A stretch of 64,000 nt of DNA, from positions 250,001-314,000 of IMG/VR virus record IMGVR_UViG_3300019776_000324. One strand, given 5' to 3'. The notes under the pieces were generated by a model. It was not told the DNA's origin. It ran no database searches and was given only the letters and a program-made list of their open reading frames with translations. The stretch is from a virus. A program made the translations under genes and the position numbers. How positions within the stretch are numbered: position 1 is the stretch's first letter; every line of letters begins with the position of its first letter. This document shows positions 1 to 64,000 of this stretch, one piece after another.

Positions 1-483
1 GGCAATTATTCCAACGCCAATGTGGCAGCATACTTGCCAACCTACACCGGAGATGTTACTGCTGGCAATGTTTTAGTTACAGCCAATGTTAGTGCAACTG
101 GTAACATTACTGGTACATATTTTGTTGGTAATGGTAGTTTATTAACTGGAATCACCGGTAGCGGAAGCAACTATACCAATGCCAATGTGGCAGCATATCT
201 ACCAACCTACACTGGCAATTTAACTGCTGGTAATATATCAGTTACTGGAACCACAACCAGTAGCGTAGTTGGCAATGTAACAGGAATAGTTACCGGACAA
301 CTTTATGGATTAACCAACGGTGTTAATACCACTTATGGCGCATGGGACTTTGGATACATTGCTGCCAACACATATACCAATCCATTACAATGGATTTTTG
401 CCCAGACCTCAGCAGGAAACATTGACATGGGAACAATTGCATCACCGGCGTCTTATGAAATAGACATTGGCACAATATTCTAG
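1..483 (+). CDS. Tail-fibre-like repeat protein, 5'-truncated by the window
   Basis: The reading frame is open from the first base, so the start lies upstream. The visible part carries two copies of a repeat of about 49 residues beginning NANVAAYLPTYTG (near bases 16 and 178). It also has the fibre motif FVGNGSLLTG, which recurs as F(I/V)GNGSALTG in the next gene. Low-complexity Thr/Gly/Asn/Val composition is typical of beta-structured phage fibres. Role inferred: distal tail or fibre structural protein. The stop lies 9 nt before the next ATG, with a TAGGAG ribosome binding site between them. Confidence 0.7.
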   Translation, partial: GNYSNANVAAYLPTYTGDVTAGNVLVTANVSATGNITGTYFVGNGSLLTGITGSGSNYTNANVAAYLPTYTGNLTAGNISVTGTTTSSVVGNVTGIVTGQLYGLTNGVNTTYGAWDFGYIAANTYTNPLQWIFAQTSAGNIDMGTIASPASYEIDIGTIF

Positions 484-492
484 GAGAAATAA

Positions 493-2712
493 ATGAGTTT
501 GCAAATTAGACGCGGAACAGCCGCACAACTAGCTAACATAACACCAGTCACTGGCGAGTTGATTTATACAACTGACAGCAAGGCTGTATTTGTTGGCGAC
601 GGTACTACAGCAGGTGGTATTGCTATTGCAGTTGGCGGATCTGGTAACGTTACCGGCACTAACTTGCTCACTAGCGGAATCGCAAGTGCTGCAGGCAATG
701 TAACCGGTGGCAATGTTAATACAGGCGGCCAAGTAAGTGCCACAGGAAATATCACTGCAAACTATTTCATTGGTAACGGATCTGCGTTGACTGGGTTGGT
801 AGCTAGTAGTGTCAATGCTAACTCTTTAACAGGTACTGTATTAAATTCAGGTGTAGTTACTTCTAGTTTAACAAGTGTTGGAACTCTTACAAGTGTAAGT
901 ATCACCGGAAATGTTAACGGTGGAAATTTAAGAACAGCTGGATTAGTTAGTGCCACTGGTTCAATTACAGGCGCCAGTGTTGTTGGTGGTGTAATGACTG
1001 GTACAAGTTTATCAGTAAGCGGTGCAGTCACAGGCGCCAGTGTTGTTGGTGGTGTAATGACTGGTACAAGTTTAAGTACAAGTGGTGCAGTTACTGGAGC
1101 AAGTTTAGCCACAGGTGGAACAGCAAGTGCAACTGGTAACATTACAGGCGGTAATGTCTTAACAGGTGGCATTGTAAGTGCAACTGGAAACATCACAGGT
1201 GGCAATGTTAGTGCCACAGCTCATACTGGCGTTACAGTATCTGTAGTAGGAAACATCACAGGTGGCAACTTAGTTACTAGTGGAACTGTTATTAATTCTT
1301 CAGTATCATCAACTGGTAATGTGATTGGTGGCAATGTTACAACCGGAGGTGTTGTAAGTGCAACTGGTAATATTAGTACTGCTGGATTCTTTATAGGTAA
1401 CGGTTCTGCATTAACTGGTGTTATTTCTTCATATGGTAATACTAATGTTACAACATTATTATCTGCATTTGGTAGCAATAGTATATCTACAACAGGTACA
1501 ATTACTTCAGGTAATGCCACAGTTGGAAATGTATTAACAGGTGGTATCGTAAGTGCTACTGGTAACATCACAGGTGGTAATATTACAATTTCTACTGTGA
1601 CTGCTACTACAGTTAGTGCAACTGGTAATGTACAGGGCGGCAATTTAAGAACCGCAGGATTAATTTCAGCTACTGGTAATATTTCTGGTGGCAATGCGAT
1701 TGTTACAGGAGATGTTAATGCTGGCGGTAATGTCAGTGCTACAAATCATACAGGTAGTACTGTGTCAGTTGCTGGTAACATCACTGGCGGCAATATTAGT
1801 GCTAGTTTACACAGTGGTACTACAGTTAGTGTAACTGGTAACATCACTGGTGGTAATATTTCAAGCGGTGCTGCTGTTAGTGCAATCACATACACAGGTA
1901 CCACATTTAGTGCAACCGGTAACATCACTGGCGGCAATGTTAACACAGCCTCTTTAAGTGCTAGTGGTACTGTAACAGCTGCAAGTACAGTAGGTGGCGT
2001 TATTACAGGAACAAGTGCAAGCACTTCTGGCAATGTTACAGGTGGTAATGTATTAACTGGTGGCATTGTAAGTGCTATCGGAAACATTTCTGGTAATTAC
2101 TTTGTTGGTAACGGTTCTGCATTGACCGGTGTATTAGCTACTGAAGTTGGTACTTTGGCTAGTTTGAGTGTAACTGGTAATACAGTAAGTGGCAATTTAA
2201 CCACAGCTGGTGTACTTACAGTTAACAGTGGCGCAGCCGCAACAGCAATTGTCAATGGTGGATCAAATGCAGCTGGTAACATTGGTAGCTCAACCAAGTA
2301 CTTCAATACTGTTTATGCCACAGCAACTACAGCACTCTACGCTGACTTAGCTGAATCATATACTGCCGATGCTGACTATGAGCCAGGAACAGTTGTATGT
2401 TTTGATGGCACAGCCGAAGTTACACAATGTAACACAGATGCATGTCCTACTATAGCTGGTGTTGTTTCTACTGACCCAGCTTACAGAATGAATTCTGGAT
2501 TAGCTAGTGAATTTGTTGCCGTAGTAGCTCTAACAGGTCGTGTACCAACCAAGGTACGAGGTCCTGTTAAGAAAGGTGCTATGATGGTCAGTGCCGGCGA
2601 TGGTTATGCTCGTGCTGAATCTGCTCCAGCAATTGGAACAGTAATTGGCAAGGCACTTGAATCGTTTGATGGCGACTCTGGAATAATTGAGGTCGTAGTC
2701 GGAAGGCTCTAA
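493..2712 (+). CDS. Long tail-fibre-like protein with N-terminal RRGT motif and C-terminal G2-peptidase-like domain
   Basis: 739 aa, with TAGGAG 8 nt before the ATG. The first about 45 residues (QIRRGTAAQ...GELIYTTD...FVGDGTTAGG) match the N-terminal module common to phage fibres and tropism determinants. Residues about 50-610 are an array of SATGNITGGN-type repeats of about 20 residues, punctuated by F(I/V)GNGSALTG motifs. The last about 120 residues, starting near LYADLAESY and containing EPGTVV and STDPAYRMNSG, resemble the intramolecular-chaperone or G2-type autoproteolytic domain of phage fibres; the autoprocessing is inferred, not shown. Probably a trimeric receptor-binding or fibre protein at the virion tail. 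Confidence 0.75.
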   Translation: MSLQIRRGTAAQLANITPVTGELIYTTDSKAVFVGDGTTAGGIAIAVGGSGNVTGTNLLTSGIASAAGNVTGGNVNTGGQVSATGNITANYFIGNGSALTGLVASSVNANSLTGTVLNSGVVTSSLTSVGTLTSVSITGNVNGGNLRTAGLVSATGSITGASVVGGVMTGTSLSVSGAVTGASVVGGVMTGTSLSTSGAVTGASLATGGTASATGNITGGNVLTGGIVSATGNITGGNVSATAHTGVTVSVVGNITGGNLVTSGTVINSSVSSTGNVIGGNVTTGGVVSATGNISTAGFFIGNGSALTGVISSYGNTNVTTLLSAFGSNSISTTGTITSGNATVGNVLTGGIVSATGNITGGNITISTVTATTVSATGNVQGGNLRTAGLISATGNISGGNAIVTGDVNAGGNVSATNHTGSTVSVAGNITGGNISASLHSGTTVSVTGNITGGNISSGAAVSAITYTGTTFSATGNITGGNVNTASLSASGTVTAASTVGGVITGTSASTSGNVTGGNVLTGGIVSAIGNISGNYFVGNGSALTGVLATEVGTLASLSVTGNTVSGNLTTAGVLTVNSGAAATAIVNGGSNAAGNIGSSTKYFNTVYATATTALYADLAESYTADADYEPGTVVCFDGTAEVTQCNTDACPTIAGVVSTDPAYRMNSGLASEFVAVVALTGRVPTKVRGPVKKGAMMVSAGDGYARAESAPAIGTVIGKALESFDGDSGIIEVVVGRL
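967..1074 (+). repeat. Tandem 63-bp duplication inside the tail-fibre gene
   Basis: The 45 bases at 967-1011 recur without change at 1030-1074, giving a 63-bp (21-codon) period and two nearly identical GASVVGGVMTGTSLS segments. This is the freshest duplication in a gene otherwise made of degenerate repeats, so the array is probably still expanding and contracting by recombination. Confidence 0.85.
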
Positions 2713-2714
2713 TA

Positions 2715-5240
2715 ATGTCTTCAATACCAAGTTGGGTCACTCCAGCCGGCACGCTCGGGTCCATACCAGAAGGTGTTTTTTATCAAACACCGCTGGTAGC
2801 TATCTCGGATGCTGATGTATATTACCGAGTTATTGCTGGCAATTTGCCACCTGGTATTCAAATAAACGAAACAGGTGTGTTATCTGGCAACCCACAGATT
2901 GGTGCGGTTATTCAAGGTGTTCCTTTAGATGTTCCTGTTGATACCACTAGTAAATTTGCTGTTCGTGCATTTACTAAACGAGTGATCGACGGAGTTACTG
3001 TAGTTGATAAATTAGCCGATAGAACTTTTACATTAACAGTAACAGGTCAAAGCGAAGTTACTTGGACTACTCCTCCTGGCCAAATTGCTACTTACTATGA
3101 TGGACAACAGATTACTGATCTTGCTGTTGATTATTATGATCCAGATGTATATGCAATCAATGTAGTTACCCTAATTGCTGGTTCACTGCCTACAGGATTA
3201 ACTATTTCTGCGGCAGGAATAATTTCTGGATACATTAGCCCTAATCCAGATTCAACTGTGACCTCTACAGATTATTCTTTTACATTACGAGTTACCAATG
3301 GTGTTACTAGCGATGTTAGAACTTTTAGTATTTTAGTTTATGCTCGCAGTACTATGACTGCAGATAACACTAACATTACCGCTGACAATACATTTATTAC
3401 TGCTGACGCCAGCCCATTACAACCACCAATTATTACAACCCCAGAAGGAAGTATTGGATCTGTTCGTAGTGATAATTTCTACGCATTTCAATTTGCTGGC
3501 TTGGACTTTGCCGGTAATGAATTTCAATTCATTGGCACCGATCTGCCACCAGGATTGACACTAGATCCTAATTCTGGTTGGCTTTATGGATATATTCCAT
3601 TTGAAGGATTAAGTTCAACTACCTATACATTTAGTGTTATAGCCAAAGAAGTTTTGAATCCTGATGTGTTTAGCGATCCTTACTACTATTCATTGACTAT
3701 CAATGGCCCAGTTAACTCTGATGTTATCTGGTTAACCGATAGCGACTTAGGAACCATCGACAATGGCGCCACCAGCACCTTGTATGTTGAGGCTGTGAAT
3801 GTTGCTGGTCTAGGATTACAATATCAATTACTGTCAGGTAGTGATAGTTTATTACCTCAAGGTTTACAATTACTATCGTCTGGACATATTGCTGGTCGTG
3901 TTAGTTTTGATACTTTTGCTGTTGATGGCGGCGCCACTACATTTGATGTGGATCTTAATACAGTTCGACAACCAACTACATTTGACATGGTGCATACATT
4001 TACTGTGAATGCGTATAGCGTAAATGGTATAGTTAATGTTAATAAAACTTTTTCAATTCGTGTGGTCAGAAGATACAACGAACCATATGATAATCTTTAT
4101 ATCCAGGCAATGCCCCCATTCAATGACAGAGCAATACTAGATAGCTTGTTACAGGATACTAGTATATTTCCTCCTGCTCTAATTTATCGAGGTGATGATC
4201 CAAACTTTGGCATAGCAAAAAAAGTTGTGTATCCACATGCCTATGGTCTTACTGTTGCGACATTAGATGAGTATGTGGCTAGTTTAAATTTAAACCACTA
4301 CTGGAAAGATTTGACACTGGGCGAAATTAAAACTGCTCGTGCATTAGATGATGTAGGTAATGTTATCTACGAAGTTGTTTACAGCGAAGTCATTGACAAT
4401 TTAGTAAACAACAGTGGTACCAGTGTAGGCAAGGAAGTAAATTTAGCATTTCCAATCGCTGAACCTGATTCAACTGAAACTTCAAAGGTATATCCAAATA
4501 GTCTATTTGACATGCGTAATCAAGTTATTGATGTTGTTGGACAAACCAGTAATGTATTACCTCGCTGGATGTTGAGCCGTCAAGCCAACGGACAGACTCT
4601 GGGCTTTACTAATGCTTGGGTAATTGCTTATACCAATCCTGGACAAAGTGGACAAGTTGCATATAATATACAACAACGATTTACTCAGCAGTTAAATTTA
4701 ATTGACTTTGAAGCAGATCGTTATGAATTAGATAATCTGTTGACTAAAAACTGGGACAGAGAAAATCAACACTGGATTCCTCGACCTCCTACCATTACTA
4801 CTTTTGATTTCGACACTTATTACATTATTACCTCTTTCAATGGTGGTGTAGGATATAGAGGAATCGAAACAGCGTCAAATGGAGACATTACCTATCCAGG
4901 CGATCAAATCAAAATTTTAGGCAGTCAAATTGGCGGCCAAGATGGTGTAAATGATATTATAATCACAGTATCCGGAGTCAACTCAATTGGCACAATTCAA
5001 ACTGTATTTTATAACCAACTTTCACCATTGACCACAGTGGGCAATAATTACGATAATATTGCTGGAACCAATATCTCGGGTGTTGGTAACGGAGCAATTT
5101 GGAATATTGAATCAGCAGATGGAACACCAACCGTATTTGATGGAAATAGTTTACAGTTTATAGCCCCTGTAGATATGTATTCGTCTACTCAGATATACGA
5201 TAAATACCTCGTATTCCCCAAACGGAACATTTTACAATAA
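2715..5240 (+). CDS. Large structural protein with tandem putative Ig (He_PIG-like) domains
   Basis: 841 aa. The start lies 2 nt after the upstream stop. Residues about 1-440 hold repeated segments of the form LPPG(L/I)...G(V/I)(L/I)SG (for example GNLPPGIQINETGVLSG, GSLPTGLTISAAGIISG, TDLPPGLTLDPNSGWLYG), the signature of cadherin-like or putative-Ig domains. The C-terminal half has no recognised family and is Tyr/Asn/Asp-rich. It lies between fibre genes, so a baseplate-, fibre- or adhesin-type virion protein is the best inference. It has no signal peptide. Confidence 0.65.
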   Translation: MSSIPSWVTPAGTLGSIPEGVFYQTPLVAISDADVYYRVIAGNLPPGIQINETGVLSGNPQIGAVIQGVPLDVPVDTTSKFAVRAFTKRVIDGVTVVDKLADRTFTLTVTGQSEVTWTTPPGQIATYYDGQQITDLAVDYYDPDVYAINVVTLIAGSLPTGLTISAAGIISGYISPNPDSTVTSTDYSFTLRVTNGVTSDVRTFSILVYARSTMTADNTNITADNTFITADASPLQPPIITTPEGSIGSVRSDNFYAFQFAGLDFAGNEFQFIGTDLPPGLTLDPNSGWLYGYIPFEGLSSTTYTFSVIAKEVLNPDVFSDPYYYSLTINGPVNSDVIWLTDSDLGTIDNGATSTLYVEAVNVAGLGLQYQLLSGSDSLLPQGLQLLSSGHIAGRVSFDTFAVDGGATTFDVDLNTVRQPTTFDMVHTFTVNAYSVNGIVNVNKTFSIRVVRRYNEPYDNLYIQAMPPFNDRAILDSLLQDTSIFPPALIYRGDDPNFGIAKKVVYPHAYGLTVATLDEYVASLNLNHYWKDLTLGEIKTARALDDVGNVIYEVVYSEVIDNLVNNSGTSVGKEVNLAFPIAEPDSTETSKVYPNSLFDMRNQVIDVVGQTSNVLPRWMLSRQANGQTLGFTNAWVIAYTNPGQSGQVAYNIQQRFTQQLNLIDFEADRYELDNLLTKNWDRENQHWIPRPPTITTFDFDTYYIITSFNGGVGYRGIETASNGDITYPGDQIKILGSQIGGQDGVNDIIITVSGVNSIGTIQTVFYNQLSPLTTVGNNYDNIAGTNISGVGNGAIWNIESADGTPTVFDGNSLQFIAPVDMYSSTQIYDKYLVFPKRNILQ

Positions 5241-5253
5241 ATTAGGATAACTT

Positions 5254-6141
5254 ATGACTAGTGCAATTAACCCACAAAATATTGACGGCGCCTACCCAGT
5301 CGCTGGACAAGATAACAATTCACAAGGTTTTCGTGATAACTTTACCAACACGAAAACTAACTTTCAGTATGCAGCTGATGAAATCACAGACCTGCAGAAT
5401 AAAGCTGTATTAAAAGCAGCACTAACAGGCACTACATTAAACAATGACATGCAAGGTGCAGTGTTAAGTAATGCTCAATTACAAGATATGAGCGAAACAG
5501 TTGTACCACTAGGTACAGTCAGCGGTTCACAAACTATTAATTACAGTTTGGGTTCATATCAAACTTTAACTACTAACGGATCAGTTAGTTTAGCGTTTAG
5601 TAATTTTCCAGCAGCAGGCACAGCTGGAAGTGTTACTGTTCAAGTTACAGTTGCAAGTGCTACTCATACATTAACTCTTCCTGCGGCAGTATCAGTTAAT
5701 AATATCGGTATCCAAGGTTTAAATACTTCAACAAATACTATAAGTTTTGCTGCTCCTGGTGTGTATAGTTTCCAATTTATTACCAGCAATGGTGGCACAA
5801 CTATTACAGTTAACGAAACTAATAAACTTTTACAAGCATTAAATGGAAGTGGTGAGACTTTGCCATCATCAGGTTTCCCATGTGATTTAGGAGTTACCAG
5901 TACTAAATTTGCAACCACAGGTTCATGGACAGCAACATTGGGCAACGGTGTAGCTGGTCAGGTCAAAGACTTTATTATGATTGCAGACGGTGGCGATATG
6001 GTTATCACTGTGGCCAATGCTGGATGGAAAACTTCTGGATCTGGCACAATGACATTCAATGACATTGGTGATTCTTGTATATTGCGCTTTGCTGCTAGTA
6101 AATGGTATTGCATAGGTAATAACGGCGTTGTATTTGCCTAA
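5254..6141 (+). CDS. Structural or fibre-like protein of unknown role
   Basis: 295 aa, preceded by TTAGGATAACTT. The N-terminus (NPQNIDGAYPVAGQDNNSQGFRDNFTN) and following short helical segment (residues about 25-60) look like an attachment region. The remainder is Thr/Ser/Gly/Val-rich and probably beta-structured. No catalytic motif was seen. It is the last gene of the fibre block; a strong sigma70-type promoter follows directly. Virion-structural role is inferred from composition and position. Confidence 0.55.
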   Translation: MTSAINPQNIDGAYPVAGQDNNSQGFRDNFTNTKTNFQYAADEITDLQNKAVLKAALTGTTLNNDMQGAVLSNAQLQDMSETVVPLGTVSGSQTINYSLGSYQTLTTNGSVSLAFSNFPAAGTAGSVTVQVTVASATHTLTLPAAVSVNNIGIQGLNTSTNTISFAAPGVYSFQFITSNGGTTITVNETNKLLQALNGSGETLPSSGFPCDLGVTSTKFATTGSWTATLGNGVAGQVKDFIMIADGGDMVITVANAGWKTSGSGTMTFNDIGDSCILRFAASKWYCIGNNGVVFA

Positions 6142-6146
6142 ATCGT

Positions 6147-6175
6147 TTGACTTTTAGATGGATGTGCTGTACAAT
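6147..6175 (+). promoter_or_regulatory. Sigma70-type promoter, TTGACT-17-TACAAT
   Basis: -35 TTGACT at 6147-6152, 17-bp spacer, -10 TACAAT at 6170-6175. The ATG at 6182 is 6 nt beyond the -10, so the predicted transcript starts at or next to the start codon (leaderless). An earlier in-frame ATG at 6158 lies inside the promoter and would not be transcribed from it. Confidence 0.7.
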
Positions 6176-6181
6176 TACAGT

Positions 6182-6406
6182 ATGGAACATCCATTAATAC
6201 CCAATCTTGACAGTTTAACTGAACAAGAACTACTTGATAAAATTTCAGAACTAAATCGAAAACTTAGTATTGCCTACGGAACTGGCAATGCTTATCTTTG
6301 CAATCAACTAAGAATGGCTATTGAAAGTTTTCAAACCAAATATCGAGAAAAGATCCGTGGTGGCGACAATGGCAATAACTTTGATGATGTGATTGATATT
6401 TCATGA
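6182..6406 (+). CDS. Small helical protein, unknown function
   Basis: 74 aa from the ATG at 6182, beginning MEHPLIPNL. Helix-forming composition (LTEQELLDKISELNRKL, residues about 13-29), with a charged C-terminus ending in an acidic run. The ATG at 6158 would add 8 residues but sits between the -35 and -10 boxes of the promoter, so 6182 is preferred. The stop overlaps the next start (ATGA). I do not recognise the family; it is the first gene of a short operon with the next two. Confidence 0.6.
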   Translation: MEHPLIPNLDSLTEQELLDKISELNRKLSIAYGTGNAYLCNQLRMAIESFQTKYREKIRGGDNGNNFDDVIDIS

Positions 6407-7005
6407 ATGTAAGAATAGCACAATTAACTAGTTTTAATGCTGGAAACTGGCACGACGACTCATTAGAAATGACCGAGTACACAGTCAAGCTATGGATGAT
6501 CACTCAGACTTATAATGCACTTGAACAGAATATTGCTATCAGTCGAGCCAAACATTTTATTTTTGATCAAATTGAAAATACTATATTCATTGATTCAGAT
6601 GATGTAACCAAGGCAACAGCACTTGCTAGTGCCGGCCTTGATATTACAACTTTACCAGGAGACCCTGGGGATCAATTGGTTGGTATTATGCTATTTCATA
6701 AATTAAATGCTATAATGGAAGACCGCATCAAGATTGTTGAAATTGAAATTTCGTCAGGCAATGGTATAATTTATCTGCATGGTGAAAACGAAACCTCAGA
6801 TGACTTGTCTATTCCAGACTGGTGGGCAGCAGCAGATCTTGTACACTCTGACTTGCAATTGATCGAGTCCGACAAAGTTGTAACCATGCAACAAACCAGT
6901 GCCTGGAGAGATGTTGGACTAGCATGGCCCGACGAAGTAGTAGATATGGAACCTGGAAATACTGTAGTTTTTGCAAATTTTAAATCAACTAATGATACAG
7001 AATAA
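6403..7005 (+). CDS. Unknown protein, 200 aa
   Basis: Starts at an ATGA junction with the upstream gene, implying translational coupling. Soluble, acidic, with aromatic-rich stretches (PDWWAAADL near residue 137). No recognisable catalytic motif, signal peptide or membrane segment. Sits between the small helical protein and the Pol III alpha-like fragment. Confidence 0.55.
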   Translation: MNVRIAQLTSFNAGNWHDDSLEMTEYTVKLWMITQTYNALEQNIAISRAKHFIFDQIENTIFIDSDDVTKATALASAGLDITTLPGDPGDQLVGIMLFHKLNAIMEDRIKIVEIEISSGNGIIYLHGENETSDDLSIPDWWAAADLVHSDLQLIESDKVVTMQQTSAWRDVGLAWPDEVVDMEPGNTVVFANFKSTNDTE

Positions 7006-7504
7006 GTTTGGCGAAATGATTTTTAATGAATCAGATGTGTGTGACTTAGTCATGCAGGGCCAAGCTGAATCGTTGCATAGAATGGTAGTAGATAAATCTG
7101 TTAATTTAGAAACGGCTGCATTGGTTTTAGAAAATATTCCAGAGTTTTTAGATTACAACGAATTATCACAACTGTCAGTTGAAGAATTTGATCATCTTAA
7201 TCAAAGCAATTGGCACATGCCAACCAAGTATAAAGAATTAGATATTGCAGAATATGTGTTGGGCTTATGTACAACAGAGGCAGAATTACAAAGATGCGGA
7301 GAAGAATTACTATTGTACCAAGAAAAAGATTTGTTTAATCTATTACGATATTTAAAATATCTAGTAGATGTTATGACTGAAAATAATCTTATTTGGGGTG
7401 TAGGAAGAGGATCTAGTGTAGCTAGTTATATCTTGTATAAATTAGGTGTGCATCGAATCGATAGCATGTTCTATAAATTAGATATACACGAATTTCTCCG
7501 TTAA
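6992..7504 (+). CDS. Orphan fragment resembling bacterial DNA polymerase III alpha subunit
   Basis: 170 aa from the ATG at 6992, inside the end of the previous gene; an in-frame TTG at 6971 is less likely. The last about 35 residues contain WGVGRGSSVASYILYKLGVH followed by IDSMFYKLDIHEFLR. This parallels the GxGRGSxxxSLVAYxLGITxxDPL..LLFERFL block of C-family polymerases (DnaE/PolC). The preceding helical segment (EELLLYQEKDLFNLLRYLKYLVD) resembles the region just before it in DnaE. The catalytic aspartates, PHP domain and fingers are absent, so it cannot be a polymerase alone. It may bind primer ends or interfere with the host replicase; that is inference. Confidence 0.6.
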   Translation: MIQNKFGEMIFNESDVCDLVMQGQAESLHRMVVDKSVNLETAALVLENIPEFLDYNELSQLSVEEFDHLNQSNWHMPTKYKELDIAEYVLGLCTTEAELQRCGEELLLYQEKDLFNLLRYLKYLVDVMTENNLIWGVGRGSSVASYILYKLGVHRIDSMFYKLDIHEFLR

Positions 7505-7507
7505 ATA
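7501..7507 (+). promoter_or_regulatory. Possible T4-type late promoter (TTAAATA) with a 26-nt leader
   Basis: TTAAATA overlaps the upstream stop. The following 26 nt contain AAGGAA as a ribosome binding site before the ATG at 7534. Weaker match than the TATAAATA, CTAAATA and CATAAATA sites elsewhere in the window. Confidence 0.4.
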
Positions 7508-7533
7508 TACAAACAAATTTAAGGAACAACAAA

Positions 7534-8019
7534 ATGACTAGTAAAGTTTACAAAACAGCGCAAGGTAAAACAGTTGATTTGGGCACTATCATGCTACAAA
7601 ACGAACATGTACGAGCAGTTGGCAACATGAATGTCAATGCCCGCGGCGATCAACTTGACAGCAACAATCGAGTAATTGAAACTAAGAATCGTCAAATACA
7701 AAGACAAAATTCTCGTACAACTACTCCTGCAACAACTGTAGCTGAAGTTCATACTAGTACAGGTAAAGCCAAGCGAGCACAACAGCAAGCATTGTTGCAA
7801 GCACAGGAAGCACAAAATAATGTTGAAGAGTCAGTAGATGATACTGAGTTGGAAGATGTTACAACTGTTGATGAAGCCACAGACGCTGACACAGAAGTAT
7901 CAGCCACTGGCGGCGGACTTGCTGCGGCAATTGCTAGATCAAAAATTGTCAAGCAAGAAAAAGAAAAAACACTTAGAGAACTTGCAAGAGAAGCCAACCC
8001 TGGAGTTAGAAGAATATAA
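7534..8019 (+). CDS. Unknown hydrophilic, probably partly disordered protein
   Basis: 161 aa. Residues about 1-60 are rich in Asn/Gln/Arg. Residues about 75-125 form an Ala/Gln/Glu/Asp-rich linker, acidic after residue 95. The C-terminal 30 residues are basic and helical (ARSKIVKQEKEKTLRELAREA). RBS TTAAGGAAC lies 8 nt upstream. The composition suits a virion-assembly or scaffold-like protein, but no family is recognised. The stop overlaps the ATG of the GroES-like gene (TAATG). Confidence 0.55.
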   Translation: MTSKVYKTAQGKTVDLGTIMLQNEHVRAVGNMNVNARGDQLDSNNRVIETKNRQIQRQNSRTTTPATTVAEVHTSTGKAKRAQQQALLQAQEAQNNVEESVDDTELEDVTTVDEATDADTEVSATGGGLAAAIARSKIVKQEKEKTLRELAREANPGVRRI

Positions 8020-8411
8020 TGAAACCAGCATTTTCACCACATCAAATTAAACAGTCAGATTTACGAGCATTAAAAAAGGATGTACTTGTGACTGATATGA
8101 GTTTTGATCATCGTATAACACAAGGCGGCCTGATACTGCTCAATGACAACGGTACTAGCTTGGGTATTCGTCCTCGCTGGGGTCGCGTTTACGCTATAGG
8201 ATCTGACCAAAAGGATGTGCATGTAGGGCAATGGATCTGTGTAGCACATGGTCGTTGGACTCGCGGAATCGACATTGAAGACGAATCTGGTAAACGCACT
8301 CTTCGTAAAATTGATCCTAAAGATATTTTATTAATCTCTGACTCAGCAGAAATGCCACAGGACGATAGTATGAGTACTGCTGTTCATGTGTCTAAACAAA
8401 CCAAAGAGTAA
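8019..8411 (+). CDS. GroES-like co-chaperonin
   Basis: 130 aa. Residues about 20-105 follow the Cpn10 fold order: KKDVLVTDM (first strand), then a mobile-loop-like segment SFDHRITQGGLILLNDNG, then RPRWGRVYAIG and VGQWICVAHGRWTRGI, then DPKDILLISD. The phage equivalent in T4 is gp31, which replaces GroES on host GroEL to fold the capsid protein; that role is inferred here. N- and C-terminal extensions are phage-specific. Starts at a TAATG overlap. Confidence 0.75.
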   Translation: MKPAFSPHQIKQSDLRALKKDVLVTDMSFDHRITQGGLILLNDNGTSLGIRPRWGRVYAIGSDQKDVHVGQWICVAHGRWTRGIDIEDESGKRTLRKIDPKDILLISDSAEMPQDDSMSTAVHVSKQTKE

Positions 8412-8572
8412 TGAAAACAAACAAGACTGATTGCAAAACTTGCGGTAAACCATATTCGCCCATGTGCGACTACATGCAAGGTCGTTGTCCGCATCATCCA
8501 TCAATGATTAATACCTTGCAATTTAAAACAAGGCTAACAAATTTAATTAACTTTTTAACAGGAAAAAAATAA
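8411..8572 (+). CDS. Small zinc-ribbon-like protein, 53 aa
   Basis: Starts at a TAATG overlap with the co-chaperonin stop. Residues about 7-31 contain CKTCGKPYSPMC and CPHH, a CxxC...C...CxHH arrangement that could bind one zinc. The C-terminal third is basic and hydrophobic. Function unknown; plausible small regulatory or structural metal-binding protein. Confidence 0.6.
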   Translation: MKTNKTDCKTCGKPYSPMCDYMQGRCPHHPSMINTLQFKTRLTNLINFLTGKK

Positions 8573-8573
8573 C

Positions 8574-8762
8574 ATGGCACTAACTAAACCAAAAAAATCA
8601 CAATTAGAACATCCGGATCCAAAATTGCATCGCAATATTAGTTTTGTTAAAAGTGGATTCCGTATTGTTGCTGGTGCACTACTTTGCACAGGCCAATTGT
8701 TTGCCGCTGGTGCTTTCCTAATTCTAGCAGAAGCATTGGGCGTTGTTGAGGAACTAGTATGA
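8574..8762 (+). CDS. Small membrane protein, 62 aa
   Basis: Basic N-terminus (about 20 residues) followed by one or two hydrophobic helices (residues about 28-58, GFRIVAGALLCTGQLFAAG then AFLILAEALGVV). RBS AGGAAAAA is just upstream. Ends in an ATGA overlap with the next gene. Function unknown. Confidence 0.6.
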   Translation: MALTKPKKSQLEHPDPKLHRNISFVKSGFRIVAGALLCTGQLFAAGAFLILAEALGVVEELV

Positions 8763-8974
8763 AAAAGTTAATTCACCAAGTCGATGAACAAAGCGGATCG
8801 GTATATCAACTGTGGGCAGAACTTACTGAATGCATGCGTCCAGAAGGCTACAAGAGTTTGAAATTTACCAGCACATACACAGGTAGCAAAGAGCCAGAGA
8901 AGCCTTGGAACAAGGGTGAATTCTTTTTGCCGCCAGAAGCCCTACAAAATCTCAAAGATCTTTTGGATGCCTAA
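8759..8974 (+). CDS. Unknown small protein, 71 aa
   Basis: ATGA overlap upstream and TAATG overlap downstream show that it belongs to the coupled run of small genes ahead of the clamp loader. Soluble, no recognised motif. Confidence 0.5.
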   Translation: MKKLIHQVDEQSGSVYQLWAELTECMRPEGYKSLKFTSTYTGSKEPEKPWNKGEFFLPPEALQNLKDLLDA

Positions 8975-9117
8975 TGACTCCGAAGTGGTTGCAAAAGTTA
9001 CGCGACCAGCGTAAAATCAAAGAACAAGAAGAATTAATCAAGGCGCTAAAACGCCCTGAGAATGAACCACGCCGTAGACCGGCAGCTAAATTTTCAAATA
9101 ATATGGGACCGAAATGA
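8974..9117 (+). CDS. Small basic protein, 47 aa
   Basis: Starts TAATG, ends ATGA into the clamp-loader gene. Very Arg/Lys/Glu-rich helix (residues about 5-35) and a basic tail (RRRPAAK). Could be a small nucleic-acid or protein binder; no family recognised. Confidence 0.5.
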   Translation: MTPKWLQKLRDQRKIKEQEELIKALKRPENEPRRRPAAKFSNNMGPK

Positions 9118-10034
9118 AACAACTTTGGGTAGAAAAGTATAGACCAACTACAGTAGATGGTTATGTGTTTGTTGATGATAATCAACGAAAGCAAGTACAA
9201 GCATGGATTAAAGATGGAACTATTCCGCAATTATTGTTTAGCGGAAGTCCGGGCACAGGTAAAACTACCTTGGCTAAAATGTTAATCAACGAACTCAAGG
9301 TTGATGAATATGATGTTATGTATGTTAACGGATCCAAGGAAGGTCGTAAGATTGAGTGGGTTACTAAATTAGAATCGTTTTGTCAAACCATGCCTTATGG
9401 CACATTTAAGGTTGTATTGATCGACGAAGCAGACTACATGAATCAGCAGTCAGTACAGCCAGCACTTCGTAACTTGATGGAAGACTACAGTGAAACAGTT
9501 AGATTTATTTTGACTTGTAACTATCCTAACAAGATTATTCCACCGCTACATTCAAGGCTACAACAGTTTCATATTCTTAAAACTGATCATACAGAGTTTA
9601 CGGCTAGAGTGGCCACAGTGTTGGTTGAAGAAGGTGTTGAATTTGATATTGACACCCTAGACAGTTATGTTCGCGCTACCTATCCAGACTTGCGCAAGTG
9701 TTTAAATCTTGTACAACAAAACAGCATCAGCGGATCGTTAAATGCGCCTAGCAGTGCAGATAAGAGTGTAGGTGACTGGAAGTTGGACTGTGTAGAATTA
9801 TTCAAGCATGGCAAGATTCGCGAAGCTCGTACATTGTTGTGTCAACAAAGCACACCAGAAGAAGCTGATGAAATCTTCCGTTGGATGTATGACAACTTAG
9901 ACTTGTGGTCAACTGATCCGCACAAGCAAGATCAAGCTATTGTTATTATTCGCAATGGATTAGTTAATATTCCATTGGTAGCAGATCAAGAAATTAACTT
10001 GTCAGCAACTATTACAGAACTATGTCAACTATAA
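9114..10034 (+). CDS. 44: Clamp-loader ATPase (T4 gp44-like)
   Basis: 306 aa AAA+ ATPase, close to the size of T4 gp44. It opens with LWVEKYRPTTVDGYV, typical of RFC/gp44. Walker A GSPGTGKTT lies at residues about 43-51, Walker B VVLIDEADYM near 101-110, sensor 1 LTCNYPNKI near 140, and an SRLQ motif (SRC-like arginine finger) near 155. It loads the sliding clamp (gene at 43729) on primer-template junctions. A gp62-like small subunit is not seen nearby. Coupled by ATGA to the preceding small gene. Confidence 0.88.
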   Translation: MKQLWVEKYRPTTVDGYVFVDDNQRKQVQAWIKDGTIPQLLFSGSPGTGKTTLAKMLINELKVDEYDVMYVNGSKEGRKIEWVTKLESFCQTMPYGTFKVVLIDEADYMNQQSVQPALRNLMEDYSETVRFILTCNYPNKIIPPLHSRLQQFHILKTDHTEFTARVATVLVEEGVEFDIDTLDSYVRATYPDLRKCLNLVQQNSISGSLNAPSSADKSVGDWKLDCVELFKHGKIREARTLLCQQSTPEEADEIFRWMYDNLDLWSTDPHKQDQAIVIIRNGLVNIPLVADQEINLSATITELCQL

Positions 10035-11195
10035 ATGGATCGAGACTATTATTGCTCGATGAAATTCAAGTATCTTAAAGTAGATCTTGAATCAAATCTA
10101 ACTTATTGTTGCCATGCTGCTACACCGCATGCCATTGACAAACAGTGGCTAAAGGAAAATCCAGGGCAACTGTTTAATACACCATTGATACACAAAGAGC
10201 GTACAATGATGTTGAATAACCAGCGTAATAGTAGTTGCGAGCAAAATTGTTGGCCTGCCGAAGACAAAGGCGCTACTAGTCCTAGAATATATCAACACGG
10301 TATTGAAAAGACGCACACTGATATCAATGTACAGCCAGAAGAAATTGAATTTACAGTAACCAGCGAATGTAATTTAACTTGCTCGTATTGCTGTAAAGAA
10401 TACAGTACAGCTTGGAAACGAGATTTACTGGACAACGGCGATTACGGGCTTGATGACAACAGATATAAACTCATTGACAAAGATAAAATATTATACCGGT
10501 TATCACAAAACGAAAAAATAAATTCAAAACAGTATCAAACTTTACTCAATGAAGTTAGTCTTATTACAGATGCTAATGTTAGAGAATTTACAATTACCGG
10601 TGGTGAACCGTTTTTAAATAACCAGCTAATGTCAGTGGTTGAGCTGGCTCGATCATGTGGTAAACTTATAATCTATACTGGACTTGGTATAGCTAACACA
10701 CGATTTGAAAAGATTCTGGAGCAGTTAAAAGACTATCCTAACTTGGAATTGCGCATCAGTGCAGAAAACATTGGAAAAAAATTAGAGTTTAATCGATACG
10801 GCATCAATTCAGATGAGTTCTTACACAAGGTTGAACTTATAAAACAGTCGGGCATTAAGCATGTATTTCACCTGACTCTAACAAACTTAACAATATTCGG
10901 ACTGGCAGAATTTTATGAAAAATTTGCAGGCACCAAGTTACTGATCACTTATGCATATCAACCCGAGTTCATGGCAATCAATGTACTTGACAATGCAAGC
11001 AAGCAACAGTTACTAAAAGAGCTAGTTGCACTTCCAGAATTACACTATAATAGGATCACGCAATCAATTGCAGAGACTCCAACTGATCAACAACGAGCTG
11101 ACTTAAAAATGTTCATCAACAAATTTGCCTCTAGACGAAATTTAGATTTAAATATCTACCCAACTAACTTTATTAACTGGATTAACCAACAATGA
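10035..11195 (+). CDS. Radical SAM protein with extra cysteine clusters
   Basis: 386 aa, adjoining the clamp-loader stop without a gap. The radical SAM Cx3Cx2C motif is CNLTCSYC at residues about 112-119, followed by the glycine-rich ITGGEP near 184. An N-terminal block has further cysteines (YCCHAAT near 25; CEQNCW near 72), suggesting an auxiliary iron-sulfur site placed before the radical SAM core rather than after it. The substrate is unknown; peptide or protein modification is plausible because SPASM/twitch-type enzymes often act on peptides. A second such protein is at 38936. Confidence 0.75.
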   Translation: MDRDYYCSMKFKYLKVDLESNLTYCCHAATPHAIDKQWLKENPGQLFNTPLIHKERTMMLNNQRNSSCEQNCWPAEDKGATSPRIYQHGIEKTHTDINVQPEEIEFTVTSECNLTCSYCCKEYSTAWKRDLLDNGDYGLDDNRYKLIDKDKILYRLSQNEKINSKQYQTLLNEVSLITDANVREFTITGGEPFLNNQLMSVVELARSCGKLIIYTGLGIANTRFEKILEQLKDYPNLELRISAENIGKKLEFNRYGINSDEFLHKVELIKQSGIKHVFHLTLTNLTIFGLAEFYEKFAGTKLLITYAYQPEFMAINVLDNASKQQLLKELVALPELHYNRITQSIAETPTDQQRADLKMFINKFASRRNLDLNIYPTNFINWINQQ

Positions 11196-11494
11196 GATAC
11201 TTACTATTAACTTACTATCACAAAGCTTCAGGTCAAATTGACGAAGCTATGGCTGTCAGCACTCGGGTGCGTACAAAGGATTGGCAAACAGCCAATGTCA
11301 TTTTGGACTTTAAAGAACTCAAAGTTCTCAAATGCTCAATGCGTGATACTACAGTACCCAAGGACTGGGATAGAATTGTCAGCTATTACTACCCATTTTA
11401 TACCAACATCATTGAACGCTTGTTTCACGAAAACGGGCATGAAATTGATTTGGGTAACAAACCCCCTGCTACTACGGAGTCTGTAGCTGGTTGA
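11192..11494 (+). CDS. Unknown small protein, 100 aa
   Basis: Overlaps the radical SAM gene by ATGA. The N-terminus MRYLLLTYYHKASGQIDEAM is followed by an alpha/beta-like sequence with several aromatic residues (YYYPFYTNIIERLF near 66). No family recognised. Its TGA stop is embedded in the -35 box of the next promoter. Confidence 0.5.
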   Translation: MRYLLLTYYHKASGQIDEAMAVSTRVRTKDWQTANVILDFKELKVLKCSMRDTTVPKDWDRIVSYYYPFYTNIIERLFHENGHEIDLGNKPPATTESVAG

Positions 11495-11519
11495 CCATTA
11501 ATTCCGATTCAAGTATAAT
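11491..11519 (+). promoter_or_regulatory. Sigma70-type promoter, TTGACC-17-TATAAT
   Basis: -35 at 11491-11496 (containing the upstream TGA stop), 17-bp spacer, perfect -10 TATAAT at 11514-11519. The ATG of the HAD gene follows 6 nt after the -10, predicting a leaderless or nearly leaderless message. Confidence 0.8.
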
Positions 11520-11525
11520 AATACT

Positions 11526-12134
11526 ATGAAATCGAAATTTAAGAACCTAAGCAAACTTATCCTAACTGACTGTGATGGCGTATGCCTTGACTGGGAGTGG
11601 GCCTTTAATGTTTGGATGCAGGAGCATGGTTTCGAAGAAGTGCCCGGTAGCAAACTCAGCTACGATATGGGCAAACGCTACGGCATCAGCAGAGATCAAG
11701 TAGTTAAACTGATCAAAGTGTTTAACGAGTCAGCGGCAATTGGATTCTTACCAGCACAGCGGGATGCCATGTACTATATCAAACGCTTGCATGAAGAATA
11801 CGGTTTCCGTTTCCATGCTATTACTAGTGTTAGTTTAGATCCTAATGCTATTAAATTGCGTGAAATGAATATCCACAAGTTGTTTGGTGATGCATTTGAA
11901 CGGGTTGTATGCCTGGATACTGGTGCACACAAAGACGAAGCCTTGGAAGAATACGAAGGCACTGGTTGCTGGTGGATCGAAGACAAAATTGAAAATGCCG
12001 AAGCAGGCTATAGGGCAGGACTGAAATGCCTTCTGGTAGAGCACGGTCATAACATGCACTACTACCACGAAGGCATTCAGCTGGTTAAAAACTGGCGTGA
12101 AATCTTTGAATTGATTTCAGGTCAGTCAGCGTAA
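11526..12134 (+). CDS. HAD-superfamily phosphatase
   Basis: 202 aa. Motif I is DCDGV (LILTDCDGVCLDW, residues about 11-23), motif II a Thr/Ser near AITSV (about 99), and the acidic motif is WWIEDKIENAEAG near 142-154. This is the arrangement of soluble HAD phosphatases, including 5'-nucleotidases. A phosphomonoesterase acting on nucleotides or a small metabolite is inferred. Its 3' end overlaps convergently with phoH by 13 bp. No ribosome binding site; likely leaderless. Confidence 0.75.
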   Translation: MKSKFKNLSKLILTDCDGVCLDWEWAFNVWMQEHGFEEVPGSKLSYDMGKRYGISRDQVVKLIKVFNESAAIGFLPAQRDAMYYIKRLHEEYGFRFHAITSVSLDPNAIKLREMNIHKLFGDAFERVVCLDTGAHKDEALEEYEGTGCWWIEDKIENAEAGYRAGLKCLLVEHGHNMHYYHEGIQLVKNWREIFELISGQSA

Positions 12135-12817
12135 AGGTCTAGCACAGAGTCAATAATACTATGACGCTGAATGTCGCGATTATCTAAATCACAAACGGCT
12201 ATACCTTTTACACCCCCTTCCTTCAATCTTTTGCACAAATCTGCAAGGCCATTGTTAGCCTTACTACGGTCAGCTTGTTCCACATCTCCTGTGATAACAA
12301 TTTTACTATTTTCCCCGATACGGGTCATTAGCATCTTACACTGAGCTGGTGTTGCGTTCTGCATTTCATCAGCAATAATATAAGCGTTCTTAAAGGTACG
12401 ACCACGCATAAAGGCCAGTGGGGCAATCTCAATTTTTTGCTCCTCAATCATGGCTTGAATATCAGGTTGGCGATAGTACTCGCGCAAGATATCAGTAAGC
12501 GGGCGAACCCATGGGTCCATCTTTTGATTCAAGTCTCCGGGCAAGAACCCGTGCTTTTCATCATCTACACCCACTGCTGGGCGTGTTAATATAATGCGTT
12601 CTACAGCTCCTTCACGAAATGCTTTTACAGCGGCTAACATGGCCAGATAGGTTTTACCTGTACCAGCTGGACCGGCTGTGACCACAATATGTTGACCATC
12701 ATCTTGTAAAGCCAATACCAAACGCTCTTGATTCCTTGTGCGCGGCACGATATCAATGGGTCGTTGTTTTACTGGTTTTACCTGATCAAATCTTATGGTG
12801 TTTTCTTGGTTTGTCAT
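12122..12817 (-). CDS. phoH: PhoH-like P-loop ATPase
   Basis: 231 aa from the ATG at 12817. A longer frame from a TTG at 12910 would add 31 residues without conservation and would cross a hairpin, so it is rejected. Walker A GPAGTGKTY is at residues about 49-57, followed by the PhoH-typical LTRPAVG..E.LGFLPGDL-like segment (RPAVGVDDEKHGFLPGDLNQKMDPW) and Walker B IADEMQNATPAQ. PhoH is a ribonuclease/helicase-type ATPase widespread in aquatic phages; its role in infection is not settled. The only minus-strand gene in the window. Confidence 0.88.
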   Translation of the reverse strand: MTNQENTIRFDQVKPVKQRPIDIVPRTRNQERLVLALQDDGQHIVVTAGPAGTGKTYLAMLAAVKAFREGAVERIILTRPAVGVDDEKHGFLPGDLNQKMDPWVRPLTDILREYYRQPDIQAMIEEQKIEIAPLAFMRGRTFKNAYIIADEMQNATPAQCKMLMTRIGENSKIVITGDVEQADRSKANNGLADLCKRLKEGGVKGIAVCDLDNRDIQRHSIIDSVLDLYAD

Positions 12818-12880
12818 TAGTTGACGCTTTTGTGATTTTACTGCGCTTTTTCTACTCAAAGTTAACTCCGTTGTAGTTAG

Positions 12881-12907
12881 AAATAAAACTGACAGCACCC
12901 TGCTGTC
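12881..12907 (-). terminator. Minus-strand hairpin with T-rich tail upstream of phoH
   Basis: GACAGCA (12891-12897), loop CCC, TGCTGTC (12901-12907): a perfect 7-bp stem. Read on the minus strand it is followed by AGTTTTATTT, the layout of an intrinsic terminator. It would stop leftward transcripts coming from beyond 12907, or act as an attenuator if the phoH promoter lies upstream of it. No convincing minus-strand promoter was found in 12818-13036. Confidence 0.5.
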
Positions 12908-13023
12908 CAAGATATTTACGGAGTATTCACAGTGAGTTTAGTGTGGGTAGTAAATGATTTAAAATAGTCATAAGTATTAGGCTGTCCACCCAAATATCAA
13001 ACTTCTACTAGTATATAAACTAC

Positions 13024-13031
13024 CATAAATA
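13024..13031 (+). promoter_or_regulatory. T4-type late promoter, CATAAATA, 5 nt from the ATG
   Basis: CATAAATA at 13024-13031 then ACTAT and the ATG at 13037. In T4 the late box TATAAATA places initiation about 6-7 nt downstream, which here is the start codon itself. Confidence 0.65.
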
Positions 13032-13036
13032 ACTAT

Positions 13037-13609
13037 ATGGATCAAGAACTCTTTAAAGACCACGCAGATTATTGGCAAGTTGCCGAAAACATTCGCGACA
13101 TTTACATGTCAGAAGGATCATTGCTTACATTATTAGACTTTGAGCGTGTGCTTGATGAGCTAGATATCTATGCATTTAAAAACTGGGCTCTGGGCGAATT
13201 AGTAGCCGGTCCAGAAGTAACCAAATACCGTGTAGCCTGCACATTTATGTGGCCTGAAAAACTCATGCCAGACCCAAGAGGTGCCCGCAGATTATTACCA
13301 TTTGATTGTAAAGTACTTTACAAACGAACCAACATGAAAGTGCCTGTTAAGATTGAAGATCCAAGTGATTATCGTCCTGGCACACACAAAGCTAAGATTG
13401 AAGAAAAGAAAGTATGGCTAGTAGAAATTACTATGCCTAAAGCCTTGATGAGCGACATTCGTACAGGTAGTATCGAATTAGAAGATCAAGACATTGATTT
13501 AGCAGATTTAGATGATGCGTACGAGAAGGATCTAGATCAAGACAGTTATCAAAATGATGAGCAAGCCGACAATGCACAACAACAACTCCAACAACCAGCC
13601 CCTATTTGA
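13037..13609 (+). CDS. Unknown protein with acidic C-terminal tail
   Basis: 190 aa. Residues about 1-145 look folded, with a central WPEKLMPDPRGARRLLPF segment. Residues about 146-190 are strongly acidic and then Gln/Asn-rich, probably disordered. Starts 5 nt after a late-type promoter box, so virion or assembly expression timing is suggested. No family recognised. Followed closely by another unknown gene of probably linked function. Confidence 0.55.
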   Translation: MDQELFKDHADYWQVAENIRDIYMSEGSLLTLLDFERVLDELDIYAFKNWALGELVAGPEVTKYRVACTFMWPEKLMPDPRGARRLLPFDCKVLYKRTNMKVPVKIEDPSDYRPGTHKAKIEEKKVWLVEITMPKALMSDIRTGSIELEDQDIDLADLDDAYEKDLDQDSYQNDEQADNAQQQLQQPAPI

Positions 13610-13640
13610 AAGTCTAGGATTTAAAGAACTAGAAGGCCTA

Positions 13641-14135
13641 ATGAAGCCGACTATTCACATAGACGAATTTTCAAGTAAAATGGGTGACGATGATGACATT
13701 ATCGTTGTTAGTTTTTTTGTACGAGATCAACAAGCAGCCAAGGATCTCATGAATTGGTTTGAGCGTGGTTACGACTTTGTACTTGATGCTGATCGTAGCC
13801 CAGGTGAAATTAAACCTAATCGTTATCTAGTCTATGTAGAAATTCGCCGTCGCAGTAATGCTGGCAGTAATGTAGAAACCTTATTGGACGATCTTAATAC
13901 TCTAACCGAATATGAAGATAGTGCAGATTGGACCATGCACTACAAAGGTGAAGAAATTCCTTTTAGTCGCGATGCGTTTGATGCCACAGTTCCACTTAGT
14001 CCAAAAGCCTATCGCGATCGTTATGAAACAGATCTCAACGAAATGCGTATTGCAGCAGGTATGCCAGTGGTTGCCACATACGACAAAAAAGATCCTGAAT
14101 TACAAGCAATCCAATCAGCCGCAGGATTAATTTAA
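13641..14135 (+). CDS. Unknown protein, 164 aa
   Basis: Start chosen at 13641 because AGAAGG lies 4 nt upstream; alternative in-frame ATGs at 13554 and 13572 would overlap the upstream gene and add a low-complexity Asn-rich stretch. Begins MKPTIHIDEFSSKMGDDDD, then an alpha/beta pattern with RYLVYVEIRRR near 60. No catalytic motif recognised. Its TAA stop lies inside the next promoter's -35 region. Confidence 0.55.
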   Translation: MKPTIHIDEFSSKMGDDDDIIVVSFFVRDQQAAKDLMNWFERGYDFVLDADRSPGEIKPNRYLVYVEIRRRSNAGSNVETLLDDLNTLTEYEDSADWTMHYKGEEIPFSRDAFDATVPLSPKAYRDRYETDLNEMRIAAGMPVVATYDKKDPELQAIQSAAGLI

Positions 14136-14161
14136 CTGTAATCTAAAAGTAGGTATATAAT
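14132..14161 (+). promoter_or_regulatory. Sigma70-type promoter, TTAACT-18-TATAAT
   Basis: -35 TTAACT at 14132-14137 overlaps the upstream TAA; -10 TATAAT at 14156-14161. The ATG follows after 5 nt, again predicting a leaderless transcript. Confidence 0.6.
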
Positions 14162-14166
14162 TACCT

Positions 14167-14862
14167 ATGAATCTTAAAAGTTTTGGATGCAGTTTTATTT
14201 TTGGCACTGACTTAAACGGCCCCACACAACCAAATTCTCGAATTCATCCTAGTCAACTGACTTGGCCAGCTCACTTGGCCAAACATCTTGGGCGCACTTA
14301 TAAATGCTATGCTCGTCCAGCTGCTGGAAATTTACAAATATTAGAAAAAATACTCAATCGAATTTGTACCAGCGACGAGTCTGATTTGTTTGTGATTGGA
14401 TGGACTTGGATTGATCGATTTGATTATTATCCTTCTGTTCCGCCTACTCCGGGACAAACTCCTTGGCGCACTGTTATGCCATCTGATTCAGATGATTTAT
14501 CTAAGGTTTATTATAGAGATTTGCACTCTGAATACCGCGACAAACTTACCAGCTTGTCGTATATCAAACTGGCTATTGATACTTTAAATCAAAAAAATAT
14601 TCCATTTATTATGACTTACATGGATCGTTTATTATTTGATCAGCAATGGCATGTGAGTCCGGCTGTAAAAGACCTACAAGAGTATATAAAGCCTTACATG
14701 ACTGAATTTGATGGCAAAACTTTTTTAGACTGGAGTCGAGAAAACGGCTATCCAGAATCCGCAAGCTGGCACCCATTACACACAGCACATAAAGAAGCAG
14801 GGGATTACATGATTAAAATGTTTGATAGTGCTCAACCCAGCACAATAAGTATTACACAATAA
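14167..14862 (+). CDS. SGNH-hydrolase-like protein (divergent nucleophile block)
   Basis: 231 aa. The N-terminal block SFGCSFIFG corresponds to the GDS(L/F) nucleophile block, with Cys-Ser in place of Asp-Ser. The C-terminal ASWHPLHTAH corresponds to the DxxH block, with SWHP in place of the usual Asp. LFVIGWTWIDRFD (near 77) and TYMDRLLFD are shared with the paralogue at 60899. The substrate is unknown; possibly an esterase or acetyl-transfer enzyme acting on glycans. Because the acidic residue of block I is missing, catalysis is uncertain. Confidence 0.6.
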   Translation: MNLKSFGCSFIFGTDLNGPTQPNSRIHPSQLTWPAHLAKHLGRTYKCYARPAAGNLQILEKILNRICTSDESDLFVIGWTWIDRFDYYPSVPPTPGQTPWRTVMPSDSDDLSKVYYRDLHSEYRDKLTSLSYIKLAIDTLNQKNIPFIMTYMDRLLFDQQWHVSPAVKDLQEYIKPYMTEFDGKTFLDWSRENGYPESASWHPLHTAHKEAGDYMIKMFDSAQPSTISITQ

Positions 14863-14878
14863 CAGCGAGAATGAAACT

Positions 14879-15718
14879 ATGACACAACGCATTTTAATCA
14901 TGGGCCTACCTGGCGCAGGCAAAACAACATTAGCGGCAGAACTTAAAAAGTATTTAGAAGCGCACGGCGAGATTAGTTATGGTCGTGCGTTAAACGAACA
15001 CATCGGCGATTTAAATGCTCAAGTAACTTGGTTCAATGCCGACGATATTCGTCGCAAGTACAACGACTGGGATTTTAGTAACGATGGTCGTATTCGTCAA
15101 AGCATGCGTATGTTTCAATTTAGTATGGAAGCCGGCGGCGACTATGTTATTTGCGACTTTGTTGCTCCTTTGGTAGAAATGCGTAACAACTTCAAAGCCG
15201 ACTGGACTATTTGGATGGACACTATCCGTGAAGGGCGTTACGCAGATACCAATGCGGCCTTTGTTGAGCCCGAAGTATATGACTTCCGTGTTACAGAACA
15301 AAACGCAGAAAAGTGGGCAGAGTTTATCGGTGAGCATATTATTAGCAATCGCCGTAGACCTACTTTTGATTGGCAAAAAGAAACAGTACAGATGCTGGGC
15401 CGTTGGCAACCTTGGCATGACGGACACCGCGCCTTGTTTGAACGAGCTATTGCTAAAACAGGACAAGTAGTCATACAAATCCGCGACTGTCAAGGCTGGC
15501 AAGGTAGTAACCCGTTTGAAATAGAACGAGTCAAAGCATTTATCAAGCGTGATCTAGATCCTATCTATCAAGGGCAGTATGAAATACAAGTAGTGCCTAA
15601 CATTGTAAACATTACTTACGGGCGTGATGTGGGTTATAAAATTGAACAAGAATCATTTGATGAAACAATTACAGACATCAGTGCTACAAAGATTCGTAAA
15701 GAGCTGGGCCTTAAATAA
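14879..15718 (+). CDS. Bifunctional APS-kinase-like / nucleotidyltransferase protein
   Basis: 279 aa. Residues about 1-155: P-loop kinase of the adenylylsulfate-kinase type, Walker A MGLPGAGKTTLA at 8-19 and WFNADDIRRKYNDWDFS near 50-66. Residues about 165-279: HIGH-type nucleotidyltransferase with GRWQPWHDGH near 181-190 and ISATKIRKEL at the C-terminus (equivalent of ISSTxIR). The second half is in the family that includes NMN and pantetheine adenylyltransferases; the exact substrate cannot be told. The pairing may link nucleotide activation steps or NAD metabolism (see NadE at 62906). Confidence 0.75.
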   Translation: MTQRILIMGLPGAGKTTLAAELKKYLEAHGEISYGRALNEHIGDLNAQVTWFNADDIRRKYNDWDFSNDGRIRQSMRMFQFSMEAGGDYVICDFVAPLVEMRNNFKADWTIWMDTIREGRYADTNAAFVEPEVYDFRVTEQNAEKWAEFIGEHIISNRRRPTFDWQKETVQMLGRWQPWHDGHRALFERAIAKTGQVVIQIRDCQGWQGSNPFEIERVKAFIKRDLDPIYQGQYEIQVVPNIVNITYGRDVGYKIEQESFDETITDISATKIRKELGLK

Positions 15719-15923
15719 CACAGAGACTGCTACTCGCAGTTTTGTTAAAGCCTACTCCTATCGTTGCTGTGGGACTTTAACCACCATTGTAATATCCTAC
15801 ATAATAACTGGGCAGTTTATTGTTAGCCTGGGCATAGGTGCCACAGAAATGGTTGTTAAACCGTTTATATACTGGTGCCACGAACGAGTTTGGTCCAGGG
15901 TAAAGTGGGGTACAAAACGGTAA
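15660..15923 (+). CDS. DUF2061 small membrane protein, candidate holin-like
   Basis: About 87 aa from the ATG at 15660; a GTG at 15681 is an equally possible start, and the 5' end lies inside the previous gene. The conserved DUF2061 pattern is clear: ET..RSFVKAYSYR, T..IVISYIITGQ, ATEMVVKPFIYWCHERVW..VKWG. Two hydrophobic helices are predicted. It lies directly before the endolysin, so a role in lysis (holin or antiholin) is a reasonable inference, though DUF2061 proteins have no established function. Confidence 0.6.
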   Translation: MKQLQTSVLQRFVKSWALNNTETATRSFVKAYSYRCCGTLTTIVISYIITGQFIVSLGIGATEMVVKPFIYWCHERVWSRVKWGTKR

Positions 15924-15926
15924 ATA
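15921..15926 (+). promoter_or_regulatory. Possible late promoter core TAAATA ahead of the endolysin
   Basis: GGTAAATATTGG overlaps the stop of the DUF2061 gene; a 23-nt leader with AAGGAG follows before the ATG at 15950. Weak by itself (G in place of the usual A/C/T context). Confidence 0.35.
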
Positions 15927-15949
15927 TTGGTATCAAGGAGCATGCCAAT

Positions 15950-16573
15950 ATGGAAATTACACAACAACAACTACAACAAATTATACCAAACAATCCTTAT
16001 GTGGATCATTGGTGCGAAGCATTAAACTCAATATTACCAGATTATGAAATCAACACACCACAGCGTGTGGCTGCTTTCCTAGCACAGTGCGCTCATGAGT
16101 CCGGTGGATTCACAGCACTACATGAAAACTTAAACTATCGTGCCGCTACATTGCGCAAGGTATTTCCTAAGTATTTCCCAACAGACGAACTAGCAGAGCA
16201 GTATGCTAGTCAGCCCAACAAGCAAGAACTAATTGCCAATCGTGTTTATGCTAATCGCATGGGCAATGGCGACGAAGCGTCAGGTGATGGTTATCGTTAC
16301 TGCGGTCGTGGATTGATTCAACTTACAGGCAAAAACAACTATCAATCATTTGCTGACAGTTTAGAAATGCCTGTTGAATCAGTACCAGAGTTCTTACAAA
16401 CATTCGAAGGCGCTATTCAATCAGCTTGCTGGTTCTGGGAAGCCAACAACTTGAATCAATATGCTGACATAGATGATATCCTTACCATGACCAAGCGTAT
16501 TAACGGTGGCACAATTGGCCTAGAAGATCGTACAAAACACTACGAACACGCCAAACATATCTTTGGAGCATAA
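15950..16573 (+). CDS. GH19 endolysin (chitinase-like lysozyme)
   Basis: 207 aa from the ATG at 15950, served by AAGGAG 9 nt upstream; upstream in-frame starts lack an RBS. GH19 features: FLAQCAHESGGF (catalytic Glu near residue 49), YRAATLRKVFPKYF, NRMGNGDEASGDGYRYCGRGLIQLTGKNNY near 105-133, and FWEANNLN. Degrades the glycan strands of peptidoglycan at the end of infection. It has no signal peptide, so it depends on a holin. The next genes encode the spanins. Confidence 0.85.
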   Translation: MEITQQQLQQIIPNNPYVDHWCEALNSILPDYEINTPQRVAAFLAQCAHESGGFTALHENLNYRAATLRKVFPKYFPTDELAEQYASQPNKQELIANRVYANRMGNGDEASGDGYRYCGRGLIQLTGKNNYQSFADSLEMPVESVPEFLQTFEGAIQSACWFWEANNLNQYADIDDILTMTKRINGGTIGLEDRTKHYEHAKHIFGA

Positions 16574-16574
16574 T

Positions 16575-17003
16575 ATGTGGATTTTAAAATGGTTACCAGA
16601 CTTTGTATTCTACTTGATCTTGCTGGCGGGCCTAGCTGGCATTGCCGCTAGTTTTGTTCTCAAGTTCATTCCTTTTGTAGCACAGTATCGACTGCCTATT
16701 CAATGGGCCGCTGGCATTATGACTGCATTTGGTTTGTATATGGTAGGTGCTATCAGTGACAACAATGCTTGGTTGGCTCGTGTAAGTGACTTAGAAAAAC
16801 AAATAGCAGTAGCAGAAGCCAAGAGTGCAGAAGCCAACACAGTATTAGTAAGCAAGATTGCTGAAAAGCAAAAAGAGATTGCCGCTGTACAAGCAGATGC
16901 ACATGCTCGCGTACAACGAGCCGCTGCTAGTATGGATGCTCAATGTCGAGTACCAAGTGATGTTGTTAGTATATTAAATGATGCCGCAGGAGTTAAAAAA
17001 TGA
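16575..17003 (+). CDS. Rz-like inner-membrane spanin
   Basis: 142 aa. Two N-terminal hydrophobic helices (about residues 7-30 and 40-58), then a long coiled coil (about 65-118, SDLEKQIAVAEAKSAEAN...KQKEIAAVQADAHARV) and a C-terminal CRVPSDVVSILNDA, as in i-spanins. Starts 2 nt after the endolysin stop and overlaps the Rz1-like gene by ATGA. Functions with it to fuse inner and outer membranes during lysis. Confidence 0.75.
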   Translation: MWILKWLPDFVFYLILLAGLAGIAASFVLKFIPFVAQYRLPIQWAAGIMTAFGLYMVGAISDNNAWLARVSDLEKQIAVAEAKSAEANTVLVSKIAEKQKEIAAVQADAHARVQRAAASMDAQCRVPSDVVSILNDAAGVKK

Positions 17004-17263
17004 AACTAGCCGTTGTATTATCAGCATTAATGTTAACTGCTTGCGTATCAGTTCCAGTTGAGCGCAAGTTCCCTAGTGTACCGGGTGAGTTGCAACAGCC
17101 ATGTCCTAACTTACAAACTATTGATCCTAGTACAACCAAGTTAAGCACAGTAGTAGATACTGTAGTTACTAACTATGGACAGTATCGCGAGTGTCAATAC
17201 AAAGTTGAAGCGTGGAACGAGTGGTACACTAAACAGAAAGAAATATTTGATAGCGTAAAGTAA
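17000..17263 (+). CDS. Rz1-like outer-membrane lipoprotein spanin
   Basis: 87 aa. Signal peptide with lipobox LTAC, mature Cys at residue 15. Short Pro-containing periplasmic segment (PVERKFPSVPGELQQPCP), then a helical C-terminal part. ATGA overlap with the Rz-like gene. The lipoprotein spanin implies a host with an outer membrane. Confidence 0.75.
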   Translation: MKLAVVLSALMLTACVSVPVERKFPSVPGELQQPCPNLQTIDPSTTKLSTVVDTVVTNYGQYRECQYKVEAWNEWYTKQKEIFDSVK

Positions 17264-17306
17264 AACAAATAATAGACATAACAAAAATAATAATAAAGGA
17301 GCAAAT

Positions 17307-17783
17307 ATGTCGGAACAAGGAAAAGAAGTGTTAGACGGAGATAAAAAAGAAGACTGGATGAATGCCAAATGGCGTCCAATGATGGGTTGGATGTACATGC
17401 TGGTATGTACAATGGACTTTGTTGTATTCCCAATCCTATGGGGTATCTTACAAACCCTAGGTGGCGGTAAAGTAGAAACACAATGGATGCCAATCACCCT
17501 TCAAGGTGCAGGATTGTTCCATATGGCCATGGGTGCTATTATCGGTGTTGCAGCATTTGGTCGTACACAAGAGAAGTTAGCAGGCGCAAGCCAAGTTGGT
17601 ACAACTGTAGCGGCACCTACACCAAGTTTTGGTAGTTCTTCTGCACCAGCACCAAGTTTTGGCAATGCACCGTTGGGTGGTAATTCAGTAAGCACCGCTC
17701 CTGCGTTTAACAGCGCACCAGCTCCAGCATTTGGTGGTACTAAACCTGTTGCTCCGCCTCCAGCGGCTCAACCAGAACTATAA
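17307..17783 (+). CDS. Holin-like protein, 3-TM family
   Basis: 158 aa, RBS AAAGGAGC. The basic KWRPMMGWMYMLVCTMDFVVFP (residues about 24-45), then a second hydrophobic stretch and MPITLQGAGLFHMAMGAIIGVAAFGR (about 67-92) match the family of three-helix holins first named from gene-transfer agents. The C-terminal 60 residues are Pro/Ala/Ser/Gly-rich (repeated APAPSFG) and likely disordered. Forms the membrane lesion that releases the endolysin (inferred from family and position). Confidence 0.65.
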   Translation: MSEQGKEVLDGDKKEDWMNAKWRPMMGWMYMLVCTMDFVVFPILWGILQTLGGGKVETQWMPITLQGAGLFHMAMGAIIGVAAFGRTQEKLAGASQVGTTVAAPTPSFGSSSAPAPSFGNAPLGGNSVSTAPAFNSAPAPAFGGTKPVAPPPAAQPEL

Positions 17784-17793
17784 GGATAACAAA

Positions 17794-17991
17794 ATGAAAA
17801 AATTAATCGCACTAGTGTTAGTGGCATTTGCAACTACAGCATTTGCTAAAGCAGAAGTCAAAAAGGTTTGCCATACAGACCCAAAAACCAAGAAGGAAGT
17901 GTGTAAGAATGTTAAAACACACAAAAAGGTAGAAGGCACAAAGGTTCCTGAAAAGGCACCAGCACCAGCCAAAAAACTAGCCAAGAAGTAA
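17794..17991 (+). CDS. Small secreted Lys-rich protein
   Basis: 65 aa, RBS AAGGATAAC. Signal peptide MKKLIALVLVAFATTAFA with a cleavage site after residue 18. The mature peptide has two cysteines (VCHTD...KEVCKNV) and a Lys/Pro/Ala-rich tail. Periplasmic role in lysis or envelope binding is possible; no family recognised. Confidence 0.6.
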   Translation: MKKLIALVLVAFATTAFAKAEVKKVCHTDPKTKKEVCKNVKTHKKVEGTKVPEKAPAPAKKLAKK

Positions 17992-18020
17992 TTGACAGTA
18001 CCCCGAGCAGACAGTATAAT
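17992..18020 (+). promoter_or_regulatory. Perfect-consensus sigma70 promoter, TTGACA-17-TATAAT
   Basis: -35 TTGACA at 17992-17997 abuts the upstream TAA stop; 17-bp spacer; -10 TATAAT at 18015-18020. The -10 box lies in the loop of an intrinsic terminator hairpin, so one 55-bp site both ends the lysis-operon transcript and starts the chaperone operon. Confidence 0.85.
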
Positions 18021-18046
18021 TAATATGCTGTCTGCTTTTTCTTTTA
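18006..18046 (+). terminator. Intrinsic terminator whose loop holds the next promoter's -10
   Basis: AGCAGACAG (18006-18014) pairs perfectly with CTGTCTGCT (18028-18036); the 13-nt loop is TATAATTAATATG; the tract TTTTTCTTTT follows. Transcripts initiated at the internal promoter lack the left arm and so escape termination. Confidence 0.75.
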
Positions 18047-18051
18047 TATGA
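18025..18051 (+). CDS. Eight-codon leader ORF coupled to the dnaJ-like gene
   Basis: ATG at 18025, 4 nt after the -10, encodes MLSAFSFI and ends in TGA overlapping the dnaJ-like ATG (ATGA). The dnaJ-like gene has no Shine-Dalgarno sequence, so a leaderless initiation here followed by termination-reinitiation is a plausible way to translate it. Real translation is unproven. Confidence 0.35.
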   Translation: MLSAFSFI

Positions 18052-18836
18052 ATAACTATTACCAAACCTTGGGTGTCAATCGTGATGCCAGCGCCGACGA
18101 AATCAAGCGAGCTTATCGCAAGCTGGCCAGCCAACATCATCCTGACAAAGGTGGCGATAAAACCCGTTTTCAAGAAATACAAAAGGCCTATGAAATCCTA
18201 GGCGATCCACAAAAGCGAGCACAGCACGATAATCCAATGAGTCAGGGCCGTGGATTTAATTTTAATGTCAACAACGGTCAATTTGATTTTGAATCTATAT
18301 TTGATATTTTTGGTGCTCGTTTTCACCATCCTGGTCAACAGCGTCAAAAACAACGAGCCATGATGAGCTTGTGGATTACTCTGCGTGATGCAGTAGTAGG
18401 CGGACAACGCACAGTAAGCATAGGCACACAGCAAGGCACACAAGCAGTAGAAATAGATATCCCGCCAGGAATAAACGAAGGCGAAAGCATTCAGTATCCA
18501 GGAATTGGACCAGGCGGTATTGATTTGATTATTACTTTTAGAGTACACCCAGATCCCAAGTGGGCTCGTCAAGGGCTTACCTTACATACAGAACACCCAG
18601 TTTCTGTTTGGGATCTTATACTAGGTTGTGAAACACCCATTAGAGATATTAATGGTAATGCCTTGAGTTTGACCATTCCTGCTGGCACACAGCCCGGAAC
18701 CATGTTAAGATTGCGTGGCCGTGGAATCACAACAAAACAAGGGCAATCGGGCGACCTGCTGGTTTTGATACAAGCCCGTTTACCAGACAACATTCCAGAA
18801 GAATTACTAACCCAAATTCGCCAAAATCGCAACTAA
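18048..18836 (+). CDS. DnaJ-like co-chaperone without zinc fingers (CbpA type)
   Basis: 262 aa. J domain at residues 1-65 with YYQTLGVNRDASADEIKRAY and the HPD motif (HHPDKGG, about 31-37). A glycine-poor linker precedes the C-terminal substrate-binding domains (about 105-255; IDIPPGINEGESIQYPGIG, LTIPAGTQPGTMLRLRGRG). The CxxCxGxG zinc-finger domain of DnaJ is absent, as in CbpA. Expected to recruit host DnaK. Stands just before a ClpA-like gene that has its own promoter. Confidence 0.85.
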   Translation: MNNYYQTLGVNRDASADEIKRAYRKLASQHHPDKGGDKTRFQEIQKAYEILGDPQKRAQHDNPMSQGRGFNFNVNNGQFDFESIFDIFGARFHHPGQQRQKQRAMMSLWITLRDAVVGGQRTVSIGTQQGTQAVEIDIPPGINEGESIQYPGIGPGGIDLIITFRVHPDPKWARQGLTLHTEHPVSVWDLILGCETPIRDINGNALSLTIPAGTQPGTMLRLRGRGITTKQGQSGDLLVLIQARLPDNIPEELLTQIRQNRN

Positions 18837-18852
18837 TAAGTATTCATATAGA

Positions 18853-18881
18853 TTGCATTTTAATTCGATACATAGTATAAT
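18853..18881 (+). promoter_or_regulatory. Sigma70-type promoter, TTGCAT-17-TATAAT
   Basis: -35 TTGCAT at 18853-18858, -10 TATAAT at 18876-18881. A leader of about 25 nt with AAAGGAAGC precedes the ATG at 18912, so this gene uses a normal Shine-Dalgarno. Confidence 0.7.
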
Positions 18882-18911
18882 AGTGGTACAGGATATTATT
18901 TAAAGGAAGCT

Positions 18912-21191
18912 ATGCAAAACAATCCAGAAATCGAACAAATAGTTGAATCCGCAGTTAAAATTGCCCGTGATCTCAAACACGAGTATGTTTTAACCGAACA
19001 TGTGTTATTGGCATTGATTCGCTATAATCCGTTTAATAAAGTTTTAGAAAAATTTGGCACTGACATTACCATGTTAGACGCCGAGCTCGAATCATATCTG
19101 CATAGCCTAACCAGCTTGGTCACGGACAAGAATGTCCAGCCTAAAAAGACCAATGCACTTGAACGCTGTTTTAATCGTGCCATGACACAGGTTCTGTTTA
19201 CAGGCCGTCGCACAATGACCACAGCTGACTTGTACCTAGCAATGATGGCTGAAAACAATAGCCACGCACACTACTACTTGTTAAAGTACGGTATCAAGAA
19301 ACAGGAGTTTATGGATTTCTGGAACACCAACTACAATCAAGCAGATGCAGTAATCAGCGATCAACAAGCCAACGAAATCCTAACTGAACATTGTACTAAC
19401 CTTACCAAGTTGGCCAATGAAGATCGACTAGAACCAATGATTGGCCGTAGTGACGAACTACAAGAAATGATCACTGTACTAGCCCGTAGATTCAAACCCA
19501 ATGTGATCATGGTAGGTGATCCTGGTGTAGGTAAAACTGCCATCATCGAAGGACTTGCACAAGAAATTGCACAGGGCCGTGTACCTGAGTTTATTCGAGA
19601 CAACGAAGTATGGTCATTAGAAATTGGATCATTGCTTGCTGGTAGCAAATACCGTGGTGAGTTTGAAGAAAAGTTCAAGCAAGTTATCCAAGCATTAGAA
19701 GCCAAGAAGAATTGTATCTTGTTTATTGACGAAGCACACACTATGATGGGTGCTGGTAGTTCCAGCAACAGTAGTCTGGACTTTGCCAACATGCTAAAGC
19801 CGGCTATTACCAAAGGCAACATCAAGGTTGTAGCAAGTACAACTTGGGAAGAATACTACGAGAGCTTTGAAAAGGATCGTGCCCTGATGCGTCGCTTCCA
19901 TCGTGTCAGCATCGACGAGCCAAGCAATGAAGTTACTGAACAGATTCTTATTGGACTCAGTCCACGCTTGGAAAAGTTCCACAATGTGTTAATTGACACT
20001 GATGCTATCACAGCCGCAGTCGAACTGAGTGGCCGCTATATCCATGATCGTAAGAACCCAGACAAGAGTATTGACTTGATTGACGGTGCTTGTGCCAAAG
20101 AGCGTGTAAAAGATCAAGGCAATGTTACTGTTACTCGTGATATGATCATGGCACAGTTGAGTCGTGTAACTGATGTTCCGGTTGATCGACTACAAAATGA
20201 GCGCAGTGCTAATATCCTTGAGCTTGATAGCAATATCAAACAACGCTTGTATGGACAAGATAGCGCAGTAGACGCAGTGCTAGAGCGTGTGTATATCAAC
20301 TTCTCGGGCATTGGCAACAACAAGCGTCCTATTGCCAGCTTCTTGTTCTTAGGACCCACAGGTACAGGTAAAACAGAACTGGCCAAGTTGCTGGCTGAAA
20401 ACTTGGATATGAAACTGCTCAAGTATGACATGAGTGAGTATCAAGAAAAGCACACAGTAAGTAGCTTGATTGGTGCGCCTCCGGGCTATGTGGGCTTTGA
20501 AGATGGCAATGTGGGCGGTGGTAAACTCATCAGTGATGTAAGCAAGAACCCATTTAGTATCTTGTTGTTTGATGAAATTGAAAAGGCTCATCCAGATGTA
20601 ACCAATATCATGTTACAAATGCTAGACGAAGCCCGCATCACAAGTAGCAACGGTAAAACTGTAGATCTCAAGAACTGCATTATTATCATGACCAGTAACT
20701 TGGGTGCCCGCGACAACGAACAAAACAACATTGGCTTTGGACAAAGTTTAGAAAAGACCGGTAGTGAAGATAAAGCAATGAAGGACTTCTTCAAGCCAGA
20801 GTTGCGTAATCGTATTGATCAAGTATGTAAATTTGTCAAACTCGACAGCTTGGCTGTTAAGAAAGTTGTTGTTAAATTTGTTGATGAACTTAAAGTTAGT
20901 TTAGAAGCCAAGAACATTCGTTTAACTTTGACTGAATCTGCTATTGAGTTACTAGCAGAGCAGGGTTACGATAACAAGATGGGTGCTCGTCCGTTAAGTC
21001 GTAAAATTGACGAACTTATCCGTGTGCCATTGAGTAAGCGTATATTGTTTGATCAACTTGAAAATTGCACAATTCATGTGGTCACTCGTGATGGTGCTAT
21101 TGACTTTGTTACTGATGATCCAAACAGTGTACAACCTGTGGTAAACGAGGATGGGTATATAGTTCTTGACCAATTTAAACCTAACATTTAA
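18912..21191 (+). CDS. clpA: ClpA-like AAA+ unfoldase with ClpP-docking loop
   Basis: 759 aa, the usual ClpA length. Clp N-domain at residues 1-145 (EYVLTEHVLLALI). First AAA+ module: Walker A GDPGVGKTA near 201-209, Walker B ILFIDEAHTM near 272. Second module: Walker A GPTGTGKTE near 481-489, Walker B LLFDEIEKAHPD. The loop IGFG near 606-609, after NLGARDNEQNN, corresponds to the IGL/IGF ClpP-binding loop of ClpA/ClpX. No long ClpB-type middle domain. It therefore looks able to feed substrates to host ClpP; its targets are unknown. Confidence 0.88.
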   Translation: MQNNPEIEQIVESAVKIARDLKHEYVLTEHVLLALIRYNPFNKVLEKFGTDITMLDAELESYLHSLTSLVTDKNVQPKKTNALERCFNRAMTQVLFTGRRTMTTADLYLAMMAENNSHAHYYLLKYGIKKQEFMDFWNTNYNQADAVISDQQANEILTEHCTNLTKLANEDRLEPMIGRSDELQEMITVLARRFKPNVIMVGDPGVGKTAIIEGLAQEIAQGRVPEFIRDNEVWSLEIGSLLAGSKYRGEFEEKFKQVIQALEAKKNCILFIDEAHTMMGAGSSSNSSLDFANMLKPAITKGNIKVVASTTWEEYYESFEKDRALMRRFHRVSIDEPSNEVTEQILIGLSPRLEKFHNVLIDTDAITAAVELSGRYIHDRKNPDKSIDLIDGACAKERVKDQGNVTVTRDMIMAQLSRVTDVPVDRLQNERSANILELDSNIKQRLYGQDSAVDAVLERVYINFSGIGNNKRPIASFLFLGPTGTGKTELAKLLAENLDMKLLKYDMSEYQEKHTVSSLIGAPPGYVGFEDGNVGGGKLISDVSKNPFSILLFDEIEKAHPDVTNIMLQMLDEARITSSNGKTVDLKNCIIIMTSNLGARDNEQNNIGFGQSLEKTGSEDKAMKDFFKPELRNRIDQVCKFVKLDSLAVKKVVVKFVDELKVSLEAKNIRLTLTESAIELLAEQGYDNKMGARPLSRKIDELIRVPLSKRILFDQLENCTIHVVTRDGAIDFVTDDPNSVQPVVNEDGYIVLDQFKPNI

Positions 21192-21855
21192 ACCAGTTGT
21201 AAAAGACCAGCTATTTTATAATCGTTACAACTATTGCTTCGGCTTTACCCTGGCCGAAGCAAATTCCATGCGTGGACTGGATCACAAGGTAATTGATTCC
21301 AGACTGGATCAACGAATCGAATGGCGAGAAATTGCTCGACAGCGTTGGCAATCAGTGTTGCACGGAGGATCCACAGGATTAAATCCAATCACTGATCAAG
21401 TCAGAGAAGATTTGCACCGAGTATGTGATATGCTGGCCGATAAAACTTGTAAACTAGTGGTCAGTACAAATTTTGGCTGGGTATATACCAATGATTTAAC
21501 TCTAATAGATCAGCTTAGACAAGTCAGATGTTTGACAAACAAAACCTATACACAAGCTGTGGTCAATCGTCCAAGAAATACTGTACGATTAAAGAGAAGT
21601 ACTTACCAATACAGGAGTTATTTTCACAGTATCAAGTTGTCCACTGTGGAAAAAGAAATAATTAAAAACTTCTTTATTAACCAACAAGAGCATGTTAGAA
21701 CTAGTCCTAGTTTTAAACACTGGCTGTATGAATCGCCCTATTTGCGTGTTCAAGACTATTATTTTATAGATTATACTGGCGATCAGTGGCTAACCATGCT
21801 TAGTTTAATTAGGCCAGGATTAATTCGTAAAACCCAGACAATTATCACTAAATAA
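21166..21855 (+). CDS. Unknown protein, 229 aa
   Basis: Starts at a TTG overlapping the clpA end by 26 nt; the sequence is coherent from there (LTFKPVVKDQLFYNRYNYCFGF). Basic, rich in Arg, Tyr, Phe; no membrane segment or recognised motif. Possible nucleic-acid binder by composition only. Its stop overlaps a late-type promoter. Confidence 0.5.
   Translation: MTNLNLTFKPVVKDQLFYNRYNYCFGFTLAEANSMRGLDHKVIDSRLDQRIEWREIARQRWQSVLHGGSTGLNPITDQVREDLHRVCDMLADKTCKLVVSTNFGWVYTNDLTLIDQLRQVRCLTNKTYTQAVVNRPRNTVRLKRSTYQYRSYFHSIKLSTVEKEIIKNFFINQQEHVRTSPSFKHWLYESPYLRVQDYYFIDYTGDQWLTMLSLIRPGLIRKTQTIITK
21848..21854 (+). promoter_or_regulatory. T4-type late promoter, CTAAATA, 7 nt from the ATG
   Basis: CTAAATA overlaps the upstream TAA stop; ATACACT then ATG at 21862. 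No Shine-Dalgarno; predicted leaderless. Confidence 0.6.
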
Positions 21856-21861
21856 TACACT

Positions 21862-22029
21862 ATGGCAAAATTAATCGAACAAACCCTTATTATTACTGTT
21901 AGCAGAATGGTTCCAAATTCTATTGACAATCCAAACTTACCATTGCATGCAGAAAACATAGCAGAAATTGCTAGTGTTGTAGAAGCATTGGCTGGCGAAA
22001 ATACTCTGGTAGAAATTCAACAAGCATAA
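21862..22029 (+). CDS. Small acidic protein, 55 aa
   Basis: MAKLIEQTLIITVSRMVPNS... to EIQQA. Probably one beta hairpin and one helix. Ends in a TAATG overlap with the next gene. Late-promoter position suggests a virion-associated role; no family recognised. Confidence 0.55.
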   Translation: MAKLIEQTLIITVSRMVPNSIDNPNLPLHAENIAEIASVVEALAGENTLVEIQQA

Positions 22030-22397
22030 TGAATTCTTATACCACTGTAACTTTACTTCCTGCTACAGTTAACGGCACACCATCCGGCAACTATGATGGC
22101 AGTAGCATGGAATTTTATGGTAATAGCTTGCCTGCTGCCAACTACTACAATGGACAAGGCAACTTGCAAACCATTGGATATCGTGTCAGCGACTTTGTAG
22201 GCATCGTTACTATTCAAGCCACACTACAAGATGCTCCAGATCAAAGTCATTGGTTTGATATAGATCATTACGGTGATGGCATCGACCCAGTTAGCAGTTA
22301 TCACACATCATCAGTGATTGGCAATTTTGCTCATGTGCGAGCACATGTCACTGAATTTTCCGCAGGCACTATTACCTTAGTAACAGCAGCATATTAA
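22029..22397 (+). CDS. Probable small virion structural protein, 122 aa
   Basis: TAATG overlap with the upstream gene. Beta-rich composition with FVGIVTIQATLQDAPDQSHWFDI (residues about 58-80) and a C-terminal VRAHVTEFSAGTITLV, the look of small decoration or tail proteins. Expressed from the late-type promoter at 21848. Structural role inferred. Confidence 0.5.
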   Translation: MNSYTTVTLLPATVNGTPSGNYDGSSMEFYGNSLPAANYYNGQGNLQTIGYRVSDFVGIVTIQATLQDAPDQSHWFDIDHYGDGIDPVSSYHTSSVIGNFAHVRAHVTEFSAGTITLVTAAY

Positions 22398-22411
22398 CTT
22401 CAAATAAAATT

Positions 22412-22849
22412 ATGTCCGACACTGTACAGATATCCTGTAAAATCAACACCTCTGATGCGTCAGCACGACTGGGCTTGGAAATTCTAATAGACAACAATGT
22501 AATATTTGATTCTGACCATATTAAAGAAGAAATTGATTTTAGTTACGATTTAAATGATGACGAAGGCGAGCATTTATTAAATTTCGTTTTGAAAAATAAA
22601 ACTGCAACAGACACAGTAGTTGACGCAGACGGAAATATTCTTAAAGATGCCAGATTAATTATTTCAGACTTGGCATTTGATGGAATTAAATTAAATCAAA
22701 TTTTCATTGATCGAGCTGTATATGTTCACAATTATAATAATTCCGGAGACACTATACTGGACAAATTCTATGGTGAAATGGGTTGTAACGGCTCAGTAAA
22801 CCTGGAATTTACCACACCCATATACCTGTGGCTCTTAGAGAACATGTAA
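22412..22849 (+). CDS. Unknown beta-rich protein, 145 aa
   Basis: Alternating pattern typical of an Ig-like or jelly-roll sheet (VQISCKINTSDASARLGLEILID; DIDFSYDLNDDEGEHLLNFVL). No catalytic motif. Follows another presumed structural gene in the same late unit. Confidence 0.5.
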   Translation: MSDTVQISCKINTSDASARLGLEILIDNNVIFDSDHIKEEIDFSYDLNDDEGEHLLNFVLKNKTATDTVVDADGNILKDARLIISDLAFDGIKLNQIFIDRAVYVHNYNNSGDTILDKFYGEMGCNGSVNLEFTTPIYLWLLENM

Positions 22850-22850
22850 C

Positions 22851-22858
22851 CATAAATA
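22851..22858 (+). promoter_or_regulatory. T4-type late promoter, CATAAATA, 7 nt from the ATG
   Basis: CATAAATA then TTAGATT and ATG at 22866; no ribosome binding site. Predicted leaderless. Confidence 0.6.
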
Positions 22859-22865
22859 TTAGATT

Positions 22866-23624
22866 ATGAATTTACTTGTTGTTTACCCTGGCAGATTCCA
22901 CCCATTTCATCTAGGGCATAAAGCCAGCTACGATTATCTTGCAAAAAAATACGGTGCAGATAATGTTTATATTGCCACTAGCGATGTACAGGCTCCTGTA
23001 ACCAGTCCATTTAGTTATGCAGATAAAGTCTCAATGATGACCAAGCTGGGTATTCCTGCAGGTCATATTGTAAAAGTACGCAATCCATATCAAGTAAAAG
23101 AATTAACAGATAATCTTCCTGACCCCGAAAATACAGCACTTATATTTGCTGTGAGTCAAAAAGACATGGCTGGAGATGGTGCTCGATTTAAATTTGGCAC
23201 AAAAAAGAATGGTGATCCCAGCTACATGCAAGCCCTGCCTGAAAATCTTAAAAAATTACAGCCATTGACCAAACATGCTTATGTGGATGTTGCGCCCACT
23301 GTCAACTTCCGTGTAAAAGGCGCAGATGCCAATAGTGCCAGTGAAATTCGCAAGATGTATATTGCTGGAAATGATGCTGACCGTGATCAAATCATAACTG
23401 ATTTATATGGAACTTATTATCCAGAATTGCGTGATATATTTGATGCCAAATTGGGTGCCAGTGAACGAGCACAAAACATAGTTCAAGAAGCTCGCCGTGG
23501 TAATTTAAGTGCAATCAAAGTATTAGAACAATTATTAATATTAGAGCGCCAAGCTCACGCCACAGGTCCTACTGAAGTGCTAGTAGAAGACTATATCGAC
23601 GAAAAAAAGCCTAGGAAAATTTAA
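22866..23624 (+). CDS. HIGH-type nucleotidyltransferase
   Basis: 252 aa. The N-terminus YPGRFHPFHLGH is the nucleotidyltransferase T/HxGH loop (residues about 7-18); ADANSASEIRKMY near 156-168 corresponds to the SxxIR loop. The family transfers AMP or CMP to a phosphorylated acceptor (for example NMN or NaMN); specificity is not readable. The C-terminal 60 residues are helical and end in a charged tail. Expression from a late-type promoter is unusual for a purely metabolic enzyme, leaving open a packaged role. Confidence 0.7.
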   Translation: MNLLVVYPGRFHPFHLGHKASYDYLAKKYGADNVYIATSDVQAPVTSPFSYADKVSMMTKLGIPAGHIVKVRNPYQVKELTDNLPDPENTALIFAVSQKDMAGDGARFKFGTKKNGDPSYMQALPENLKKLQPLTKHAYVDVAPTVNFRVKGADANSASEIRKMYIAGNDADRDQIITDLYGTYYPELRDIFDAKLGASERAQNIVQEARRGNLSAIKVLEQLLILERQAHATGPTEVLVEDYIDEKKPRKI

Positions 23625-23642
23625 CCACACCTGTTATACTCT

Positions 23643-23650
23643 ATTAAATA
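23643..23650 (+). promoter_or_regulatory. Possible late promoter ATTAAATA with a Shine-Dalgarno leader
   Basis: ATTAAATA is followed by 24 nt containing AGAGGAAACC before the ATG at 23675, the conventional T4 late layout. Confidence 0.4.
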
Positions 23651-23674
23651 TCAGACACTTTAATAGAGGAAACC

Positions 23675-24583
23675 ATGGCTGAAAACCAAGCAACACCAAC
23701 AACACAAACACCAGGCAGTAATGTAAATGATGTAACTGAGCAACCACAGCCAGGGCAACAACAAATCCAAGTTAATATTGATTATTTAAAAACTACCCGT
23801 GTGCATATTTGTATGCCGTGTTATGGTGGTATGTTAACAGAATCCTGTTTTATGAGTTACATTAAATGGGCCAATATTTGCCGTCAAATTGGCATTGATT
23901 GGACAATGGAAACAATGACTAATGAAAGTTTAATTAGTCGTGCTAGAAATACATTAACAGCTAAATTCCTACACAATAAAGAATCTACTCATTTGATGTT
24001 TATTGATGCTGACATTGGCTGGGAGCCATGGCACCTGTTGGTAATGTTAAATCGCGATGTGGATGTTATTGGCGGTTTATACCCAATGAAATCATTACCA
24101 GTTAAATGGTGTGTAAATGGCTTTGAAGGCGCTGAAGAAGGCCCAGATGGCCTGCAAGAAGTAAGCAAAACAGGCACAGGCTTTATGCTGATCAAGCGTG
24201 GAGTATTTGAGAAATTAGATGCGCACCCTGCTACCAAACCATTTATGAATGATATCGGCTTGCCTGCAGAATTAAACCCTTACATGAAAACATACTTTGA
24301 CACAGCAGTTCGTGAGAACCGTTACTATTCAGAGGACTGGACATTCTGTGAAAACTGGCGTGACTTAGGCGGTAAAGTTTGGGTAGACAAGCGTGTGTTG
24401 CTCAAGCACACAGGAACTTATGTGTTTGATTATGCAGCTCAAGATCAACTGTATAAAGATCTACACAGTTTAGCCCTGACCAATAACACAGCTCTTGGCG
24501 GTCCTGTTGGCACAGCAGCACCAGTTGATGCTCCTAAACCTGCAGAAGCTAAAGTATTGGCCAGCAAAAAGAAAAAGAAATAA
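23675..24583 (+). CDS. GT-A-type glycosyltransferase-like protein
   Basis: 302 aa, RBS AGAGGAAAC. The first about 35 residues are Gln/Pro/Thr-rich and disordered. The core has VHICMPCYGGM (44-54), NESLISRARNTLTAKFL, LMFIDADIGWEPW (about 106-118, carrying the DxD-type Asp pair), and a late SEDWTFCENWRDLGGKVWVD block. Transfers a sugar from a nucleotide sugar to an unknown acceptor (DNA, virion protein or host glycan). The Lys-rich end (SKKKKK) is odd. A terminator follows. Confidence 0.65.
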   Translation: MAENQATPTTQTPGSNVNDVTEQPQPGQQQIQVNIDYLKTTRVHICMPCYGGMLTESCFMSYIKWANICRQIGIDWTMETMTNESLISRARNTLTAKFLHNKESTHLMFIDADIGWEPWHLLVMLNRDVDVIGGLYPMKSLPVKWCVNGFEGAEEGPDGLQEVSKTGTGFMLIKRGVFEKLDAHPATKPFMNDIGLPAELNPYMKTYFDTAVRENRYYSEDWTFCENWRDLGGKVWVDKRVLLKHTGTYVFDYAAQDQLYKDLHSLALTNNTALGGPVGTAAPVDAPKPAEAKVLASKKKKK

Positions 24584-24606
24584 ACATAATAACCCTGTAT
24601 AACACG

Positions 24607-24634
24607 AGCCGCTTTGATAGCGGCTTTTGTTTTA
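24607..24634 (+). terminator. Intrinsic terminator
   Basis: AGCCGCT (24607-24613), loop TTGAT, AGCGGCT (24619-24625), then TTTGTTTT. It closes the 21.8-24.6 kb unit; a late-type promoter follows within 3 nt. Confidence 0.75.
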
Positions 24635-24636
24635 CA

Positions 24637-24644
24637 AATAAATA
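24637..24644 (+). promoter_or_regulatory. T4-type late promoter, AATAAATA, 5 nt from the ATG
   Basis: AATAAATA then CATCT and ATG at 24650. Drives the presumed internal-head-protein operon; predicted leaderless. Confidence 0.55.
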
Positions 24645-24649
24645 CATCT

Positions 24650-27600
24650 ATGAACATTCTTGAATTAGATTCCTATAATCTTGCTGACGCAGTTAAATTT
24701 AATAAAACATTAAATCCTAAAATCTGGGCTGGCGAAACAATGCGCCCCGAAGTTAGAGAAAAGCTATTAGCTATTGCTGAGGATTTTAAAGAATTTCTAG
24801 GCTTAAGTGACATTGAAGTCAAAGACATTACAGTGTCTGGCAGTAATGCCAACTACAGCTATACACCATACAGTGATATTGACTTGCATTTGGTAGTTGA
24901 TATTCCCCGTGCAGACAATGATGAAGTTTATCGTGAATTGTTTGATGCTAAAAAATATCAATACAACGATTTACATGATTACAAAATTGGCGGTTACGAT
25001 GTTGAGTTGTATGTAGAAAACGCAAACGAACCTCCTGTTTCTAAAGGTGTATACTCTATATTAAACAGCGACTGGATAAATATTCCTCGCAAGATTCGCA
25101 GTGAAGTCAACGACAATGCAGTTCGTAGCAAGTACGAAGATCTAAAACACCGTATTGACAATGCCATTGCTAGTGATGATTCTCAAGTGATTGATCGCTT
25201 GGCCAAGAAAATTAAAGATCTGCGTCAAGCAGGACTAGATGCACATGGCGAACTAGGAGCAGAAAATCTTGCTTATAAAATGTTACGCACACAGGGCAAG
25301 ATTAAAGAATTATACGATGCTCGTAATGCAGCCAAAGATCAAGAATTAAGTTTAAAAGAACGAGCACCAAAAGAAAAATTCACTTATGGATTTAAAGAAG
25401 ATGTTGGTATGAGCTGGGACGGAGTTAGTCCTACAACCAAAATGTTCTTGAGTGAAGAACCACCCGAACTCACAGACGAAGAAGTACTACGAGATTTTAT
25501 TAAATTCTGCGTTCAAGAATTAAAAATTGAAGCATTACCCAAAGTCAAGTTGCGCAGAGATCCACAGTGGAGTGTGCGTAACAAAACATTTGGTCGTTAT
25601 ATCAACGACATTCATACCTTGGAAGTGGCATTTGGTCAACGACACATCATGGATGTGCTCCGTACAGTGGCACACGAATTAACACACAAACATCAACACG
25701 AGCGTGACGGTGCCAAGATGGGTGCAGATGCAGGTGAAACTGGCAGTCCATGGGAAAATGAAGCCAATGCCCGTGCTGGTATTCTAATGCGTGACTATGG
25801 TCGACTACATCCAGAATTGTTTGATAGTAGCCAAACTGAATTGGGCGAAAGTGCCAGCGGTTATATTCCTACTAAGAAACAGGCCAACGATCCTCGTTTC
25901 AAAATGGCACTTACCAAAGATATTCGTCCGGGACAACTAGGCAAAGAAGCAAACAAATTAAAATTAAAGACAGACAGTCAGGGTCATCCACAAATAGCTA
26001 ACCCAAATGGCCTGTTTGAAAAACTAGCATTAGAATTAAATCAGTTCAAGCGCCGTGGTACTGTATTAGAGTCTGAGCAGTTGGATGAAGTTAGTATGCG
26101 TCCCAGCAGTCTTAAACAGTTTGCCAACAGCGAAGAAGCCAAGGGCATACAAGCTGGCTTTGAAGCAGAATTAATTTTCCGTGACACTACCAGCGATGAA
26201 AATGATGGCGAGGACATGGAACCTGACTATGACATGGACGAGCGTTGCCGTAGCATTAGTCAAGTTGTAGAGTTTTTCCAAGATGACGAATACGGATACG
26301 GATTAACTGAGCGTCAAGCTTCACGCTTACAAGACAGCTTGGACGAACAGTACATGGAGTGGTCAGACGAGCAAATGTACGACGCCTGGCGCGATGAGCG
26401 TGATGAATTGATTAAAGATGCGTGGTTGCGTGAAAAATCAATGGACGAGCGCATTCATGCTGCCCTAGTAGACGGATTAGATTTAACAGATGCGCAAGCC
26501 GATGCTGTTGTTAAACTGCACGATGATCGTGCCAGTGGCAAAATCAAAGGCAGTGAAATGAGCGATGAGCAGTTGGAGATGGCCAGCCAGTACAGCGAAG
26601 CTGTTTCCATTGCTGAAGATATTTTACAAGAAGATGTTGAACAAACCATAGAAAAAGAAGATGGTTTCTATGATGAAGTCTTAGATGATTTCCGCAGTAA
26701 TTTTTATGTTGATGATGATTCGGGCTTTTTTGATGATGTTGGCCTGCGCTGGATGAGTGATGTTGCTAACTCATATGACTTGGGTTGGCCTTATCTAACT
26801 GGCGGTGGCGGCAATGATGGCTCACGCAGTTGGGAAGAAATTGGCGATAGTTTACAACAAGCTGTTGATATGCCGGTTAAAGTAAGTAGCGGATATCACA
26901 GTGCTACACGCAAACCAGGTTTGTGGATTGTAGAACCAGACTCTAGTTTAGAACCAGATGATCGTGAAGATTATGGTTTAGAAATTGTAAGCCCTCCTAT
27001 GCCGTTGGAGCAGGCTTTAGAAAAATTAAAACAAGTTGCTGACTGGGCCAACCGCGAGGGTGATGCTTATACCAACAGTTCAACTGGCTTACATATGGGC
27101 GTAAGTGTACCTTACAAAGGTGGTGATGTTGACTACTTAAAGTTGATCCTGTTCCTAGGCGATGAGTATGTGTTAAAATCATTTGGTCGTCAAGCCAACA
27201 CCTATACCAAGAGTGCAATGAGCAAGTTTAAAGAAAACATCAAAGGTGGCCGTACTGATCCAATGAGCGTGATCAAACTCATGCAACACGGCCTGCTTGA
27301 GTTGGCACAGCGTGAAGTACAAAAAGGTGTTGGTGAAGGCAAGTATACCAGTGCTCACAAACAAAACAAATATATTGAATTCCGTAGTGCCGGAGGAGAT
27401 TGGTTAGCAGGTACCAATCCAATGCTAGGCGAAGCTGATGATGGATTTGTCGCTGGTAGTATGGACAAATTACAAAACACCATGATGCGCTATGCCTATG
27501 CCATGTATCTGGCAAGTCGTCCAGATCTTGAGCGCAGAGAATATGCTAAAAAGTTATACAAGCTAATTGCTCCCGAAGGCGATAGTCAACTGGCCCTGTT

Positions 27601-28849
27601 TAGTCAGTATGCTGCAGGCGAGCTCACAGCTGAGCAACTCAAAAAGCAATGGGCCGAAAAGACCATTGGCAAAGAAAAGAAAATGAACCAGCGTTGGAAA
27701 CTGTTCCAATTTGATAAAGTTGCTGACCAATGGTTGCCTGTCCCGGGTGCTGAGTGGAACGGTTACACTGAAGATCAAGTTAAAAATGCAGTATGGAGCA
27801 AGTATGGTCGCGAAGCATTAGACTCAGGTGAGTATGAATTACGCAACATGAGTGAAGATCAACAGTGGGAAGTCTACGATGTCAACACCGGTGATGTTCT
27901 TGAAATTGTTAAAGGCAAGAACAAAGGCGAAGTTGCTGACAAAGTGTACGACAAGTATAAGGATCAAGGAATAGGATTCAATGTTCGTCCGTATGAGGAT
28001 CCAACTACATTGACTCCTCGTGCCAAGTTAGCCAAGCGTATCGCTCAACCCAAGCAAGAACCTGACCAGACTGTAGATATGACGCCCGGTAATTGGGAAT
28101 TTTTCTACGAACCAACTGGACGAGTACTTGACGCAGTCTCTGGCGTTAGCACAACTCAAGCTAGAGCTGTGCTGGCTGATGTTCAACGCCGTTATAATGA
28201 TTTGGCCGCACCTAGTATTAAGATGCGTAAAACTGGTGAAGCCGCACCGGATGTAGCACAAAACTTTAGTCAAAATCCTAACCCAACAGCACCTATAGCC
28301 AATCAAGTGCGTATGCCTAACGGTGTGCCTGTTTGGGAATTGTTTGATATTGATACTGGCAGTGCCTTACATGCTATTGCTGATCATACTGGTCGCGAAG
28401 CATATACTCAAGGCATGGCATGGTTGCGCTCAGTTGGTGCTGAAAATCCAGAAACATACGGCGAGCGTTTTGCTATTCGTCCCAAGCGTTTACAACCAGG
28501 AGAACAAAATTTATCAGCTCCGCAAGATGCTACACAACGAGTAGGATCCTGGAGCATATATGATGTTACCTTAGGAAGAGAAATCAGTAGAATGGACGAT
28601 GTTTCGTTCGCACAGGCTGATGCTCGTGCTAATGAATTAGAGCGTAGCACTGGACATAACATGTCAGTTAGAGGTTTATCTGAGAACTTTGCCGATGGCA
28701 AGGGTCCCGGTCGCCCAGGAGATAGTCAGCGTCACGGAATACCTAAAGGTGCTACTATAGCTGAGTTAGAAAAAGCAGCTAAAGCACCAGGTCGTAAAGG
28801 ACAATTGGCCCGTTGGCAGTTAAATATGCGTAGAGGAAAGAAAAAATGA
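24650..28849 (+). CDS. Giant multidomain protein: nucleotidyltransferase, HExxH peptidase, amidoligase-like, C-terminal repeats
   Basis: 1399 aa. The ATG at 24650 is chosen because the longer frame begins with a TTG inside the terminator. Residues about 55-125: nucleotidyltransferase-type GSNANYSY...SDIDLHLVV. About 285-400: zinc-peptidase motif VAHELTHKHQHE (HExxH near 341). About 500-890: amidoligase-like, starting GFEAELIF, with YGLEIVSPPMPLEQAL and STGLHMGVSVP, and interrupted by a long acidic helical insert. About 1010-1350: five divergent W(E/K/S)(V/L/F/I)(Y/F) repeats. C-terminus GDSQRHGIPKG...RKGQLARWQLNM. First gene of the internal-protein cassette; probably a virion protein. Domain calls vary in strength; the amidoligase call is moderate. 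Confidence 0.65.
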   Translation: MNILELDSYNLADAVKFNKTLNPKIWAGETMRPEVREKLLAIAEDFKEFLGLSDIEVKDITVSGSNANYSYTPYSDIDLHLVVDIPRADNDEVYRELFDAKKYQYNDLHDYKIGGYDVELYVENANEPPVSKGVYSILNSDWINIPRKIRSEVNDNAVRSKYEDLKHRIDNAIASDDSQVIDRLAKKIKDLRQAGLDAHGELGAENLAYKMLRTQGKIKELYDARNAAKDQELSLKERAPKEKFTYGFKEDVGMSWDGVSPTTKMFLSEEPPELTDEEVLRDFIKFCVQELKIEALPKVKLRRDPQWSVRNKTFGRYINDIHTLEVAFGQRHIMDVLRTVAHELTHKHQHERDGAKMGADAGETGSPWENEANARAGILMRDYGRLHPELFDSSQTELGESASGYIPTKKQANDPRFKMALTKDIRPGQLGKEANKLKLKTDSQGHPQIANPNGLFEKLALELNQFKRRGTVLESEQLDEVSMRPSSLKQFANSEEAKGIQAGFEAELIFRDTTSDENDGEDMEPDYDMDERCRSISQVVEFFQDDEYGYGLTERQASRLQDSLDEQYMEWSDEQMYDAWRDERDELIKDAWLREKSMDERIHAALVDGLDLTDAQADAVVKLHDDRASGKIKGSEMSDEQLEMASQYSEAVSIAEDILQEDVEQTIEKEDGFYDEVLDDFRSNFYVDDDSGFFDDVGLRWMSDVANSYDLGWPYLTGGGGNDGSRSWEEIGDSLQQAVDMPVKVSSGYHSATRKPGLWIVEPDSSLEPDDREDYGLEIVSPPMPLEQALEKLKQVADWANREGDAYTNSSTGLHMGVSVPYKGGDVDYLKLILFLGDEYVLKSFGRQANTYTKSAMSKFKENIKGGRTDPMSVIKLMQHGLLELAQREVQKGVGEGKYTSAHKQNKYIEFRSAGGDWLAGTNPMLGEADDGFVAGSMDKLQNTMMRYAYAMYLASRPDLERREYAKKLYKLIAPEGDSQLALFSQYAAGELTAEQLKKQWAEKTIGKEKKMNQRWKLFQFDKVADQWLPVPGAEWNGYTEDQVKNAVWSKYGREALDSGEYELRNMSEDQQWEVYDVNTGDVLEIVKGKNKGEVADKVYDKYKDQGIGFNVRPYEDPTTLTPRAKLAKRIAQPKQEPDQTVDMTPGNWEFFYEPTGRVLDAVSGVSTTQARAVLADVQRRYNDLAAPSIKMRKTGEAAPDVAQNFSQNPNPTAPIANQVRMPNGVPVWELFDIDTGSALHAIADHTGREAYTQGMAWLRSVGAENPETYGERFAIRPKRLQPGEQNLSAPQDATQRVGSWSIYDVTLGREISRMDDVSFAQADARANELERSTGHNMSVRGLSENFADGKGPGRPGDSQRHGIPKGATIAELEKAAKAPGRKGQLARWQLNMRRGKKK

Positions 28850-29397
28850 GAGCTAGTGATTTTATAACAGAAGCAGTTAAACAACGCTTGGATCCCAAGT
28901 GCTGGAAGGGCAAGCACAAAGAAGGCACCAAAGTAAAAGGTGGTGTTAGAGTTAACAACTGTGTGCCCAACGAAAGTGTTGAACTAGATGAAGAATTTGA
29001 TCTTATCGAAAGCATTATTGAAACACTAGCTGAACGCAATCAAGTTGATGCTGAAGCTATCTGGGAAGATCTAGAGTCATTAACTGATGATGAGCTGTAT
29101 GTGTTTGCTACTACAACTCCAGTCATGGAAGATTGGCAAAAAGTCAATAAGAAGGACAAAACAGATGGCATGAGTACAAAAGCTGTTAAGGCCTATCGTC
29201 GTGAACATCCTGGTTCAAAGTTAAAGACTGCTGTGACTACCAAGCCCAGCAAGTTAAAGAAGGGTAGTAAAGCCAGCAAGCGTCGTAAGAGTTATTGCTC
29301 ACGCTCAAAGGGTCAAATGAAAATGCACAACATCAGCTGTGCGAAAACTCCAGATAAAGCTATCTGCAAAGCCCGCCGTCGTTGGAACTGTGAATGA
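28846..29397 (+). CDS. Basic Cys-containing protein with capsid-targeting-like N-terminus
   Basis: 183 aa, ATGA-coupled to the giant gene. MRASDFITEA resembles the T4 internal-protein leader (MKTYQEFIAEA), with a prohead-protease-type site ITE/A after residue 9. Then LDPKCWKGKHKEGTKVKGG..VNNCVP (residues about 14-42), an acidic middle (ELDEEFDLIE), and a strongly basic end with CSRSKG...SCAKTPDKAICKARRRWNC. The basic, Cys-patterned tail suggests DNA binding in the capsid; function otherwise unknown. Confidence 0.65.
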   Translation: MRASDFITEAVKQRLDPKCWKGKHKEGTKVKGGVRVNNCVPNESVELDEEFDLIESIIETLAERNQVDAEAIWEDLESLTDDELYVFATTTPVMEDWQKVNKKDKTDGMSTKAVKAYRREHPGSKLKTAVTTKPSKLKKGSKASKRRKSYCSRSKGQMKMHNISCAKTPDKAICKARRRWNCE

Positions 29398-31385
29398 GAT
29401 TTAAGGAATTTGTCACAGAATACAGCCAGCTAAAAACACAGCGGGCTCATCGTGATGGCTTAGATCTTGAGGTTCGTAGTAATGATGAAAATGTAAGCAT
29501 CTATGCTTATGCCAATGGTAAAGAACTTGCCCATGTGCATTTTGATCGAGTTGGTAACAATATTCTACCATATGATTTAGAAGTGGGCGAACACTATCGC
29601 GGTCAAGGTATTGCTAGTGTAATGTATGATTATGCCAAAGAGTTAGGCTATACAATAAAACGCAGTAGCGAGCAAACAGATGCAGGTCGTGCATTCTGGA
29701 ATAAGAATCGCGGTGAAGAAGGAAACATTTGGGAAGATAAAACACTAGATCCTGAGATCTATGGTGAGATGCTTCCCACCTCCACAGTCAAGCGCATTGT
29801 TACCAGTGTAATGAAACAAGTAGATCCTACAGCTAAAGTCACAGTTAAACAAAGTCCAGAAGGTTACTATAATGTTAATAGTGACAAACTTAGATTAGAC
29901 TTTGGTATCACTGCTGATGGTGGCGAGATCAATGCCAACATTGTTAATGCTTATAGTAGTTACAAGGGTGCTGGTGTTGTTACTAACATATTTGCTCAAT
30001 GCTTTAAGGCCGCAGAACAACTATGGGGCAAGCCCGCTAAGTTTGTTATGAGTGCTCACGAAGATCGTGGACACGGAGTATGGCAACACATAGCACAGAA
30101 ACTAGGTGCTGAGTGGCAAGGTAGCATAAGTGAAATAGCCCGCATACCAAATGATTACTATTCTGGAGGTAAAGAATCGTTACCCATTAACCCATCTGCT
30201 AGAAAATCCCAAATAAAACCGTTACCAGGTGGCAGTGGATTTGGATATTATACTCGCGAAGCGCCTGGTAGTATCATTATTTACATTGTGGATCCTAACA
30301 AGCCAGCTGAGCAACGAGATAATAAAAATGATATTATTGTAGCCATGTTAAGTTTAGATAAATGTCAATGGATTCCTGGTGCCTATACAGTTAATTCAGT
30401 CACTACAGACGAGGCGTATCGAGGTCGTGGACTTGGACATAGTTTGTATGGTATAGCATTATCAATCTTAGGTCTTACATTAGTTTCTGGAACCGAACAA
30501 ACATCTAGTGGTAGAAGTATGTGGAAAACAATAAGCAATTTTCCTGGAGTAGACATTAAAGGTTATACCAAAGCAACAGATAATCAAGCAAAACAACTAT
30601 TAAAACAAAATGGTGCTCAACCACTTACCGGAGACTATTGGACTTTTCCTATCAAACAAGGTAAACACGAACTTAAAAGCACCATACCGGATGTGCCAAC
30701 ATATCATACTCAATTTGCTAAAGATGTGCCGTACCACAAAATCTATAGAACTGGTCTAATTGCCAAGTGGAATCCAGGTCGAACTAATACTGTAAATGAA
30801 ATAGCCCGCATACCACAAAGCGAACTAGGTGACTGGGGAGAAGAAGGAACTATTGTTCCACCAGAACATCCAGTAGAAAAGAAGCCATTGCCTGGCGGCA
30901 GTAAGTTTACCTATGCTGTAGATAAAAACAGCCAGGGCAATCTAGAAATACTAATATTCGATGGCGAAAAGTTAGCTGCCGAATTAGACTTGTTTGAAAC
31001 AGGTGATGTGCTGAACACTTGGGGTGTAGAAACTATTGTAGTTGAACGCCCATATCGTGGACAGGGGTTGGGCAAAGCCTTATATGGTATTGCCTTAAGC
31101 ATACTAAAACTTACCATAGAAGCTGGCTCAACACAAACACGACATGGCCAACAGATGTGGTTAATGCTTAACAGTATTCCAGGAGTAGAAGTCAAAGGCT
31201 ACACTATGGTTCCTACTGCCAAGTATCAACCTAACAAGAATGATACCATTGTCAAGCAAGACAAAGACTGGACTCGTTATACATTCCCGGTTCATCCAGG
31301 AAAACAAAGTATGCGTAGTGGTCGCCCAGGTGCTGGACTTTATACTAGTCAAGCAACTATGATAGCTAAATGGACAGGTAAATGA
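29394..31385 (+). CDS. Tandem GNAT-acetyltransferase protein with capsid-targeting-like N-terminus
   Basis: 663 aa, ATGA-coupled. It begins MRFKEFVTEY. GNAT acetyl-CoA-loop motifs recur: YRGQGIASVMYDYA near 68, YRGRGLGHSLYGIA near 342, YRGQGLGKALYGIA near 553; a diverged copy seems to lie between residues 125 and 245. Linkers before the third and fourth domains repeat SEIARIP / NEIARIP and KPLPGGS(G/K)F. Acetyltransferases acting on host proteins or small molecules after injection are conceivable (inference). The last two domains are close duplicates (GIALSIL(G/K)LT). Confidence 0.7.
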   Translation: MRFKEFVTEYSQLKTQRAHRDGLDLEVRSNDENVSIYAYANGKELAHVHFDRVGNNILPYDLEVGEHYRGQGIASVMYDYAKELGYTIKRSSEQTDAGRAFWNKNRGEEGNIWEDKTLDPEIYGEMLPTSTVKRIVTSVMKQVDPTAKVTVKQSPEGYYNVNSDKLRLDFGITADGGEINANIVNAYSSYKGAGVVTNIFAQCFKAAEQLWGKPAKFVMSAHEDRGHGVWQHIAQKLGAEWQGSISEIARIPNDYYSGGKESLPINPSARKSQIKPLPGGSGFGYYTREAPGSIIIYIVDPNKPAEQRDNKNDIIVAMLSLDKCQWIPGAYTVNSVTTDEAYRGRGLGHSLYGIALSILGLTLVSGTEQTSSGRSMWKTISNFPGVDIKGYTKATDNQAKQLLKQNGAQPLTGDYWTFPIKQGKHELKSTIPDVPTYHTQFAKDVPYHKIYRTGLIAKWNPGRTNTVNEIARIPQSELGDWGEEGTIVPPEHPVEKKPLPGGSKFTYAVDKNSQGNLEILIFDGEKLAAELDLFETGDVLNTWGVETIVVERPYRGQGLGKALYGIALSILKLTIEAGSTQTRHGQQMWLMLNSIPGVEVKGYTMVPTAKYQPNKNDTIVKQDKDWTRYTFPVHPGKQSMRSGRPGAGLYTSQATMIAKWTGK

Positions 31386-32113
31386 CAACAGTTACCGGTG
31401 GCGTAGTAACAACTGATGGTGCATATACTGTACGCACTTTTGAAACCTCTGGCACATTAACTGTGTCTGGCGGAACATTAACTGATGTGCAATACTTGTT
31501 GATTGCTGGCGGCGGTCGTGCCGCAGTTCCAACTAGTTCCTATGTGGCCGGTGGAGGTGCTGGTGGTGCTCTAACAGGCAACATTACTCTTAATGCTGGT
31601 ACATATCCTGTAGTCATAGGTGAAGCTACAATAAGTAGTGCTTTTAATGATCTTGTAACTATACCCGGCGGCACAGGAGGATTTTATGGTAATGGATTCT
31701 CAGGTGGTTCAGGTGGTGGTGGTGGAGTAATAGGTGTTACTCATATAAATTTTCAGAACTTTGTTGCTGGCAATGGCACACCCGGACAAGGACATGCAGG
31801 GGGCAATCCCTATGGTGGTGGATATCCACCATTTGGCCCAGGTGGCGGTGGTGGTGCATCAGGACCCGGTGGACAAGGCAGTGCTGACGGAGTTGGTGGT
31901 GCAGGTGGCCCAGGCTTAGCCAGCGATATAACTGGTAATACTGTTTATTATGCAGGTGGCGGTGCTGGCAAAGGACCCAAAGGTATTGGGAATAATAGCC
32001 CCGGATACGACAACTACGGAGCTGGCGGTGGTTACTCAAGCACGGTAAATAATAACTACGGAGAGTTACTATCTCCACAACCCGGAGTGTTGATTTTAAG
32101 GTACCTAACATGA
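31382..32113 (+). CDS. Glycine-rich structural or adhesin-like protein
   Basis: 243 aa, ATGA-coupled. After a beta-rich N-terminus (VRTFETSGTLTVSGGTL, YLLIAGGG), residues about 55-230 are dominated by Gly with Ala/Ser/Pro (GGGAGG, GGGGGVIG), ending GVLILRYLT. This matches the glycine-rich domain proteins of phage tails and adhesins. Its place amid internal-protein genes is unexpected. Confidence 0.6.
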   Translation: MTTVTGGVVTTDGAYTVRTFETSGTLTVSGGTLTDVQYLLIAGGGRAAVPTSSYVAGGGAGGALTGNITLNAGTYPVVIGEATISSAFNDLVTIPGGTGGFYGNGFSGGSGGGGGVIGVTHINFQNFVAGNGTPGQGHAGGNPYGGGYPPFGPGGGGGASGPGGQGSADGVGGAGGPGLASDITGNTVYYAGGGAGKGPKGIGNNSPGYDNYGAGGGYSSTVNNNYGELLSPQPGVLILRYLT

Positions 32114-32322
32114 GATTTCAAGAAATAGTCGAAGCTAAAAACACAAATCCTATTGTAAATTACAATTTGTGGACAGCACAGGTACAGATCAAACAACCTA
32201 ACTATGTTGGCCGTATTGATGTTACTGTAACTGCTGCCAACGCACAAGATGCTCGCTTGTTAATGAAATCACAGTATGGTGTTGAATTTTGGCAAATTGG
32301 CAGTGTTAAACAAGTAAAATGA
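32110..32322 (+). CDS. Small protein with capsid-targeting-like N-terminus
   Basis: 70 aa, ATGA-coupled. MRFQEIVEA gives an IVE/A prohead-protease-type site at residues 6-9. The mature part would be a single alpha/beta domain (VTVTAANAQDARLLMKSQYG). Candidate internal head protein; activity unknown. Confidence 0.6.
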   Translation: MRFQEIVEAKNTNPIVNYNLWTAQVQIKQPNYVGRIDVTVTAANAQDARLLMKSQYGVEFWQIGSVKQVK

Positions 32323-32681
32323 GACTCAAAGAATTCGAACAAAAAGGCACTGATGCTGAACATGTGCTTGCTTATGTAAACAGCATACATCACGGCTTCA
32401 ATATTCCTGATACTATTTTAAATCACCCACAATGGCGCAAGACTCGTGTGCCACTAAACAAGCTACATATTCCCGACGAAGAAGGCGAAGACCTAGAAGA
32501 TCCGTACAATCGAGTACAGTGGATTGACTATGATCAAGTTAAAAGCGTTGATCGCCAATACATTGAAACACATCCTATTGTAGTAGACACCAATGGGCAT
32601 ATTATCGACGGTAATCACCGTGCTATAGCCGCTAAACTAGGCGGCATGTTTGACATTCCGGCATACATACCCACCAAATAA
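32319..32681 (+). CDS. ParB/Srx-like domain protein
   Basis: 120 aa, ATGA-coupled. Starts MRLKEFEQK, like its neighbours but without the Glu/Ala cleavage site. The block HPIVVDTNGHIIDGNHRAIAA (residues about 84-104) is the ParB-like nuclease motif (DGxHRxxA). The family includes nucleases and phosphotransfer enzymes; which applies here is unknown. Confidence 0.65.
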   Translation: MRLKEFEQKGTDAEHVLAYVNSIHHGFNIPDTILNHPQWRKTRVPLNKLHIPDEEGEDLEDPYNRVQWIDYDQVKSVDRQYIETHPIVVDTNGHIIDGNHRAIAAKLGGMFDIPAYIPTK

Positions 32682-32688
32682 TATACAG

Positions 32689-32695
32689 CTAAATA
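32689..32695 (+). promoter_or_regulatory. T4-type late promoter, CTAAATA, 4 nt from the ATG
   Basis: CTAAATA, CAGC, ATG at 32700. The shortest spacing in the window; no Shine-Dalgarno. Confidence 0.55.
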
Positions 32696-32699
32696 CAGC

Positions 32700-32993
32700 A
32701 TGGATAAGAAATTTGTGCGAGTATTAGCTGATGTACATTGCGAATGGGAAGGCCTAGATCCTATCTATCGTTTGTATGTTAATGACGAACTATTTGCCGA
32801 GCGCACATGGACATGGGCCAGTGCTTATCTTGAAGAAAATCTACAAATTGAAGCTGAACCCGGCGAATATACTATACGCTACGAATTAGTACAGCCGCAT
32901 CTAGCTGAATTAAAAGTAGAAAATATCCGTGTTGATTTTGGACCCGGAGTTATAGAAAATAATGTACTAAGGATTACCAATGAGACTGTATGA
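32700..32993 (+). CDS. Unknown beta-sandwich-like protein, 97 aa
   Basis: Alternating pattern with RLYVNDELFAERTWTW (24-39) and PGEYTIRYELV (58-68). Looks like a small Ig-like virion protein. Its 3' end overlaps the next gene by 14 nt. Confidence 0.55.
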   Translation: MDKKFVRVLADVHCEWEGLDPIYRLYVNDELFAERTWTWASAYLEENLQIEAEPGEYTIRYELVQPHLAELKVENIRVDFGPGVIENNVLRITNETV

Positions 32994-33180
32994 ATTTGTT
33001 AACTTGACTGAAGAAGCAAGTGCTTGTAGCACCACAGCAGGCAGTATTGCTCCGGTAAGTTCACCCATTGGTGGAATGGTCGCAAGAAATGCAGGATCTT
33101 TCTTTGCTGGTAAATACACTACTGACGATGCAACGCCTAATACGCCTGCAGAGTACAAAAAGTATAAACGGAAGAAATAA
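32980..33180 (+). CDS. Small internal-head-protein candidate, 66 aa
   Basis: MRLYEFVNLTEEASACS: capsid-targeting-like leader with LTE/E or TEE/A as possible protease site. The remainder is Ala/Ser/Gly/Pro-rich (APVSSPIGGMVARNAGSFF) with a basic tail (YKKYKRKK). TAATG overlap with the Dps gene. Function unknown. Confidence 0.6.
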   Translation: MRLYEFVNLTEEASACSTTAGSIAPVSSPIGGMVARNAGSFFAGKYTTDDATPNTPAEYKKYKRKK

Positions 33181-33620
33181 TGTTAGCTGATTTATTAAAA
33201 ACTTACTTGGCCAGTACATTTTCGTACTATTTAAAAGCCCACATGTTCCATTGGAATGTGGAAGGTCCAGACTTTGGCGAACTACATGGTTTCTTTTCAC
33301 AAATTTATGAAGATGCGTTTGATGCAGTAGATCCTATTGCTGAATTTATCCGTACTGCAGAAGAATATGCCCCAGGAAGCCTAACCCGCTTTCATGAATT
33401 AACACAAATACAGGACCAAACCAAGGTCCCTCGTGCCCGATTAATGTTAGAAGAATTACTCGCAGATACACAGACCATGAAAGATCTAAGCAAACAAGTG
33501 TTTGATGTTTCAACCCAAGAAGGTCGTGATGATGTTGCAAACTTTGCCGCAGATAGACTAAGCCAACACGGCAAGTACATGTGGCAACTTAAGAGTTATT
33601 TGAAAGACGCTAGGGCATGA
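33180..33620 (+). CDS. dps: Dps-like ferritin, intact ferroxidase site
   Basis: 146 aa four-helix protein. HWNVEGPDFGELHGFFSQIY carries His24 and His36, followed by Asp51 and Glu55; the spacings of 12, 15 and 4 residues match the Dps ferroxidase centre. Dps dodecamers store iron and protect DNA from peroxide. In a phage it could guard replicating or packaged DNA; location is unknown as it lacks the capsid-targeting-like leader of its neighbours. Confidence 0.8.
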   Translation: MLADLLKTYLASTFSYYLKAHMFHWNVEGPDFGELHGFFSQIYEDAFDAVDPIAEFIRTAEEYAPGSLTRFHELTQIQDQTKVPRARLMLEELLADTQTMKDLSKQVFDVSTQEGRDDVANFAADRLSQHGKYMWQLKSYLKDARA

Positions 33621-33623
33621 TCA

Positions 33624-34244
33624 ATGCAAGACCATAACGATATATACTCCATTGTAGAACGCCTCCGTATGTTGGAGGAAGGTCTTGACAAGAATCAAAA
33701 GAGTGTCAATCAACTCAGTGCCACATTTAAACCAAAAACAGTAGCAGTACTCACAGCCAAAACAGATCCTAAAAATCCTCTAGCCGGCAAGCTGGTTGGT
33801 GGCGCAGAAGAAAGCGTAGAGTCCGACGAAGAGCCATTGGAAGAAGCTATTACTAGCGAAGATGTGCTGGACAAAGTTAAAAAATCATTTGCTGATTATC
33901 TAAGTAATATAGCAGATGAAATCAAACAAGATTCCGATCTCAAAGACAAGAAAAAAGAAGATACTGATCTAAAGCAAAAAGAAAAGAAGGATCGTGATCT
34001 TGTTTCTAAACAAATCGATGAACATGGTACTAATCTTCCAGAAGCAGTCAAATGTGTCACTATGGAAGATGGTCGCGTTTGTGAAATACACGGCGATGAC
34101 AACTCTGGGTTTGAGATCCACCACGGTAACCGTAGTTTACCAACAAGATTTAAAGATTTAGCTGAAGCCGAAATGGCTTTAGAAATGTTTATGAGTCGTC
34201 GTCGTAAGACTGACGAAGCACAAGATTATATTGAAGAAGCTTAA
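33624..34244 (+). CDS. Charged, coiled-coil-rich protein of the internal-protein block
   Basis: 206 aa. An alpha-helical N-terminus (IYSIVERLRMLEEGLDKNQKS) is followed by an acidic segment (ESDEEPLEEA) and a Lys/Asp-repeat helix (DLKDKKKEDTDLKQKEKKD, about 113-131). The C-terminal domain has VTMEDGRVCEIHGDD. Several L.EA / LPEA / LAEA sites would suit a T4-type prohead protease. Scaffold- or core-like role inferred. Confidence 0.5.
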   Translation: MQDHNDIYSIVERLRMLEEGLDKNQKSVNQLSATFKPKTVAVLTAKTDPKNPLAGKLVGGAEESVESDEEPLEEAITSEDVLDKVKKSFADYLSNIADEIKQDSDLKDKKKEDTDLKQKEKKDRDLVSKQIDEHGTNLPEAVKCVTMEDGRVCEIHGDDNSGFEIHHGNRSLPTRFKDLAEAEMALEMFMSRRRKTDEAQDYIEEA

Positions 34245-34256
34245 GGAAAAAAAGAA

Positions 34257-36758
34257 ATGAATTTGTTAAACCTATTTGAAGGACGCGAACCGCATCAACA
34301 AGCTATTGACAAGCTGGAACAGGCTCGTATTGATCACTTAAAAGAAAAAATGGATTACTATGCTAAACACGGCATGGTAGAACAATTCAAAAAAGCCAAA
34401 GCTGAACACGACAGTTATTTTAAAGTTCAAGATGAGTGCATGGGATATGGTAGTGTTGTTGGCGAACAAGGCATTCCTGGTTCAGTACCAACAGAAAAGA
34501 TTCCTGGCAAAGAAGACTTACTCCGAGGCAAGGGTCGTAGCTACTACGAATCAGTCGAAGAAGTTAATCCAAGTAAAAAAGTATTCAAAGACAAAGCTGG
34601 TAAACCAGTAGGAGAGATTGGTATTGATCCTGAATCAAGTCCTGGCAATAGCGAATGGTATGTATATCATTACGGCACAGGTTATAGTGTTGTTGGATTC
34701 GATAGTGCCGCAGAAGCTAAACGCGAATTAATGTATGTTCACAAGCATCCAGAAGCGGTCGAAGGGCACGAATCAACATTTGACGAAGCTGGTATTCCTG
34801 GTAATGTTCCAGTTGAAAAGATTCCAGGTAAAGAAGATTTGCTAAAGGGCAAGGGTCGTAGCTACTACGAAGCCCAAGACCAAAAAAAAAATTCTGAAGA
34901 AGTAGATAAGCTACAAACAGCTGCAAGAGAGTTTATAGAATTAATAAACGATCGCACTGGTCCTATCTATAAAGCATATTATCGTAGTTTTCCAAAAGGT
35001 TCTGCACTAGAAGCAGAACTGCGTAAACGCATTGCCGCCAAGTATGGCGTTGCAGAAAAAGAACTTGCTAACGCCGAAGCTGGCGATCGTGCTCGTCGCA
35101 TGTTTGGTAATAAACTCAATGAAGATCAAAAGTTACATGTAGGTGATCCTATCATTGTTACAGCTCCTAATGAGTTTGAAGGCAAGACTGGTGAGATTGC
35201 AGAGTTCAGCCCAAGTGGCGCATTTGTTGTTGTAAACTTATACAACCACGGTGAACACAGCATGCACCTGAGTGATGTTGAGTTTAATCAATATGCCGCA
35301 GATCAAGAAGATGAAGATGACTGGTACGACGACGGTGCAGAAGATACATTAGAAGAAGAACAAAAAGAATTCCTGTACACAGTTGAATGCGATGGCTACA
35401 ACAAAGGTAACTTTGTTAATAAAAACGACGCAATCTTTAGTGCTCAGTACATGATCTACTATGGCGAAAAAGAATATAACAAGATTGAAGTTATTGAACT
35501 TAAAACAGGTGATGTAATCTGGGAATGGCATGGCAAGAAAGCAGACAACGATGTTGCTCCTACAGAAGTAGAAGTAGGTGAAGGTTGGAGCAACAAGATG
35601 GTTGCTCAAAGAACCGGTCAAGCTCCAACACCATATTCAGTTTATATCAAAGGTAAAGAATGGAAGAGCTTTGCTGACGATGATCATGCTGAAAATGTAG
35701 CTAACAAGTTAAGAGCTAAATTCAAAGCAGAAGGTAAAGATCCTAGTGTTATTACTATTGCACCTACTGACTACGATAAAGATCTTAAAGAATTCGCACC
35801 AGGTGGCGGATATCAAGAACCACCTCCACCAGTATTAAAGAAAAAAGATCCGTTTGATGACGATGATCGTAGTATCTATCCACGCAAGATTCAACAACTA
35901 TTAACCAGTGGTGCTAAAGTAGATAGCCGTGTTCCTGGTGCTATGGGACACATTATTGCAGCTAATGGCGAAATGATTAGAATGAAGCCATTGAACAAGC
36001 CATACAGCCAAAAGAAATATGCTTGGTATATTGATCAAGAGCGTGATGATAAACTTTTATTAAAGCAAGTTGAACCTAACCATTATGTATTGTATGATCG
36101 TGATTGGTTGCCACAAGGCACAACAGAGGCTGCTAATCCAGCACAACAGGCCGCTATTGCCGTTGCTATGAAGAAGGCTGGCAAGAAACCTAAGAGTGTT
36201 GATGAAGGTATCATGGATGTTGTTAAACAAACATTCAACGACAATGTAGTAGGTTGGCCAATGGGCACTTCTACTGAACAGTTTATACAAGGTTGGGCTA
36301 GAGATATTAAAAATCGCACAGGAAAAAATGTTCCAGTAGAAAAGTTAACACAGTTGTACAATAACTATGTTAAGCGTTCTGGTGAACTTATGCAATCACA
36401 TGGCACCACTAACGAAGCTGAAACAGATTATTCTAAGCGTCGCCAGCGTGAGCGTGATGTAGATGCAGGTAAGCCCGTAGCAAAACAGCGCCAACCCAAG
36501 ATGACTGATTATCAAAAGCGCCGTGCTCAGCAGAAGAAAGAAATGGAACTAGGCGAGGATCAAGACACTAGTGGTGTTGAGAGCGCAATTATTCGTCGTA
36601 TTATGGTAGCACACACAGACTTGTTACAACAGTTTGGCCCAGAAAAAGTCATGCAGGCCGCAGAAGAAGTTGCTTACAATGTAGGCGATGTTGACGAAAT
36701 TGGTACCAGTGATGTCAGTGCTTGGGTACACGAAGTCAAACAAATCCTTGGTGCCTAA
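34257..36758 (+). CDS. Large internal-virion-protein candidate with duplicated module
   Basis: 833 aa, RBS AAGGAAAAA. It begins MNLLNLFEG; LFE/G fits the T4 prohead protease consensus. A module of 27 residues starting GIPG(S/N)VP is present twice (bases about 34471-34551 and 34792-34872) and ends GKGRSYYE. The middle has an SH3/KOW-like strip (VGDPIIVTAPNEFEGKTGEIAEF, near 300). The C-terminal segments (IIRRIMVAHTDLLQQFGPEKVMQAAEEVAYNVGD) are helical. The DNA-binding or structural role is unknown. TAATG overlap with the deaminase gene. Confidence 0.55.
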   Translation: MNLLNLFEGREPHQQAIDKLEQARIDHLKEKMDYYAKHGMVEQFKKAKAEHDSYFKVQDECMGYGSVVGEQGIPGSVPTEKIPGKEDLLRGKGRSYYESVEEVNPSKKVFKDKAGKPVGEIGIDPESSPGNSEWYVYHYGTGYSVVGFDSAAEAKRELMYVHKHPEAVEGHESTFDEAGIPGNVPVEKIPGKEDLLKGKGRSYYEAQDQKKNSEEVDKLQTAAREFIELINDRTGPIYKAYYRSFPKGSALEAELRKRIAAKYGVAEKELANAEAGDRARRMFGNKLNEDQKLHVGDPIIVTAPNEFEGKTGEIAEFSPSGAFVVVNLYNHGEHSMHLSDVEFNQYAADQEDEDDWYDDGAEDTLEEEQKEFLYTVECDGYNKGNFVNKNDAIFSAQYMIYYGEKEYNKIEVIELKTGDVIWEWHGKKADNDVAPTEVEVGEGWSNKMVAQRTGQAPTPYSVYIKGKEWKSFADDDHAENVANKLRAKFKAEGKDPSVITIAPTDYDKDLKEFAPGGGYQEPPPPVLKKKDPFDDDDRSIYPRKIQQLLTSGAKVDSRVPGAMGHIIAANGEMIRMKPLNKPYSQKKYAWYIDQERDDKLLLKQVEPNHYVLYDRDWLPQGTTEAANPAQQAAIAVAMKKAGKKPKSVDEGIMDVVKQTFNDNVVGWPMGTSTEQFIQGWARDIKNRTGKNVPVEKLTQLYNNYVKRSGELMQSHGTTNEAETDYSKRRQRERDVDAGKPVAKQRQPKMTDYQKRRAQQKKEMELGEDQDTSGVESAIIRRIMVAHTDLLQQFGPEKVMQAAEEVAYNVGDVDEIGTSDVSAWVHEVKQILGA

Positions 36759-37378
36759 TGAGAGCAGAAGAGTTCACAGTTAGTCTAGACGAAAAATTAG
36801 ATGAAATTCTAGTTCGTCTCTGTGAACTTGTAGTTCAAGGTCAAAAAGAAAATCAAGACCTAGGCATGGTGGCTGCCGCTGTATTAGATCCCGATGATAA
36901 TTGTGTAACAGGTATTAACTATCCTGCACGAGATGGTAAGCGTGTTCATGCCGAGCGTGCCGCTATAAACAACTATATTGATCGTTTTGGCCCTGTTCCT
37001 CCTGGCAGTATTGTTATTACAACATTAAGTCCATGCAATCAAGATATGGATAGTCGAGCAGGAGAAAGTTGTCAAGCGTTATTAGATCAACACGGCATTG
37101 ATTCAGTTTACTGTGGTTATGTTGATCCTACACAAGATAAGCATCAAGTCGGCTTAACTGCTAATAAAAAAATACAAGCATTGTGTAAAGCATTCGCTGA
37201 CACTTTTCTTAAAGACAAACTAGACGAACTTGAATTTTTAGGTAGCCCTTGCACCAAAGACTGTTCAGGTCATCGTGCCGGATATGCATGGGCACAAAGC
37301 AAAGGCGGTCGTGTTGCTAACAGTCCATTTAGTCCTAGCTTTAATAACGGCAGTCAGCTTTATGTTGATGGTAAGTAA
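36758..37378 (+). CDS. Zinc deaminase-like protein with capsid-targeting-like start
   Basis: 206 aa; the TAATG junction fixes the start. MRAEEF opens like the neighbouring leaders. Deaminase motifs: VHAERAAIN (HAE, near residue 67) and SPCNQDMDSRAGESC, a PC-x11-C zinc site with an unusually long insert. The C-terminal 50 residues (SPCTKDCSGHRAGYAWAQ then SPSFNNGSQL) form a separate Cys/His motif of unknown purpose. Substrate may be a nucleotide, nucleic acid or other amine; the position suggests it might be injected. Confidence 0.65.
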   Translation: MRAEEFTVSLDEKLDEILVRLCELVVQGQKENQDLGMVAAAVLDPDDNCVTGINYPARDGKRVHAERAAINNYIDRFGPVPPGSIVITTLSPCNQDMDSRAGESCQALLDQHGIDSVYCGYVDPTQDKHQVGLTANKKIQALCKAFADTFLKDKLDELEFLGSPCTKDCSGHRAGYAWAQSKGGRVANSPFSPSFNNGSQLYVDGK

Positions 37379-37383
37379 TAAAA

Positions 37384-37563
37384 ATGATTACAACTTTAAT
37401 AAAACAAAAATATTTAACAATCGTACAGACACTTGACAGGAAAGGTCCGTGGATTAAGGAAAATTTTGATCGTAAAGCATTTATTCGACAAATGGCTGAC
37501 GATCATAATACTACCACAGACATGATTGAGAAGTTACTTGAAAATTGCGAATGGTTTAAATAA
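37384..37563 (+). CDS. Small basic protein, 59 aa
   Basis: Begins 5 nt after the deaminase stop (MITTLIKQKYLTIV). Charged and helical; no recognised motif. Followed by a 24-codon ORF. Confidence 0.45.
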   Translation: MITTLIKQKYLTIVQTLDRKGPWIKENFDRKAFIRQMADDHNTTTDMIEKLLENCEWFK

Positions 37564-37564
37564 A

Positions 37565-37639
37565 ATGAACGACTATCCGATTATTCCAGAACAACAAGGT
37601 GACGAGGATTATAAACTTAATCCTTACGCACCAGTATAG
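37565..37639 (+). CDS. Very short ORF, 24 aa
   Basis: MNDYPIIPEQQGDEDYKLNP..., ATG 1 nt after the upstream stop. Compact spacing and phage-like composition support translation, but length makes this uncertain. Confidence 0.3.
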   Translation: MNDYPIIPEQQGDEDYKLNPYAPV

Positions 37640-37740
37640 AACACCCCTTAGGATCGTTTAGTTACGGTTTGGTGTAGGCGGCTGCTGCCTGCAAAACATT
37701 TCGGAGTCGTGCCCGATCGCGTGTTTGGCCAAGTGAGCAT
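37640..37740 (+). ncRNA. GC-rich structured non-coding region, possible small RNA
   Basis: Conspicuously GC-richer than its surroundings. ACACC (37641-37645) can pair with GGTGT (37671-37675). GTAGGC (37674-37679) pairs with GCCTGC (37687-37692) around a 7-nt loop, with one G-U pair. AAACA (37694-37698) can pair with TGTTT (37722-37726), and GATCG (37652-37656) with CGATC (37714-37718) as an alternative. It does not fold as a canonical tRNA and has no T-loop consensus. Lies before the dsbA-like promoter. Confidence 0.35.
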
Positions 37741-37751
37741 TACCAAATTAC

Positions 37752-37779
37752 TTGCATTGTCTAGATAAACCTGTATAAT
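37752..37779 (+). promoter_or_regulatory. Sigma70-type promoter, TTGCAT-16-TATAAT
   Basis: -35 TTGCAT at 37752-37757; -10 TATAAT at 37774-37779. A leader of about 20 nt with CAGGAGA precedes the ATG at 37806. Confidence 0.65.
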
Positions 37780-37805
37780 TAATACATTACTAACAGGAGA
37801 TTTAA

Positions 37806-38066
37806 ATGTCAGATCGCGTTTTTACATCAGAGCAAACCAACAAACTTACACAAATTATCAATGAAGGCATTAGTGTAATGTCCGAAATTGAAACACTCAC
37901 AGGCGGCCTCAACGACACAGTCAAAGCCATTGCTGAAGAATTAGAAATCAAACCAAGCATCTTGAAAAAAGCTATCAAGTTAGCACACAAAGCTGAGTTC
38001 GGTCGTGAACAACAGGATCACGAATTGCTTGAGCAAATTTTAGTACAAGTAGGAAAAACACTGTAA
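37806..38066 (+). CDS. dsbA: DsbA-like dsDNA-binding protein
   Basis: 86 aa, RBS AGGAG. All-helical: FTSEQTNKLTQIINEGISV, then ETLTGGLNDTVKAIAEELEIKPSILKKAIKLAHK. Length and character agree with the small T4 DsbA protein, which binds DNA near late promoters, and with its relatives in marine T4-like phages. A role in late transcription or DNA organisation is inferred. Confidence 0.6.
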   Translation: MSDRVFTSEQTNKLTQIINEGISVMSEIETLTGGLNDTVKAIAEELEIKPSILKKAIKLAHKAEFGREQQDHELLEQILVQVGKTL

Positions 38067-38939
38067 TTGCAAGCAGATTTTAAATTTTTAAATACGAACG
38101 GCGAGATTGTAGATACAGTCAGTGTAGAGTTACTTGATACACCTGCATCACTAGCATGGCAGTACGCCGTTCATTTAAATAATAAAAATCGTAAGATCAG
38201 TTCTCGTAGTACCATAGGTGGTTATTCTAATATTATTAATCAAGCACATGTTGATTCTACCTTTGAAAAAATATGTGCTTGTATCGATCAACTAGCCGAC
38301 ACAGAGTTTCCATATACAGGGTCGTTGCCAGAAACTGCGTTAGATATTGATCAGCAGTTTCTTAATCAATTACACAGATACTTTACTGATAGTTGTTTAG
38401 AAATTTGGAATTATAAATTTAGTGACTTTGCACTACAGATCACACTAAATGAAATTTTTCAGCAACTAAACATTCTAATACACGCAATCGAAAATTACTT
38501 TCCAACTCCTCAAAAACAACAATGGCAAGGATGCGGAAAAGAAATACACTTACACAGCAACGGTGACTCAACTAGCTACGATATAGCACCATTTCGTGGA
38601 TGCCACAGTTACGAAAGAGCAGATCTAGTATTAGACTCTCATATTTTAGGTAAAACTTTAATTGAAAGTTTCATGTGCAATGACAATCCTGCGCATTGGG
38701 ATACTTCAGGGCATGTGCGTACCAGTGGTGGATGTGTGTTTTTATTAACTGATCACCGCCAGCAAATTTACAACAGCAATGAATTCATTGAATGGTTATC
38801 TAGCCATCAAACTAGTAAACAAAAACAGTTTGCTGATTTGCCCTTGGGAAATTTAATTGCAGGGCACCGAGACCGCCTAGATACATTGTTAACTGACAAC
38901 ATGTTTAACAAGTATACATGTGAAATTGCCTTATTGTGA
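38067..38939 (+). CDS. Unknown protein paired with a radical SAM gene
   Basis: 290 aa from a TTG directly after the dsbA-like stop. Begins MQADFKFLNTNGEIVDTVSVELLD. Contains His/Cys/Asp-rich patches (GCGKEIHLHSNGDS near 158; APFRGCHSYERADLVLDSH near 178; MCNDNPAHWDTSGHVRTSGGCVF near 205) that could bind metal. Overlaps the radical SAM gene through GTGA, so the two probably act together; it might be substrate or partner. No family recognised. Confidence 0.5.
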   Translation: MQADFKFLNTNGEIVDTVSVELLDTPASLAWQYAVHLNNKNRKISSRSTIGGYSNIINQAHVDSTFEKICACIDQLADTEFPYTGSLPETALDIDQQFLNQLHRYFTDSCLEIWNYKFSDFALQITLNEIFQQLNILIHAIENYFPTPQKQQWQGCGKEIHLHSNGDSTSYDIAPFRGCHSYERADLVLDSHILGKTLIESFMCNDNPAHWDTSGHVRTSGGCVFLLTDHRQQIYNSNEFIEWLSSHQTSKQKQFADLPLGNLIAGHRDRLDTLLTDNMFNKYTCEIALL

Positions 38940-39985
38940 TTATAAAACCTCAATTCTTTGGTCACAAACAATATCAAGGCAAATATTGTCTAAGCCCTTT
39001 TTGTATGATACAAATAGAAACCAATGGACAAGTTCGTCTCTGCGGTTGTGCTGCATGGATGCCAGCTACTATCGGCAACATACTTGAAACGCCACTTTCT
39101 GAGTTGTTAGCTACACCGCTGGCGCAATCTATTCGTCAAAGTATTATCAACGGCACTTATCAATTTTGTAATGAAAAAGTTTGCGGGGTCATTCAGAATA
39201 ACGGTTTAAACACTATAGATACTGTTCCGGAAAATATCAAATACCTACTAGAAGATTCAGCTAGATTTCAACTGCCATATGAAATCAGTATTCATGGCGA
39301 CTTTACTTGTAATCTAAGTTGTCCTAGTTGTAGAACTAAAGTTATTAAAGTTGACGACGACAAAGTTGAACAACAAAACAAGGTTGGCGAGATAATTTTT
39401 AATAATTTGTTAGGAGAGCCAACAGATCGCCGCATGCATTTGATGTTAAGCGGCACCGGAGAAGTGTTTGCTAGCCCGATGTTATTAAATTTCATGAATA
39501 AAATAACACTTGATAAGTTTCCTAATGTAGCTTTTAGTATCGGCACCAATGGGTTATTATGCGAAAAGCGATGGGAACGAATTGAGCACTTAGAATCAGC
39601 CATTGAAAAAATTACAGTAAGCATTGATGCTACTTGTGCAGATACCTACGAAAAAATTCGACGAGGTGGCAACTGGGATCAACTATTAACAAATATGAAT
39701 TTCTTAAAAAATAAGAAACAGTTAACTGGTATGAAGTTACACACTCGCATGATTGTTCAAGATGGTAACTACTCTGAGATATTAAAATTTTATGAGTTTT
39801 CTAAACAGTTTGATGCAGATGTTGTTGAGTATTCTCGATTGATCAATTGGGGCACTTGGACTAACGATGAATTTAAATTGCATAATGTTTTTGATGTTGC
39901 TCACCCCAACAGAGATCAAGCACTAGAGTCAATAACAGAATTAAAAAGGTTAACCGATGTGTGGTTTGAAGGAAATTTTAGTTGA
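38936..39985 (+). CDS. Radical SAM protein with N-terminal SPASM-like region
   Basis: 349 aa from a GTG at a GTGA overlap. The radical SAM motif CNLSCPSC is at residues about 125-132. Upstream of it, CLSPFCMIQIETNGQVRLCGCAAW...IGNIL (about 18-50) looks like a SPASM auxiliary-cluster segment, which normally lies C-terminal. VSIDATCADTYEKIRRG (near 225) is typical of SPASM-family cores. Likely modifies a peptide or protein; substrate unknown. Its TGA stop overlaps the -35 of the polymerase promoter. Confidence 0.72.
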   Translation: MIIKPQFFGHKQYQGKYCLSPFCMIQIETNGQVRLCGCAAWMPATIGNILETPLSELLATPLAQSIRQSIINGTYQFCNEKVCGVIQNNGLNTIDTVPENIKYLLEDSARFQLPYEISIHGDFTCNLSCPSCRTKVIKVDDDKVEQQNKVGEIIFNNLLGEPTDRRMHLMLSGTGEVFASPMLLNFMNKITLDKFPNVAFSIGTNGLLCEKRWERIEHLESAIEKITVSIDATCADTYEKIRRGGNWDQLLTNMNFLKNKKQLTGMKLHTRMIVQDGNYSEILKFYEFSKQFDADVVEYSRLINWGTWTNDEFKLHNVFDVAHPNRDQALESITELKRLTDVWFEGNFS

Positions 39986-40010
39986 TTTTTAAACAAAATA
40001 AGTATATCAT
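39982..40010 (+). promoter_or_regulatory. Sigma70-type promoter, TTGATT-17-TATCAT
   Basis: -35 TTGATT at 39982-39987 (containing the upstream TGA), 17-bp spacer, -10 TATCAT at 40005-40010. A leader of nearly 60 nt follows, the longest in the window. Confidence 0.55.
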
Positions 40011-40044
40011 AAACAATGAATCGCTCACATTACGAGCATGAATC

Positions 40045-40060
40045 ATGGCTTACCGGCCAT
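40045..40060 (+). promoter_or_regulatory. Leader hairpin before the DNA polymerase gene
   Basis: ATGGC (40045-40049), loop TTACCG, GCCAT (40056-40060), ending 4 nt before the GGAG Shine-Dalgarno. A second small stem, GCTC/GAGC, lies at 40023-40037. T4 gp43 represses its own translation through a hairpin in this position; the same is inferred here. Confidence 0.45.
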
Positions 40061-40074
40061 AAACGGAGAAAAAT

Positions 40075-42732
40075 TTGAGTTATATAGATGCACTATTTGA
40101 TCGTGAACACGATCGTATTCATGTTGTAGAACGACGAGATGGAAAGAGATGTTATCAAGAATATCCAGCCAACTATGTGTTCTACTACGAAGACCCTCGC
40201 GGTAAATTCCAAAGTATTTTTAACACACCTGTAAGTAGATTCTCTACTCGCAACAACAAAGAATTTCGCAAAGAGATTCGCATACAGTCAGGCAAGCAAT
40301 TATACGAGTCGGATATCAATCCAATCTTTCGTTGCCTAGAAGAAAACTACAAAGGACAAGACGGTCCTAAATTAAATGTAGCGTTCTTCGACATTGAGGT
40401 GGACTTTGATCCTGATCGCGGATTTAGTCCACCAAGTGATCCGTTCAATGCTATCACTGCTATTTCAGTTTACTTGCAGTGGTTAGATCAGCTAGTCACT
40501 CTAGTAGTTCCACCCAAACATATGAGCACAGAAACTGCTCAGGAAATTGCCAGCGAGTTTGAAAACACCATTATCTTCCAAGACGAAGGTGAAATGTTAA
40601 AAACATTCCTGGACTTGATTGAAGATGCTGATGCACTGTCAGGTTGGAACAGTGAAGGCTTCGATATTCCGTACACAGTTAATCGTGTTACTCGTGTGTT
40701 AAGCAAAGACGACACACGGCGCTTCTGCTTGTGGAATCAATATCCTAAAAAGCGTATGTTTGAACGCTTTGGTAACGAACAAGAAACATATGACTTGATT
40801 GGCCGTGTGCATATGGACTATATGCAACTGTATCGCAAATACACATATGAAGAGCGTCATAGTTATAGCTTGGATGCTATTCTTGAATACGAAGGTCTGG
40901 AAGGCAAGACCAAGTTTGAAGGCACACTGGATCAGCTTTACAATCAAAACTTCAAGACATTTATTGAGTATAACCGACAAGACGTTAACGGGTTGGCACA
41001 GATGGATAAGAAGTTAAAGTTCTTGGATCTTGCCAATACACTGGCGCATGAAAACACAGTGTTGCTACAGACTACCATGGGTGCTGTGGCTGTAACAGAA
41101 CAGGCTATTATTAATGAAGCACACGAGCGTGGCATGGTTGTTCCAAACCGTAAGGAACGCTATTCGGATGAAGACACTCAAGCGGCGGGTGCGTATGTTG
41201 CGTATCCACGCAAGGGCGTTCATGAATATGTCGGGTCGATAGACATTAACTCACTGTACCCTAGTGCGATTCGTGCGCTTAACATGGGACCTGAAACTAT
41301 TGTTGGTCAACTTCGACCAGTAATGACTGATCGCTATATTGCTGACAAGATGCGTAGCGGTAGTAGTTTTGCTGCGGCATGGGAAGGCTTGTTTGGTTCA
41401 TTGGAATTCACAGCAGTAATGGAAATGCAAACAGGCACAGAAATTACTATTGATTGGCAAGGCGGAGAAGAATCAGTTCACAGTGCCGCAGAAGTATGGA
41501 AGATTATCTTTGACAGTAATCAACCTTGGATGATCAGTGCCAACGGAACAATCTTTACCTATGAGCGTGAAGGTGTTATTCCCGGACTATTAAAACGCTG
41601 GTATGCCGAGCGTAAAGAAATGCAGGCTAAACTTAAACAATGTACAACGGCAGAAGATGAAGAATACTGGGATAAACGACAACTCGTTAAAAAGATTAAC
41701 CTTAATAGTTTGTATGGCGCAATTCTTAACCCTGGTTGCCGCTTTTTTGATAAGCGCATTGGACAATCTACCACACTAACTGGTCGTGCTATTGCCAAGC
41801 ATATGGATGCGTATGTAAACGAATGTATTACAGGCAAGTATGACCATGTGGGCGAATCAATCATCTATGGTGATACTGACTCTTGTTACTTTACTGCTTG
41901 GCCTGCTGTCAAGGAAGCAGTAGAGAAGGGCGAGATGGAATGGTCTAAAGATATTGCTGTCCAACTTTACAACAGTATAGCTGATCAAGTCAATGCTAGT
42001 TTCCCAGGATTTATGGAACAGTCATTCCATGTGCCTAGAGAGATGGGCAGTGTGATTAAAGGTGGCCGCGAGATTGTAGCAAGCAAAGGCTTGTTTATTA
42101 CCAAGAAGCGTTATGCTGTCCTGTATTATGACAAAGAAAACAAGCGTGTGGACACACATGGCGAACCAGGCAAAGTAAAAGCCATGGGCTTGGACTTGAA
42201 GCGTAGTGATACTCCTAAGGTTATTCAAGAATTCTTAAGCGAGATCTTAAACGATGTACTGACTGGTAAAACTCGTGAAGAAATCATTGAAAAGATTCGA
42301 AACTTTAAATATGAATTCAAAGAGCGACCAGGTTGGGAGAAGGGTAGTCCCAAGCGTGTAAACAACTTGACCAAGTATGGCAAGGAAGAAGAACGCCTAG
42401 GTAAAGCCAATATGCCAGGACATGTCCGTGCTGCACTTAACTGGAATAATTTGCGTAGAATGAACAGCGACAAGTATAGTTTACAAATTGTTGATGGAAT
42501 GAAAACTATTGTATGTAAACTAAAGCAAAATCCCCTGGGTTGGACCAGCATAGGCTATCCTACAGATGAATTGCATTTACCACAGTGGTTCAAAGAATTA
42601 CCATTTGACGATAGTGAAATGGAAGCAACAGTGGTTGATCAAAAATTAGACAACTTATTAGGTGTGCTAGAATGGGATTTAAAGTCGGCCACTAATACTG
42701 AAAACACCTTCCAAAGTTTATTCGAGTTCTAA
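40075..42732 (+). CDS. 43: Family B DNA polymerase (T4 gp43-like)
   Basis: 885 aa, near T4 gp43 length. Starts at TTG, with CGGAG 6 nt upstream. Exonuclease motifs: FFDIEVDFD (near 104-112), NSEGFDIPY (near 192), YNRQDV (near 299). Polymerase motifs: A SIDINSLYPSAIR (near 388), B KKINLNSLYGA (near 540), C YGDTDS (near 600). All catalytic acids are present, so it should be an active proofreading replicase working with the clamp at 43729 and loader at 9114. The non-ATG start and leader hairpin suggest translational control. Confidence 0.93.
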   Translation: MSYIDALFDREHDRIHVVERRDGKRCYQEYPANYVFYYEDPRGKFQSIFNTPVSRFSTRNNKEFRKEIRIQSGKQLYESDINPIFRCLEENYKGQDGPKLNVAFFDIEVDFDPDRGFSPPSDPFNAITAISVYLQWLDQLVTLVVPPKHMSTETAQEIASEFENTIIFQDEGEMLKTFLDLIEDADALSGWNSEGFDIPYTVNRVTRVLSKDDTRRFCLWNQYPKKRMFERFGNEQETYDLIGRVHMDYMQLYRKYTYEERHSYSLDAILEYEGLEGKTKFEGTLDQLYNQNFKTFIEYNRQDVNGLAQMDKKLKFLDLANTLAHENTVLLQTTMGAVAVTEQAIINEAHERGMVVPNRKERYSDEDTQAAGAYVAYPRKGVHEYVGSIDINSLYPSAIRALNMGPETIVGQLRPVMTDRYIADKMRSGSSFAAAWEGLFGSLEFTAVMEMQTGTEITIDWQGGEESVHSAAEVWKIIFDSNQPWMISANGTIFTYEREGVIPGLLKRWYAERKEMQAKLKQCTTAEDEEYWDKRQLVKKINLNSLYGAILNPGCRFFDKRIGQSTTLTGRAIAKHMDAYVNECITGKYDHVGESIIYGDTDSCYFTAWPAVKEAVEKGEMEWSKDIAVQLYNSIADQVNASFPGFMEQSFHVPREMGSVIKGGREIVASKGLFITKKRYAVLYYDKENKRVDTHGEPGKVKAMGLDLKRSDTPKVIQEFLSEILNDVLTGKTREEIIEKIRNFKYEFKERPGWEKGSPKRVNNLTKYGKEEERLGKANMPGHVRAALNWNNLRRMNSDKYSLQIVDGMKTIVCKLKQNPLGWTSIGYPTDELHLPQWFKELPFDDSEMEATVVDQKLDNLLGVLEWDLKSATNTENTFQSLFEF

Positions 42733-42733
42733 C

Positions 42734-43669
42734 ATGAAATTAAGTCAACTTGTCTCTTTTAAAAACGAACTTGAAAAACTTTCAGCAATACCAGCACATC
42801 AAACAGCTGATCTGGAAGTTAAAAAAATTACACATTTGGTTGAATCGTTTCCAACAACAGCTTCTCAATTTGATAAATTTGAACAGGCTAGACTTTCTAT
42901 TACAGAAAAATTTGTTGAACTCGAATCTCAACTTGATGAATTAAAGCAATCGATTAAGAAACAAATTGAAGATGCTGAGCGTCCTTGGTTTGCTGAAAGT
43001 TATCGTTTGTACGAGAAGGAGATGGTCTTTGAATCAGTTGACTACATTTTAAATCGTCAACCTGCTATATTAGATGAAACCAACGAGTTCTATAAAACTC
43101 GTATCACAAGATATACAAACTGGAAATATCCAGCTATGATTATTCGTCCTGGACTAGAAACACATAGCAACTATATGGTTGACTGCGATCCATTATATCT
43201 AGTTGATGAACAATACGATTTATTAACTCCGGTTATAAATCAACACAGCGAAGTTTACCAAAAAAGATTGCGCCCTTATGTTATCAACGAAAGACAGGAT
43301 GGCGAAATACTTACTCGTTTGCCCAACAACCAATTTGGATTAATACTTGCTTATAACTTTTTTAATTTTAGACCGTTAGAAGTTATTCGAAAATATCTTA
43401 CTGAACTTTATGAAAAATTAAGAACAGGCGGAGTATTGATCATGACCATAAATGACTGTGATCGGGACAAAGGTGTAATGCTAGTAGAACAACATTTTGC
43501 TTGTTATACTCCTGGAAACATGATCATCGATCTGGCAAAGAGTATCGGGTATGAAGTAGAGTTTGTTTGGGACGACCAAGGACCATCTACCTGGATCGAA
43601 TTCCGCAAACCGGGCGAGTTGATTAGTCTTAGAGGCGGTCAAACTTTGGCAACAATTGTACCAAAATAA
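42734..43669 (+). CDS. Coiled-coil protein with a methyltransferase-like C-terminal domain
   Basis: 311 aa, starting 1 nt after the polymerase stop. Residues about 1-85 are helical or coiled-coil (SITEKFVELESQLDELKQSIKKQ). The C-terminal half has FGLILAYNFFNFRPLEVIRKYLTELYEKLRTGGVLIMTINDC, which parallels post-motif I/II strands of class I SAM methyltransferases, but the GxGxG motif is not evident. It may be an inactive or divergent member. Function unknown. Confidence 0.5.
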   Translation: MKLSQLVSFKNELEKLSAIPAHQTADLEVKKITHLVESFPTTASQFDKFEQARLSITEKFVELESQLDELKQSIKKQIEDAERPWFAESYRLYEKEMVFESVDYILNRQPAILDETNEFYKTRITRYTNWKYPAMIIRPGLETHSNYMVDCDPLYLVDEQYDLLTPVINQHSEVYQKRLRPYVINERQDGEILTRLPNNQFGLILAYNFFNFRPLEVIRKYLTELYEKLRTGGVLIMTINDCDRDKGVMLVEQHFACYTPGNMIIDLAKSIGYEVEFVWDDQGPSTWIEFRKPGELISLRGGQTLATIVPK

Positions 43670-43680
43670 ATCAAAAACAG

Positions 43681-43709
43681 TTGCAAAATCTAAATAAACC
43701 AGTTATAAT
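43681..43709 (+). promoter_or_regulatory. Sigma70-type promoter, TTGCAA-17-TATAAT
   Basis: -35 TTGCAA at 43681-43686, -10 TATAAT at 43704-43709. The spacer contains CTAAATAA. A leader with AAGGAG leads to the ATG at 43729. Confidence 0.7.
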
Positions 43710-43728
43710 CAACAACAAGGAGAATTAC

Positions 43729-44451
43729 ATGAGAGATCACTTATTAGACTTAGTAGAACACACGCACGACTTAGGTTGCATTGACCTAGTTAAAATTACA
43801 GGAACTGCCCAAGAGACAGATATCTTTGGTATTGCCGAAGATCGTAGCGTTATTGTAGAAGGCAAGTATGCTGGCCCAGTGGGAGAATTTGTTGGCTTAT
43901 TTGGTATGCCAAACTTGGCAAAACTTAAGGTATTGTTAAACTTGCAAGAGTACAAAGAAGATGCCAAACTCAGTATCACTAACAAAGCTGATGGCACATT
44001 AGATGGCATCAACTTTGAAAACAAATCAGGCGACTTTAAAAACAACTATCGTTTCATGACAGCGGCTGCAGTTAACGAAAAGGCTAAGACAGCTAAGATG
44101 CGCCCAGTTACATGGCAAGTTGAGTTTACTCCTACTGTAGGATCAATCCAGCGTTTAAAAATGCAAGCACAGGCCAATGCCGAGGAACCAACATTCCAAG
44201 TTAGCACTGATGGTAGTGATTTAAAATTTGCATTTGGTGATCATTCAACTCACAGTGGTAACTTTGTATTCCAATCTGGTGTAGGCGGACAACTCAAACG
44301 AGCATGGTCATATCCAATTGCTCATGTCATTAGTATTTTAAATTTAACTGGTGACAAGACTATGCGTTTCAGTGATGACGGTGTTGCAGAGATTACTGTT
44401 GATTCTGGCTTGGCTGTTTATAGTTACAAGATTCCAGCGCAGTCTAAATAA
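43729..44451 (+). CDS. 45: Sliding clamp (T4 gp45-like)
   Basis: 240 aa from the ATG at 43729 with AAGGAG 7 nt upstream; a TTG in the -35 box is not the start. The sequence has the two-domain alternating pattern of gp45 clamps (VIVEGKYAGPVGEFVGLFGMPNLAKLKVLLN; GVGGQLKRAWSYPIAHVISILNLTGDKTMRFSDDGV). Trimeric ring giving processivity to gp43; in T4 it also activates late transcription, which fits the late promoters seen. Confidence 0.85.
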   Translation: MRDHLLDLVEHTHDLGCIDLVKITGTAQETDIFGIAEDRSVIVEGKYAGPVGEFVGLFGMPNLAKLKVLLNLQEYKEDAKLSITNKADGTLDGINFENKSGDFKNNYRFMTAAAVNEKAKTAKMRPVTWQVEFTPTVGSIQRLKMQAQANAEEPTFQVSTDGSDLKFAFGDHSTHSGNFVFQSGVGGQLKRAWSYPIAHVISILNLTGDKTMRFSDDGVAEITVDSGLAVYSYKIPAQSK

Positions 44452-44454
44452 TCA

Positions 44455-45075
44455 ATGGGGGCTCCTTATACTATCCTGGATCACATTCAACTTGACTGTG
44501 ATTCAGCTACTGACATTGTTGTTGAAATTGGTAGCGAAAATGGAGAGGGGAGCAGTCGATGGTTATATCAGTGGTCTAGTAACCGTGATGTAAAATTTTA
44601 TAGTATAGATGTAGAGCACAGTGAAAGAGAAATAAGTTATCCAGAAATACCTTGGGTAGTATCGGAATCTGGATCATTGTGGTGTAAAAACATATTACCA
44701 ACTCTAAATAAAGCTATTAAAGTATTATACTTAGATAATTTTGATTACATGTACAACACTAACAACCCATCGGTATTGGAACAGTATGCTCGTCAAGTAA
44801 CCTTGTATGCGCAACGAGGAGTAGTTATGAATAATCAAAATTGCATGGAAGAACATCGATTACAAGTTGAATATTGTTTACCGTACATGGCAGAACAATC
44901 TGTAATTATAATGGATGATACTTATTATGACCCAGCATTAGAATTTCAACCAGCAAACGAACTTCCACAATGGTATGGTAAATGTGCTACTGCTATGCCA
45001 CTAATGATCGAAGCTGGATATTCTATAATTAGAGACCAAGAACACAATATAAATTATGCCATTAAATCAAGATAA
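44455..45075 (+). CDS. Class I methyltransferase-like protein
   Basis: 206 aa. VVEIGSENGEGSSRWLY (residues about 22-38) resembles motif I, FYSIDVEHSE motif II, and VLYLDNFDYMYN the DxD-like post-II segment of macrocin-O-methyltransferase-type enzymes. Overlaps the dpdA-like gene by 20 nt, so a role in the same DNA-modification pathway is possible but unproven. Confidence 0.55.
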   Translation: MGAPYTILDHIQLDCDSATDIVVEIGSENGEGSSRWLYQWSSNRDVKFYSIDVEHSEREISYPEIPWVVSESGSLWCKNILPTLNKAIKVLYLDNFDYMYNTNNPSVLEQYARQVTLYAQRGVVMNNQNCMEEHRLQVEYCLPYMAEQSVIIMDDTYYDPALEFQPANELPQWYGKCATAMPLMIEAGYSIIRDQEHNINYAIKSR

Positions 45076-46693
45076 CTTAACAGCCAAACAAAACGATTAC
45101 GCTGTATTCTTACCAGCTATCAGTGGCTTCTATGCTACTTTTGTCGGTAAACAACGAGATCCAGTAAATGGACCTTATGTAGATCCAGCTCGCTTGCCAG
45201 CTGGCATTCCGGACATGGAAATGCTTAACTGGCTTAATCCACAGAAAGGTATGTTTCCGTACAAGTGGTCTTTGTACTCAGGCGGACATGCTAACTTAGA
45301 TCTTAACAAACAAGACTGGTCCGAAGACATGGTTCGCAATCGCGATCCGGGTTCAGTTATCCTTGGCGACTCGGGTGGATTCCAGATTGCTAAAGGCTTG
45401 TGGGAAGGTGACTGGAAGGCTAACAGTGGTTGTCCTAAAGCGCAGAAGAAGCGTGATGCTGTACTTAAATGGTTAGATGGTGTTGCTGACTATGGCATGA
45501 TTCTTGATATTCCAACTTGGGTTATCCACGATAAGAAAGCCAGTGCCGCTTGTCAAATTACCACACTTCAAGAAGCTGTGGACGCTACCAAGTACAACAA
45601 CGACTACTTTATGAAGCATCGCAAAGGTGTTAAGAATGGTGGTGCCAAGTTCTTAAATGTTTTACAAGGTGCTAATCATGCTGACGCAGATCGTTGGTAT
45701 GAAACAATGAAACACTATTGTGATCCTAAAGTATATCCAGACACACATTTTAATGGCTGGTCCATGGGTGGTCAGAACATGTGTGATGTACACTTGGTAC
45801 TTCGTCGGTTGGTAGCACTTAGACACGATGGCTTGCTACAAGAAGGTGTTCACGATTGGATGCACTTCTTGGGCACAAGCAAACTAGAGTGGGCAGTATT
45901 ATTAACAGACATTCAACGAGCTGTTCGCAAATATGTTAATCCTGCATTTACTATTAGTTTTGACTGCGCTAGTCCATTCTTAGCCACAGCTAACGGACAA
46001 GTATATCATCATATTGACTTGCCACACAATGACAAGTGGTGTTATCGAATGAGTCCTATTGTGGACGATAAGAAATATGCCACAGACACTCGTCCATATG
46101 GTCCTACAGTAGTTCAAGAAGGCTATGTTGATCACTTTGATGAAAGTCCAATCAGCCGAGAGCTTAAGATGAAAGACATTTGCATCTATAAAGCAGGTGT
46201 TCGTAAAACTGATGCTGAACTAAACGGAGAAACATTTGATCCCAACAACATGAATCATTTCCATGTTGCTCCAGACTTAAACAAAATTGGTAAGAATGGC
46301 AAGACATCATGGGATAGTTTCAGTTATGCATTGTTAATGGGCCATAATGTTTGGATGCACTTGGAAGCAGTACAACGAGCCAACCGTGAATACGATGCTG
46401 GATCTTGGCCCAAGATGATGTGGAACGAAAACGGTGACCATGCCCGCTTTAAAGACATTGTGGATGCTATCTTTGCCACATCTGATCGTGCAGAAGCTGA
46501 AGCTATCATTGAACACTATGATCGCTATTGGATGGACATTGTTGGTACTCGTGGATTCAAAGGCAAGAAAGCCAAGAACGCACACAGTCAGTTTAATGCC
46601 TTGTTTGAAGTTGATGACAATGACGGAGTCGACGGCGACGAAGTGGAATTTGATGAGTCAAAACTGGATCACTTGGGAGACCAAATTGTTTAA
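45056..46693 (+). CDS. dpdA: DpdA-like DNA 7-deazaguanine transglycosylase
   Basis: 545 aa member of the tRNA-guanine transglycosylase fold. VILGDSGGFQIAKG (residues about 100-113) is the base-recognition DSGGFQ motif. FNGWSMGG (near 233) and ISFDCASPF (near 300) match the downstream substrate loop and nucleophile Asp block (FDCVLP in bacterial Tgt). The Cys zinc site of Tgt is not seen. With folE, queD and queE in the same window, it is best read as the enzyme that exchanges guanine in phage DNA for a 7-deazaguanine. The long C-terminal extension is phage-specific. Confidence 0.78.
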   Translation: MPLNQDNLTAKQNDYAVFLPAISGFYATFVGKQRDPVNGPYVDPARLPAGIPDMEMLNWLNPQKGMFPYKWSLYSGGHANLDLNKQDWSEDMVRNRDPGSVILGDSGGFQIAKGLWEGDWKANSGCPKAQKKRDAVLKWLDGVADYGMILDIPTWVIHDKKASAACQITTLQEAVDATKYNNDYFMKHRKGVKNGGAKFLNVLQGANHADADRWYETMKHYCDPKVYPDTHFNGWSMGGQNMCDVHLVLRRLVALRHDGLLQEGVHDWMHFLGTSKLEWAVLLTDIQRAVRKYVNPAFTISFDCASPFLATANGQVYHHIDLPHNDKWCYRMSPIVDDKKYATDTRPYGPTVVQEGYVDHFDESPISRELKMKDICIYKAGVRKTDAELNGETFDPNNMNHFHVAPDLNKIGKNGKTSWDSFSYALLMGHNVWMHLEAVQRANREYDAGSWPKMMWNENGDHARFKDIVDAIFATSDRAEAEAIIEHYDRYWMDIVGTRGFKGKKAKNAHSQFNALFEVDDNDGVDGDEVEFDESKLDHLGDQIV

Positions 46694-47048
46694 TCCAATT
46701 TTTATTCCGTTGGTGTTGTTGTTTATTAAACATTGGTATGTTGATTTTGTCAATCAAACACAGGACGAAATTGACAGCAAAGGTACCTACGGTGGACTGG
46801 ATGGCATGTCACACAGTGCCAAACACGGATTAGGAACTATATTTGTATTTTTATTAGTAGGATTAGATCCAGCACTATCTGTAACACTAGGTGCAATTGA
46901 TATGGTTGTACACTATCACATCGATTGGATCAAAATGCGGTTTGGTACTCGTGATGTTGCTACTAAGGAATTTTGGAACCAATTAGGGTTAGATCAGTTA
47001 GCACACGCTCTAACCTATATTGGACTTGTTTGGTTATTATGGATATAA
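46686..47048 (+). CDS. DUF3307 membrane protein
   Basis: 120 aa from the TTG at 46686, with GGGAG 6 nt upstream; an ATG at 46653 is the alternative. Three hydrophobic helices. HWYVDFVNQ (near 14), MSHSAKHGL (near 37), DMVVHYHIDWIKM and LDQLAHALTYI match the conserved His/Asp pattern of DUF3307. Overlaps the dpdA-like stop. Function of the family is unknown. Confidence 0.62.
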   Translation: MFNPIFIPLVLLFIKHWYVDFVNQTQDEIDSKGTYGGLDGMSHSAKHGLGTIFVFLLVGLDPALSVTLGAIDMVVHYHIDWIKMRFGTRDVATKEFWNQLGLDQLAHALTYIGLVWLLWI

Positions 47049-47050
47049 AA

Positions 47051-47257
47051 ATGATTGATAAATTACAGCACAGACTCAACCACTTAGAAAACGATCATGC
47101 TGCACTTAACAAGCGTATTGACGGAATGGAATCAACTGGTGTCTTTGAAGATGCTACCTTAGAGGTTTTGAAGAAGCAAAGGTTGCATTTGAAGGACGAA
47201 ATCTCTAAAATAAAACTTCAACTTGCATACGAAGCTGGACAACAGGAAAACGATTAA
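47051..47257 (+). CDS. YdcH/DUF465-like small helical protein
   Basis: 68 aa. HRLNHLENDHAALNKRIDGME, then VLKKQRLHLKDEISKI: the two-helix hairpin with the LKKQRLxLKDEI signature of DUF465. Stop overlaps the next ATG (TAATG). Function unknown. Confidence 0.65.
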   Translation: MIDKLQHRLNHLENDHAALNKRIDGMESTGVFEDATLEVLKKQRLHLKDEISKIKLQLAYEAGQQEND

Positions 47258-47790
47258 TGATTAGAGATGGGCACGATGATGTAAGTTTCTTTGTAGGAAC
47301 TGAAGTAGAACACACTCCTGCATTTGGACAAATTACATTATTTGTAGTAGGCTTACAGTCTATAGCAGATATTAAGAACGCACTTAAGACACACCGTGCT
47401 CTAGGCGGATACCTTGTTACCCATATATATTTTGGTGCTAACCAAAGTTTTCCTAACCCAGAATATAGTGATGCTCCTACCTGGCGTGATTGGGAAGGAA
47501 TGATTAATACATTCTTGCAAGACGGATACTTATGCACACTTGATATTGATGTAAAGTGTGTAGAAGGCCTGCTTGAATCTCCGTTGGTGGAATACCACAA
47601 CTTTATTCCAATGATTTCTATTAAACTCCCTTATATTAACCAACTTGGATACAATGCAACTATTAAACTTGATGACAAAGATTTTAAAGCAACCAACCCG
47701 GGCGTCTGGTGCCACTCGCTACACAGCTTACAAAAGCGCGAGGTGTTTACTGACTGGTCTAAATACACAAAGGACGAAGTAATTAAATGA
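47257..47790 (+). CDS. Unknown protein, 177 aa
   Basis: TAATG start and ATGA end tie it to both neighbours. Alpha/beta pattern with SFFVGTEVEHTPAFGQITLFVVG at the N-terminus and a PTWRDWEGMINTFLQDG helix near 75. No recognised catalytic site. Perhaps connected to the deazaguanine genes by position only. Confidence 0.5.
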   Translation: MIRDGHDDVSFFVGTEVEHTPAFGQITLFVVGLQSIADIKNALKTHRALGGYLVTHIYFGANQSFPNPEYSDAPTWRDWEGMINTFLQDGYLCTLDIDVKCVEGLLESPLVEYHNFIPMISIKLPYINQLGYNATIKLDDKDFKATNPGVWCHSLHSLQKREVFTDWSKYTKDEVIK

Positions 47791-48251
47791 TACAAGAACA
47801 ACGAGAAACAATAGAGAGAATTAAATCCGCAGCCAATCGTAAGATATGGGTTACTTTCCAGCGAGAAGGTATTCACTGCTATCCTGCGGCAGCAACAGAT
47901 CCTGCGTTAAATACTAACGATGAATACAATGTTGCGTTCCTTGCTAGCCCTCACCGTCATATCTTTCACTTTAGGGTGTCAATCAATGTCTTCCACAATG
48001 ACCGAGACATTGAGTTCATCCAGTTCAAACGCTGGCTCGAGAACTTATACAGTGGGACCGGTCCCTATAATGAAAATCGAGTTTTAGAACTCAACTACAA
48101 GTCCTGCGAAATGATTGCAGACGACTTGTACTTACAAATTGCAGGCCGCTATCCTGGTCGTGCTGTAGAAATCGAAGTGTCCGAAGACGGCGAGAACGGA
48201 TGCTTGATTAGTTATAACCTTACTCGTCCAACACAATCAATTGTAATTTAA
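47787..48251 (+). CDS. Unknown protein, possibly tunnelling-fold (QueD-like)
   Basis: 154 aa, ATGA-coupled. SPHRHIFHFRVSINVFHNDRDIEF (residues about 51-74) has the His-rich strand pattern of 6-pyruvoyl-tetrahydropterin-synthase-like proteins. KSCEMIADDLYLQIAGRYPGRAVEIEVSEDGENG (about 106-139) resembles the late helix and Glu-containing strand. Tentative; QueD proper is at 55675. Proximity to the dpdA-like gene makes the idea worth testing. Confidence 0.4.
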   Translation: MIQEQRETIERIKSAANRKIWVTFQREGIHCYPAAATDPALNTNDEYNVAFLASPHRHIFHFRVSINVFHNDRDIEFIQFKRWLENLYSGTGPYNENRVLELNYKSCEMIADDLYLQIAGRYPGRAVEIEVSEDGENGCLISYNLTRPTQSIVI

Positions 48252-48263
48252 AAAGGAAATAAA

Positions 48264-48491
48264 ATGGGAAAGCCACAACATCGTGTAAACCCTAGAGCTT
48301 TGCAAGCATTGGAAGATTTGTCAAACTATTTGGAATTCTGTGTAGACTACGGTTACAGATATCGCGAAGAAGATTTGTATAACTTCAAAGCGTATGCTTG
48401 GCAACAGTACAACAAGTTTAGCCAGGGTAAAAATGCCAAGAACATGTGGGATGAAGATTCACGCAGATTCTCAGGATATCGCCGTGCGTAA
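48264..48491 (+). CDS. Unknown small protein, 75 aa
   Basis: RBS AAAAGGAAA. Tyr/Arg-rich helical protein (LSNYLEFCVDYGYRYREEDLYNF). Overlaps the glycosyltransferase start by 8 nt. No family recognised. Confidence 0.5.
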   Translation: MGKPQHRVNPRALQALEDLSNYLEFCVDYGYRYREEDLYNFKAYAWQQYNKFSQGKNAKNMWDEDSRRFSGYRRA

Positions 48492-49689
48492 GTTATTCTA
48501 CATGGGCTTAGAGAGTTATGAGGCTCGCTATACCTTACAACTAACTGAATGGAATCGGCGTGTGTTTGATCGTCGCGGACTAGATGTGGTATATGTTCCA
48601 GGCCAAACCATTGACGACACTCAGGCTATCTGTGTAGGACAAGTATTAGATGCACATGGTCGTAGTTACTTTGGTATGAGTCAGATGATGAATCTGGTTC
48701 AAATGATGCGTAACGGAGAAGTTACCAGTGAAGATGTTATCTACTTCGAAGACATGTTCCAGCCTGGCATTGAAAGTTTGCCATACATCATGGATCAAGT
48801 TCCAGTAACACATCGTCCGCGTGTGTATGTACGCTGTCTAGCACAAGCTATTGACCCAGATGACTTTGTTCATGTATGGGGCATGCAAAAGTGGATGGAC
48901 TTGTACGAAAAGATGGTCAATGAGTTTGTTACAGGCGTACTAGCTACTAACGAAGAGATGGTAGCTCATATGCGTATTGCAGGCTGGTCGGCTCCAATTT
49001 ACAATATTAGTGGACTAGCATTTGGCAAAGAAGAAGTTCTAGAGCGTATAGGTGGCTCGCAAAATATTAAACCGTTTGACCAACGCAAGATGCGTGTGGG
49101 CTTTGCCGCTAGGTTTGACCAAGAGAAGCAACCAGACTTCTTTATGGACTTGATTGATATGTATCACGATCAGGGCAAACACAAGGATGTAGAGTTTGCT
49201 ATATTCCAAGGTGGCCCGTTGCGTAGTAACAATCAAAAGTATATCGATCGTGCTCGTCAGTTAGAGCGTGAAGGTAAACTTAAAATTTATGAGAACCTAA
49301 AGAAAAATGATTATTATAATCTCCTTAATGATACTCGTGTGCTTTTCAATTGCGCTTTACAAGACTGGGTATCAAACACAGTATCCGAAGCAGATACACT
49401 TGGATCGAATGTTCTATTTCCTGCTTATCGTTCTTTTCCTGAAACTTTCGCAGATGATCCTAACAGGCTTTACATTCCTTGGTCAATAGATGATGCTTAT
49501 CACAAGTTAGAAAACTTGCTAGGTGAACTACATCATAACACAGGACTTATTAGTGACTGGACCGATGGTACTGTGGATCGTGTTGTAGACATTTTAGAAG
49601 GCAAAGGCGAACAATGGAATCGTGCAGGTAATCGCTATCGTGATCATGTAAGCCAAGCCAAGTATCATGTAAGAAAGATCGAAGGATGA
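48484..49689 (+). CDS. GT-B (GT4-like) glycosyltransferase
   Basis: 401 aa from GTG at 48484 with AGGA 8 nt upstream; ATG at 48502 is the alternative. The C-terminal half has MRVGFAARFDQEKQPDFFMDLIDMY (near 198) and later DYYNLLNDTRVLFNCALQDWVSNTVSEADTLG (near 277), the donor-binding pattern of retaining GT-B enzymes. It may glycosylate phage DNA (as T4 alpha-glucosyltransferase does), virion proteins or host glycan. Overlaps the epimerase gene by ATGA. Confidence 0.7.
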   Translation: MRKLFYMGLESYEARYTLQLTEWNRRVFDRRGLDVVYVPGQTIDDTQAICVGQVLDAHGRSYFGMSQMMNLVQMMRNGEVTSEDVIYFEDMFQPGIESLPYIMDQVPVTHRPRVYVRCLAQAIDPDDFVHVWGMQKWMDLYEKMVNEFVTGVLATNEEMVAHMRIAGWSAPIYNISGLAFGKEEVLERIGGSQNIKPFDQRKMRVGFAARFDQEKQPDFFMDLIDMYHDQGKHKDVEFAIFQGGPLRSNNQKYIDRARQLEREGKLKIYENLKKNDYYNLLNDTRVLFNCALQDWVSNTVSEADTLGSNVLFPAYRSFPETFADDPNRLYIPWSIDDAYHKLENLLGELHHNTGLISDWTDGTVDRVVDILEGKGEQWNRAGNRYRDHVSQAKYHVRKIEG

Positions 49690-50636
49690 GAGTAATAGTA
49701 ACTGGTGGTGCCGGCTATATTGGCGGCACAACTGTTCTTAAATTGCTTGATGCTGGACACAGTGTTTTGGCAATTGATCGTCAAATGCCTCCAAAACATT
49801 TAGTTGACTGTGGTGCTAAATGGCATACTGGTGACTTTTCTAGTGAAATTGGATTAGACTGTATAAGATTGTTTGCACCAGATGCTATTATACATTGTGC
49901 TGGTACTAGTTTAGTTGGACCCAGTATGACAAATCCTGGCGAGTACTACGACAATAATTTTGTTAAGACTTTAAGTATGGTTAACTATTTGGTTAACAAC
50001 AAGATGACTAACATTAGAGTTATTTTCAGTAGTAGTGCTGCAACTTATGGCAATCCAGTAATGACGCCTATACAAGAAGTTGATCCAACTGAACCAATCA
50101 GTCCATATGGTCAGAGCAAGCTCATGATTGACTGGATGTTGAGTAGCTATCGCAATGCTTACGGTCTGGACTTTGTAAGTTTTAGATACTTTAATGCTTG
50201 TGGTGCAGAGAGTCAAGCTAGAAATGGACAACTTCCTGGTGCCACGCATATTATTGCTAGAGTATTAGAAGCCATGCGAGATAAAAAACCATTTACTCTT
50301 AATGGCACAGACTATCCTACCAAAGACGGTACCTGTGTTCGAGACTACATTCATGTTGAAGATTTAGCATTGGCACATATTTTAGCAATTGATAAATCTA
50401 TTCCTAGTGACATTTATAATCTTGGCACTTCTGAGGGAACAAGCAATGCCGAAATTATTGACACAGCTAGAATTGTCACAGGACAGAAAATAGAAGTTGT
50501 AGTTGGACCGCAACGCCCAGGTGATCCTGCTATCCTTACTGCTGATGCTGGCAAGTTTATCAAGGTCAGCAATTGGCAACCACAATTCAAGTTAAATGAT
50601 ATTATTCAACATGCATGGGCTTGGTATAATAGATGA
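49686..50636 (+). CDS. galE: UDP-glucose 4-epimerase-like SDR enzyme
   Basis: 316 aa. NAD-binding GGAGYIG (residues 7-13), FSSSAATYG (near 117) and catalytic SPYGQSK (Tyr/Lys near 142-146), VRDYIHVEDLALAH, all GalE-like. Interconverts nucleotide-hexose epimers; a donor supply for the neighbouring glycosyltransferases is likely. ATGA overlap on both sides. Confidence 0.82.
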   Translation: MRVIVTGGAGYIGGTTVLKLLDAGHSVLAIDRQMPPKHLVDCGAKWHTGDFSSEIGLDCIRLFAPDAIIHCAGTSLVGPSMTNPGEYYDNNFVKTLSMVNYLVNNKMTNIRVIFSSSAATYGNPVMTPIQEVDPTEPISPYGQSKLMIDWMLSSYRNAYGLDFVSFRYFNACGAESQARNGQLPGATHIIARVLEAMRDKKPFTLNGTDYPTKDGTCVRDYIHVEDLALAHILAIDKSIPSDIYNLGTSEGTSNAEIIDTARIVTGQKIEVVVGPQRPGDPAILTADAGKFIKVSNWQPQFKLNDIIQHAWAWYNR

Positions 50637-51223
50637 GCTTTCAAGCCTTATTTGATTTTGAATCTACTCTAGCTGAATATACCGGTGCACCATATGTTGT
50701 ATTAACAGATGGTTGCACCCATGCTCTTGAACTTTGTTTTAGACACGACAATATCAAACAAACAGCGTTTACTCCATATACCTATCTGAGTGTTCCTATG
50801 CTTATGCATCACTTGGGAATCAAATACGATTATCACACTCAAGAACATAGACAACAATGGGTCGGGGAATACAAGTTTGAAGGTACTCGTATTTGGGACA
50901 GTGCCCGCAGACTTGAGCGCAATATGTATCGCCCAGGACAGTTTCAATGTTTAAGTTTTGGTTGGTCTAAACCTTTGCAACTAGGCAAGGTTGGTGCTAT
51001 ACTGTTAGACGATGAGCTAGCATACAAAAAGTTCAGTCGACAACGAGCAGACGGTCGCGATCTACATGTTGCTTGGGAAACTGAAACAGACCTAATACTA
51101 GGTTATCATTACTGCCCAACATTAGAATTGTGTGCTAAGGGATTAGAATTGTTACCAACTGTAGAACCAAAATCACAACCTGGAGTTTATCCTGATTGCA
51201 GAAATATTTCATTTGCCTCTTGA
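50633..51223 (+). CDS. Shortened DegT/DnrJ-type aminotransferase-like protein
   Basis: 196 aa, about half the usual length. FESTLAEYTGAPYVVLTDGCTHALELC (residues about 8-34) and FTPYTYLSVPMLMHHLGIKYDY are the sugar-aminotransferase N-terminal pattern. FQCLSFGWSKPLQLGKVGAILLDD (about 102-125) carries the candidate PLP lysine. The C-terminal small domain is missing. A minimal enzyme or an inactive relative; the GalE neighbour suggests amino-sugar synthesis. Confidence 0.6.
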   Translation: MSFQALFDFESTLAEYTGAPYVVLTDGCTHALELCFRHDNIKQTAFTPYTYLSVPMLMHHLGIKYDYHTQEHRQQWVGEYKFEGTRIWDSARRLERNMYRPGQFQCLSFGWSKPLQLGKVGAILLDDELAYKKFSRQRADGRDLHVAWETETDLILGYHYCPTLELCAKGLELLPTVEPKSQPGVYPDCRNISFAS

Positions 51224-51248
51224 TAAAACTCTAAATAACTGTTACAAT
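51220..51248 (+). promoter_or_regulatory. Sigma70-type promoter, TTGATA-17-TACAAT
   Basis: -35 TTGATA at 51220-51225 contains the upstream TGA stop; -10 TACAAT at 51243-51248. The spacer carries CTAAATAA, as in the clamp promoter. Confidence 0.65.
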
Positions 51249-51259
51249 AGAAGTAAGAC

Positions 51260-51275
51260 TGGTCATCCACGACTA
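51260..51275 (+). promoter_or_regulatory. Leader hairpin before folE
   Basis: TGGTC (51260-51264), 6-nt loop, GACTA (51271-51275); one G-U pair. It ends 6 nt before CGGAG and a TTG start, the same layout as the polymerase leader at 40045, hinting at shared translational control. Confidence 0.3.
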
Positions 51276-51293
51276 TAACTCGGAGAAAAAGAA

Positions 51294-52091
51294 TTGACAA
51301 CATTTACATCAGAAGATCGAAACAACGCTACTAAACTAGTAGATGAAGCACCGTTCCATCCTGGATACGAAGATGCCGCAGTAAATCCTAACGAAAGCGG
51401 TCGTCCACTTAGCGTGGTAATTCGCGAACAAATGAAGCTTAGAGGCAAACGCTTTTGGGCAGGTGATAATGTATCTGAATACATTACACAAGAATCAGAC
51501 AAAGAAATGCTTATCAACGAAGCTACACAGGCTTTTGAAAAGGTATTAGACACCTTGTTGATTGATCGTGAAAATGATCCTAACAGTAAGGGCACAGCTC
51601 GTCGTTTGGCTAAGATGTATTATAATGAAATTATGGCAGGTAGATATGAGAAGGCACCAGATGCTACTGCTTTTCCAAATGATAGTGAGGATAGATATGA
51701 AGGTATGTTGGTTGTACGCAGTGAATTGCGTTCTATGTGTAGTCATCATCATCAGCCAGTTAGCGGGGTGGCCTATATTGGCATCATCGCAGCAAACAAA
51801 CTCATTGGTCTTAGCAAGTATACTCGCATTGCTCAATGGTGTGCTCGCCGTGGCACTTTACAAGAAGAGTTATGTAACGACATCGCAAGAGAAATAATGA
51901 AGGCTACAGATTCACAGAATGTTGGCGTGTATATTCAAGCAACACATGGTTGCTGTGAGAATCGCGGCATTATGGCACACAGTAGTTTAACACAAACTAC
52001 AGTACTTAAAGGTGTGTTCAACACAGATCCAGCAACTAAGAAAGAGTTTATGGACAATATTAAATTACAACAGGAGTTTGCCCCAAGATGA
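51294..52091 (+). CDS. folE: GTP cyclohydrolase I
   Basis: 265 aa from a TTG with CGGAG 8 nt upstream. An N-terminal extension of about 70 residues precedes the core. KGTARRLAKMYYNEI (near 99), zinc/active-site SMCSHHHQPVSGVAYIGI (near 148) and IQATHGCCENRGI (near 213) are diagnostic. Converts GTP to dihydroneopterin triphosphate, the first step to 7-deazaguanines (then QueD, QueE). ATGA overlap with the next gene. Confidence 0.9.
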   Translation: MTTFTSEDRNNATKLVDEAPFHPGYEDAAVNPNESGRPLSVVIREQMKLRGKRFWAGDNVSEYITQESDKEMLINEATQAFEKVLDTLLIDRENDPNSKGTARRLAKMYYNEIMAGRYEKAPDATAFPNDSEDRYEGMLVVRSELRSMCSHHHQPVSGVAYIGIIAANKLIGLSKYTRIAQWCARRGTLQEELCNDIAREIMKATDSQNVGVYIQATHGCCENRGIMAHSSLTQTTVLKGVFNTDPATKKEFMDNIKLQQEFAPR

Positions 52092-52417
52092 GAACATGGT
52101 TAAGACAACGATTAATTAACTTATTAGTAAACGACGATAATAGCGGTAATAAAGTATCTCGTTCGACGCCCTCTGTAGGAAGCATAAGTGTTAGGTTAGC
52201 TCGAGAACAAGATATTTGCGTTAGTGACGGCAATATCGATCTTCCAGATCCTATCAACTTCCGTGTGCAGACAGTGTCGGGTGGCACAGTGGTCGAATCA
52301 CGCTGGTATGATCACAAGAAGGATGAACATCGCACTAAGCTACACATCATTACTCCAGATGAAAGTTTATCCGAGTCTATCGGTAAAATTGTAACTATGG
52401 AATTGTTACAACGATGA
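52088..52417 (+). CDS. Unknown protein, 109 aa
   Basis: ATGA overlap with folE and with the next gene. A basic N-terminus precedes a likely beta domain (FRVQTVSGGTVVESRWYDHKKDEH). No family recognised. Confidence 0.5.
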   Translation: MRTWLRQRLINLLVNDDNSGNKVSRSTPSVGSISVRLAREQDICVSDGNIDLPDPINFRVQTVSGGTVVESRWYDHKKDEHRTKLHIITPDESLSESIGKIVTMELLQR

Positions 52418-52779
52418 TCAAGACCATCAGCACCGGACATTCACAGTGGCTTAATATAAATTCGCCACCACCACCGTCAGTTTATGGCAATATGACAAAT
52501 GGTGTAGATGGTCAAATAAGATTTAATGCTTCCACACAACAGTATGAAGTATTTGCCAGTGGTGTGTGGAACCCTACAGGAGCATTTGCTACAGTGGATC
52601 CAAGTCAAAGAATGATTCAAATATTAGAGTGGGCAGAAAGTAAAATGCACATGGAACGAGAGGTTATGGAATTGCTTGCAAAGAATCCCACTGTAGCTGA
52701 CTCGTACAACAACTATAAACAAGCTGAAGCCCAGCTTAAAATGGTAATGACCCTGGTGAAAAAAGATTCTGTAGCATAA
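52414..52779 (+). CDS. Probable virion-associated protein, 121 aa
   Basis: ATGA-coupled. Residues about 22-60 contain GNMTNGVDGQIRFNASTQQYEVFASGVW, a motif common to phage fibre or capsid-decoration proteins. The C-terminal half is helical (EWAESKMHMEREVMELLAKN). Structural role inferred. Confidence 0.5.
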   Translation: MIKTISTGHSQWLNINSPPPPSVYGNMTNGVDGQIRFNASTQQYEVFASGVWNPTGAFATVDPSQRMIQILEWAESKMHMEREVMELLAKNPTVADSYNNYKQAEAQLKMVMTLVKKDSVA

Positions 52780-52798
52780 AAACAACACTTTTTACCGT

Positions 52799-52828
52799 TT
52801 GACCTAAAAATCCGTTTCGCTGTATAAT
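52799..52828 (+). promoter_or_regulatory. Sigma70-type promoter, TTGACC-18-TATAAT
   Basis: -35 TTGACC at 52799-52804, -10 TATAAT at 52823-52828. A leader of about 25 nt precedes the ATG at 52860. Confidence 0.65.
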
Positions 52829-52859
52829 ACTAGTATTGTTAATTAATCTAGGTTATACG

Positions 52860-55274
52860 ATGAAGCGGATTTTGCTTTTAGCAACAGTAGTTCTACAACT
52901 AGCGGCCTGTGCTGGTGGAGGTGGTGGAGGTGGCGCAAATAATCCTGGCGGTAGTGCTCCACCAACCCCAAGCAGTGGGCCAACTTATCTTCGATCAGAA
53001 GTACCCTTTTCAACTCCGACCAAGGTAGCTACAGTTGATCCATTGGTAGCTATTACAACTTCAGCCGCAGTGGTTGATACCTTTACTGCAAATATTTCTG
53101 GGTCAGGCGAAGATGTTATTATTGCCGGCCGTCAAACTCAACCAACTAGTATTGCCAATTGGAGCAATAGTAAAATTAGTATGCTAAGTTGGTCAAATGG
53201 TACATTGGTTGATCGAACAGCGCAATGGTTCACAGGAGACTCTAATGTAATACTAGGAGCAGATCCTAATATTAAATTTGCTGACTTCTTTAAGAGCGGG
53301 CGCACTGATATGTTTGTGGCACCTAGTACCGATGCACAAAATTATGGTCCAGCATACCTTTATCAAAATACAGGAACTACATTCAATCGCATTACAATTC
53401 CGTTGTCCAATGTATGGGGACACGATACTGCTGTAGCTGATTTAAATGGCGATGGATATAAGGATTTTGTAATTACCGACTATGGTCCTAATATGACTGT
53501 CGGTATCAATAACCGAGTTAACGGTTTTAAAACTTATACCTCTGCGTTTGGGCCTGGGCCTAGTGCCGCATCAGTTGCAGTTGCAGATTTTATGGGCAAC
53601 GGAACTACCACTATGGTATTAACTGATACCGACACTAATATTGCTAACAGCACAAAATTATACAAGTGGGCTATTGACGGCGCAGATCAATTAAAGTTTG
53701 ACATGGTCAGTGTATTGCCTGCTCCTAGGCCTGGTATTAATCATAATATTAGAAGTTTGGTGTATGACTTTGATTCAAGTGGCGCCAACAGCTTGTTAAT
53801 CTTTGGAACCAACACCGCAACAAAATATTCTGACATACAATTTTTAAAAAATAACGGAAGCGGAGCATTTACAGATGTTACAGATACTACTCTAGTAGGG
53901 TATAATCACAACACATACAGTAGCTACAATCCAAAAATTGTTGATGTCAATGGAGATGGATTAACTGACATTTTAGTTAGTGGACAGGACTTTTCTGGTA
54001 ATAACAACAGCACTCAAGTCTTGTTGCGTAGTCGAGATAACAAATATGTGGCGGCCTATCAAAATTTATTAACTGATTTTGCCACACAATCAAATCAAAT
54101 ACAAGGAACAGACAATTCCTCCAACACCGTAAATGTTGTAAAGGGGCCTAACGGAAAAATGTATCTGGTTACTGCTACTAGTTTTATGAATGGTGCAGAC
54201 CGTCAACTAGCAGTATATCTTAGTAATATCAGTGACTCAACTAGTGTAGTGACTCCAAAGTTGGCCTTGGACTTGATTAAATCCAAATGGCCATACATGA
54301 CTGATATTCAAGCCAACACTGCACTGGCCATGACTTCGTCTACATACATGACTAATGCAGGCACTGGGCTAGTAATCAATCCAGATTCATTGCTACAACC
54401 AATTGGGTCGTTGTCCTTGATGACACAAAATGGATTAACACCGATCAAAGGATATATTGCAGGTGCAGACATTGGTGACGGTAATACACTAGTGCTAGAT
54501 AGCATAGGGCGTGGGTTTACTACTAGTCTTAAAGCAATGAATGTATCTGGATTAAACAGTTTTGGTTATAACACCGAGCATGTTGACCAACACAACTTAA
54601 CTAGTCATGCAGAATATCTAGTCAACGGTAGTCCAATGACCTATGGTAACATGCGTATTGCTACTGAAAATCGTAATGCCTTGTTTGGTAACGATCAAGG
54701 TCCGGGTATGTTGCAGAAACCCACACAATATTCCATAGGTATTCCCGAAGCATACAGAAATGGTAAGTTTAGTTATGGTATGCAGTACACCAACTTGAAC
54801 ACCAATCCGTGGATAGCATTTGGTGGAGCATGGGGTAGCATTACTAATTCTGGTATTATGGATAATGTGGCCACTTACAAAGATGGTGGATTTAGTGCCC
54901 AGGCCAGCATGATGCATGTTACCACTAATGTTACTCCTGGATTGATTACTAAAGTTAATAATATAGTTGGTGGCTGGGCCGAAAGTGGTTATCGTTATAC
55001 TGAAGATCAGTTTGGTGATATTGGAGTTTATGCTGGTGTTAAGCCCGTGGTACTGTCAGGCAATGTTGAAGCAAGAATGCCAACTAGTGTTGACAGCGCA
55101 GGCAATATAGTGTACACTAACAAGAAATTAGCGATACAAAATCAAGTCACCCCTTATGTTAGAGCACTATATACTAACATGATCGATAAGAAGACCATGT
55201 ATCGTTTTAGTGTAATGGGTACACAGCAAGGTCAATATCGACTCATGCACGAACTTAGATTTTGGATAGATTAA
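52860..55274 (+). CDS. Large FG-GAP-repeat lipoprotein with autotransporter-like C-terminus
   Basis: 804 aa from the ATG at 52860 (the start that gives a clean signal peptide). MKRILLLATVVLQLAAC has a lipobox LAAC with Cys17, then a Gly-rich linker. Calcium-type DxNxDG motifs ADLNGDGYKDFVI (near 193) and VDVNGDGLTDILVS (near 361) mark an FG-GAP/VCBS beta-propeller. The last about 200 residues, ending HELRFWID, alternate like an outer-membrane barrel or autotransporter C-terminus. Unlike other phage genes here it should be exported to the host surface; superinfection exclusion or host-cell aggregation are guesses. Confidence 0.7.
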   Translation: MKRILLLATVVLQLAACAGGGGGGGANNPGGSAPPTPSSGPTYLRSEVPFSTPTKVATVDPLVAITTSAAVVDTFTANISGSGEDVIIAGRQTQPTSIANWSNSKISMLSWSNGTLVDRTAQWFTGDSNVILGADPNIKFADFFKSGRTDMFVAPSTDAQNYGPAYLYQNTGTTFNRITIPLSNVWGHDTAVADLNGDGYKDFVITDYGPNMTVGINNRVNGFKTYTSAFGPGPSAASVAVADFMGNGTTTMVLTDTDTNIANSTKLYKWAIDGADQLKFDMVSVLPAPRPGINHNIRSLVYDFDSSGANSLLIFGTNTATKYSDIQFLKNNGSGAFTDVTDTTLVGYNHNTYSSYNPKIVDVNGDGLTDILVSGQDFSGNNNSTQVLLRSRDNKYVAAYQNLLTDFATQSNQIQGTDNSSNTVNVVKGPNGKMYLVTATSFMNGADRQLAVYLSNISDSTSVVTPKLALDLIKSKWPYMTDIQANTALAMTSSTYMTNAGTGLVINPDSLLQPIGSLSLMTQNGLTPIKGYIAGADIGDGNTLVLDSIGRGFTTSLKAMNVSGLNSFGYNTEHVDQHNLTSHAEYLVNGSPMTYGNMRIATENRNALFGNDQGPGMLQKPTQYSIGIPEAYRNGKFSYGMQYTNLNTNPWIAFGGAWGSITNSGIMDNVATYKDGGFSAQASMMHVTTNVTPGLITKVNNIVGGWAESGYRYTEDQFGDIGVYAGVKPVVLSGNVEARMPTSVDSAGNIVYTNKKLAIQNQVTPYVRALYTNMIDKKTMYRFSVMGTQQGQYRLMHELRFWID

Positions 55275-55275
55275 A

Positions 55276-55458
55276 ATGTTAGCACTTACCGCACTGATGT
55301 GTGCCTTGTTAGGATACCAGGTAACTATGCCTGCTGTAGACAATGCCAAGTACACCTTTACTGTTCACAAAGAACAAATTGTTCGCATGAATACTCAAAA
55401 TGGTTCATTTGAAGTGTGCGATGAGCATCTGAAGTGTACACCAGTTGAGAATAAATAG
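55276..55458 (+). CDS. Small exported protein, 60 aa
   Basis: Begins 1 nt after the lipoprotein stop. A hydrophobic N-terminus (LALTALMCALLGYQV) suggests a signal or anchor; the mature part has two Cys (FEVCDEHLKC). May assist the neighbouring surface protein; no family recognised. Confidence 0.45.
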   Translation: MLALTALMCALLGYQVTMPAVDNAKYTFTVHKEQIVRMNTQNGSFEVCDEHLKCTPVENK

Positions 55459-55465
55459 TAGTCCA

Positions 55466-55490
55466 GCGGCCTTTCGGCGTCATCCCGCTT
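55466..55490 (+). terminator. Weak terminator-like hairpin overlapping a promoter
   Basis: AGCGG near 55465-55469 pairs with CCGCT at 55485-55489 around a loop with an inner GCC/GGC stem. The downstream T-run is short because it runs straight into the -35 TTTACA. Confidence 0.3.
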
Positions 55491-55517
55491 TACAAATTCT
55501 GCCGCCTATGCTATAAT
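55489..55517 (+). promoter_or_regulatory. Sigma70-type promoter, TTTACA-17-TATAAT
   Basis: -35 TTTACA at 55489-55494, -10 TATAAT at 55512-55517; leader with AGGAG before the ATG at 55537. Drives the queD unit. Confidence 0.65.
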
Positions 55518-55536
55518 CTAACATAGGAGAATAATC

Positions 55537-55674
55537 ATGGCAAAACAAATTTATGTATTTCATATCTTACACGAAGGTAAGAATCGTATCGAATTCCTTA
55601 GAGCCGAAACCGAAGACCAAGCTCGTGCTCAATTACCAGACGGTTGTACAGTAAACAAGGTTGAGGTGAAATAA
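55537..55674 (+). CDS. Small protein, 45 aa, upstream of queD
   Basis: RBS AGGAG. MAKQIYVFHILHEGKNRIEF...ARAQLPDGCTVNKVEVK, a likely beta-alpha-beta mini-domain. Ends immediately before the queD ATG. Unknown function. Confidence 0.6.
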   Translation: MAKQIYVFHILHEGKNRIEFLRAETEDQARAQLPDGCTVNKVEVK

Positions 55675-56181
55675 ATGAACTACACCGGATCAAGACCTTA
55701 CAAATATACAAGTACTAAAGAATATCACGATGCATTTCCTTGCGCTTATCGTCAATGGAGAGCAGATAGTCACTGCAACTTGATTCATGGCTACTCATTT
55801 AGCATGAAGTTTTACTTTGGCACAGACGACTTAGATGTGCGTAACTGGGCTGCTGACTACGGCGGACTCAAAGAACTCAAAGGTATCCTTGAAAGTCAAT
55901 TTGATCATACCTTACTAGTAGCAGAAGATGATCCTGAACTAGAAACATACAAGTTATTACAAGAAAAGAATCTTGCTAAACTAACTATACTACCTAAGCT
56001 AGGTTGCGAAGGTCTAGCAGATCAATTGTACAAGTTTGTAAATGGTGTTTATATTCCAGACATGTGGGGTCAATCAGAAGCAGATCGCTTGTGGTGCTAT
56101 CGTGTGGAAGTTCGCGAAACAATGTCTAACATGGCATATCGCGAAGGACATCGTGAATGGAATGAAGATCTCTTCGAATAA
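55675..56181 (+). CDS. queD: 6-carboxytetrahydropterin synthase
   Basis: 168 aa. Pterin-synthase features: AYRQWRADSHCNLIHGYSFSMKFYF (Cys near 34, His38), DYGGLKELK and DHTLLVAEDDPE (near 77), GCEGLADQLYKFVN (near 109), VEVRET (catalytic Glu region near 145). Converts dihydroneopterin triphosphate to 6-carboxytetrahydropterin for QueE. Its end overlaps the MazG-like gene by 20 nt. Confidence 0.85.
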   Translation: MNYTGSRPYKYTSTKEYHDAFPCAYRQWRADSHCNLIHGYSFSMKFYFGTDDLDVRNWAADYGGLKELKGILESQFDHTLLVAEDDPELETYKLLQEKNLAKLTILPKLGCEGLADQLYKFVNGVYIPDMWGQSEADRLWCYRVEVRETMSNMAYREGHREWNEDLFE

Positions 56182-56443
56182 AGTTAACGAAATCCTTGAC
56201 ATACTTCAGGAGGAGTGTGGAGAGGTTATTGTTGCTATCAGCAAGTGTCGTCGCTTTGGTATGGATAACTCCTACAAAGACGGCGGCACACAACGCGAAC
56301 ATTTAATCCAAGAACTTGGCGATGTTACCTTGTTGATCGAATTACTTCACGCACATCAAGTTTTTACTGAACAAGAATTACATCAAGCACAAGTAAGAAA
56401 AAGTCAAAAGTTAGTCAAGTGGTCAAAAATCTATGAAGAATAG
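56162..56443 (+). CDS. mazG: MazG-like NTP pyrophosphohydrolase
   Basis: 93 aa. ILQEECGEVIVAISKCRRFG (EExxE near 13-17) and IQELGDVTLLIELL (ExxD near 53-57) form the MazG metal site. Hydrolyses NTPs or dNTPs; in phages it may tune (p)ppGpp or remove unwanted nucleotides. Here it could supply or clean the modified-nucleotide pool. Confidence 0.75.
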   Translation: MKISSNKVNEILDILQEECGEVIVAISKCRRFGMDNSYKDGGTQREHLIQELGDVTLLIELLHAHQVFTEQELHQAQVRKSQKLVKWSKIYEE

Positions 56444-56471
56444 AAATTTATTTTGACTAATAATATACGCA

Positions 56472-56479
56472 TATAAATA
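56472..56479 (+). promoter_or_regulatory. T4-type late promoter, exact TATAAATA, 8 nt from the ATG
   Basis: TATAAATA then TTCGCACT and ATG at 56488. Exact match to the T4 late consensus, with no room for a Shine-Dalgarno. Confidence 0.75.
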
Positions 56480-56487
56480 TTCGCACT

Positions 56488-57306
56488 ATGTCAAATGAAT
56501 ACAAAATATCTATTTTATTGCCCACACGAGGGCGCACAAAAGCACTGGATCGAAGCCTAATAGGTTTATTAGAAAAAGCCTCGGACCTCAGCAGTATCCA
56601 GTTACTGTTAGGATTGGATTCCGACGACTCTATAGGAGTTGAACATTTTCAAAATGAACTACAACCTAAATTAGATGACATGGGCATTGATTACACTGCC
56701 ATGTTGTTTAGTCCAATGGGTTATGGTCGCCTGAATGAATACATTAACAAACTAGCTGAAAATTCTTCTGCTGATTGGTTATTCTTTTGGAATGACGATG
56801 CAATCATGGAAACCACGGATTGGGATCTAGAGATTACCAAGCACACTGGCGAATTTAAATTATTAGCTGTACATACTCACAATGATCATCCATACAGCAT
56901 TTTCCCAATCGTACCTAAAGAGTGGTTGGATGTCATTGGTCATTTAAGTTTACACTCAATGACTGATGCTTGGTTGAGCCAAATTGCATACTGTGTGGAT
57001 ATTTGGGAACGAATTGATATTGATGTATTACACGACCGTGCAGACTTAACTGGCAACAATCAAGATGCTACCTACAAACAAAGAGAACTGCTCGAAGGCA
57101 ATCCTAATAATCCTAGAGACTTCCATCACCCTGCACAGACCATGTTGCGTATGAAAGAATGCGATATACTAGACAACTATCTTAAAAGCATCGGAAAAGG
57201 TAGCGATTGGTGGGATCGTGTTAAATCAGGAGATCAAGATCCTTGGGACCGATTGAAAGAAAACGACATTAATAAACAAATGGTTCAGTTCCAATTAAAA
57301 AAATAA
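56488..57306 (+). CDS. GT2-like glycosyltransferase
   Basis: 272 aa. ISILLPTRGRTKALDRSL (residues about 7-24) is the GT2 N-terminal strand; LLLGLDSDDS and WLFFWNDDAIMETTDWD (DDA acting as the DxD, near 98) follow. Acceptor unknown. Heads a run of sugar-pathway genes under a late promoter, so glycosylation of virion proteins is a reasonable hypothesis. Confidence 0.68.
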   Translation: MSNEYKISILLPTRGRTKALDRSLIGLLEKASDLSSIQLLLGLDSDDSIGVEHFQNELQPKLDDMGIDYTAMLFSPMGYGRLNEYINKLAENSSADWLFFWNDDAIMETTDWDLEITKHTGEFKLLAVHTHNDHPYSIFPIVPKEWLDVIGHLSLHSMTDAWLSQIAYCVDIWERIDIDVLHDRADLTGNNQDATYKQRELLEGNPNNPRDFHHPAQTMLRMKECDILDNYLKSIGKGSDWWDRVKSGDQDPWDRLKENDINKQMVQFQLKK

Positions 57307-57309
57307 CTT

Positions 57310-58359
57310 ATGACTAACAAACAAAAAACTATACTTGTAACAGGCGGTGCTGGATTTATCGGACACCATATGATTCGTCGTTTACTCAAGCACGAAGAAT
57401 ATCGAATTATCTCAATGGATCGACTAGACTTTTCTGGCAATCTTAATCGCTTGCACGAACTAAGTCAAGAGTTTGGCACCGATGCAATGAGTCGTTTGCG
57501 TGTGATTTTTCACGATCTTCGTGCAGAAATTAATCCACAACTAGCACATCAGATTGGTCCTGTGGATTACATTATTCATATGGCCGCTGGTAGTCATGTC
57601 ACACGATCAATTGAGAATCCCATGTTGTTTGTACAGGACAATGTGGTTGGTACTTGTAACCTATTAGAATATGCTCGTAAGTATTTGCCCAACTTGGAAA
57701 AGTTTATTAACTTTGGCACCGACGAAGTGTTTGGATCGGCTCCAGAAGGTGTAGAATACAAAGAATACGATCGTTACAACAGTCGTAGTCCTTACAGTGC
57801 TACTAAAGCTGGCGCAGAAGAATTATGTGTATGCTACGAAAATACCTATAACATGCCTATCTACTGTACACACACAATGAATGTGTTTGGTGAGCGTCAA
57901 TTACCGGAGAAGTTTATTGGTATTGCTATGCGCAAGATACTTGCTGGGGAAGAAGTTACTATCCACTGTGATGAAGAAACAGGAACCAAGAGTGGATTGC
58001 GTCACTGGGTTCATGCTGCCGATGTTGCTGATGCTACTATGTTTATCATGGACTTGCCTCATAAAGGCTTTCCACTTGCTGATGACTTTGGCGGTGCTAC
58101 ATGTCCTAAGTTCAACATTGTAGGGCAACAAGAAGTTTCTAACTTTGATGTAGCACAAAAGATTGCCGACATCCTGGGCAAGGAATTAAAGCACACAATG
58201 ATTGGCTACGATACACAACGCCCAGGGCATGATTTCCGTTATGCACTCAGCGGAGAGTATATGAAGAAGTTAGGTTGGGAACCCAAGTACGACTTTGAAA
58301 CACGCATTGAACAAATGGTTCTTTGGACATTGAAGAATGATCGCTGGTTAAAAATATGA
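57310..58359 (+). CDS. dTDP-glucose 4,6-dehydratase-like SDR enzyme
   Basis: 349 aa. VTGGAGFIGHHMI (residues about 10-22), FINFGTDEVFGS (TDEV signature, near 136) and SPYSATKAGAEEL (catalytic Tyr/Lys near 158-162). The TDEVFG motif is typical of the 4,6-dehydratases (RmlB type), which make 4-keto-6-deoxy sugars. ATGA overlap with the sugar methyltransferase gene. Confidence 0.8.
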   Translation: MTNKQKTILVTGGAGFIGHHMIRRLLKHEEYRIISMDRLDFSGNLNRLHELSQEFGTDAMSRLRVIFHDLRAEINPQLAHQIGPVDYIIHMAAGSHVTRSIENPMLFVQDNVVGTCNLLEYARKYLPNLEKFINFGTDEVFGSAPEGVEYKEYDRYNSRSPYSATKAGAEELCVCYENTYNMPIYCTHTMNVFGERQLPEKFIGIAMRKILAGEEVTIHCDEETGTKSGLRHWVHAADVADATMFIMDLPHKGFPLADDFGGATCPKFNIVGQQEVSNFDVAQKIADILGKELKHTMIGYDTQRPGHDFRYALSGEYMKKLGWEPKYDFETRIEQMVLWTLKNDRWLKI

Positions 58360-59567
58360 AACATGTAACAGAAAATACACATTGCCTAGCGTGTGGGTCA
58401 GGCGACATACACACAGCACTAGATTTAGGCAAGCAACCTTTAGCAAACAGTTATAAAGATTCAGCAGACGAGCCAGAAGCACGATACCCACTGGGTGTTA
58501 GGCTATGTCGTAAGTGCTATCACTTGCAACTGAGTCACACTGTGGATCCCGAAATCATTTATAAAAACTACCTGTATGCTACTGGTACTAATCAAACTAT
58601 CAAAGATTACTCAGCGTGGTTTGCTAACTTTTGTTTAGAGTCATGTAATCGTGCCGGTACAGTGTTAGACATTGGTTGTAATGATGGTACTCAACTTGAT
58701 TACTTCAAAGCACTTGGTGTCAAGACATATGGAATTGATCCTGCGGAAAATTTGCACTCTAGAAGTGGTGCCAATCACAATGTAGTATGCGATTTCTTTG
58801 GCCCGCAGGCTGTGGAAAAATTAAACACGGTCTACTATGATCTTATCATAGCACAAAATGTATGTGCTCATAATCCAGATCCACGGGCATTTTTAGAATC
58901 ATGCTATCAATTAATGGCCGATCATACTGTGTTGTTTGTACAGACTAGCCAGGCTGACATGGTTCTACACAATGAATTTGATACTATCTATCACGAACAT
59001 GTAAACTTTTTCAATGCTAATAGCATGAACGAACTGGCCAAACGAGTTGGTTTGCATCTGATTGATGTTATTAAAGCTCCTATTCATGGCAACAGTTATA
59101 TTTTTATTTTAAGTAAACAGCCGTTTAACAAAAATCGTATTAGCAACATTATCGGACTTGAAGCGGCCTATGGACTGCTTGATGTAGAAACATATATCAA
59201 GTGGGAAAAGTATGTGCAGTCACTTGTTCGTAAATTAAAAGCACAGATTAATGCTTATCGCAAAGATGGTTACGCTATTGCAGGTTATGGTGCTGCGGCC
59301 AAGGGTAATACCTTGCTGAATTTTACTGATATCAAACTTGATTTTATCATTGACGACAATCCGCTCAAGCAAGGAAAGTTTACGCCAGGTACTAGTTGTC
59401 CTATTGTTAGTATTGATCATCTTACAAAGTTTAAAAAGAAAGACAAGATTTTGTTTATGCCCTTGGCTTGGAACTTCTTTCCAGAGATCAAGTCAAAAAT
59501 TCAATCTGCTAGAAGCAATCCTAACGATCTCTTTATTCGTTATTTTCCACAGGTTGATGTACAATAA
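58356..59567 (+). CDS. Deoxysugar C-methyltransferase-like protein
   Basis: 403 aa. N-terminal zinc site CLACGSGD...CRKCYHLQL (residues about 10-52), SAM-binding VLDIGCNDGTQLDYF (near 103), HEHVNFF (near 210) and C-terminal AGYGAAAKGNTLLNF (near 310): the three-part layout of NovU/TylC3-type C-methyltransferases. Acts on a 4-keto deoxysugar nucleotide, fitting the dehydratase upstream. TAATG overlap downstream. Confidence 0.8.
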   Translation: MKHVTENTHCLACGSGDIHTALDLGKQPLANSYKDSADEPEARYPLGVRLCRKCYHLQLSHTVDPEIIYKNYLYATGTNQTIKDYSAWFANFCLESCNRAGTVLDIGCNDGTQLDYFKALGVKTYGIDPAENLHSRSGANHNVVCDFFGPQAVEKLNTVYYDLIIAQNVCAHNPDPRAFLESCYQLMADHTVLFVQTSQADMVLHNEFDTIYHEHVNFFNANSMNELAKRVGLHLIDVIKAPIHGNSYIFILSKQPFNKNRISNIIGLEAAYGLLDVETYIKWEKYVQSLVRKLKAQINAYRKDGYAIAGYGAAAKGNTLLNFTDIKLDFIIDDNPLKQGKFTPGTSCPIVSIDHLTKFKKKDKILFMPLAWNFFPEIKSKIQSARSNPNDLFIRYFPQVDVQ

Positions 59568-60334
59568 TGAAAAATTATCTAATCAAAGGCCTGCATCGTA
59601 TTGGTAGTACTCAGTGGTGGCCTGGGCGTGATCGTGCCGACGAAGGTGACTTATTTTATTACTATACAAAGATGGCCGAACTAAGCGAAGCCAGCTTCTT
59701 TCACAACTTACAAGGCGATTGGGAATACATCAAGCTAGAGTCTGAAGCTACCGATGTAAACCATGTGTTCCGTCAGCAATTTGCTGCCATTTGGGATATT
59801 TGGAAATCAGAACCTTGTAACATTTATTACTGCGGCAGTGATGTACAAGTGTTAAAACCTGTGGAAGTGTTTGGTCGATACAAGCATTTCTTGATGTTTA
59901 ATTATACCGATCCAAAGAGTTTGGATGAGCATGCTCATTTCTTGAACGCTGACATACGCTATTATCCTGCCGAAATGGATCGAGACATGTTTGAACAAGC
60001 AACTCGAGATGTTGCTCAAGCTACAGAATGGAACAATGATCAAAAGCTGTATAATCGCATGGTGTGGTCGCAAGGGCTCGCTCCAGACGAAGTAATCGAT
60101 CCAACAATGGCCTATCAGGGTCCTTGGTTGCCAGGGCCGCAAGAAGCCAGAGACTTTACAGATAAGTGGAACGGATGCCGATTAGAAGATGCCAACATTG
60201 TACACTGGCATGGTAGCCGAAATGCCAATGGTAAATTACAACTTATGCAATCGGTAAATGATCAATTGGGCATACCAGCTGTTCCGGTTAATCCTAGACC
60301 AACAAAGACCTTAGATATCTCACATTATCCTTGA
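59567..60334 (+). CDS. Putative glycosyltransferase, GT-A-like
   Basis: 255 aa. NIYYCGSDVQVLKPVEVFGRY (near 85; SDV in the DxD position) and a C-terminal IVHWHGSRN resemble the GT8/GT32-like layout. Confidence is moderate because the N-terminal donor motif is not typical. TAATG-coupled to the methyltransferase; its TGA stop is embedded in the next -35. Confidence 0.5.
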   Translation: MKNYLIKGLHRIGSTQWWPGRDRADEGDLFYYYTKMAELSEASFFHNLQGDWEYIKLESEATDVNHVFRQQFAAIWDIWKSEPCNIYYCGSDVQVLKPVEVFGRYKHFLMFNYTDPKSLDEHAHFLNADIRYYPAEMDRDMFEQATRDVAQATEWNNDQKLYNRMVWSQGLAPDEVIDPTMAYQGPWLPGPQEARDFTDKWNGCRLEDANIVHWHGSRNANGKLQLMQSVNDQLGIPAVPVNPRPTKTLDISHYP

Positions 60335-60359
60335 CAAGACTGCTAATAAGTGTTAAAAT
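60331..60359 (+). promoter_or_regulatory. Sigma70-type promoter, TTGACA-17-TAAAAT
   Basis: -35 TTGACA at 60331-60336 overlaps the upstream TGA; -10 TAAAAT at 60354-60359; the ATG follows after 6 nt. Same geometry as 11491. Confidence 0.7.
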
Positions 60360-60365
60360 AGTAAT

Positions 60366-60902
60366 ATGAAAAAAGTATATTACACTTGGCAGGATGTTGA
60401 AAATCAAACACAAGAAATTCTGCGTCAACTACAGCGTGATGCATGGATGCCCGATTATGTTGTAGGGCTTACTAGAGGCGGACTTGTTCCAGCTAATCTT
60501 ATTAGCCAATACTTAGAAGTGCCAATGGAAACACTCAAAGTAAGCCTGCGTGACGATGCTAGCCAACCCGAATCAAACTTATGGATGGCCGAAGATGCAT
60601 ACGGTCATGTAGATTATGATCCAATGTCAGGTGGTGATGGGCGTCAAAAGATTCTTATTGTAGACGACATCAATGATTCGGGTGCTACACTTAATTGGAT
60701 TAAACAAGACTGGATGAGTAGTTGTATGCCTGGCGATCTAGAACGCTGGAATCATGTATGGAACGATAATGTTCGTGTTGCTGTACTAGTTGATAACGAA
60801 GCCAGCGCCAGTGAATTAAATGTTAGATATTCAGCCATTGACCTAAATAAAGCTGAAGAAGATTGTTGGATTGTGTTTCCTTGGGAAGATTGGTGGAAGT
60901 GA
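60366..60902 (+). CDS. Phosphoribosyltransferase
   Basis: 178 aa type I PRTase. YVVGLTRGGLVPANLIS (residues about 27-43) and the PRPP loop ILIVDDINDSGATLNWI (near 96-112) are clear. The family salvages purine or pyrimidine bases; substrate unknown. No Shine-Dalgarno; likely leaderless. GTGA overlap with the SGNH gene. Confidence 0.8.
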   Translation: MKKVYYTWQDVENQTQEILRQLQRDAWMPDYVVGLTRGGLVPANLISQYLEVPMETLKVSLRDDASQPESNLWMAEDAYGHVDYDPMSGGDGRQKILIVDDINDSGATLNWIKQDWMSSCMPGDLERWNHVWNDNVRVAVLVDNEASASELNVRYSAIDLNKAEEDCWIVFPWEDWWK

Positions 60903-61579
60903 AAAGTATAGTATCTTTTGGCGATAGCTTTGTATTTGGCAGTGAACTAGCTGACAACAACGATGGCTCCAAGGCCTGGCCTGCGCTGGTGGCCAAAGAA
61001 CTAGGATATTCTTATAATACATCTGCGGTTCCAGGGTGCGGCAATGATCATATTGCTAGACAAATTTATACATGGTTTTCTAATAACTCACCTGAAAATA
61101 CTCTAGCAGTGATCAACTGGACTTGGATGAGTCGTTGGGACTTTTATATTGTTGAGCACGAAACATGGATTACCTTAGGACCAACTTGTGTTCCAGAAAA
61201 ACTCAAAGATTTAGTTGATCGTACACAAGCCGAAGACATGATTGATTTTTATAAGACTCGAGCCAATAGTAGCTTGCTATGGAACAAGTTTAGAAACTTA
61301 CAAACCATTTGGGCTGTGCAACAATACATGAATCACAAGGGTATCAAGTCTGTACAAACTTACATGGACTATGAGTTGTTTGATCAAACCTTTCACGCAC
61401 CGGATTATATTAAAGAACTACAACAATTAGTGTTACCAAAATTACAATTATTTGATGATAAAAACTTTGTTGATTGGTCGCATGAACATGAATATCCTGT
61501 TACAATACAAGGGTGGCATCCGCTGGAACAAGCACATCAAGCGGCAGCAGAATATTGGAAAGATATTTACAAAATCTAA
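60899..61579 (+). CDS. SGNH-hydrolase-like protein, complete nucleophile block
   Basis: 226 aa from GTG at a GTGA overlap. VSFGDSFVFGSE (residues about 5-16) is a full GDS block; INWTWMSRWDFY and TYMDYELFD are shared with the paralogue at 14167; GWHPLEQAH at the C-terminus is in the DxxH position. Probable esterase or deacylase on a carbohydrate or lipid substrate. Confidence 0.65.
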   Translation: MKSIVSFGDSFVFGSELADNNDGSKAWPALVAKELGYSYNTSAVPGCGNDHIARQIYTWFSNNSPENTLAVINWTWMSRWDFYIVEHETWITLGPTCVPEKLKDLVDRTQAEDMIDFYKTRANSSLLWNKFRNLQTIWAVQQYMNHKGIKSVQTYMDYELFDQTFHAPDYIKELQQLVLPKLQLFDDKNFVDWSHEHEYPVTIQGWHPLEQAHQAAAEYWKDIYKI

Positions 61580-61582
61580 ATA
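61576..61582 (+). promoter_or_regulatory. T4-type late promoter, CTAAATA, 5 nt from the ATG
   Basis: CTAAATA overlaps the SGNH stop (TAA 61577-61579); CTATT then ATG at 61588. Predicted leaderless. Confidence 0.6.
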
Positions 61583-61587
61583 CTATT

Positions 61588-61794
61588 ATGAACATATACT
61601 ATAGAGAATCAACATTGTTAGAACAAATAAATGATGCTATTAGCGACTGCGCTACTAGTAAAAAGCACATTGACTATTTTGAATTAACCAGCGAAGAACT
61701 TGCTTCTAATTGGACCAGTTTTGATAGAACCACAAATAATGGTATCGATGTTAGATATTCCTATAAAGGTATTCCTATAAAGGTTAAAGAATGA
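61588..61794 (+). CDS. Unknown small protein, 68 aa
   Basis: MNIYYRESTLLEQINDAI... ending IPIKVKE; ATGA overlap with queE. A helix, then a short beta segment. No family recognised. Confidence 0.5.
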   Translation: MNIYYRESTLLEQINDAISDCATSKKHIDYFELTSEELASNWTSFDRTTNNGIDVRYSYKGIPIKVKE

Positions 61795-62648
61795 AAATTA
61801 AAGTATCAGAATTATTTTATAGTTTACAAGGCGAAGGTCGCTTTGTTGGTGTGCCAAGTGTGTTCTTGCGTACATATGGATGTAACTTTAAGTGTGCAGG
61901 CTTTGGTTGCAAGCCAGGCGAAAAGTCAACAGGCGCAGATGAAGTTGCTAAAGAAGTCAGCAAGTATGATACATTCTTAAGTTTGCCATTGGTTGAAACT
62001 GGCTGCGATAGCTATGCTAGTTGGCATCCTGCATTTAAACATTTGAGTCCTACTGTTACTACAGAAGATCTAGTGGACCAGATGTTAGCATTAACTCCAA
62101 ACAATTGTTGGGTACAGAACAACGGCAACGATGTACACTTGGTTATCACAGGAGGCGAACCATTGCTAGGCTGGCAACGAGCTTACAAAGAGTTATTAGA
62201 GCATCCACGCATGGCAGACTTAAAGAACATTACATTCGAAACCAATGGCACTCAAGAATTGCACGAAGATTTTAGACTGTATTTAGACTATTGGGCAAGC
62301 GATGGCGGACGAGAAGTTACATTTAGTGTTAGTGCTAAACTAAGTGCAAGTGGTGAAAAAGAAGAAGAAGCTATTCGCCCAGAGATTGTGCGTGTATATC
62401 AAGACTATGGACACACATATCTTAAGTTTGTTGTTGAAACCGAAGATCATGTCAACGAAGCTGTTCGTGCTGTAGATAAATTTCGTGCAGGCGGATTCGA
62501 AGGTGTTGTATATTTGATGCCACAAGGTGGAGTTGTTACTCCATATGATGCAAACAAATTAAACATTGCCAATATCTGTTGCGAGCGTGGATTCAACTAT
62601 AGTCCTAGATTGCATGTGGATCTTTGGGGCAATGGCTGGGGCAAGTAA
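61791..62648 (+). CDS. queE: 7-carboxy-7-deazaguanine synthase
   Basis: 285 aa. SELFYSLQGEGRFVGVPSVFLRTYGC (residues 6-31) and VITGGEPLL (near 118) are diagnostic for QueE. The cluster loop reads CNFKCAGFGC, i.e. Cx3Cx4C rather than Cx3Cx2C, a variant. A long insert (about 45-95) follows. Radical SAM ring contraction of 6-carboxytetrahydropterin to CDG, the substrate for QueC or direct DNA insertion. TAATG overlap downstream. Confidence 0.85.
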   Translation: MKIKVSELFYSLQGEGRFVGVPSVFLRTYGCNFKCAGFGCKPGEKSTGADEVAKEVSKYDTFLSLPLVETGCDSYASWHPAFKHLSPTVTTEDLVDQMLALTPNNCWVQNNGNDVHLVITGGEPLLGWQRAYKELLEHPRMADLKNITFETNGTQELHEDFRLYLDYWASDGGREVTFSVSAKLSASGEKEEEAIRPEIVRVYQDYGHTYLKFVVETEDHVNEAVRAVDKFRAGGFEGVVYLMPQGGVVTPYDANKLNIANICCERGFNYSPRLHVDLWGNGWGK

Positions 62649-62905
62649 TGTTCCCACAAGGTTTATACGGAATGAACATAACAGGAATGTGGATGGACGA
62701 ACAATACGACCCGTTTAATACTCGTGCAGAGTTTAAATCAGTTTACTTAGTATGGCCAAGGCGTTGCCACATAACAGGTCGGCGATTATGGTTAACTCGC
62801 GCTTACAAAGGTACCGCAGTATGGACTGGTCCTGGCACACCTGTAGAAGAACATCGTTACTACGACGAAGTAGAATACTTAATAGAAAAGTTAAAAGGAA
62901 ACTAA
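62648..62905 (+). CDS. Unknown small protein, 85 aa
   Basis: Starts in a TAATG overlap with queE. Begins MFPQGLYGMNITGMWMDEQ. Arg/Trp/Tyr-rich middle. Stands between queE and nadE, so it may relate to either; no motif recognised. Confidence 0.5.
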   Translation: MFPQGLYGMNITGMWMDEQYDPFNTRAEFKSVYLVWPRRCHITGRRLWLTRAYKGTAVWTGPGTPVEEHRYYDEVEYLIEKLKGN

Positions 62906-63658
62906 ATGTCATTGCAAGATCAAATTACAGCATGGATTAAAGAATACGCCCACAAGGCTAATATGAAAACACTAGTAGTAGGCATTAGTGGTGGCATTGA
63001 TAGTGCTGTAGTTAGTGCATTATGCGCACGAACTGGTCTGGATGTTGTTGCAGTGACCATGCCTATTCGTCAGCGTCCAGACTTGCACGATCTTAGTTTG
63101 CGTCAAGGATACTGGTTAAAGGCAAACTTTACCAATGTAAAACACGAAGTGATTGATCTCACTGATGTGTTTGATACATTTGAAAATCGCATGGGCGAGT
63201 ATAATGACCTGTTGGGATTTGCCAACAGTCGCAGTCGTTTGCGTATGGTTACCTTGTATCAGATTGCACAAAGTACCGCAGGACTAGTAGTAGGTACAGG
63301 CAACAAGGTAGAAGATTTTGGTGTAGGATTTTATACCAAGTACGGCGATGGTGGTGTAGATATCAGTCCTATCGCTGACTGCTATAAAACTGAAGTATGG
63401 CAAATGGGCCGTGAGATGGGTGTGTTAGACGACATTATCAATGCCGCTCCTACAGATGGATTATGGGACGACGGACGCACAGATGAGGATCAAATTGGCA
63501 TGAGCTATGCTGACTTAGAAATGGCCATGCGTATGTGTAACGGTGAAATGACTCCGTTAGGTGAGCCAACCGTAGTGGCAAAAATCAACAAGTTCCTTGA
63601 ATTAAATGCCCGTAATGCACATAAAATGAATCCTATTCCTGTGTTTAAAAAATCTTGA
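62906..63658 (+). CDS. nadE: NAD synthetase, ammonia-type
   Basis: 250 aa, RBS AAAAGGAAA. PP-loop VGISGGIDSAVVSALC (residues about 26-41), GLVVGTGNKVEDFGVGFYTKYGDGGVD (near 129) and APTDGLWDDGRTDEDQIG (near 189) are NadE signatures. They also distinguish it from QueC, which shares the PP-loop. No glutaminase domain, so it would use ammonia. Converts nicotinate adenine dinucleotide to NAD. Its TGA stop lies in a -35-like box. Confidence 0.88.
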   Translation: MSLQDQITAWIKEYAHKANMKTLVVGISGGIDSAVVSALCARTGLDVVAVTMPIRQRPDLHDLSLRQGYWLKANFTNVKHEVIDLTDVFDTFENRMGEYNDLLGFANSRSRLRMVTLYQIAQSTAGLVVGTGNKVEDFGVGFYTKYGDGGVDISPIADCYKTEVWQMGREMGVLDDIINAAPTDGLWDDGRTDEDQIGMSYADLEMAMRMCNGEMTPLGEPTVVAKINKFLELNARNAHKMNPIPVFKKS

Positions 63659-63683
63659 GGCCAGGCTAAAAACCAGATAAATT
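63655..63683 (+). promoter_or_regulatory. Possible sigma70 promoter, TTGAGG-17-TAAATT
   Basis: -35 TTGAGG at 63655-63660 includes the nadE TGA; -10 TAAATT at 63678-63683 is poor. Leader with CAAGGATTA before the ATG at 63720. Confidence 0.35.
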
Positions 63684-63719
63684 AGTCTGTAGCACTCAAA
63701 TATTATTCCAAGGATTAAA

Positions 63720-64000
63720 ATGAAAAAAATAGGATTTATCGGTATTGGCAAACTCGGTCTTGATTGTGCCGAAGTGTTTGCAGAAAAACATGAAGTACGC
63801 GGTTACGACATTTACCCACGCACCAGCGACACAGTAAAAGTATGCAGTATCGAAGAATTAGTCAATGAAAGTGAGTGGATCTTTATTGCTGTTCCTACTC
63901 CACACTCAGAAGGCTATGATGGATCAGTTCCAAGCAGTCACATGACTCCTAAGGACTTTGGCCACGATGCTGTTATTGATGCTATTAAAAATGTAAACAA
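63720..64000 (+). CDS. UDP-glucose/GDP-mannose dehydrogenase family protein, 3'-truncated by window
   Basis: The first 93 residues are visible. KKIGFIGIGKLGLDCAEVFA is a Rossmann NAD-binding turn; WIFIAVPTPHSEGYDGSVP matches the VPTP block of nucleotide-sugar 6-dehydrogenases. Would oxidise a UDP- or GDP-sugar to the uronic acid, extending the sugar pathway. RBS AAGGAT. Confidence 0.72.
   Translation, partial: MKKIGFIGIGKLGLDCAEVFAEKHEVRGYDIYPRTSDTVKVCSIEELVNESEWIFIAVPTPHSEGYDGSVPSSHMTPKDFGHDAVIDAIKNVN

Follow-up and report, generated by a model that had tools for sequence, protein, structure and literature searches.

Sequence and structural comparison of a 1399-aa viral protein suggests a polyprotein built from internal head protein modules

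Introduction

An uninterrupted open reading frame at positions 24650..28849 (+ strand) of the window, the whole 64,000-nucleotide stretch of DNA from a giant bacterial virus analyzed here, encodes a protein of 1399 aa, which a TTG start would lengthen by 12 aa. In order, the chain carries a nucleotidyltransferase of the pol-beta type, a zincin with the motif HELTH, an amidoligase that has the glutamine synthetase fold, a series of five beta-beta-alpha-beta repeats, and a small tail module that is basic. Why should such dissimilar modules be joined in one polypeptide? An earlier reading of the DNA by sequence only had reported this frame, which was intact on translation, and the motifs GS..SDIDL, HELTH, GFEAEL, EIVSPP, and STGLHMGV, all of which were found as it described, and had suggested that the chain could be a polyprotein processed inside the prohead. 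This proposal is supported by an S77 protease in the genome, a motif at the joints, and standalone counterparts of the modules. We consider the protein to be, with good probability, a polyprotein in which internal head proteins are joined as modules; it would be targeted to the prohead, cut there by the S77 protease, and injected in pieces. The basis is sequence comparison, by which separate folds, conserved catalytic residues, the presence of the protease, and the placement of the motif were shown.

Results

Folds and catalytic residues of the modules

AlphaFold2 models of the protein gave separate, confident domains joined by linkers with pLDDT below 50. The structure prediction and fold search that the sequence-only reading had called for thus yielded separate folds with their catalytic residues kept, not the single structural unit without catalytic residues that it had set against its own proposal. 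Residue conservation was counted over 40–41 aligned sequences.

The nucleotidyltransferase module (24665..25360, + strand; residues 6–237) scored 20.6 bits with Pfam NTP_transf_2 (PF01909), just under the curated cut-off of 21, and its fold matched AAD(9), AadA, and MNT. The motif GSNANYSYTPYSDIDL starts at residue 64, and the GS..SDIDL triad and the fold agree with a pol-beta nucleotidyltransferase; Asp76, Asp78, and Glu119 were invariant or nearly so. The module ends in SLKE, which offers a candidate cut site after Glu237, and the motif was kept nearby in 38 of 39 relatives. In the zincin metallopeptidase module (25457..25822, + strand; residues 270–391), HELTH occupies residues 342–346, and His342, Glu343, His346, and Glu369 were invariant. 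The Pfam search of the 1399-aa protein returned no metallopeptidase match, and the fold matched Wss1, IrrE, and selecase with Z-scores of 8–9. The amidoligase module (26090..27673, + strand; about residues 481–1008) matched Amidoligase_2 (PF12224; E = 5.9e-9, 36.6 bits against a cut-off of 22) and aligned with glutamine synthetase at Z = 11.2 over 202 residues. It carries GFEAEL at 503, EIVSPP at 778, and STGLHMGV at 811, and the catalytic-type residues of its E/T/H/R set were invariant or nearly so. The nucleotidyltransferase, zincin, and amidoligase are predicted to be active enzymes.

The amidoligase is followed by five W-containing beta-beta-alpha-beta repeats (27692..28675, + strand; residues 1015–1342) defined by AlphaFold2 secondary structure; the units start at 1015, 1071, 1147, 1227, and 1299, in agreement with the five W-rich repeats noticed earlier. 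The GYIPT...KTD module (GYIP module; 25850..26020, + strand; residues 401–457) had neither a Pfam nor a PHROG match, and the basic NFADG tail module (28685..28846, + strand; residues 1346–1399) likewise matched no PHROG or Pfam family. Assignment of the tail to DUF6321 (PF19846) was ruled out, as there was no profile match at E up to 1 and DUF6321 sits in the next gene. Neither the GYIP module (about 401–457) nor a separate NFADG tail had appeared in the sequence-only reading. With the W-repeat, these make three recurrent modules outside known families that can now be named. Against solved structures, neither a sequence search with the single 1399-aa protein nor a profile search with residues 1–480 gave a match, or a useful match in the latter case.

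Fused proteins were represented by 59 non-redundant relatives of 521–2082 aa, in which the modules were shuffled, inserted, or split; because these relatives exist, chance and an assembly artefact are excluded as sources of the fusion. Our searches found neither a cultured phage that encodes the fusion nor any near-identical phage record.

Candidate cut sites and the prohead protease

The genome encodes a T4 gp21-type S77 prohead protease (PF03420, E = 5.9e-24; gene at about positions 89271–89714 of the genome record) and a gp23-type capsid protein. In seven of seven phages, the His and Ser motifs of the protease were conserved and the capsid protein had a YLKE/N motif near its N-terminus (LAE/S in one; a slash marks the candidate cut). 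The protease was present in all seven of the relatives' records of at least 290 kb and in one shorter record; it was not found in six records of 194–262 kb, which may be fragments. T4 gp21 cuts after L/I-x-E (PMC9026906), and T4 Alt is cut at both ends, at ITE-6 and LTE-619 (PMC5694885).

Candidate sites of this type occurred at the joints of the 1399-aa chain. The N-terminal peptide MNILE (24650..24664, + strand) is a putative targeting peptide with a candidate first cut after Glu5, which was at least 90% conserved; MNILE/L resembles MELITE/L of T4 Alt and is not of the MRxxEF targeting form. The disordered linker of residues 238–269 (25361..25456, + strand; pLDDT below 50) ends in the candidate site FLSE/. 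Here [LI]xE was enriched 3.9-fold over composition-matched shuffles (z = 9.4, which is overstated, as the relatives share descent), and the control motifs [LI]xD, [LI]E, and [LI]xxE gave 0.6–1.3. The linker between the zincin and GYIP modules (25823..25849, + strand) holds TELGE/ at Glu400, with the motif kept in 32 of 37 relatives and little enrichment (1.22-fold), and that before the amidoligase (26021..26089, + strand) holds SEQLDE/ at Glu480, with an enrichment of 1.65-fold; inside the zincin the value was 0.39. The last candidate site, LSE/ at Glu1345 (28676..28684, + strand), precedes the tail.

Across unrelated contexts, [LIVM]xE stood directly upstream of the tail module in 28 of 28 cases (background, 1.7%), of the GYIP module in 13 of 15, and of an IARIP acetyltransferase module in 8 of 8, including the standalone MKIME/IARIP. 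We rejected the motif count alone as proof of cutting, since [LIV]xE is present within folded domains as well and is well conserved at some of these positions (IVE762 in 36 of 40). Its occurrence at module starts could in part reflect conserved domain beginnings.

In standalone genes for the modules, [LIVM]xE ends a T4-like capsid-targeting N-terminus. NFADG alone appears as MRASEFVTE/NFADGK (L008 and others), and in the 1399-aa chain as GLSE/NFADGK; the standalone amidoligase begins MRYKQLLSE/QQLDE/IRMSPGS, comparable with the site at Glu480, and standalone zincins had targeting-like N-termini (L063, L103). The N-terminus of T4 IPII and IPIII is MKTYQEFIAE. Strict targeting-type N-termini numbered 95 in the loci, against 3–7 per shuffle anywhere, and in the cultured cyanophage S-SRM01 a neighboring gene had the targeting-like N-terminus MKNFHQFITEATS. 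A targeting peptide, VRFREFIRESQELDE, was kept embedded at a fusion joint in L031; such fossils amounted to one clear case only (L031/L094).

The invariant catalytic residues and fold of the zincin would also fit a self-cutting protein, the published model for polyvalent proteins (PMC5512222), in which the embedded zincin frees the modules either before the protein is packaged or once it has been injected (Iyer et al. 2017). However, the same motif lies ahead of modules in proteins lacking a zincin (L054–L056, L058, and L077), it ends the targeting peptides of small standalone genes, and it is the motif of gp21, a relative of which is present in the genome. We therefore regard self-cutting as unlikely.

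Internal export signals

In 25 of the 59 relatives, an internal export-signal-like segment lay behind an [LIVM]xE motif, and 23 of these 25 segments were within 15 aa of the motif, compared with 22% for random windows. The inserted module in many relatives has a Sec, lipoprotein, or Tat-like signal that would be silent inside the chain in the producing cell; a cut would make it N-terminal and so unmask it. One example is the Tat segment of L041. An internal signal of this kind would serve no purpose unless cutting took place at that point, which supports cutting.

This observation also bears on the idea that the protein is packaged and injected whole as an uncut multi-enzyme protein with merely flexible linkers. 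Cutting is not required by the domain arrangement, and the virion RNA polymerase of N4 and the plasmid proteins ArdC and TraC1 are transferred without being cut (PMC5512222), but the internal signals would be useless in an uncut chain, and the sites are placed at joints in a manner matching the standalone genes. An uncut protein thus appears rather improbable.

Operon neighbors

The sequence-only reading had regarded the gene as the first in a presumed operon for internal proteins, and targeting-like N-termini were indeed concentrated there: they were found in 8 of 12 operon genes compared with 1 of 64 genes elsewhere in the window. The following gene (28846..29397, + strand) begins MRASDFITE/A and has DUF6321 at its C-terminus. 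It is followed by another candidate polyprotein (29394..31385, + strand) with three acetyltransferase-like units, the N-terminus MRFKEFVTE/, and inner candidate sites SISE/IARIPN and TVNE/IARIPQ. Further targeting-like N-termini are MRFQEIVE/A (32110..32322, + strand), MRLKEFEQ of a ParB-like protein (32319..32681, + strand), and MRLYEFVNLTE/E (32980..33180, + strand), which may be compared with T4 IPI. An 833-aa protein (34257..36758, + strand) begins MNLLNLFE/, and a deaminase (36758..37378, + strand) begins MRAEEFTVSLDE/.

Amidoligases and nucleotidyltransferases also occur as standalone phage genes, as would suit an early cytoplasmic multi-enzyme protein outside the virion, the motif at the joints reflecting linker composition. 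The pattern was not reproduced by composition-matched shuffles or control motifs, however, and the targeting-type N-termini lie in the same operon and, within the loci, all on the same strand, so that a cytoplasmic role is very improbable. Separate products from internal translation starts, although GTG and TTG can initiate and the first motif residue is often V or L, were rejected as scarcely credible, since start codons were no commoner there (6/26, 8/30, 12/53, and 9/53) than in the background (30%) and Shine-Dalgarno-like sequences were rare.

Discussion

In the mechanism that we favor, cutting by the prohead protease, MNILE would direct the entire chain to the core of the prohead, where the S77 protease would cut the disordered linkers behind (L/I/V/M)xE. 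The cuts would remove the targeting peptide and free the nucleotidyltransferase, the zincin, the GYIP module, the amidoligase together with the repeats, and the basic tail, and the freed pieces would stay with the DNA and enter the next host as early effectors. The gain would be that a single targeting peptide suffices to co-package many enzymes in equal numbers. For the wider family, there is about an even chance that T4-related jumbo phages of a large clade use true polyproteins to deliver their effectors. The prohead protease would then cut at the joints, and the Sec, lipoprotein, or Tat signals unmasked in this way would sort modules, after injection, to the new host's membrane, periplasm, or cytoplasm.

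Polyvalent proteins have been interpreted as chains that cut themselves; the present family points to the head protease as the cutter, and suggests a way in which jumbo phages may load many effectors by means of one targeting peptide. Virions may also contain proteins made in advance, the export signals of which become exposed only within the head. By the rule that [LIVM]xE precedes each module, giant uncharacterized phage proteins can be divided into units suitable for testing, and specific candidate cut sites are now available for proteomics.

Comparison with known systems

The open-access literature on the jumbo phage PaBG and a survey of NAD/ADP-ribose systems contained nothing relevant on polyproteins, which is a weak negative. 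Phage proteins of the Amidoligase_2 family (PF12224), for example in Agrobacterium phage Atu_ph07, have a homologous glutamine-synthetase-fold module, but as a standalone gene without a nucleotidyltransferase or zincin in the chain. The P1 proteins DarB, which has an N-terminal targeting sequence (PMC9024508), and DdrB, which is processed (PMC5512222), are very large, head-packaged, and injected; the Dar proteins act against restriction, and the portion of the literature available to us does not describe a chain of modules with gp21-type joints. In the phiKZ-like giant phages SPN3US and phiKZ, head ejection proteins are cut by a gp21 relative after x-x-E; these cuts remove and fragment propeptides, whereas the available part of that account does not report one chain giving rise to several enzymes (PMC10052503). 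T4 IPI–IPIII and Alt have a short N-terminal targeting peptide that is cut off by gp21 after L/I-x-E, and they are injected with the DNA. Each of them is a single effector encoded by its own gene, whereas the 1399-aa chain has several enzymes behind one putative targeting peptide.

The closest known kind is the polyvalent proteins (Iyer et al. 2017, PMC5512222), very long phage chains in which unrelated enzymes are joined and a zincin serves as the hub. The class, for which 12 MPTase clades have been published, also includes pol-beta nucleotidyltransferases, GNATs, ARTs, and ParB-like domains; injection was predicted, and the polyprotein analogy was already drawn, with cutting ascribed to the embedded zincin (PMC5512222). 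The earlier statement that the present combination is unlike any phage protein was therefore right only in part, as multi-domain injected proteins had been described in 2017 (PMC5512222). Like them, the 1399-aa protein has at least two biochemically unrelated domains in one polypeptide and a zincin with HExxH and a downstream Glu (Glu369). In that survey, pol-beta nucleotidyltransferases came only from conjugative elements and an amidoligase was not mentioned (PMC5512222), whereas both are in the 1399-aa chain. Unlike polyvalent proteins, it has joints with the prohead-protease motif and standalone counterparts with targeting peptides, and some relatives have masked export signals. What is new relative to polyvalent proteins is the layout of prohead-protease motifs, together with export signals that would be masked within the chain.

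Domain structure of the proposed polyprotein and its relatives

In this jumbo phage (record of 344,244 bases), the proposed 1399-aa polyprotein was encoded by an uninterrupted ORF at 24650-28849 (+). Behind its N-terminal MNILE, residues 6-237 form a nucleotidyltransferase of the pol-beta type. A disordered linker leads to a HELTH zincin (270-391), and the GYIPT...KTD module (401-457) comes next, ahead of the amidoligase (about 481-1008). Five repeats (1015-1342) and then a basic NFADG tail (1346-1399) complete the chain. Structure prediction gave separate, confident domains with linkers of pLDDT <50 and a low overall pTM (0.39 and 0.45). In fold comparison, the first domain matched nucleotidyltransferases, the second zincins (Wss1, IrrE, and selecase), and the amidoligase glutamine synthetases all down the match list, in agreement with the sequence-only reading of these domains; catalytic-type residues showed little or no variation across 40-41 aligned sequences. 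The phage also carries a gene for ribosomal protein bS21 outside the window (G000:C1:183631-183789; PF01165, E 2.5e-18).

Three scans of viral contigs yielded loci in which at least the nucleotidyltransferase and zincin were fused in 59 non-redundant proteins, 47 of them also including the amidoligase. Insertion of modules at the joints (M48 peptidase, GH19 chitinase, cytidine deaminase, NT5C nucleotidase, ParB-like, and other domains) accounts for the spread in length of these relatives, 521 to 2082 aa; in other phages, the polyprotein modules were separate genes. At locus L098, a module starting YLWHGSRNEIP between the zincin and the GYIP module resembled ADP-ribosyltransferases by eye and had no Pfam match at E 0.01. 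Locus L031 had tandem amidoligase copies (9029-10642 and 6001-9015), one fused and the other beginning VRFREFIRE/SQELDE (slash, proposed cut), likely a recent duplication at the fusion joint.

Prohead-protease motifs at module joints

T4 gp21 cleaves after L/I-x-E (PMC9026906). The phage encodes a gp21 relative of the S77 type in which the His and Ser motifs are conserved, and its gp23-type capsid protein has YLKE/N close to its start. Linkers joining nucleotidyltransferase and zincin in the relatives contained [LI]xE 3.9 times as often as shuffled versions of themselves, shared ancestry being ignored; the control motifs [LI]xD, [LI]E, and [LI]xxE scored 0.6, 1.3, and 1.2 there, and inside the zincin [LI]xE was depleted (0.39). 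The positions of the motif were stronger evidence than its enrichment. [LIVM]xE directly preceded the NFADG tail in 28 of 28 upstream contexts without detectable mutual similarity (background 1.7% per position), the GYIP module in 13 of 15, and the IARIP acetyltransferase module of a neighboring gene in 8 of 8. Common descent was allowed for by clustering the NFADG and GYIP contexts, but not in the other z-scores and P values. In the cases listed, true amidoligase starts read QLDE/xxM, DLFE/xxM, or similar. At 29394-31385, one chain contained three acetyltransferase-like units, and since units 2 and 3 started with IARIP right behind SISE and TVNE, its sequence looks like that of a second polyprotein.

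Where modules were genes of their own, the motif closed a short N-terminal peptide, as in MRASEFVTE/NFADGK, MRYKQLLSE/QQLDE/IRMSPGS (amidoligase), MKSTEFLIE/SYEQ (zincin), and MKIME/IARIP. Such targeting-type N-termini occurred in 8 of 12 genes of the polyprotein's operon; of the other 64 genes in the window, 1 had one (P 2e-7, for a pattern picked after looking and with shared ancestry ignored). In the loci, 95 strict forms were observed against 3-7 anywhere per shuffle, and 97 of 97 in the strict set shared the query gene's strand. One joint (L031/L094) has kept an entire targeting peptide, VRFREFIRESQELDEVKMSP, as expected if neighboring genes gave rise to the fusions. The basic 183-aa protein of 28846-29397 starts MRASDFITE/A and ends in DUF6321, a tail common to phrog_727 and other PHROGs. 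A cytidine deaminase-type gene (36758-37378) has the targeting-like N-terminus MRAEEFTVSLDE; one relative's polyprotein includes a fused deaminase domain.

Internal export-signal-like segments and the proposed processing

A simple hydrophobicity rule picked 25 internal segments resembling Sec, lipoprotein, or Tat signals in the relatives, and 25 of the 59 fused proteins had one; the window's own polyprotein had none. The motif lay ≤15 aa ahead of 23 of the 25 segments, versus 22% of random windows, frequently in the exact form E/GxKxK. Examples were LDE/GRVANIAAAAAMAASLVGC at L042 and IEE/DLSRRGFLRGLGAAAAGAVGVGAAGPAQA in a neighboring protein at L041. At L041, one segment lay at residue 353 in ORF 2708-5005 and another at residue 509 in the fused ORF (near 6001-10404). 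There and at L042, L078, L027, L039, and other loci, the segments were buried within long proteins of the head type and came immediately after a predicted prohead-protease site. Because one module recurs in many of them, perhaps a dozen cases, counted by eye, were independent. An export signal is useful only at an N-terminus, which argues for a cut, whichever the protease.

Proteins and genes lacking the zincin also have the same motif in front of modules, which weakens the published alternative (PMC5512222) that the embedded zincin cuts its own chain. Separate products from internal translation starts are disfavored. A less probable reading is that the multi-enzyme stays uncut. On this comparative evidence, the best reading is that a single targeting peptide would carry the whole chain into the prohead, where the S77 protease would cleave it within the linkers, and the released pieces would be injected.

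The motif-ending peptides of the standalone modules are comparable with MKTYQEFIAE, the N-terminus of T4 IPII and IPIII. T4 Alt, cut at ITE-6 (PMC5694885), begins MELITE/L, compared with MNILE/L in the polyprotein, whose E5 is nearly invariant among aligned relatives. Injected multi-domain polyvalent proteins are a known kind, for which their authors already drew the polyprotein analogy (PMC5512222). In the open-access papers searched we found no link between polyvalent-type proteins and prohead-protease sites at module joints; relative to those papers, the predicted sites at these joints appear to be new.

Follow-up and report, generated by a model that had tools for sequence, protein, structure and literature searches.

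The tagged gene block

The locus described here raises the question of why several consecutive phage genes, encoding otherwise unrelated proteins, open with variants of one short N-terminal sequence. The window, by which we mean the whole stretch of 64,000 nucleotides that was analysed, corresponds to bases 250001-314000 of a 344,244-base IMG/VR virus record, and the genes in question lie at 28846-37378 (Table 1; coordinates are those of the window unless the genome is named). A sequence-only reading had listed seven N-termini in this segment and likened them to the capsid-targeting sequence (CTS) of the phage T4 internal proteins, which is removed by the prohead protease gp21. All seven are found in the sequence, and the description of several consecutive genes as tagged is right, although to call all of them tagged would be wrong because genes 31382, 32700, 33180 and 33624 lie within the block and have no leader.

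Table 1. Leader-bearing genes, their neighbours and promoter-like elements in the window (a slash marks the putative cleavage point)
Feature	Coordinates	Strand	Description
ATAAATA, second core	22852..22858	+	Upstream of 22866
ATAAATA	24638..24644	+	T4-type late promoter core-like, just before the block's first gene
24650	24650..28849	+	1399-aa multidomain protein, block's first gene; N-terminus MNILELD, not a clear leader
28846	28846..29397	+	183-aa leader protein; MRASDFITE/A at 28846-28872; DUF6321 body (PF19846, 3.5e-9), basic Cys-rich tail
29394	29394..31385	+	663-aa, tandem GNAT (PF00583, 6.3e-13; PF13508, 5.2e-11); leader MRFKEFVTE/Y at 29394-29420
31382	31382..32113	+	243-aa Gly-rich protein within block; no leader
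32110	32110..32322	+	70-aa small protein; leader MRFQEIVE/A
32319	32319..32681	+	120-aa ParB-like (phrog_620, 4.9e-6); leader-like MRLKEFEQK, no cleavage Glu at position 9
32700	32700..32993	+	97-aa protein within block; no leader
32980	32980..33180	+	66-aa protein; N-terminus MRLYEFVNLTEE; leader MRLYEFVNLTE/E
33180	33180..33620	+	Ferritin/Dps-like (PF00210, 1e-19) within block; no leader
33624	33624..34244	+	206-aa protein within block; no leader
34257	34257..36758	+	833-aa, no recognised domain; N-terminus MNLLNLFE/G
36758	36758..37378	+	206-aa cytidine/dCMP-deaminase-like (PF00383, 7.9e-10); leader-like MRAEEFTVS without cleavage Glu; C-terminal CTKDCSGHRAGY module

The bodies behind these N-termini comprise a basic DUF6321 protein, tandem GNATs, a small alpha-beta protein, a ParB-like protein, a peptide resembling the gp23 N-arm, the 833-aa protein and a deaminase-like protein. 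They had been described as enzymes and basic proteins, and domain matches bear this out for the GNAT, the dCMP/cytidine deaminase, the DUF6321 protein with its basic tail and the ParB-like protein. The longest ORF of gene 36758 starts at a TTG at 36722, with the ATG at 36758 the likely start. An AF2 model of the 32110 protein has a leader helix, a poorly defined linker and then a compact strand-strand-helix domain; its weak likeness to ribosomal LX, T7 Gp2 and the RNA polymerase subunit YkzG is not significant (E >0.03). The leaderless 24650 protein contains an amidoligase domain (PF12224, 5.9e-9), a nucleotidyltransferase match just under the cut-off (PF01909, 6e-4) and an HExxH peptidase-like motif, which reads HELTH in the sequence.

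We think that the leader is probably a T4-type capsid-targeting and prohead-protease tag, interchangeable over many cargo proteins. The peptide MR(A)x(E/D)F(I/L/V)xE would recruit unrelated proteins to the scaffold core in the prohead during head assembly, the phage's own gp21-type protease would cleave past the last Glu of the leader, and the freed cargo would stay packed beside the DNA in the head and be delivered into the cell together with it. The genes behind the leader would then amount to a set of exchangeable cargo, in which the tag is conserved while the bodies turn over among related phages. That the leader is a capsid-targeting, gp21-cleaved propeptide of the T4 type, as originally proposed, has strong support from the sequences, namely the unrelated bodies, the co-occurrence with gp21 and gp23, the match to the gp23 site and the T4 control.

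Head genes of the phage

The record represents an uncultured 344-kb T4-like jumbo phage encoding gp20, gp21, gp22 and gp23, and the closest counterparts of its DNA polymerase are those of Phosso, Atu_ph07 and similar T4-like jumbo phages (46-50% identity). The head operon has the T4 order 20-67-68-21-22-23 (portal, 67- and 68-position genes, gp21 protease, gp22, gp23), with profile matches for the gp21 protease (PF03420, 5.9e-24) and gp23 (PF07068, 9.8e-98). A gp21 protease and a T4-type head are thus encoded in this leader-bearing genome, and the same is true of all nine large tagged contigs: among the matches listed, 9/9 contigs of at least 130 kb encode both gp21 and gp23. No gp21 was found in the 21 listed tagged contigs shorter than 130 kb, which are therefore no test of co-occurrence. 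The gp23 match at L183 (contig G014) contains one in-frame TAA, either a sequencing error or an interrupted gene.

Distribution of the leader

The pattern M[RK]x{1,2}[ED]F opens nine proteins among the 412 called genes of the genome, as against 4/1781 occurrences after an internal Met and a mean of 1.5 (maximum 6) in 2000 column permutations of the starts. Five of the nine MRxx(E/D)F starts fall in the 10 called genes of the block (hypergeometric p 3e-7). A search for the leader in the remaining genome, which had been suggested as a check, located strict leaders at genome positions 127896 (with a GTG start), 129153 and 129548; the simple gene caller missed the second of these, which was recovered by pattern search. 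These three paralogous genes, at 127.9-129.7 kb in a tail/terminase gene region, start with MRAREFIAE, MRAVEFITE and MRAKEFIRE and all end in a SPVKxFKGYKR-like tail, and the gene at 124735 opens with the T4-like MKNFKDYLTES. The family formed by the three paralogues, which adjoin the terminase gene and which we refer to as FKGY, has at least 147 IMG/VR relatives in one cluster; no match to it was found among 50,697 isolate phage records, nor any structural match to its AF2 model.

A DNA pattern search of IMG/VR for MRAxEF(I/L/V/F/M)xE with AGA as the Arg codon returned at least 120 stretches, and the version with CGN Arg codons again at least 120, compared with eight for a control in which E and F were swapped and the same codons were used. 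The matches open an ORF with only a short open stretch upstream in 142 of the 158 listed cases, as against 4/8 in the swapped control. A chance origin of the leader is ruled out by the internal-Met, permutation and swapped-pattern controls. With the AGA pattern, bacterial and archaeal genomes (257 Gb) yielded 60 stretches, about as many as estimated for chance, of which 15 open an ORF. Together the two scans gave at least 292 non-redundant tagged ORFs in at least 55 body clusters among the matches listed, though some of these clusters are perhaps still distantly related. In the closest isolated jumbo phages the strict pattern is essentially absent (none in Atu_ph07 or GAP32, one poor match in Phosso), and the idea that these relatives share the leader was rejected.

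In the listed matches Arg is encoded by AGA, CGA, CGT, CGG and CGC, and all four Ala, both Glu and both Phe codons are used, so conservation is at the amino-acid rather than the nucleotide level. This bears on the suggestion that the leader is a by-product of the ATGA stop-start overlap, which favours Arg or Lys at codon 2, or a relic of one duplicated gene. Several window genes do overlap by 4 bases, and 99/292 listed leader starts overlap the upstream stop by ATGA, but the other 193/292 do not; moreover, overlap leaves E5, F6, I7 and E9 unexplained, Arg is also encoded by CGN codons, the bodies fall into 55 clusters among the matches listed, and the swapped control is rare. We regard this origin as highly improbable, and a nucleotide-level element or the ATGA overlap as the whole cause is ruled out by the codon diversity and the non-overlapping starts.

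The modularity of the tag is evident from its presence on non-homologous bodies (the 55 clusters) and from homologues of tagged bodies that lack it. For example, a leaderless S-RIM32 protein begins directly at the body, MANVTQLKHLEHLED, where its tagged counterpart reads MRAFEFLTEA-VGREFNHLEDLVF. None of the cyanophage homologues of the 28846 body begins with the leader, and their annotation as a 'structural protein' is therefore no evidence for the tag. The GNAT gene of the window matches five IMG/VR loci, and relatives of it in L020 and L021 retain a leader. Two of the five, on 228-kb and 317-kb contigs, have a similar block order in which tagged genes have been gained and lost, with tags that include MRAQEFLAE, MRSDEFISE, MRFSEFVAE, MRASEFIAE, MKAYEFITE and MRAEEFLFE; to judge from these loci, the bodies vary more between related phages than the tag does.

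The leader end and the gp23 maturation site

Aligned with T4, in which the gp23 cut is at FLTE/A, the cuts in the gp23s of these phages are predicted at YLKE/NAS, LLAE/SS and HLAE/SAS, which amounts to an (L)xE rule. The leader Glu coincides with this maturation site: small leader proteins have FIAE/NASAGGTSSGSIAT where the phage gp23 has YLKE/NASSGSTASGNIAT. When the collected loci were searched with the gp23-site motif, the gp23s themselves were found together with three small tagged proteins and two further proteins that match internally. In the three small proteins the leader Glu occupies the cut position (MRASEFIAE/NASAGGTSSGSIAT, MRIKEIME/NASVGST and MRIREIME/NASGGST), and about 13 residues past it resemble the gp23 N-arm. 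This search, which we consider the best single evidence, suggests a prohead-protease site at the end of the leader. Relatives of the 32980 protein likewise carry the gp23 maturation-site sequence ENASxGxTSSGSIAT immediately behind the leader. Small tagged copies of the gp23 arm are present at 32980-33180 of the window, at L021:11500-11703 and in L079 and L093; such a copy could be a shell-binding peptide or a decoy.

The T4 cleavage rule had been matched to FITE/A, IVE/A and LFE/G; for the seven leaders together it fits only in part. A (hydrophobic)xE leader end can be read in genes 28846, 29394, 32110, 32980 and 34257, giving a full or near fit in five (FITE/A, FVTE/Y, IVE/A, LTE/E and LFE/G), and is absent from MRLKEFEQK (32319) and MRAEEFTVS (36758). 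Leader residues F, I and E correspond to residues 7, 8 and 10 of the T4 CTS, and the arrangement expected of a CTS propeptide (short, 10-19 aa in that class, with a targeting F and a processing I and E) is seen in the leader alignment, the 292 listed ORFs and the T4 control. At leader position 10 hydrophobic residues are depleted in the listed tagged ORFs (14% vs 22%, p 8e-4), an effect that loses significance when the FKGY family is left out (p 0.08), and the residues found there (Q, D, N, R, K) range more widely than the A or G that predominates in T4.

Short N-terminal tags can also serve as intracellular addresses, for instance to a replication site or membrane, or as degradation or regulation signals, apart from any role in the virion, and the cleavage Glu is missing from a few leaders. 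Such a function seems very unlikely for this leader, however, since it ends at a prohead-protease-like site that matches the gp23 context, is accompanied by gp21 and gp23 in 9/9 large contigs, and has similar counterparts on T4 ipII and ipIII.

Putative cargo

Other tagged bodies include GH19 with or without LysM, ART-PolyVal, ParB_N, amidoligase, DUF6934 and GP88 proteins, among others, and a DUF6267 body with a KWDG ligase-like motif. A defence-system library searched against 79 tagged proteins gave three weak single matches only, and some of the cargo is not obviously anti-defence, such as the GH19 cell-wall hydrolases, two of which have a Tat-like signal. We infer that leader proteins would be packaged, cleaved and injected, to serve host take-over or counter-defence; the block itself may be an injected arsenal against host defences, as first suggested.

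Alternatively, the leader might be a head-assembly signal only, the tagged proteins being internal structural or scaffold-associated components that serve to condense the DNA or to line the shell, with few if any delivered. The commonest tagged family, FKGY (at least 147 in its cluster), is encoded in the tail/terminase region and has no enzyme signature, the gp23 N-arm is copied by small tagged proteins, and many tagged bodies end in basic tails, all of which would suit such a role. GNAT, ART, ParB-like, deaminase, amidoligase and GH19 bodies would nevertheless be unusual structural parts, and close relatives differ in body content, so that we hold this explanation to be unlikely as compared with a tag for delivered cargo.

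In the two GH19 proteins with a Tat-like signal (L056:2992-3609, plus strand, and L104:3861-4493, minus strand; only L104 has a scored GH19 match, L056 being assigned by likeness), the sequence RRGFL stands directly behind the leader, MRATEFVTEMDRRGFLRGLAGAGAMAATGA. The combination suggests two addresses on one protein. A bolder proposal, which we put forward tentatively and consider somewhat doubtful, is that an uncultured T4-like jumbo clade has a general delivery system in which a 9-residue tag brings an open-ended range of over 50 cargo families into the capsid, and that the Tat-signal GH19 is exported onward to the periplasm after injection.

Certain C-terminal modules also recur on unrelated tagged proteins, namely CTKDCSGHRAGY...SPSFNNG, HWCANMKSGRKK and the DUF6321 RRWNC module (e.g. 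window 37200-37378, L021:7652-8230 and L079); it is possible that they act as a second tag or a DNA-binding tail.

Comparison with known systems

The ten N-terminal residues of T4 IPIII are enough for incorporation (PMC9026906, PMC3012670), residues 4 and 7 of the CTS serving in targeting and residues 8 and 10 in processing (PMC9026906). The T4 internal proteins retain the CTS while their bodies diverge (PMC9026906, PMC3012670) and inhibit different type IV restriction enzymes (PMC12373910). As a positive control, an analogous pattern found three T4 sites, ipII, ipIII and 61.1. The system described here resembles the CTS proteins of T4 (IPI, IPII, IPIII and Alt) in its short N-terminal E-F-I-x-E peptide, the predicted cleavage rule of gp21 type, the conserved tag in front of unrelated bodies and the head gene order, and the ipII and ipIII N-termini fit the scheme. 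It differs in that the leader is one residue shorter and begins MRA rather than MKT, several tagged genes are found per block and there is a second block, the gp23 cut precedes N or S instead of A, and the putative cargo consists largely of recognisable enzymes, in more than 50 body clusters.

The domain vocabulary (GNAT, ART, kinase, ParB-like, nucleotidyltransferase, peptidase, lysozyme) is shared with the polyvalent proteins of phages and conjugative elements, for which injection along with the DNA has been proposed (Iyer et al. 2017, PMC5512222). Polyvalent proteins, however, join between 2 and 15 disparate domains within a single polypeptide, whereas the tagged proteins are mostly encoded by separate single-domain genes with a common leader; the leader genes of the window have one domain type each, and only the leaderless 24650 gene looks multidomain. 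The ejection (inner body) proteins of phiKZ and SPN3US are also jumbo phage head proteins that a prohead protease cleaves behind xxE before they are ejected, but their propeptides are mostly much longer, exceeding 100 residues in several SPN3US proteins (PMC5694885). Here the predicted propeptide is 8-12 residues (about 9 aa) and the head is of the T4 gp21/22/23 type, other head proteins being used there. The packaged anti-restriction proteins of the P1 DarA/DdrB type, compared by description only, are similar in being head-packaged and early-acting, and P1 DdrB has a ParB-like domain (PMC5512222). We know of no MRAxEF leader shared by the DarA/DdrB-type proteins.

For few phages has it been established which proteins accompany the DNA into the cell. 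If the tag is a capsid-targeting sequence, its 27-base pattern would directly list candidate injected proteins in metagenomes, including families without an isolate counterpart. The T4 internal-protein idea, so far a matter of a few small inhibitors of restriction, would then extend to a large set of exchangeable enzymes, and a second natural leader would be at hand for putting foreign proteins into phage heads.

Indirect virion data from PA5oct and possible late expression

The isolated Pseudomonas jumbo phage PA5oct encodes a homologue of the 124735 protein that aligns from residue 1 (MKSFRDYYDAS) and is marked as detected by mass spectrometry (MS), as is its 67-position protein, MKINDIITEG. 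Leader-like starts are found in 6/93 MS-detected and 5/281 other PA5oct proteins (p 0.03, post hoc), and a five-point leader score showed no enrichment among the MS-detected proteins (p 0.95). The enrichment being weak and score-dependent, the PA5oct annotation was dropped as a general test and only the evidence from homologues was used.

The T4 late promoter sequence TATAAATA is not enriched in the genome, but the shorter ATAAATA is, preceding 22 genes as against 5.5 in shuffled sequence. Genes with this motif in front include gp18, gp19, the MKNFKDYL gene and the first ones upstream of the block, though the copy at 24638 is very near the ATG and its role is thus uncertain. Copies only 5-8 bases in front of the start codon occur in several genes, for example at genome positions 138970, 141281, 263037, 274650 and 306488. 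Although an ordinary promoter would not lie so close to its ATG as some copies do, the distribution of ATAAATA fits late expression.
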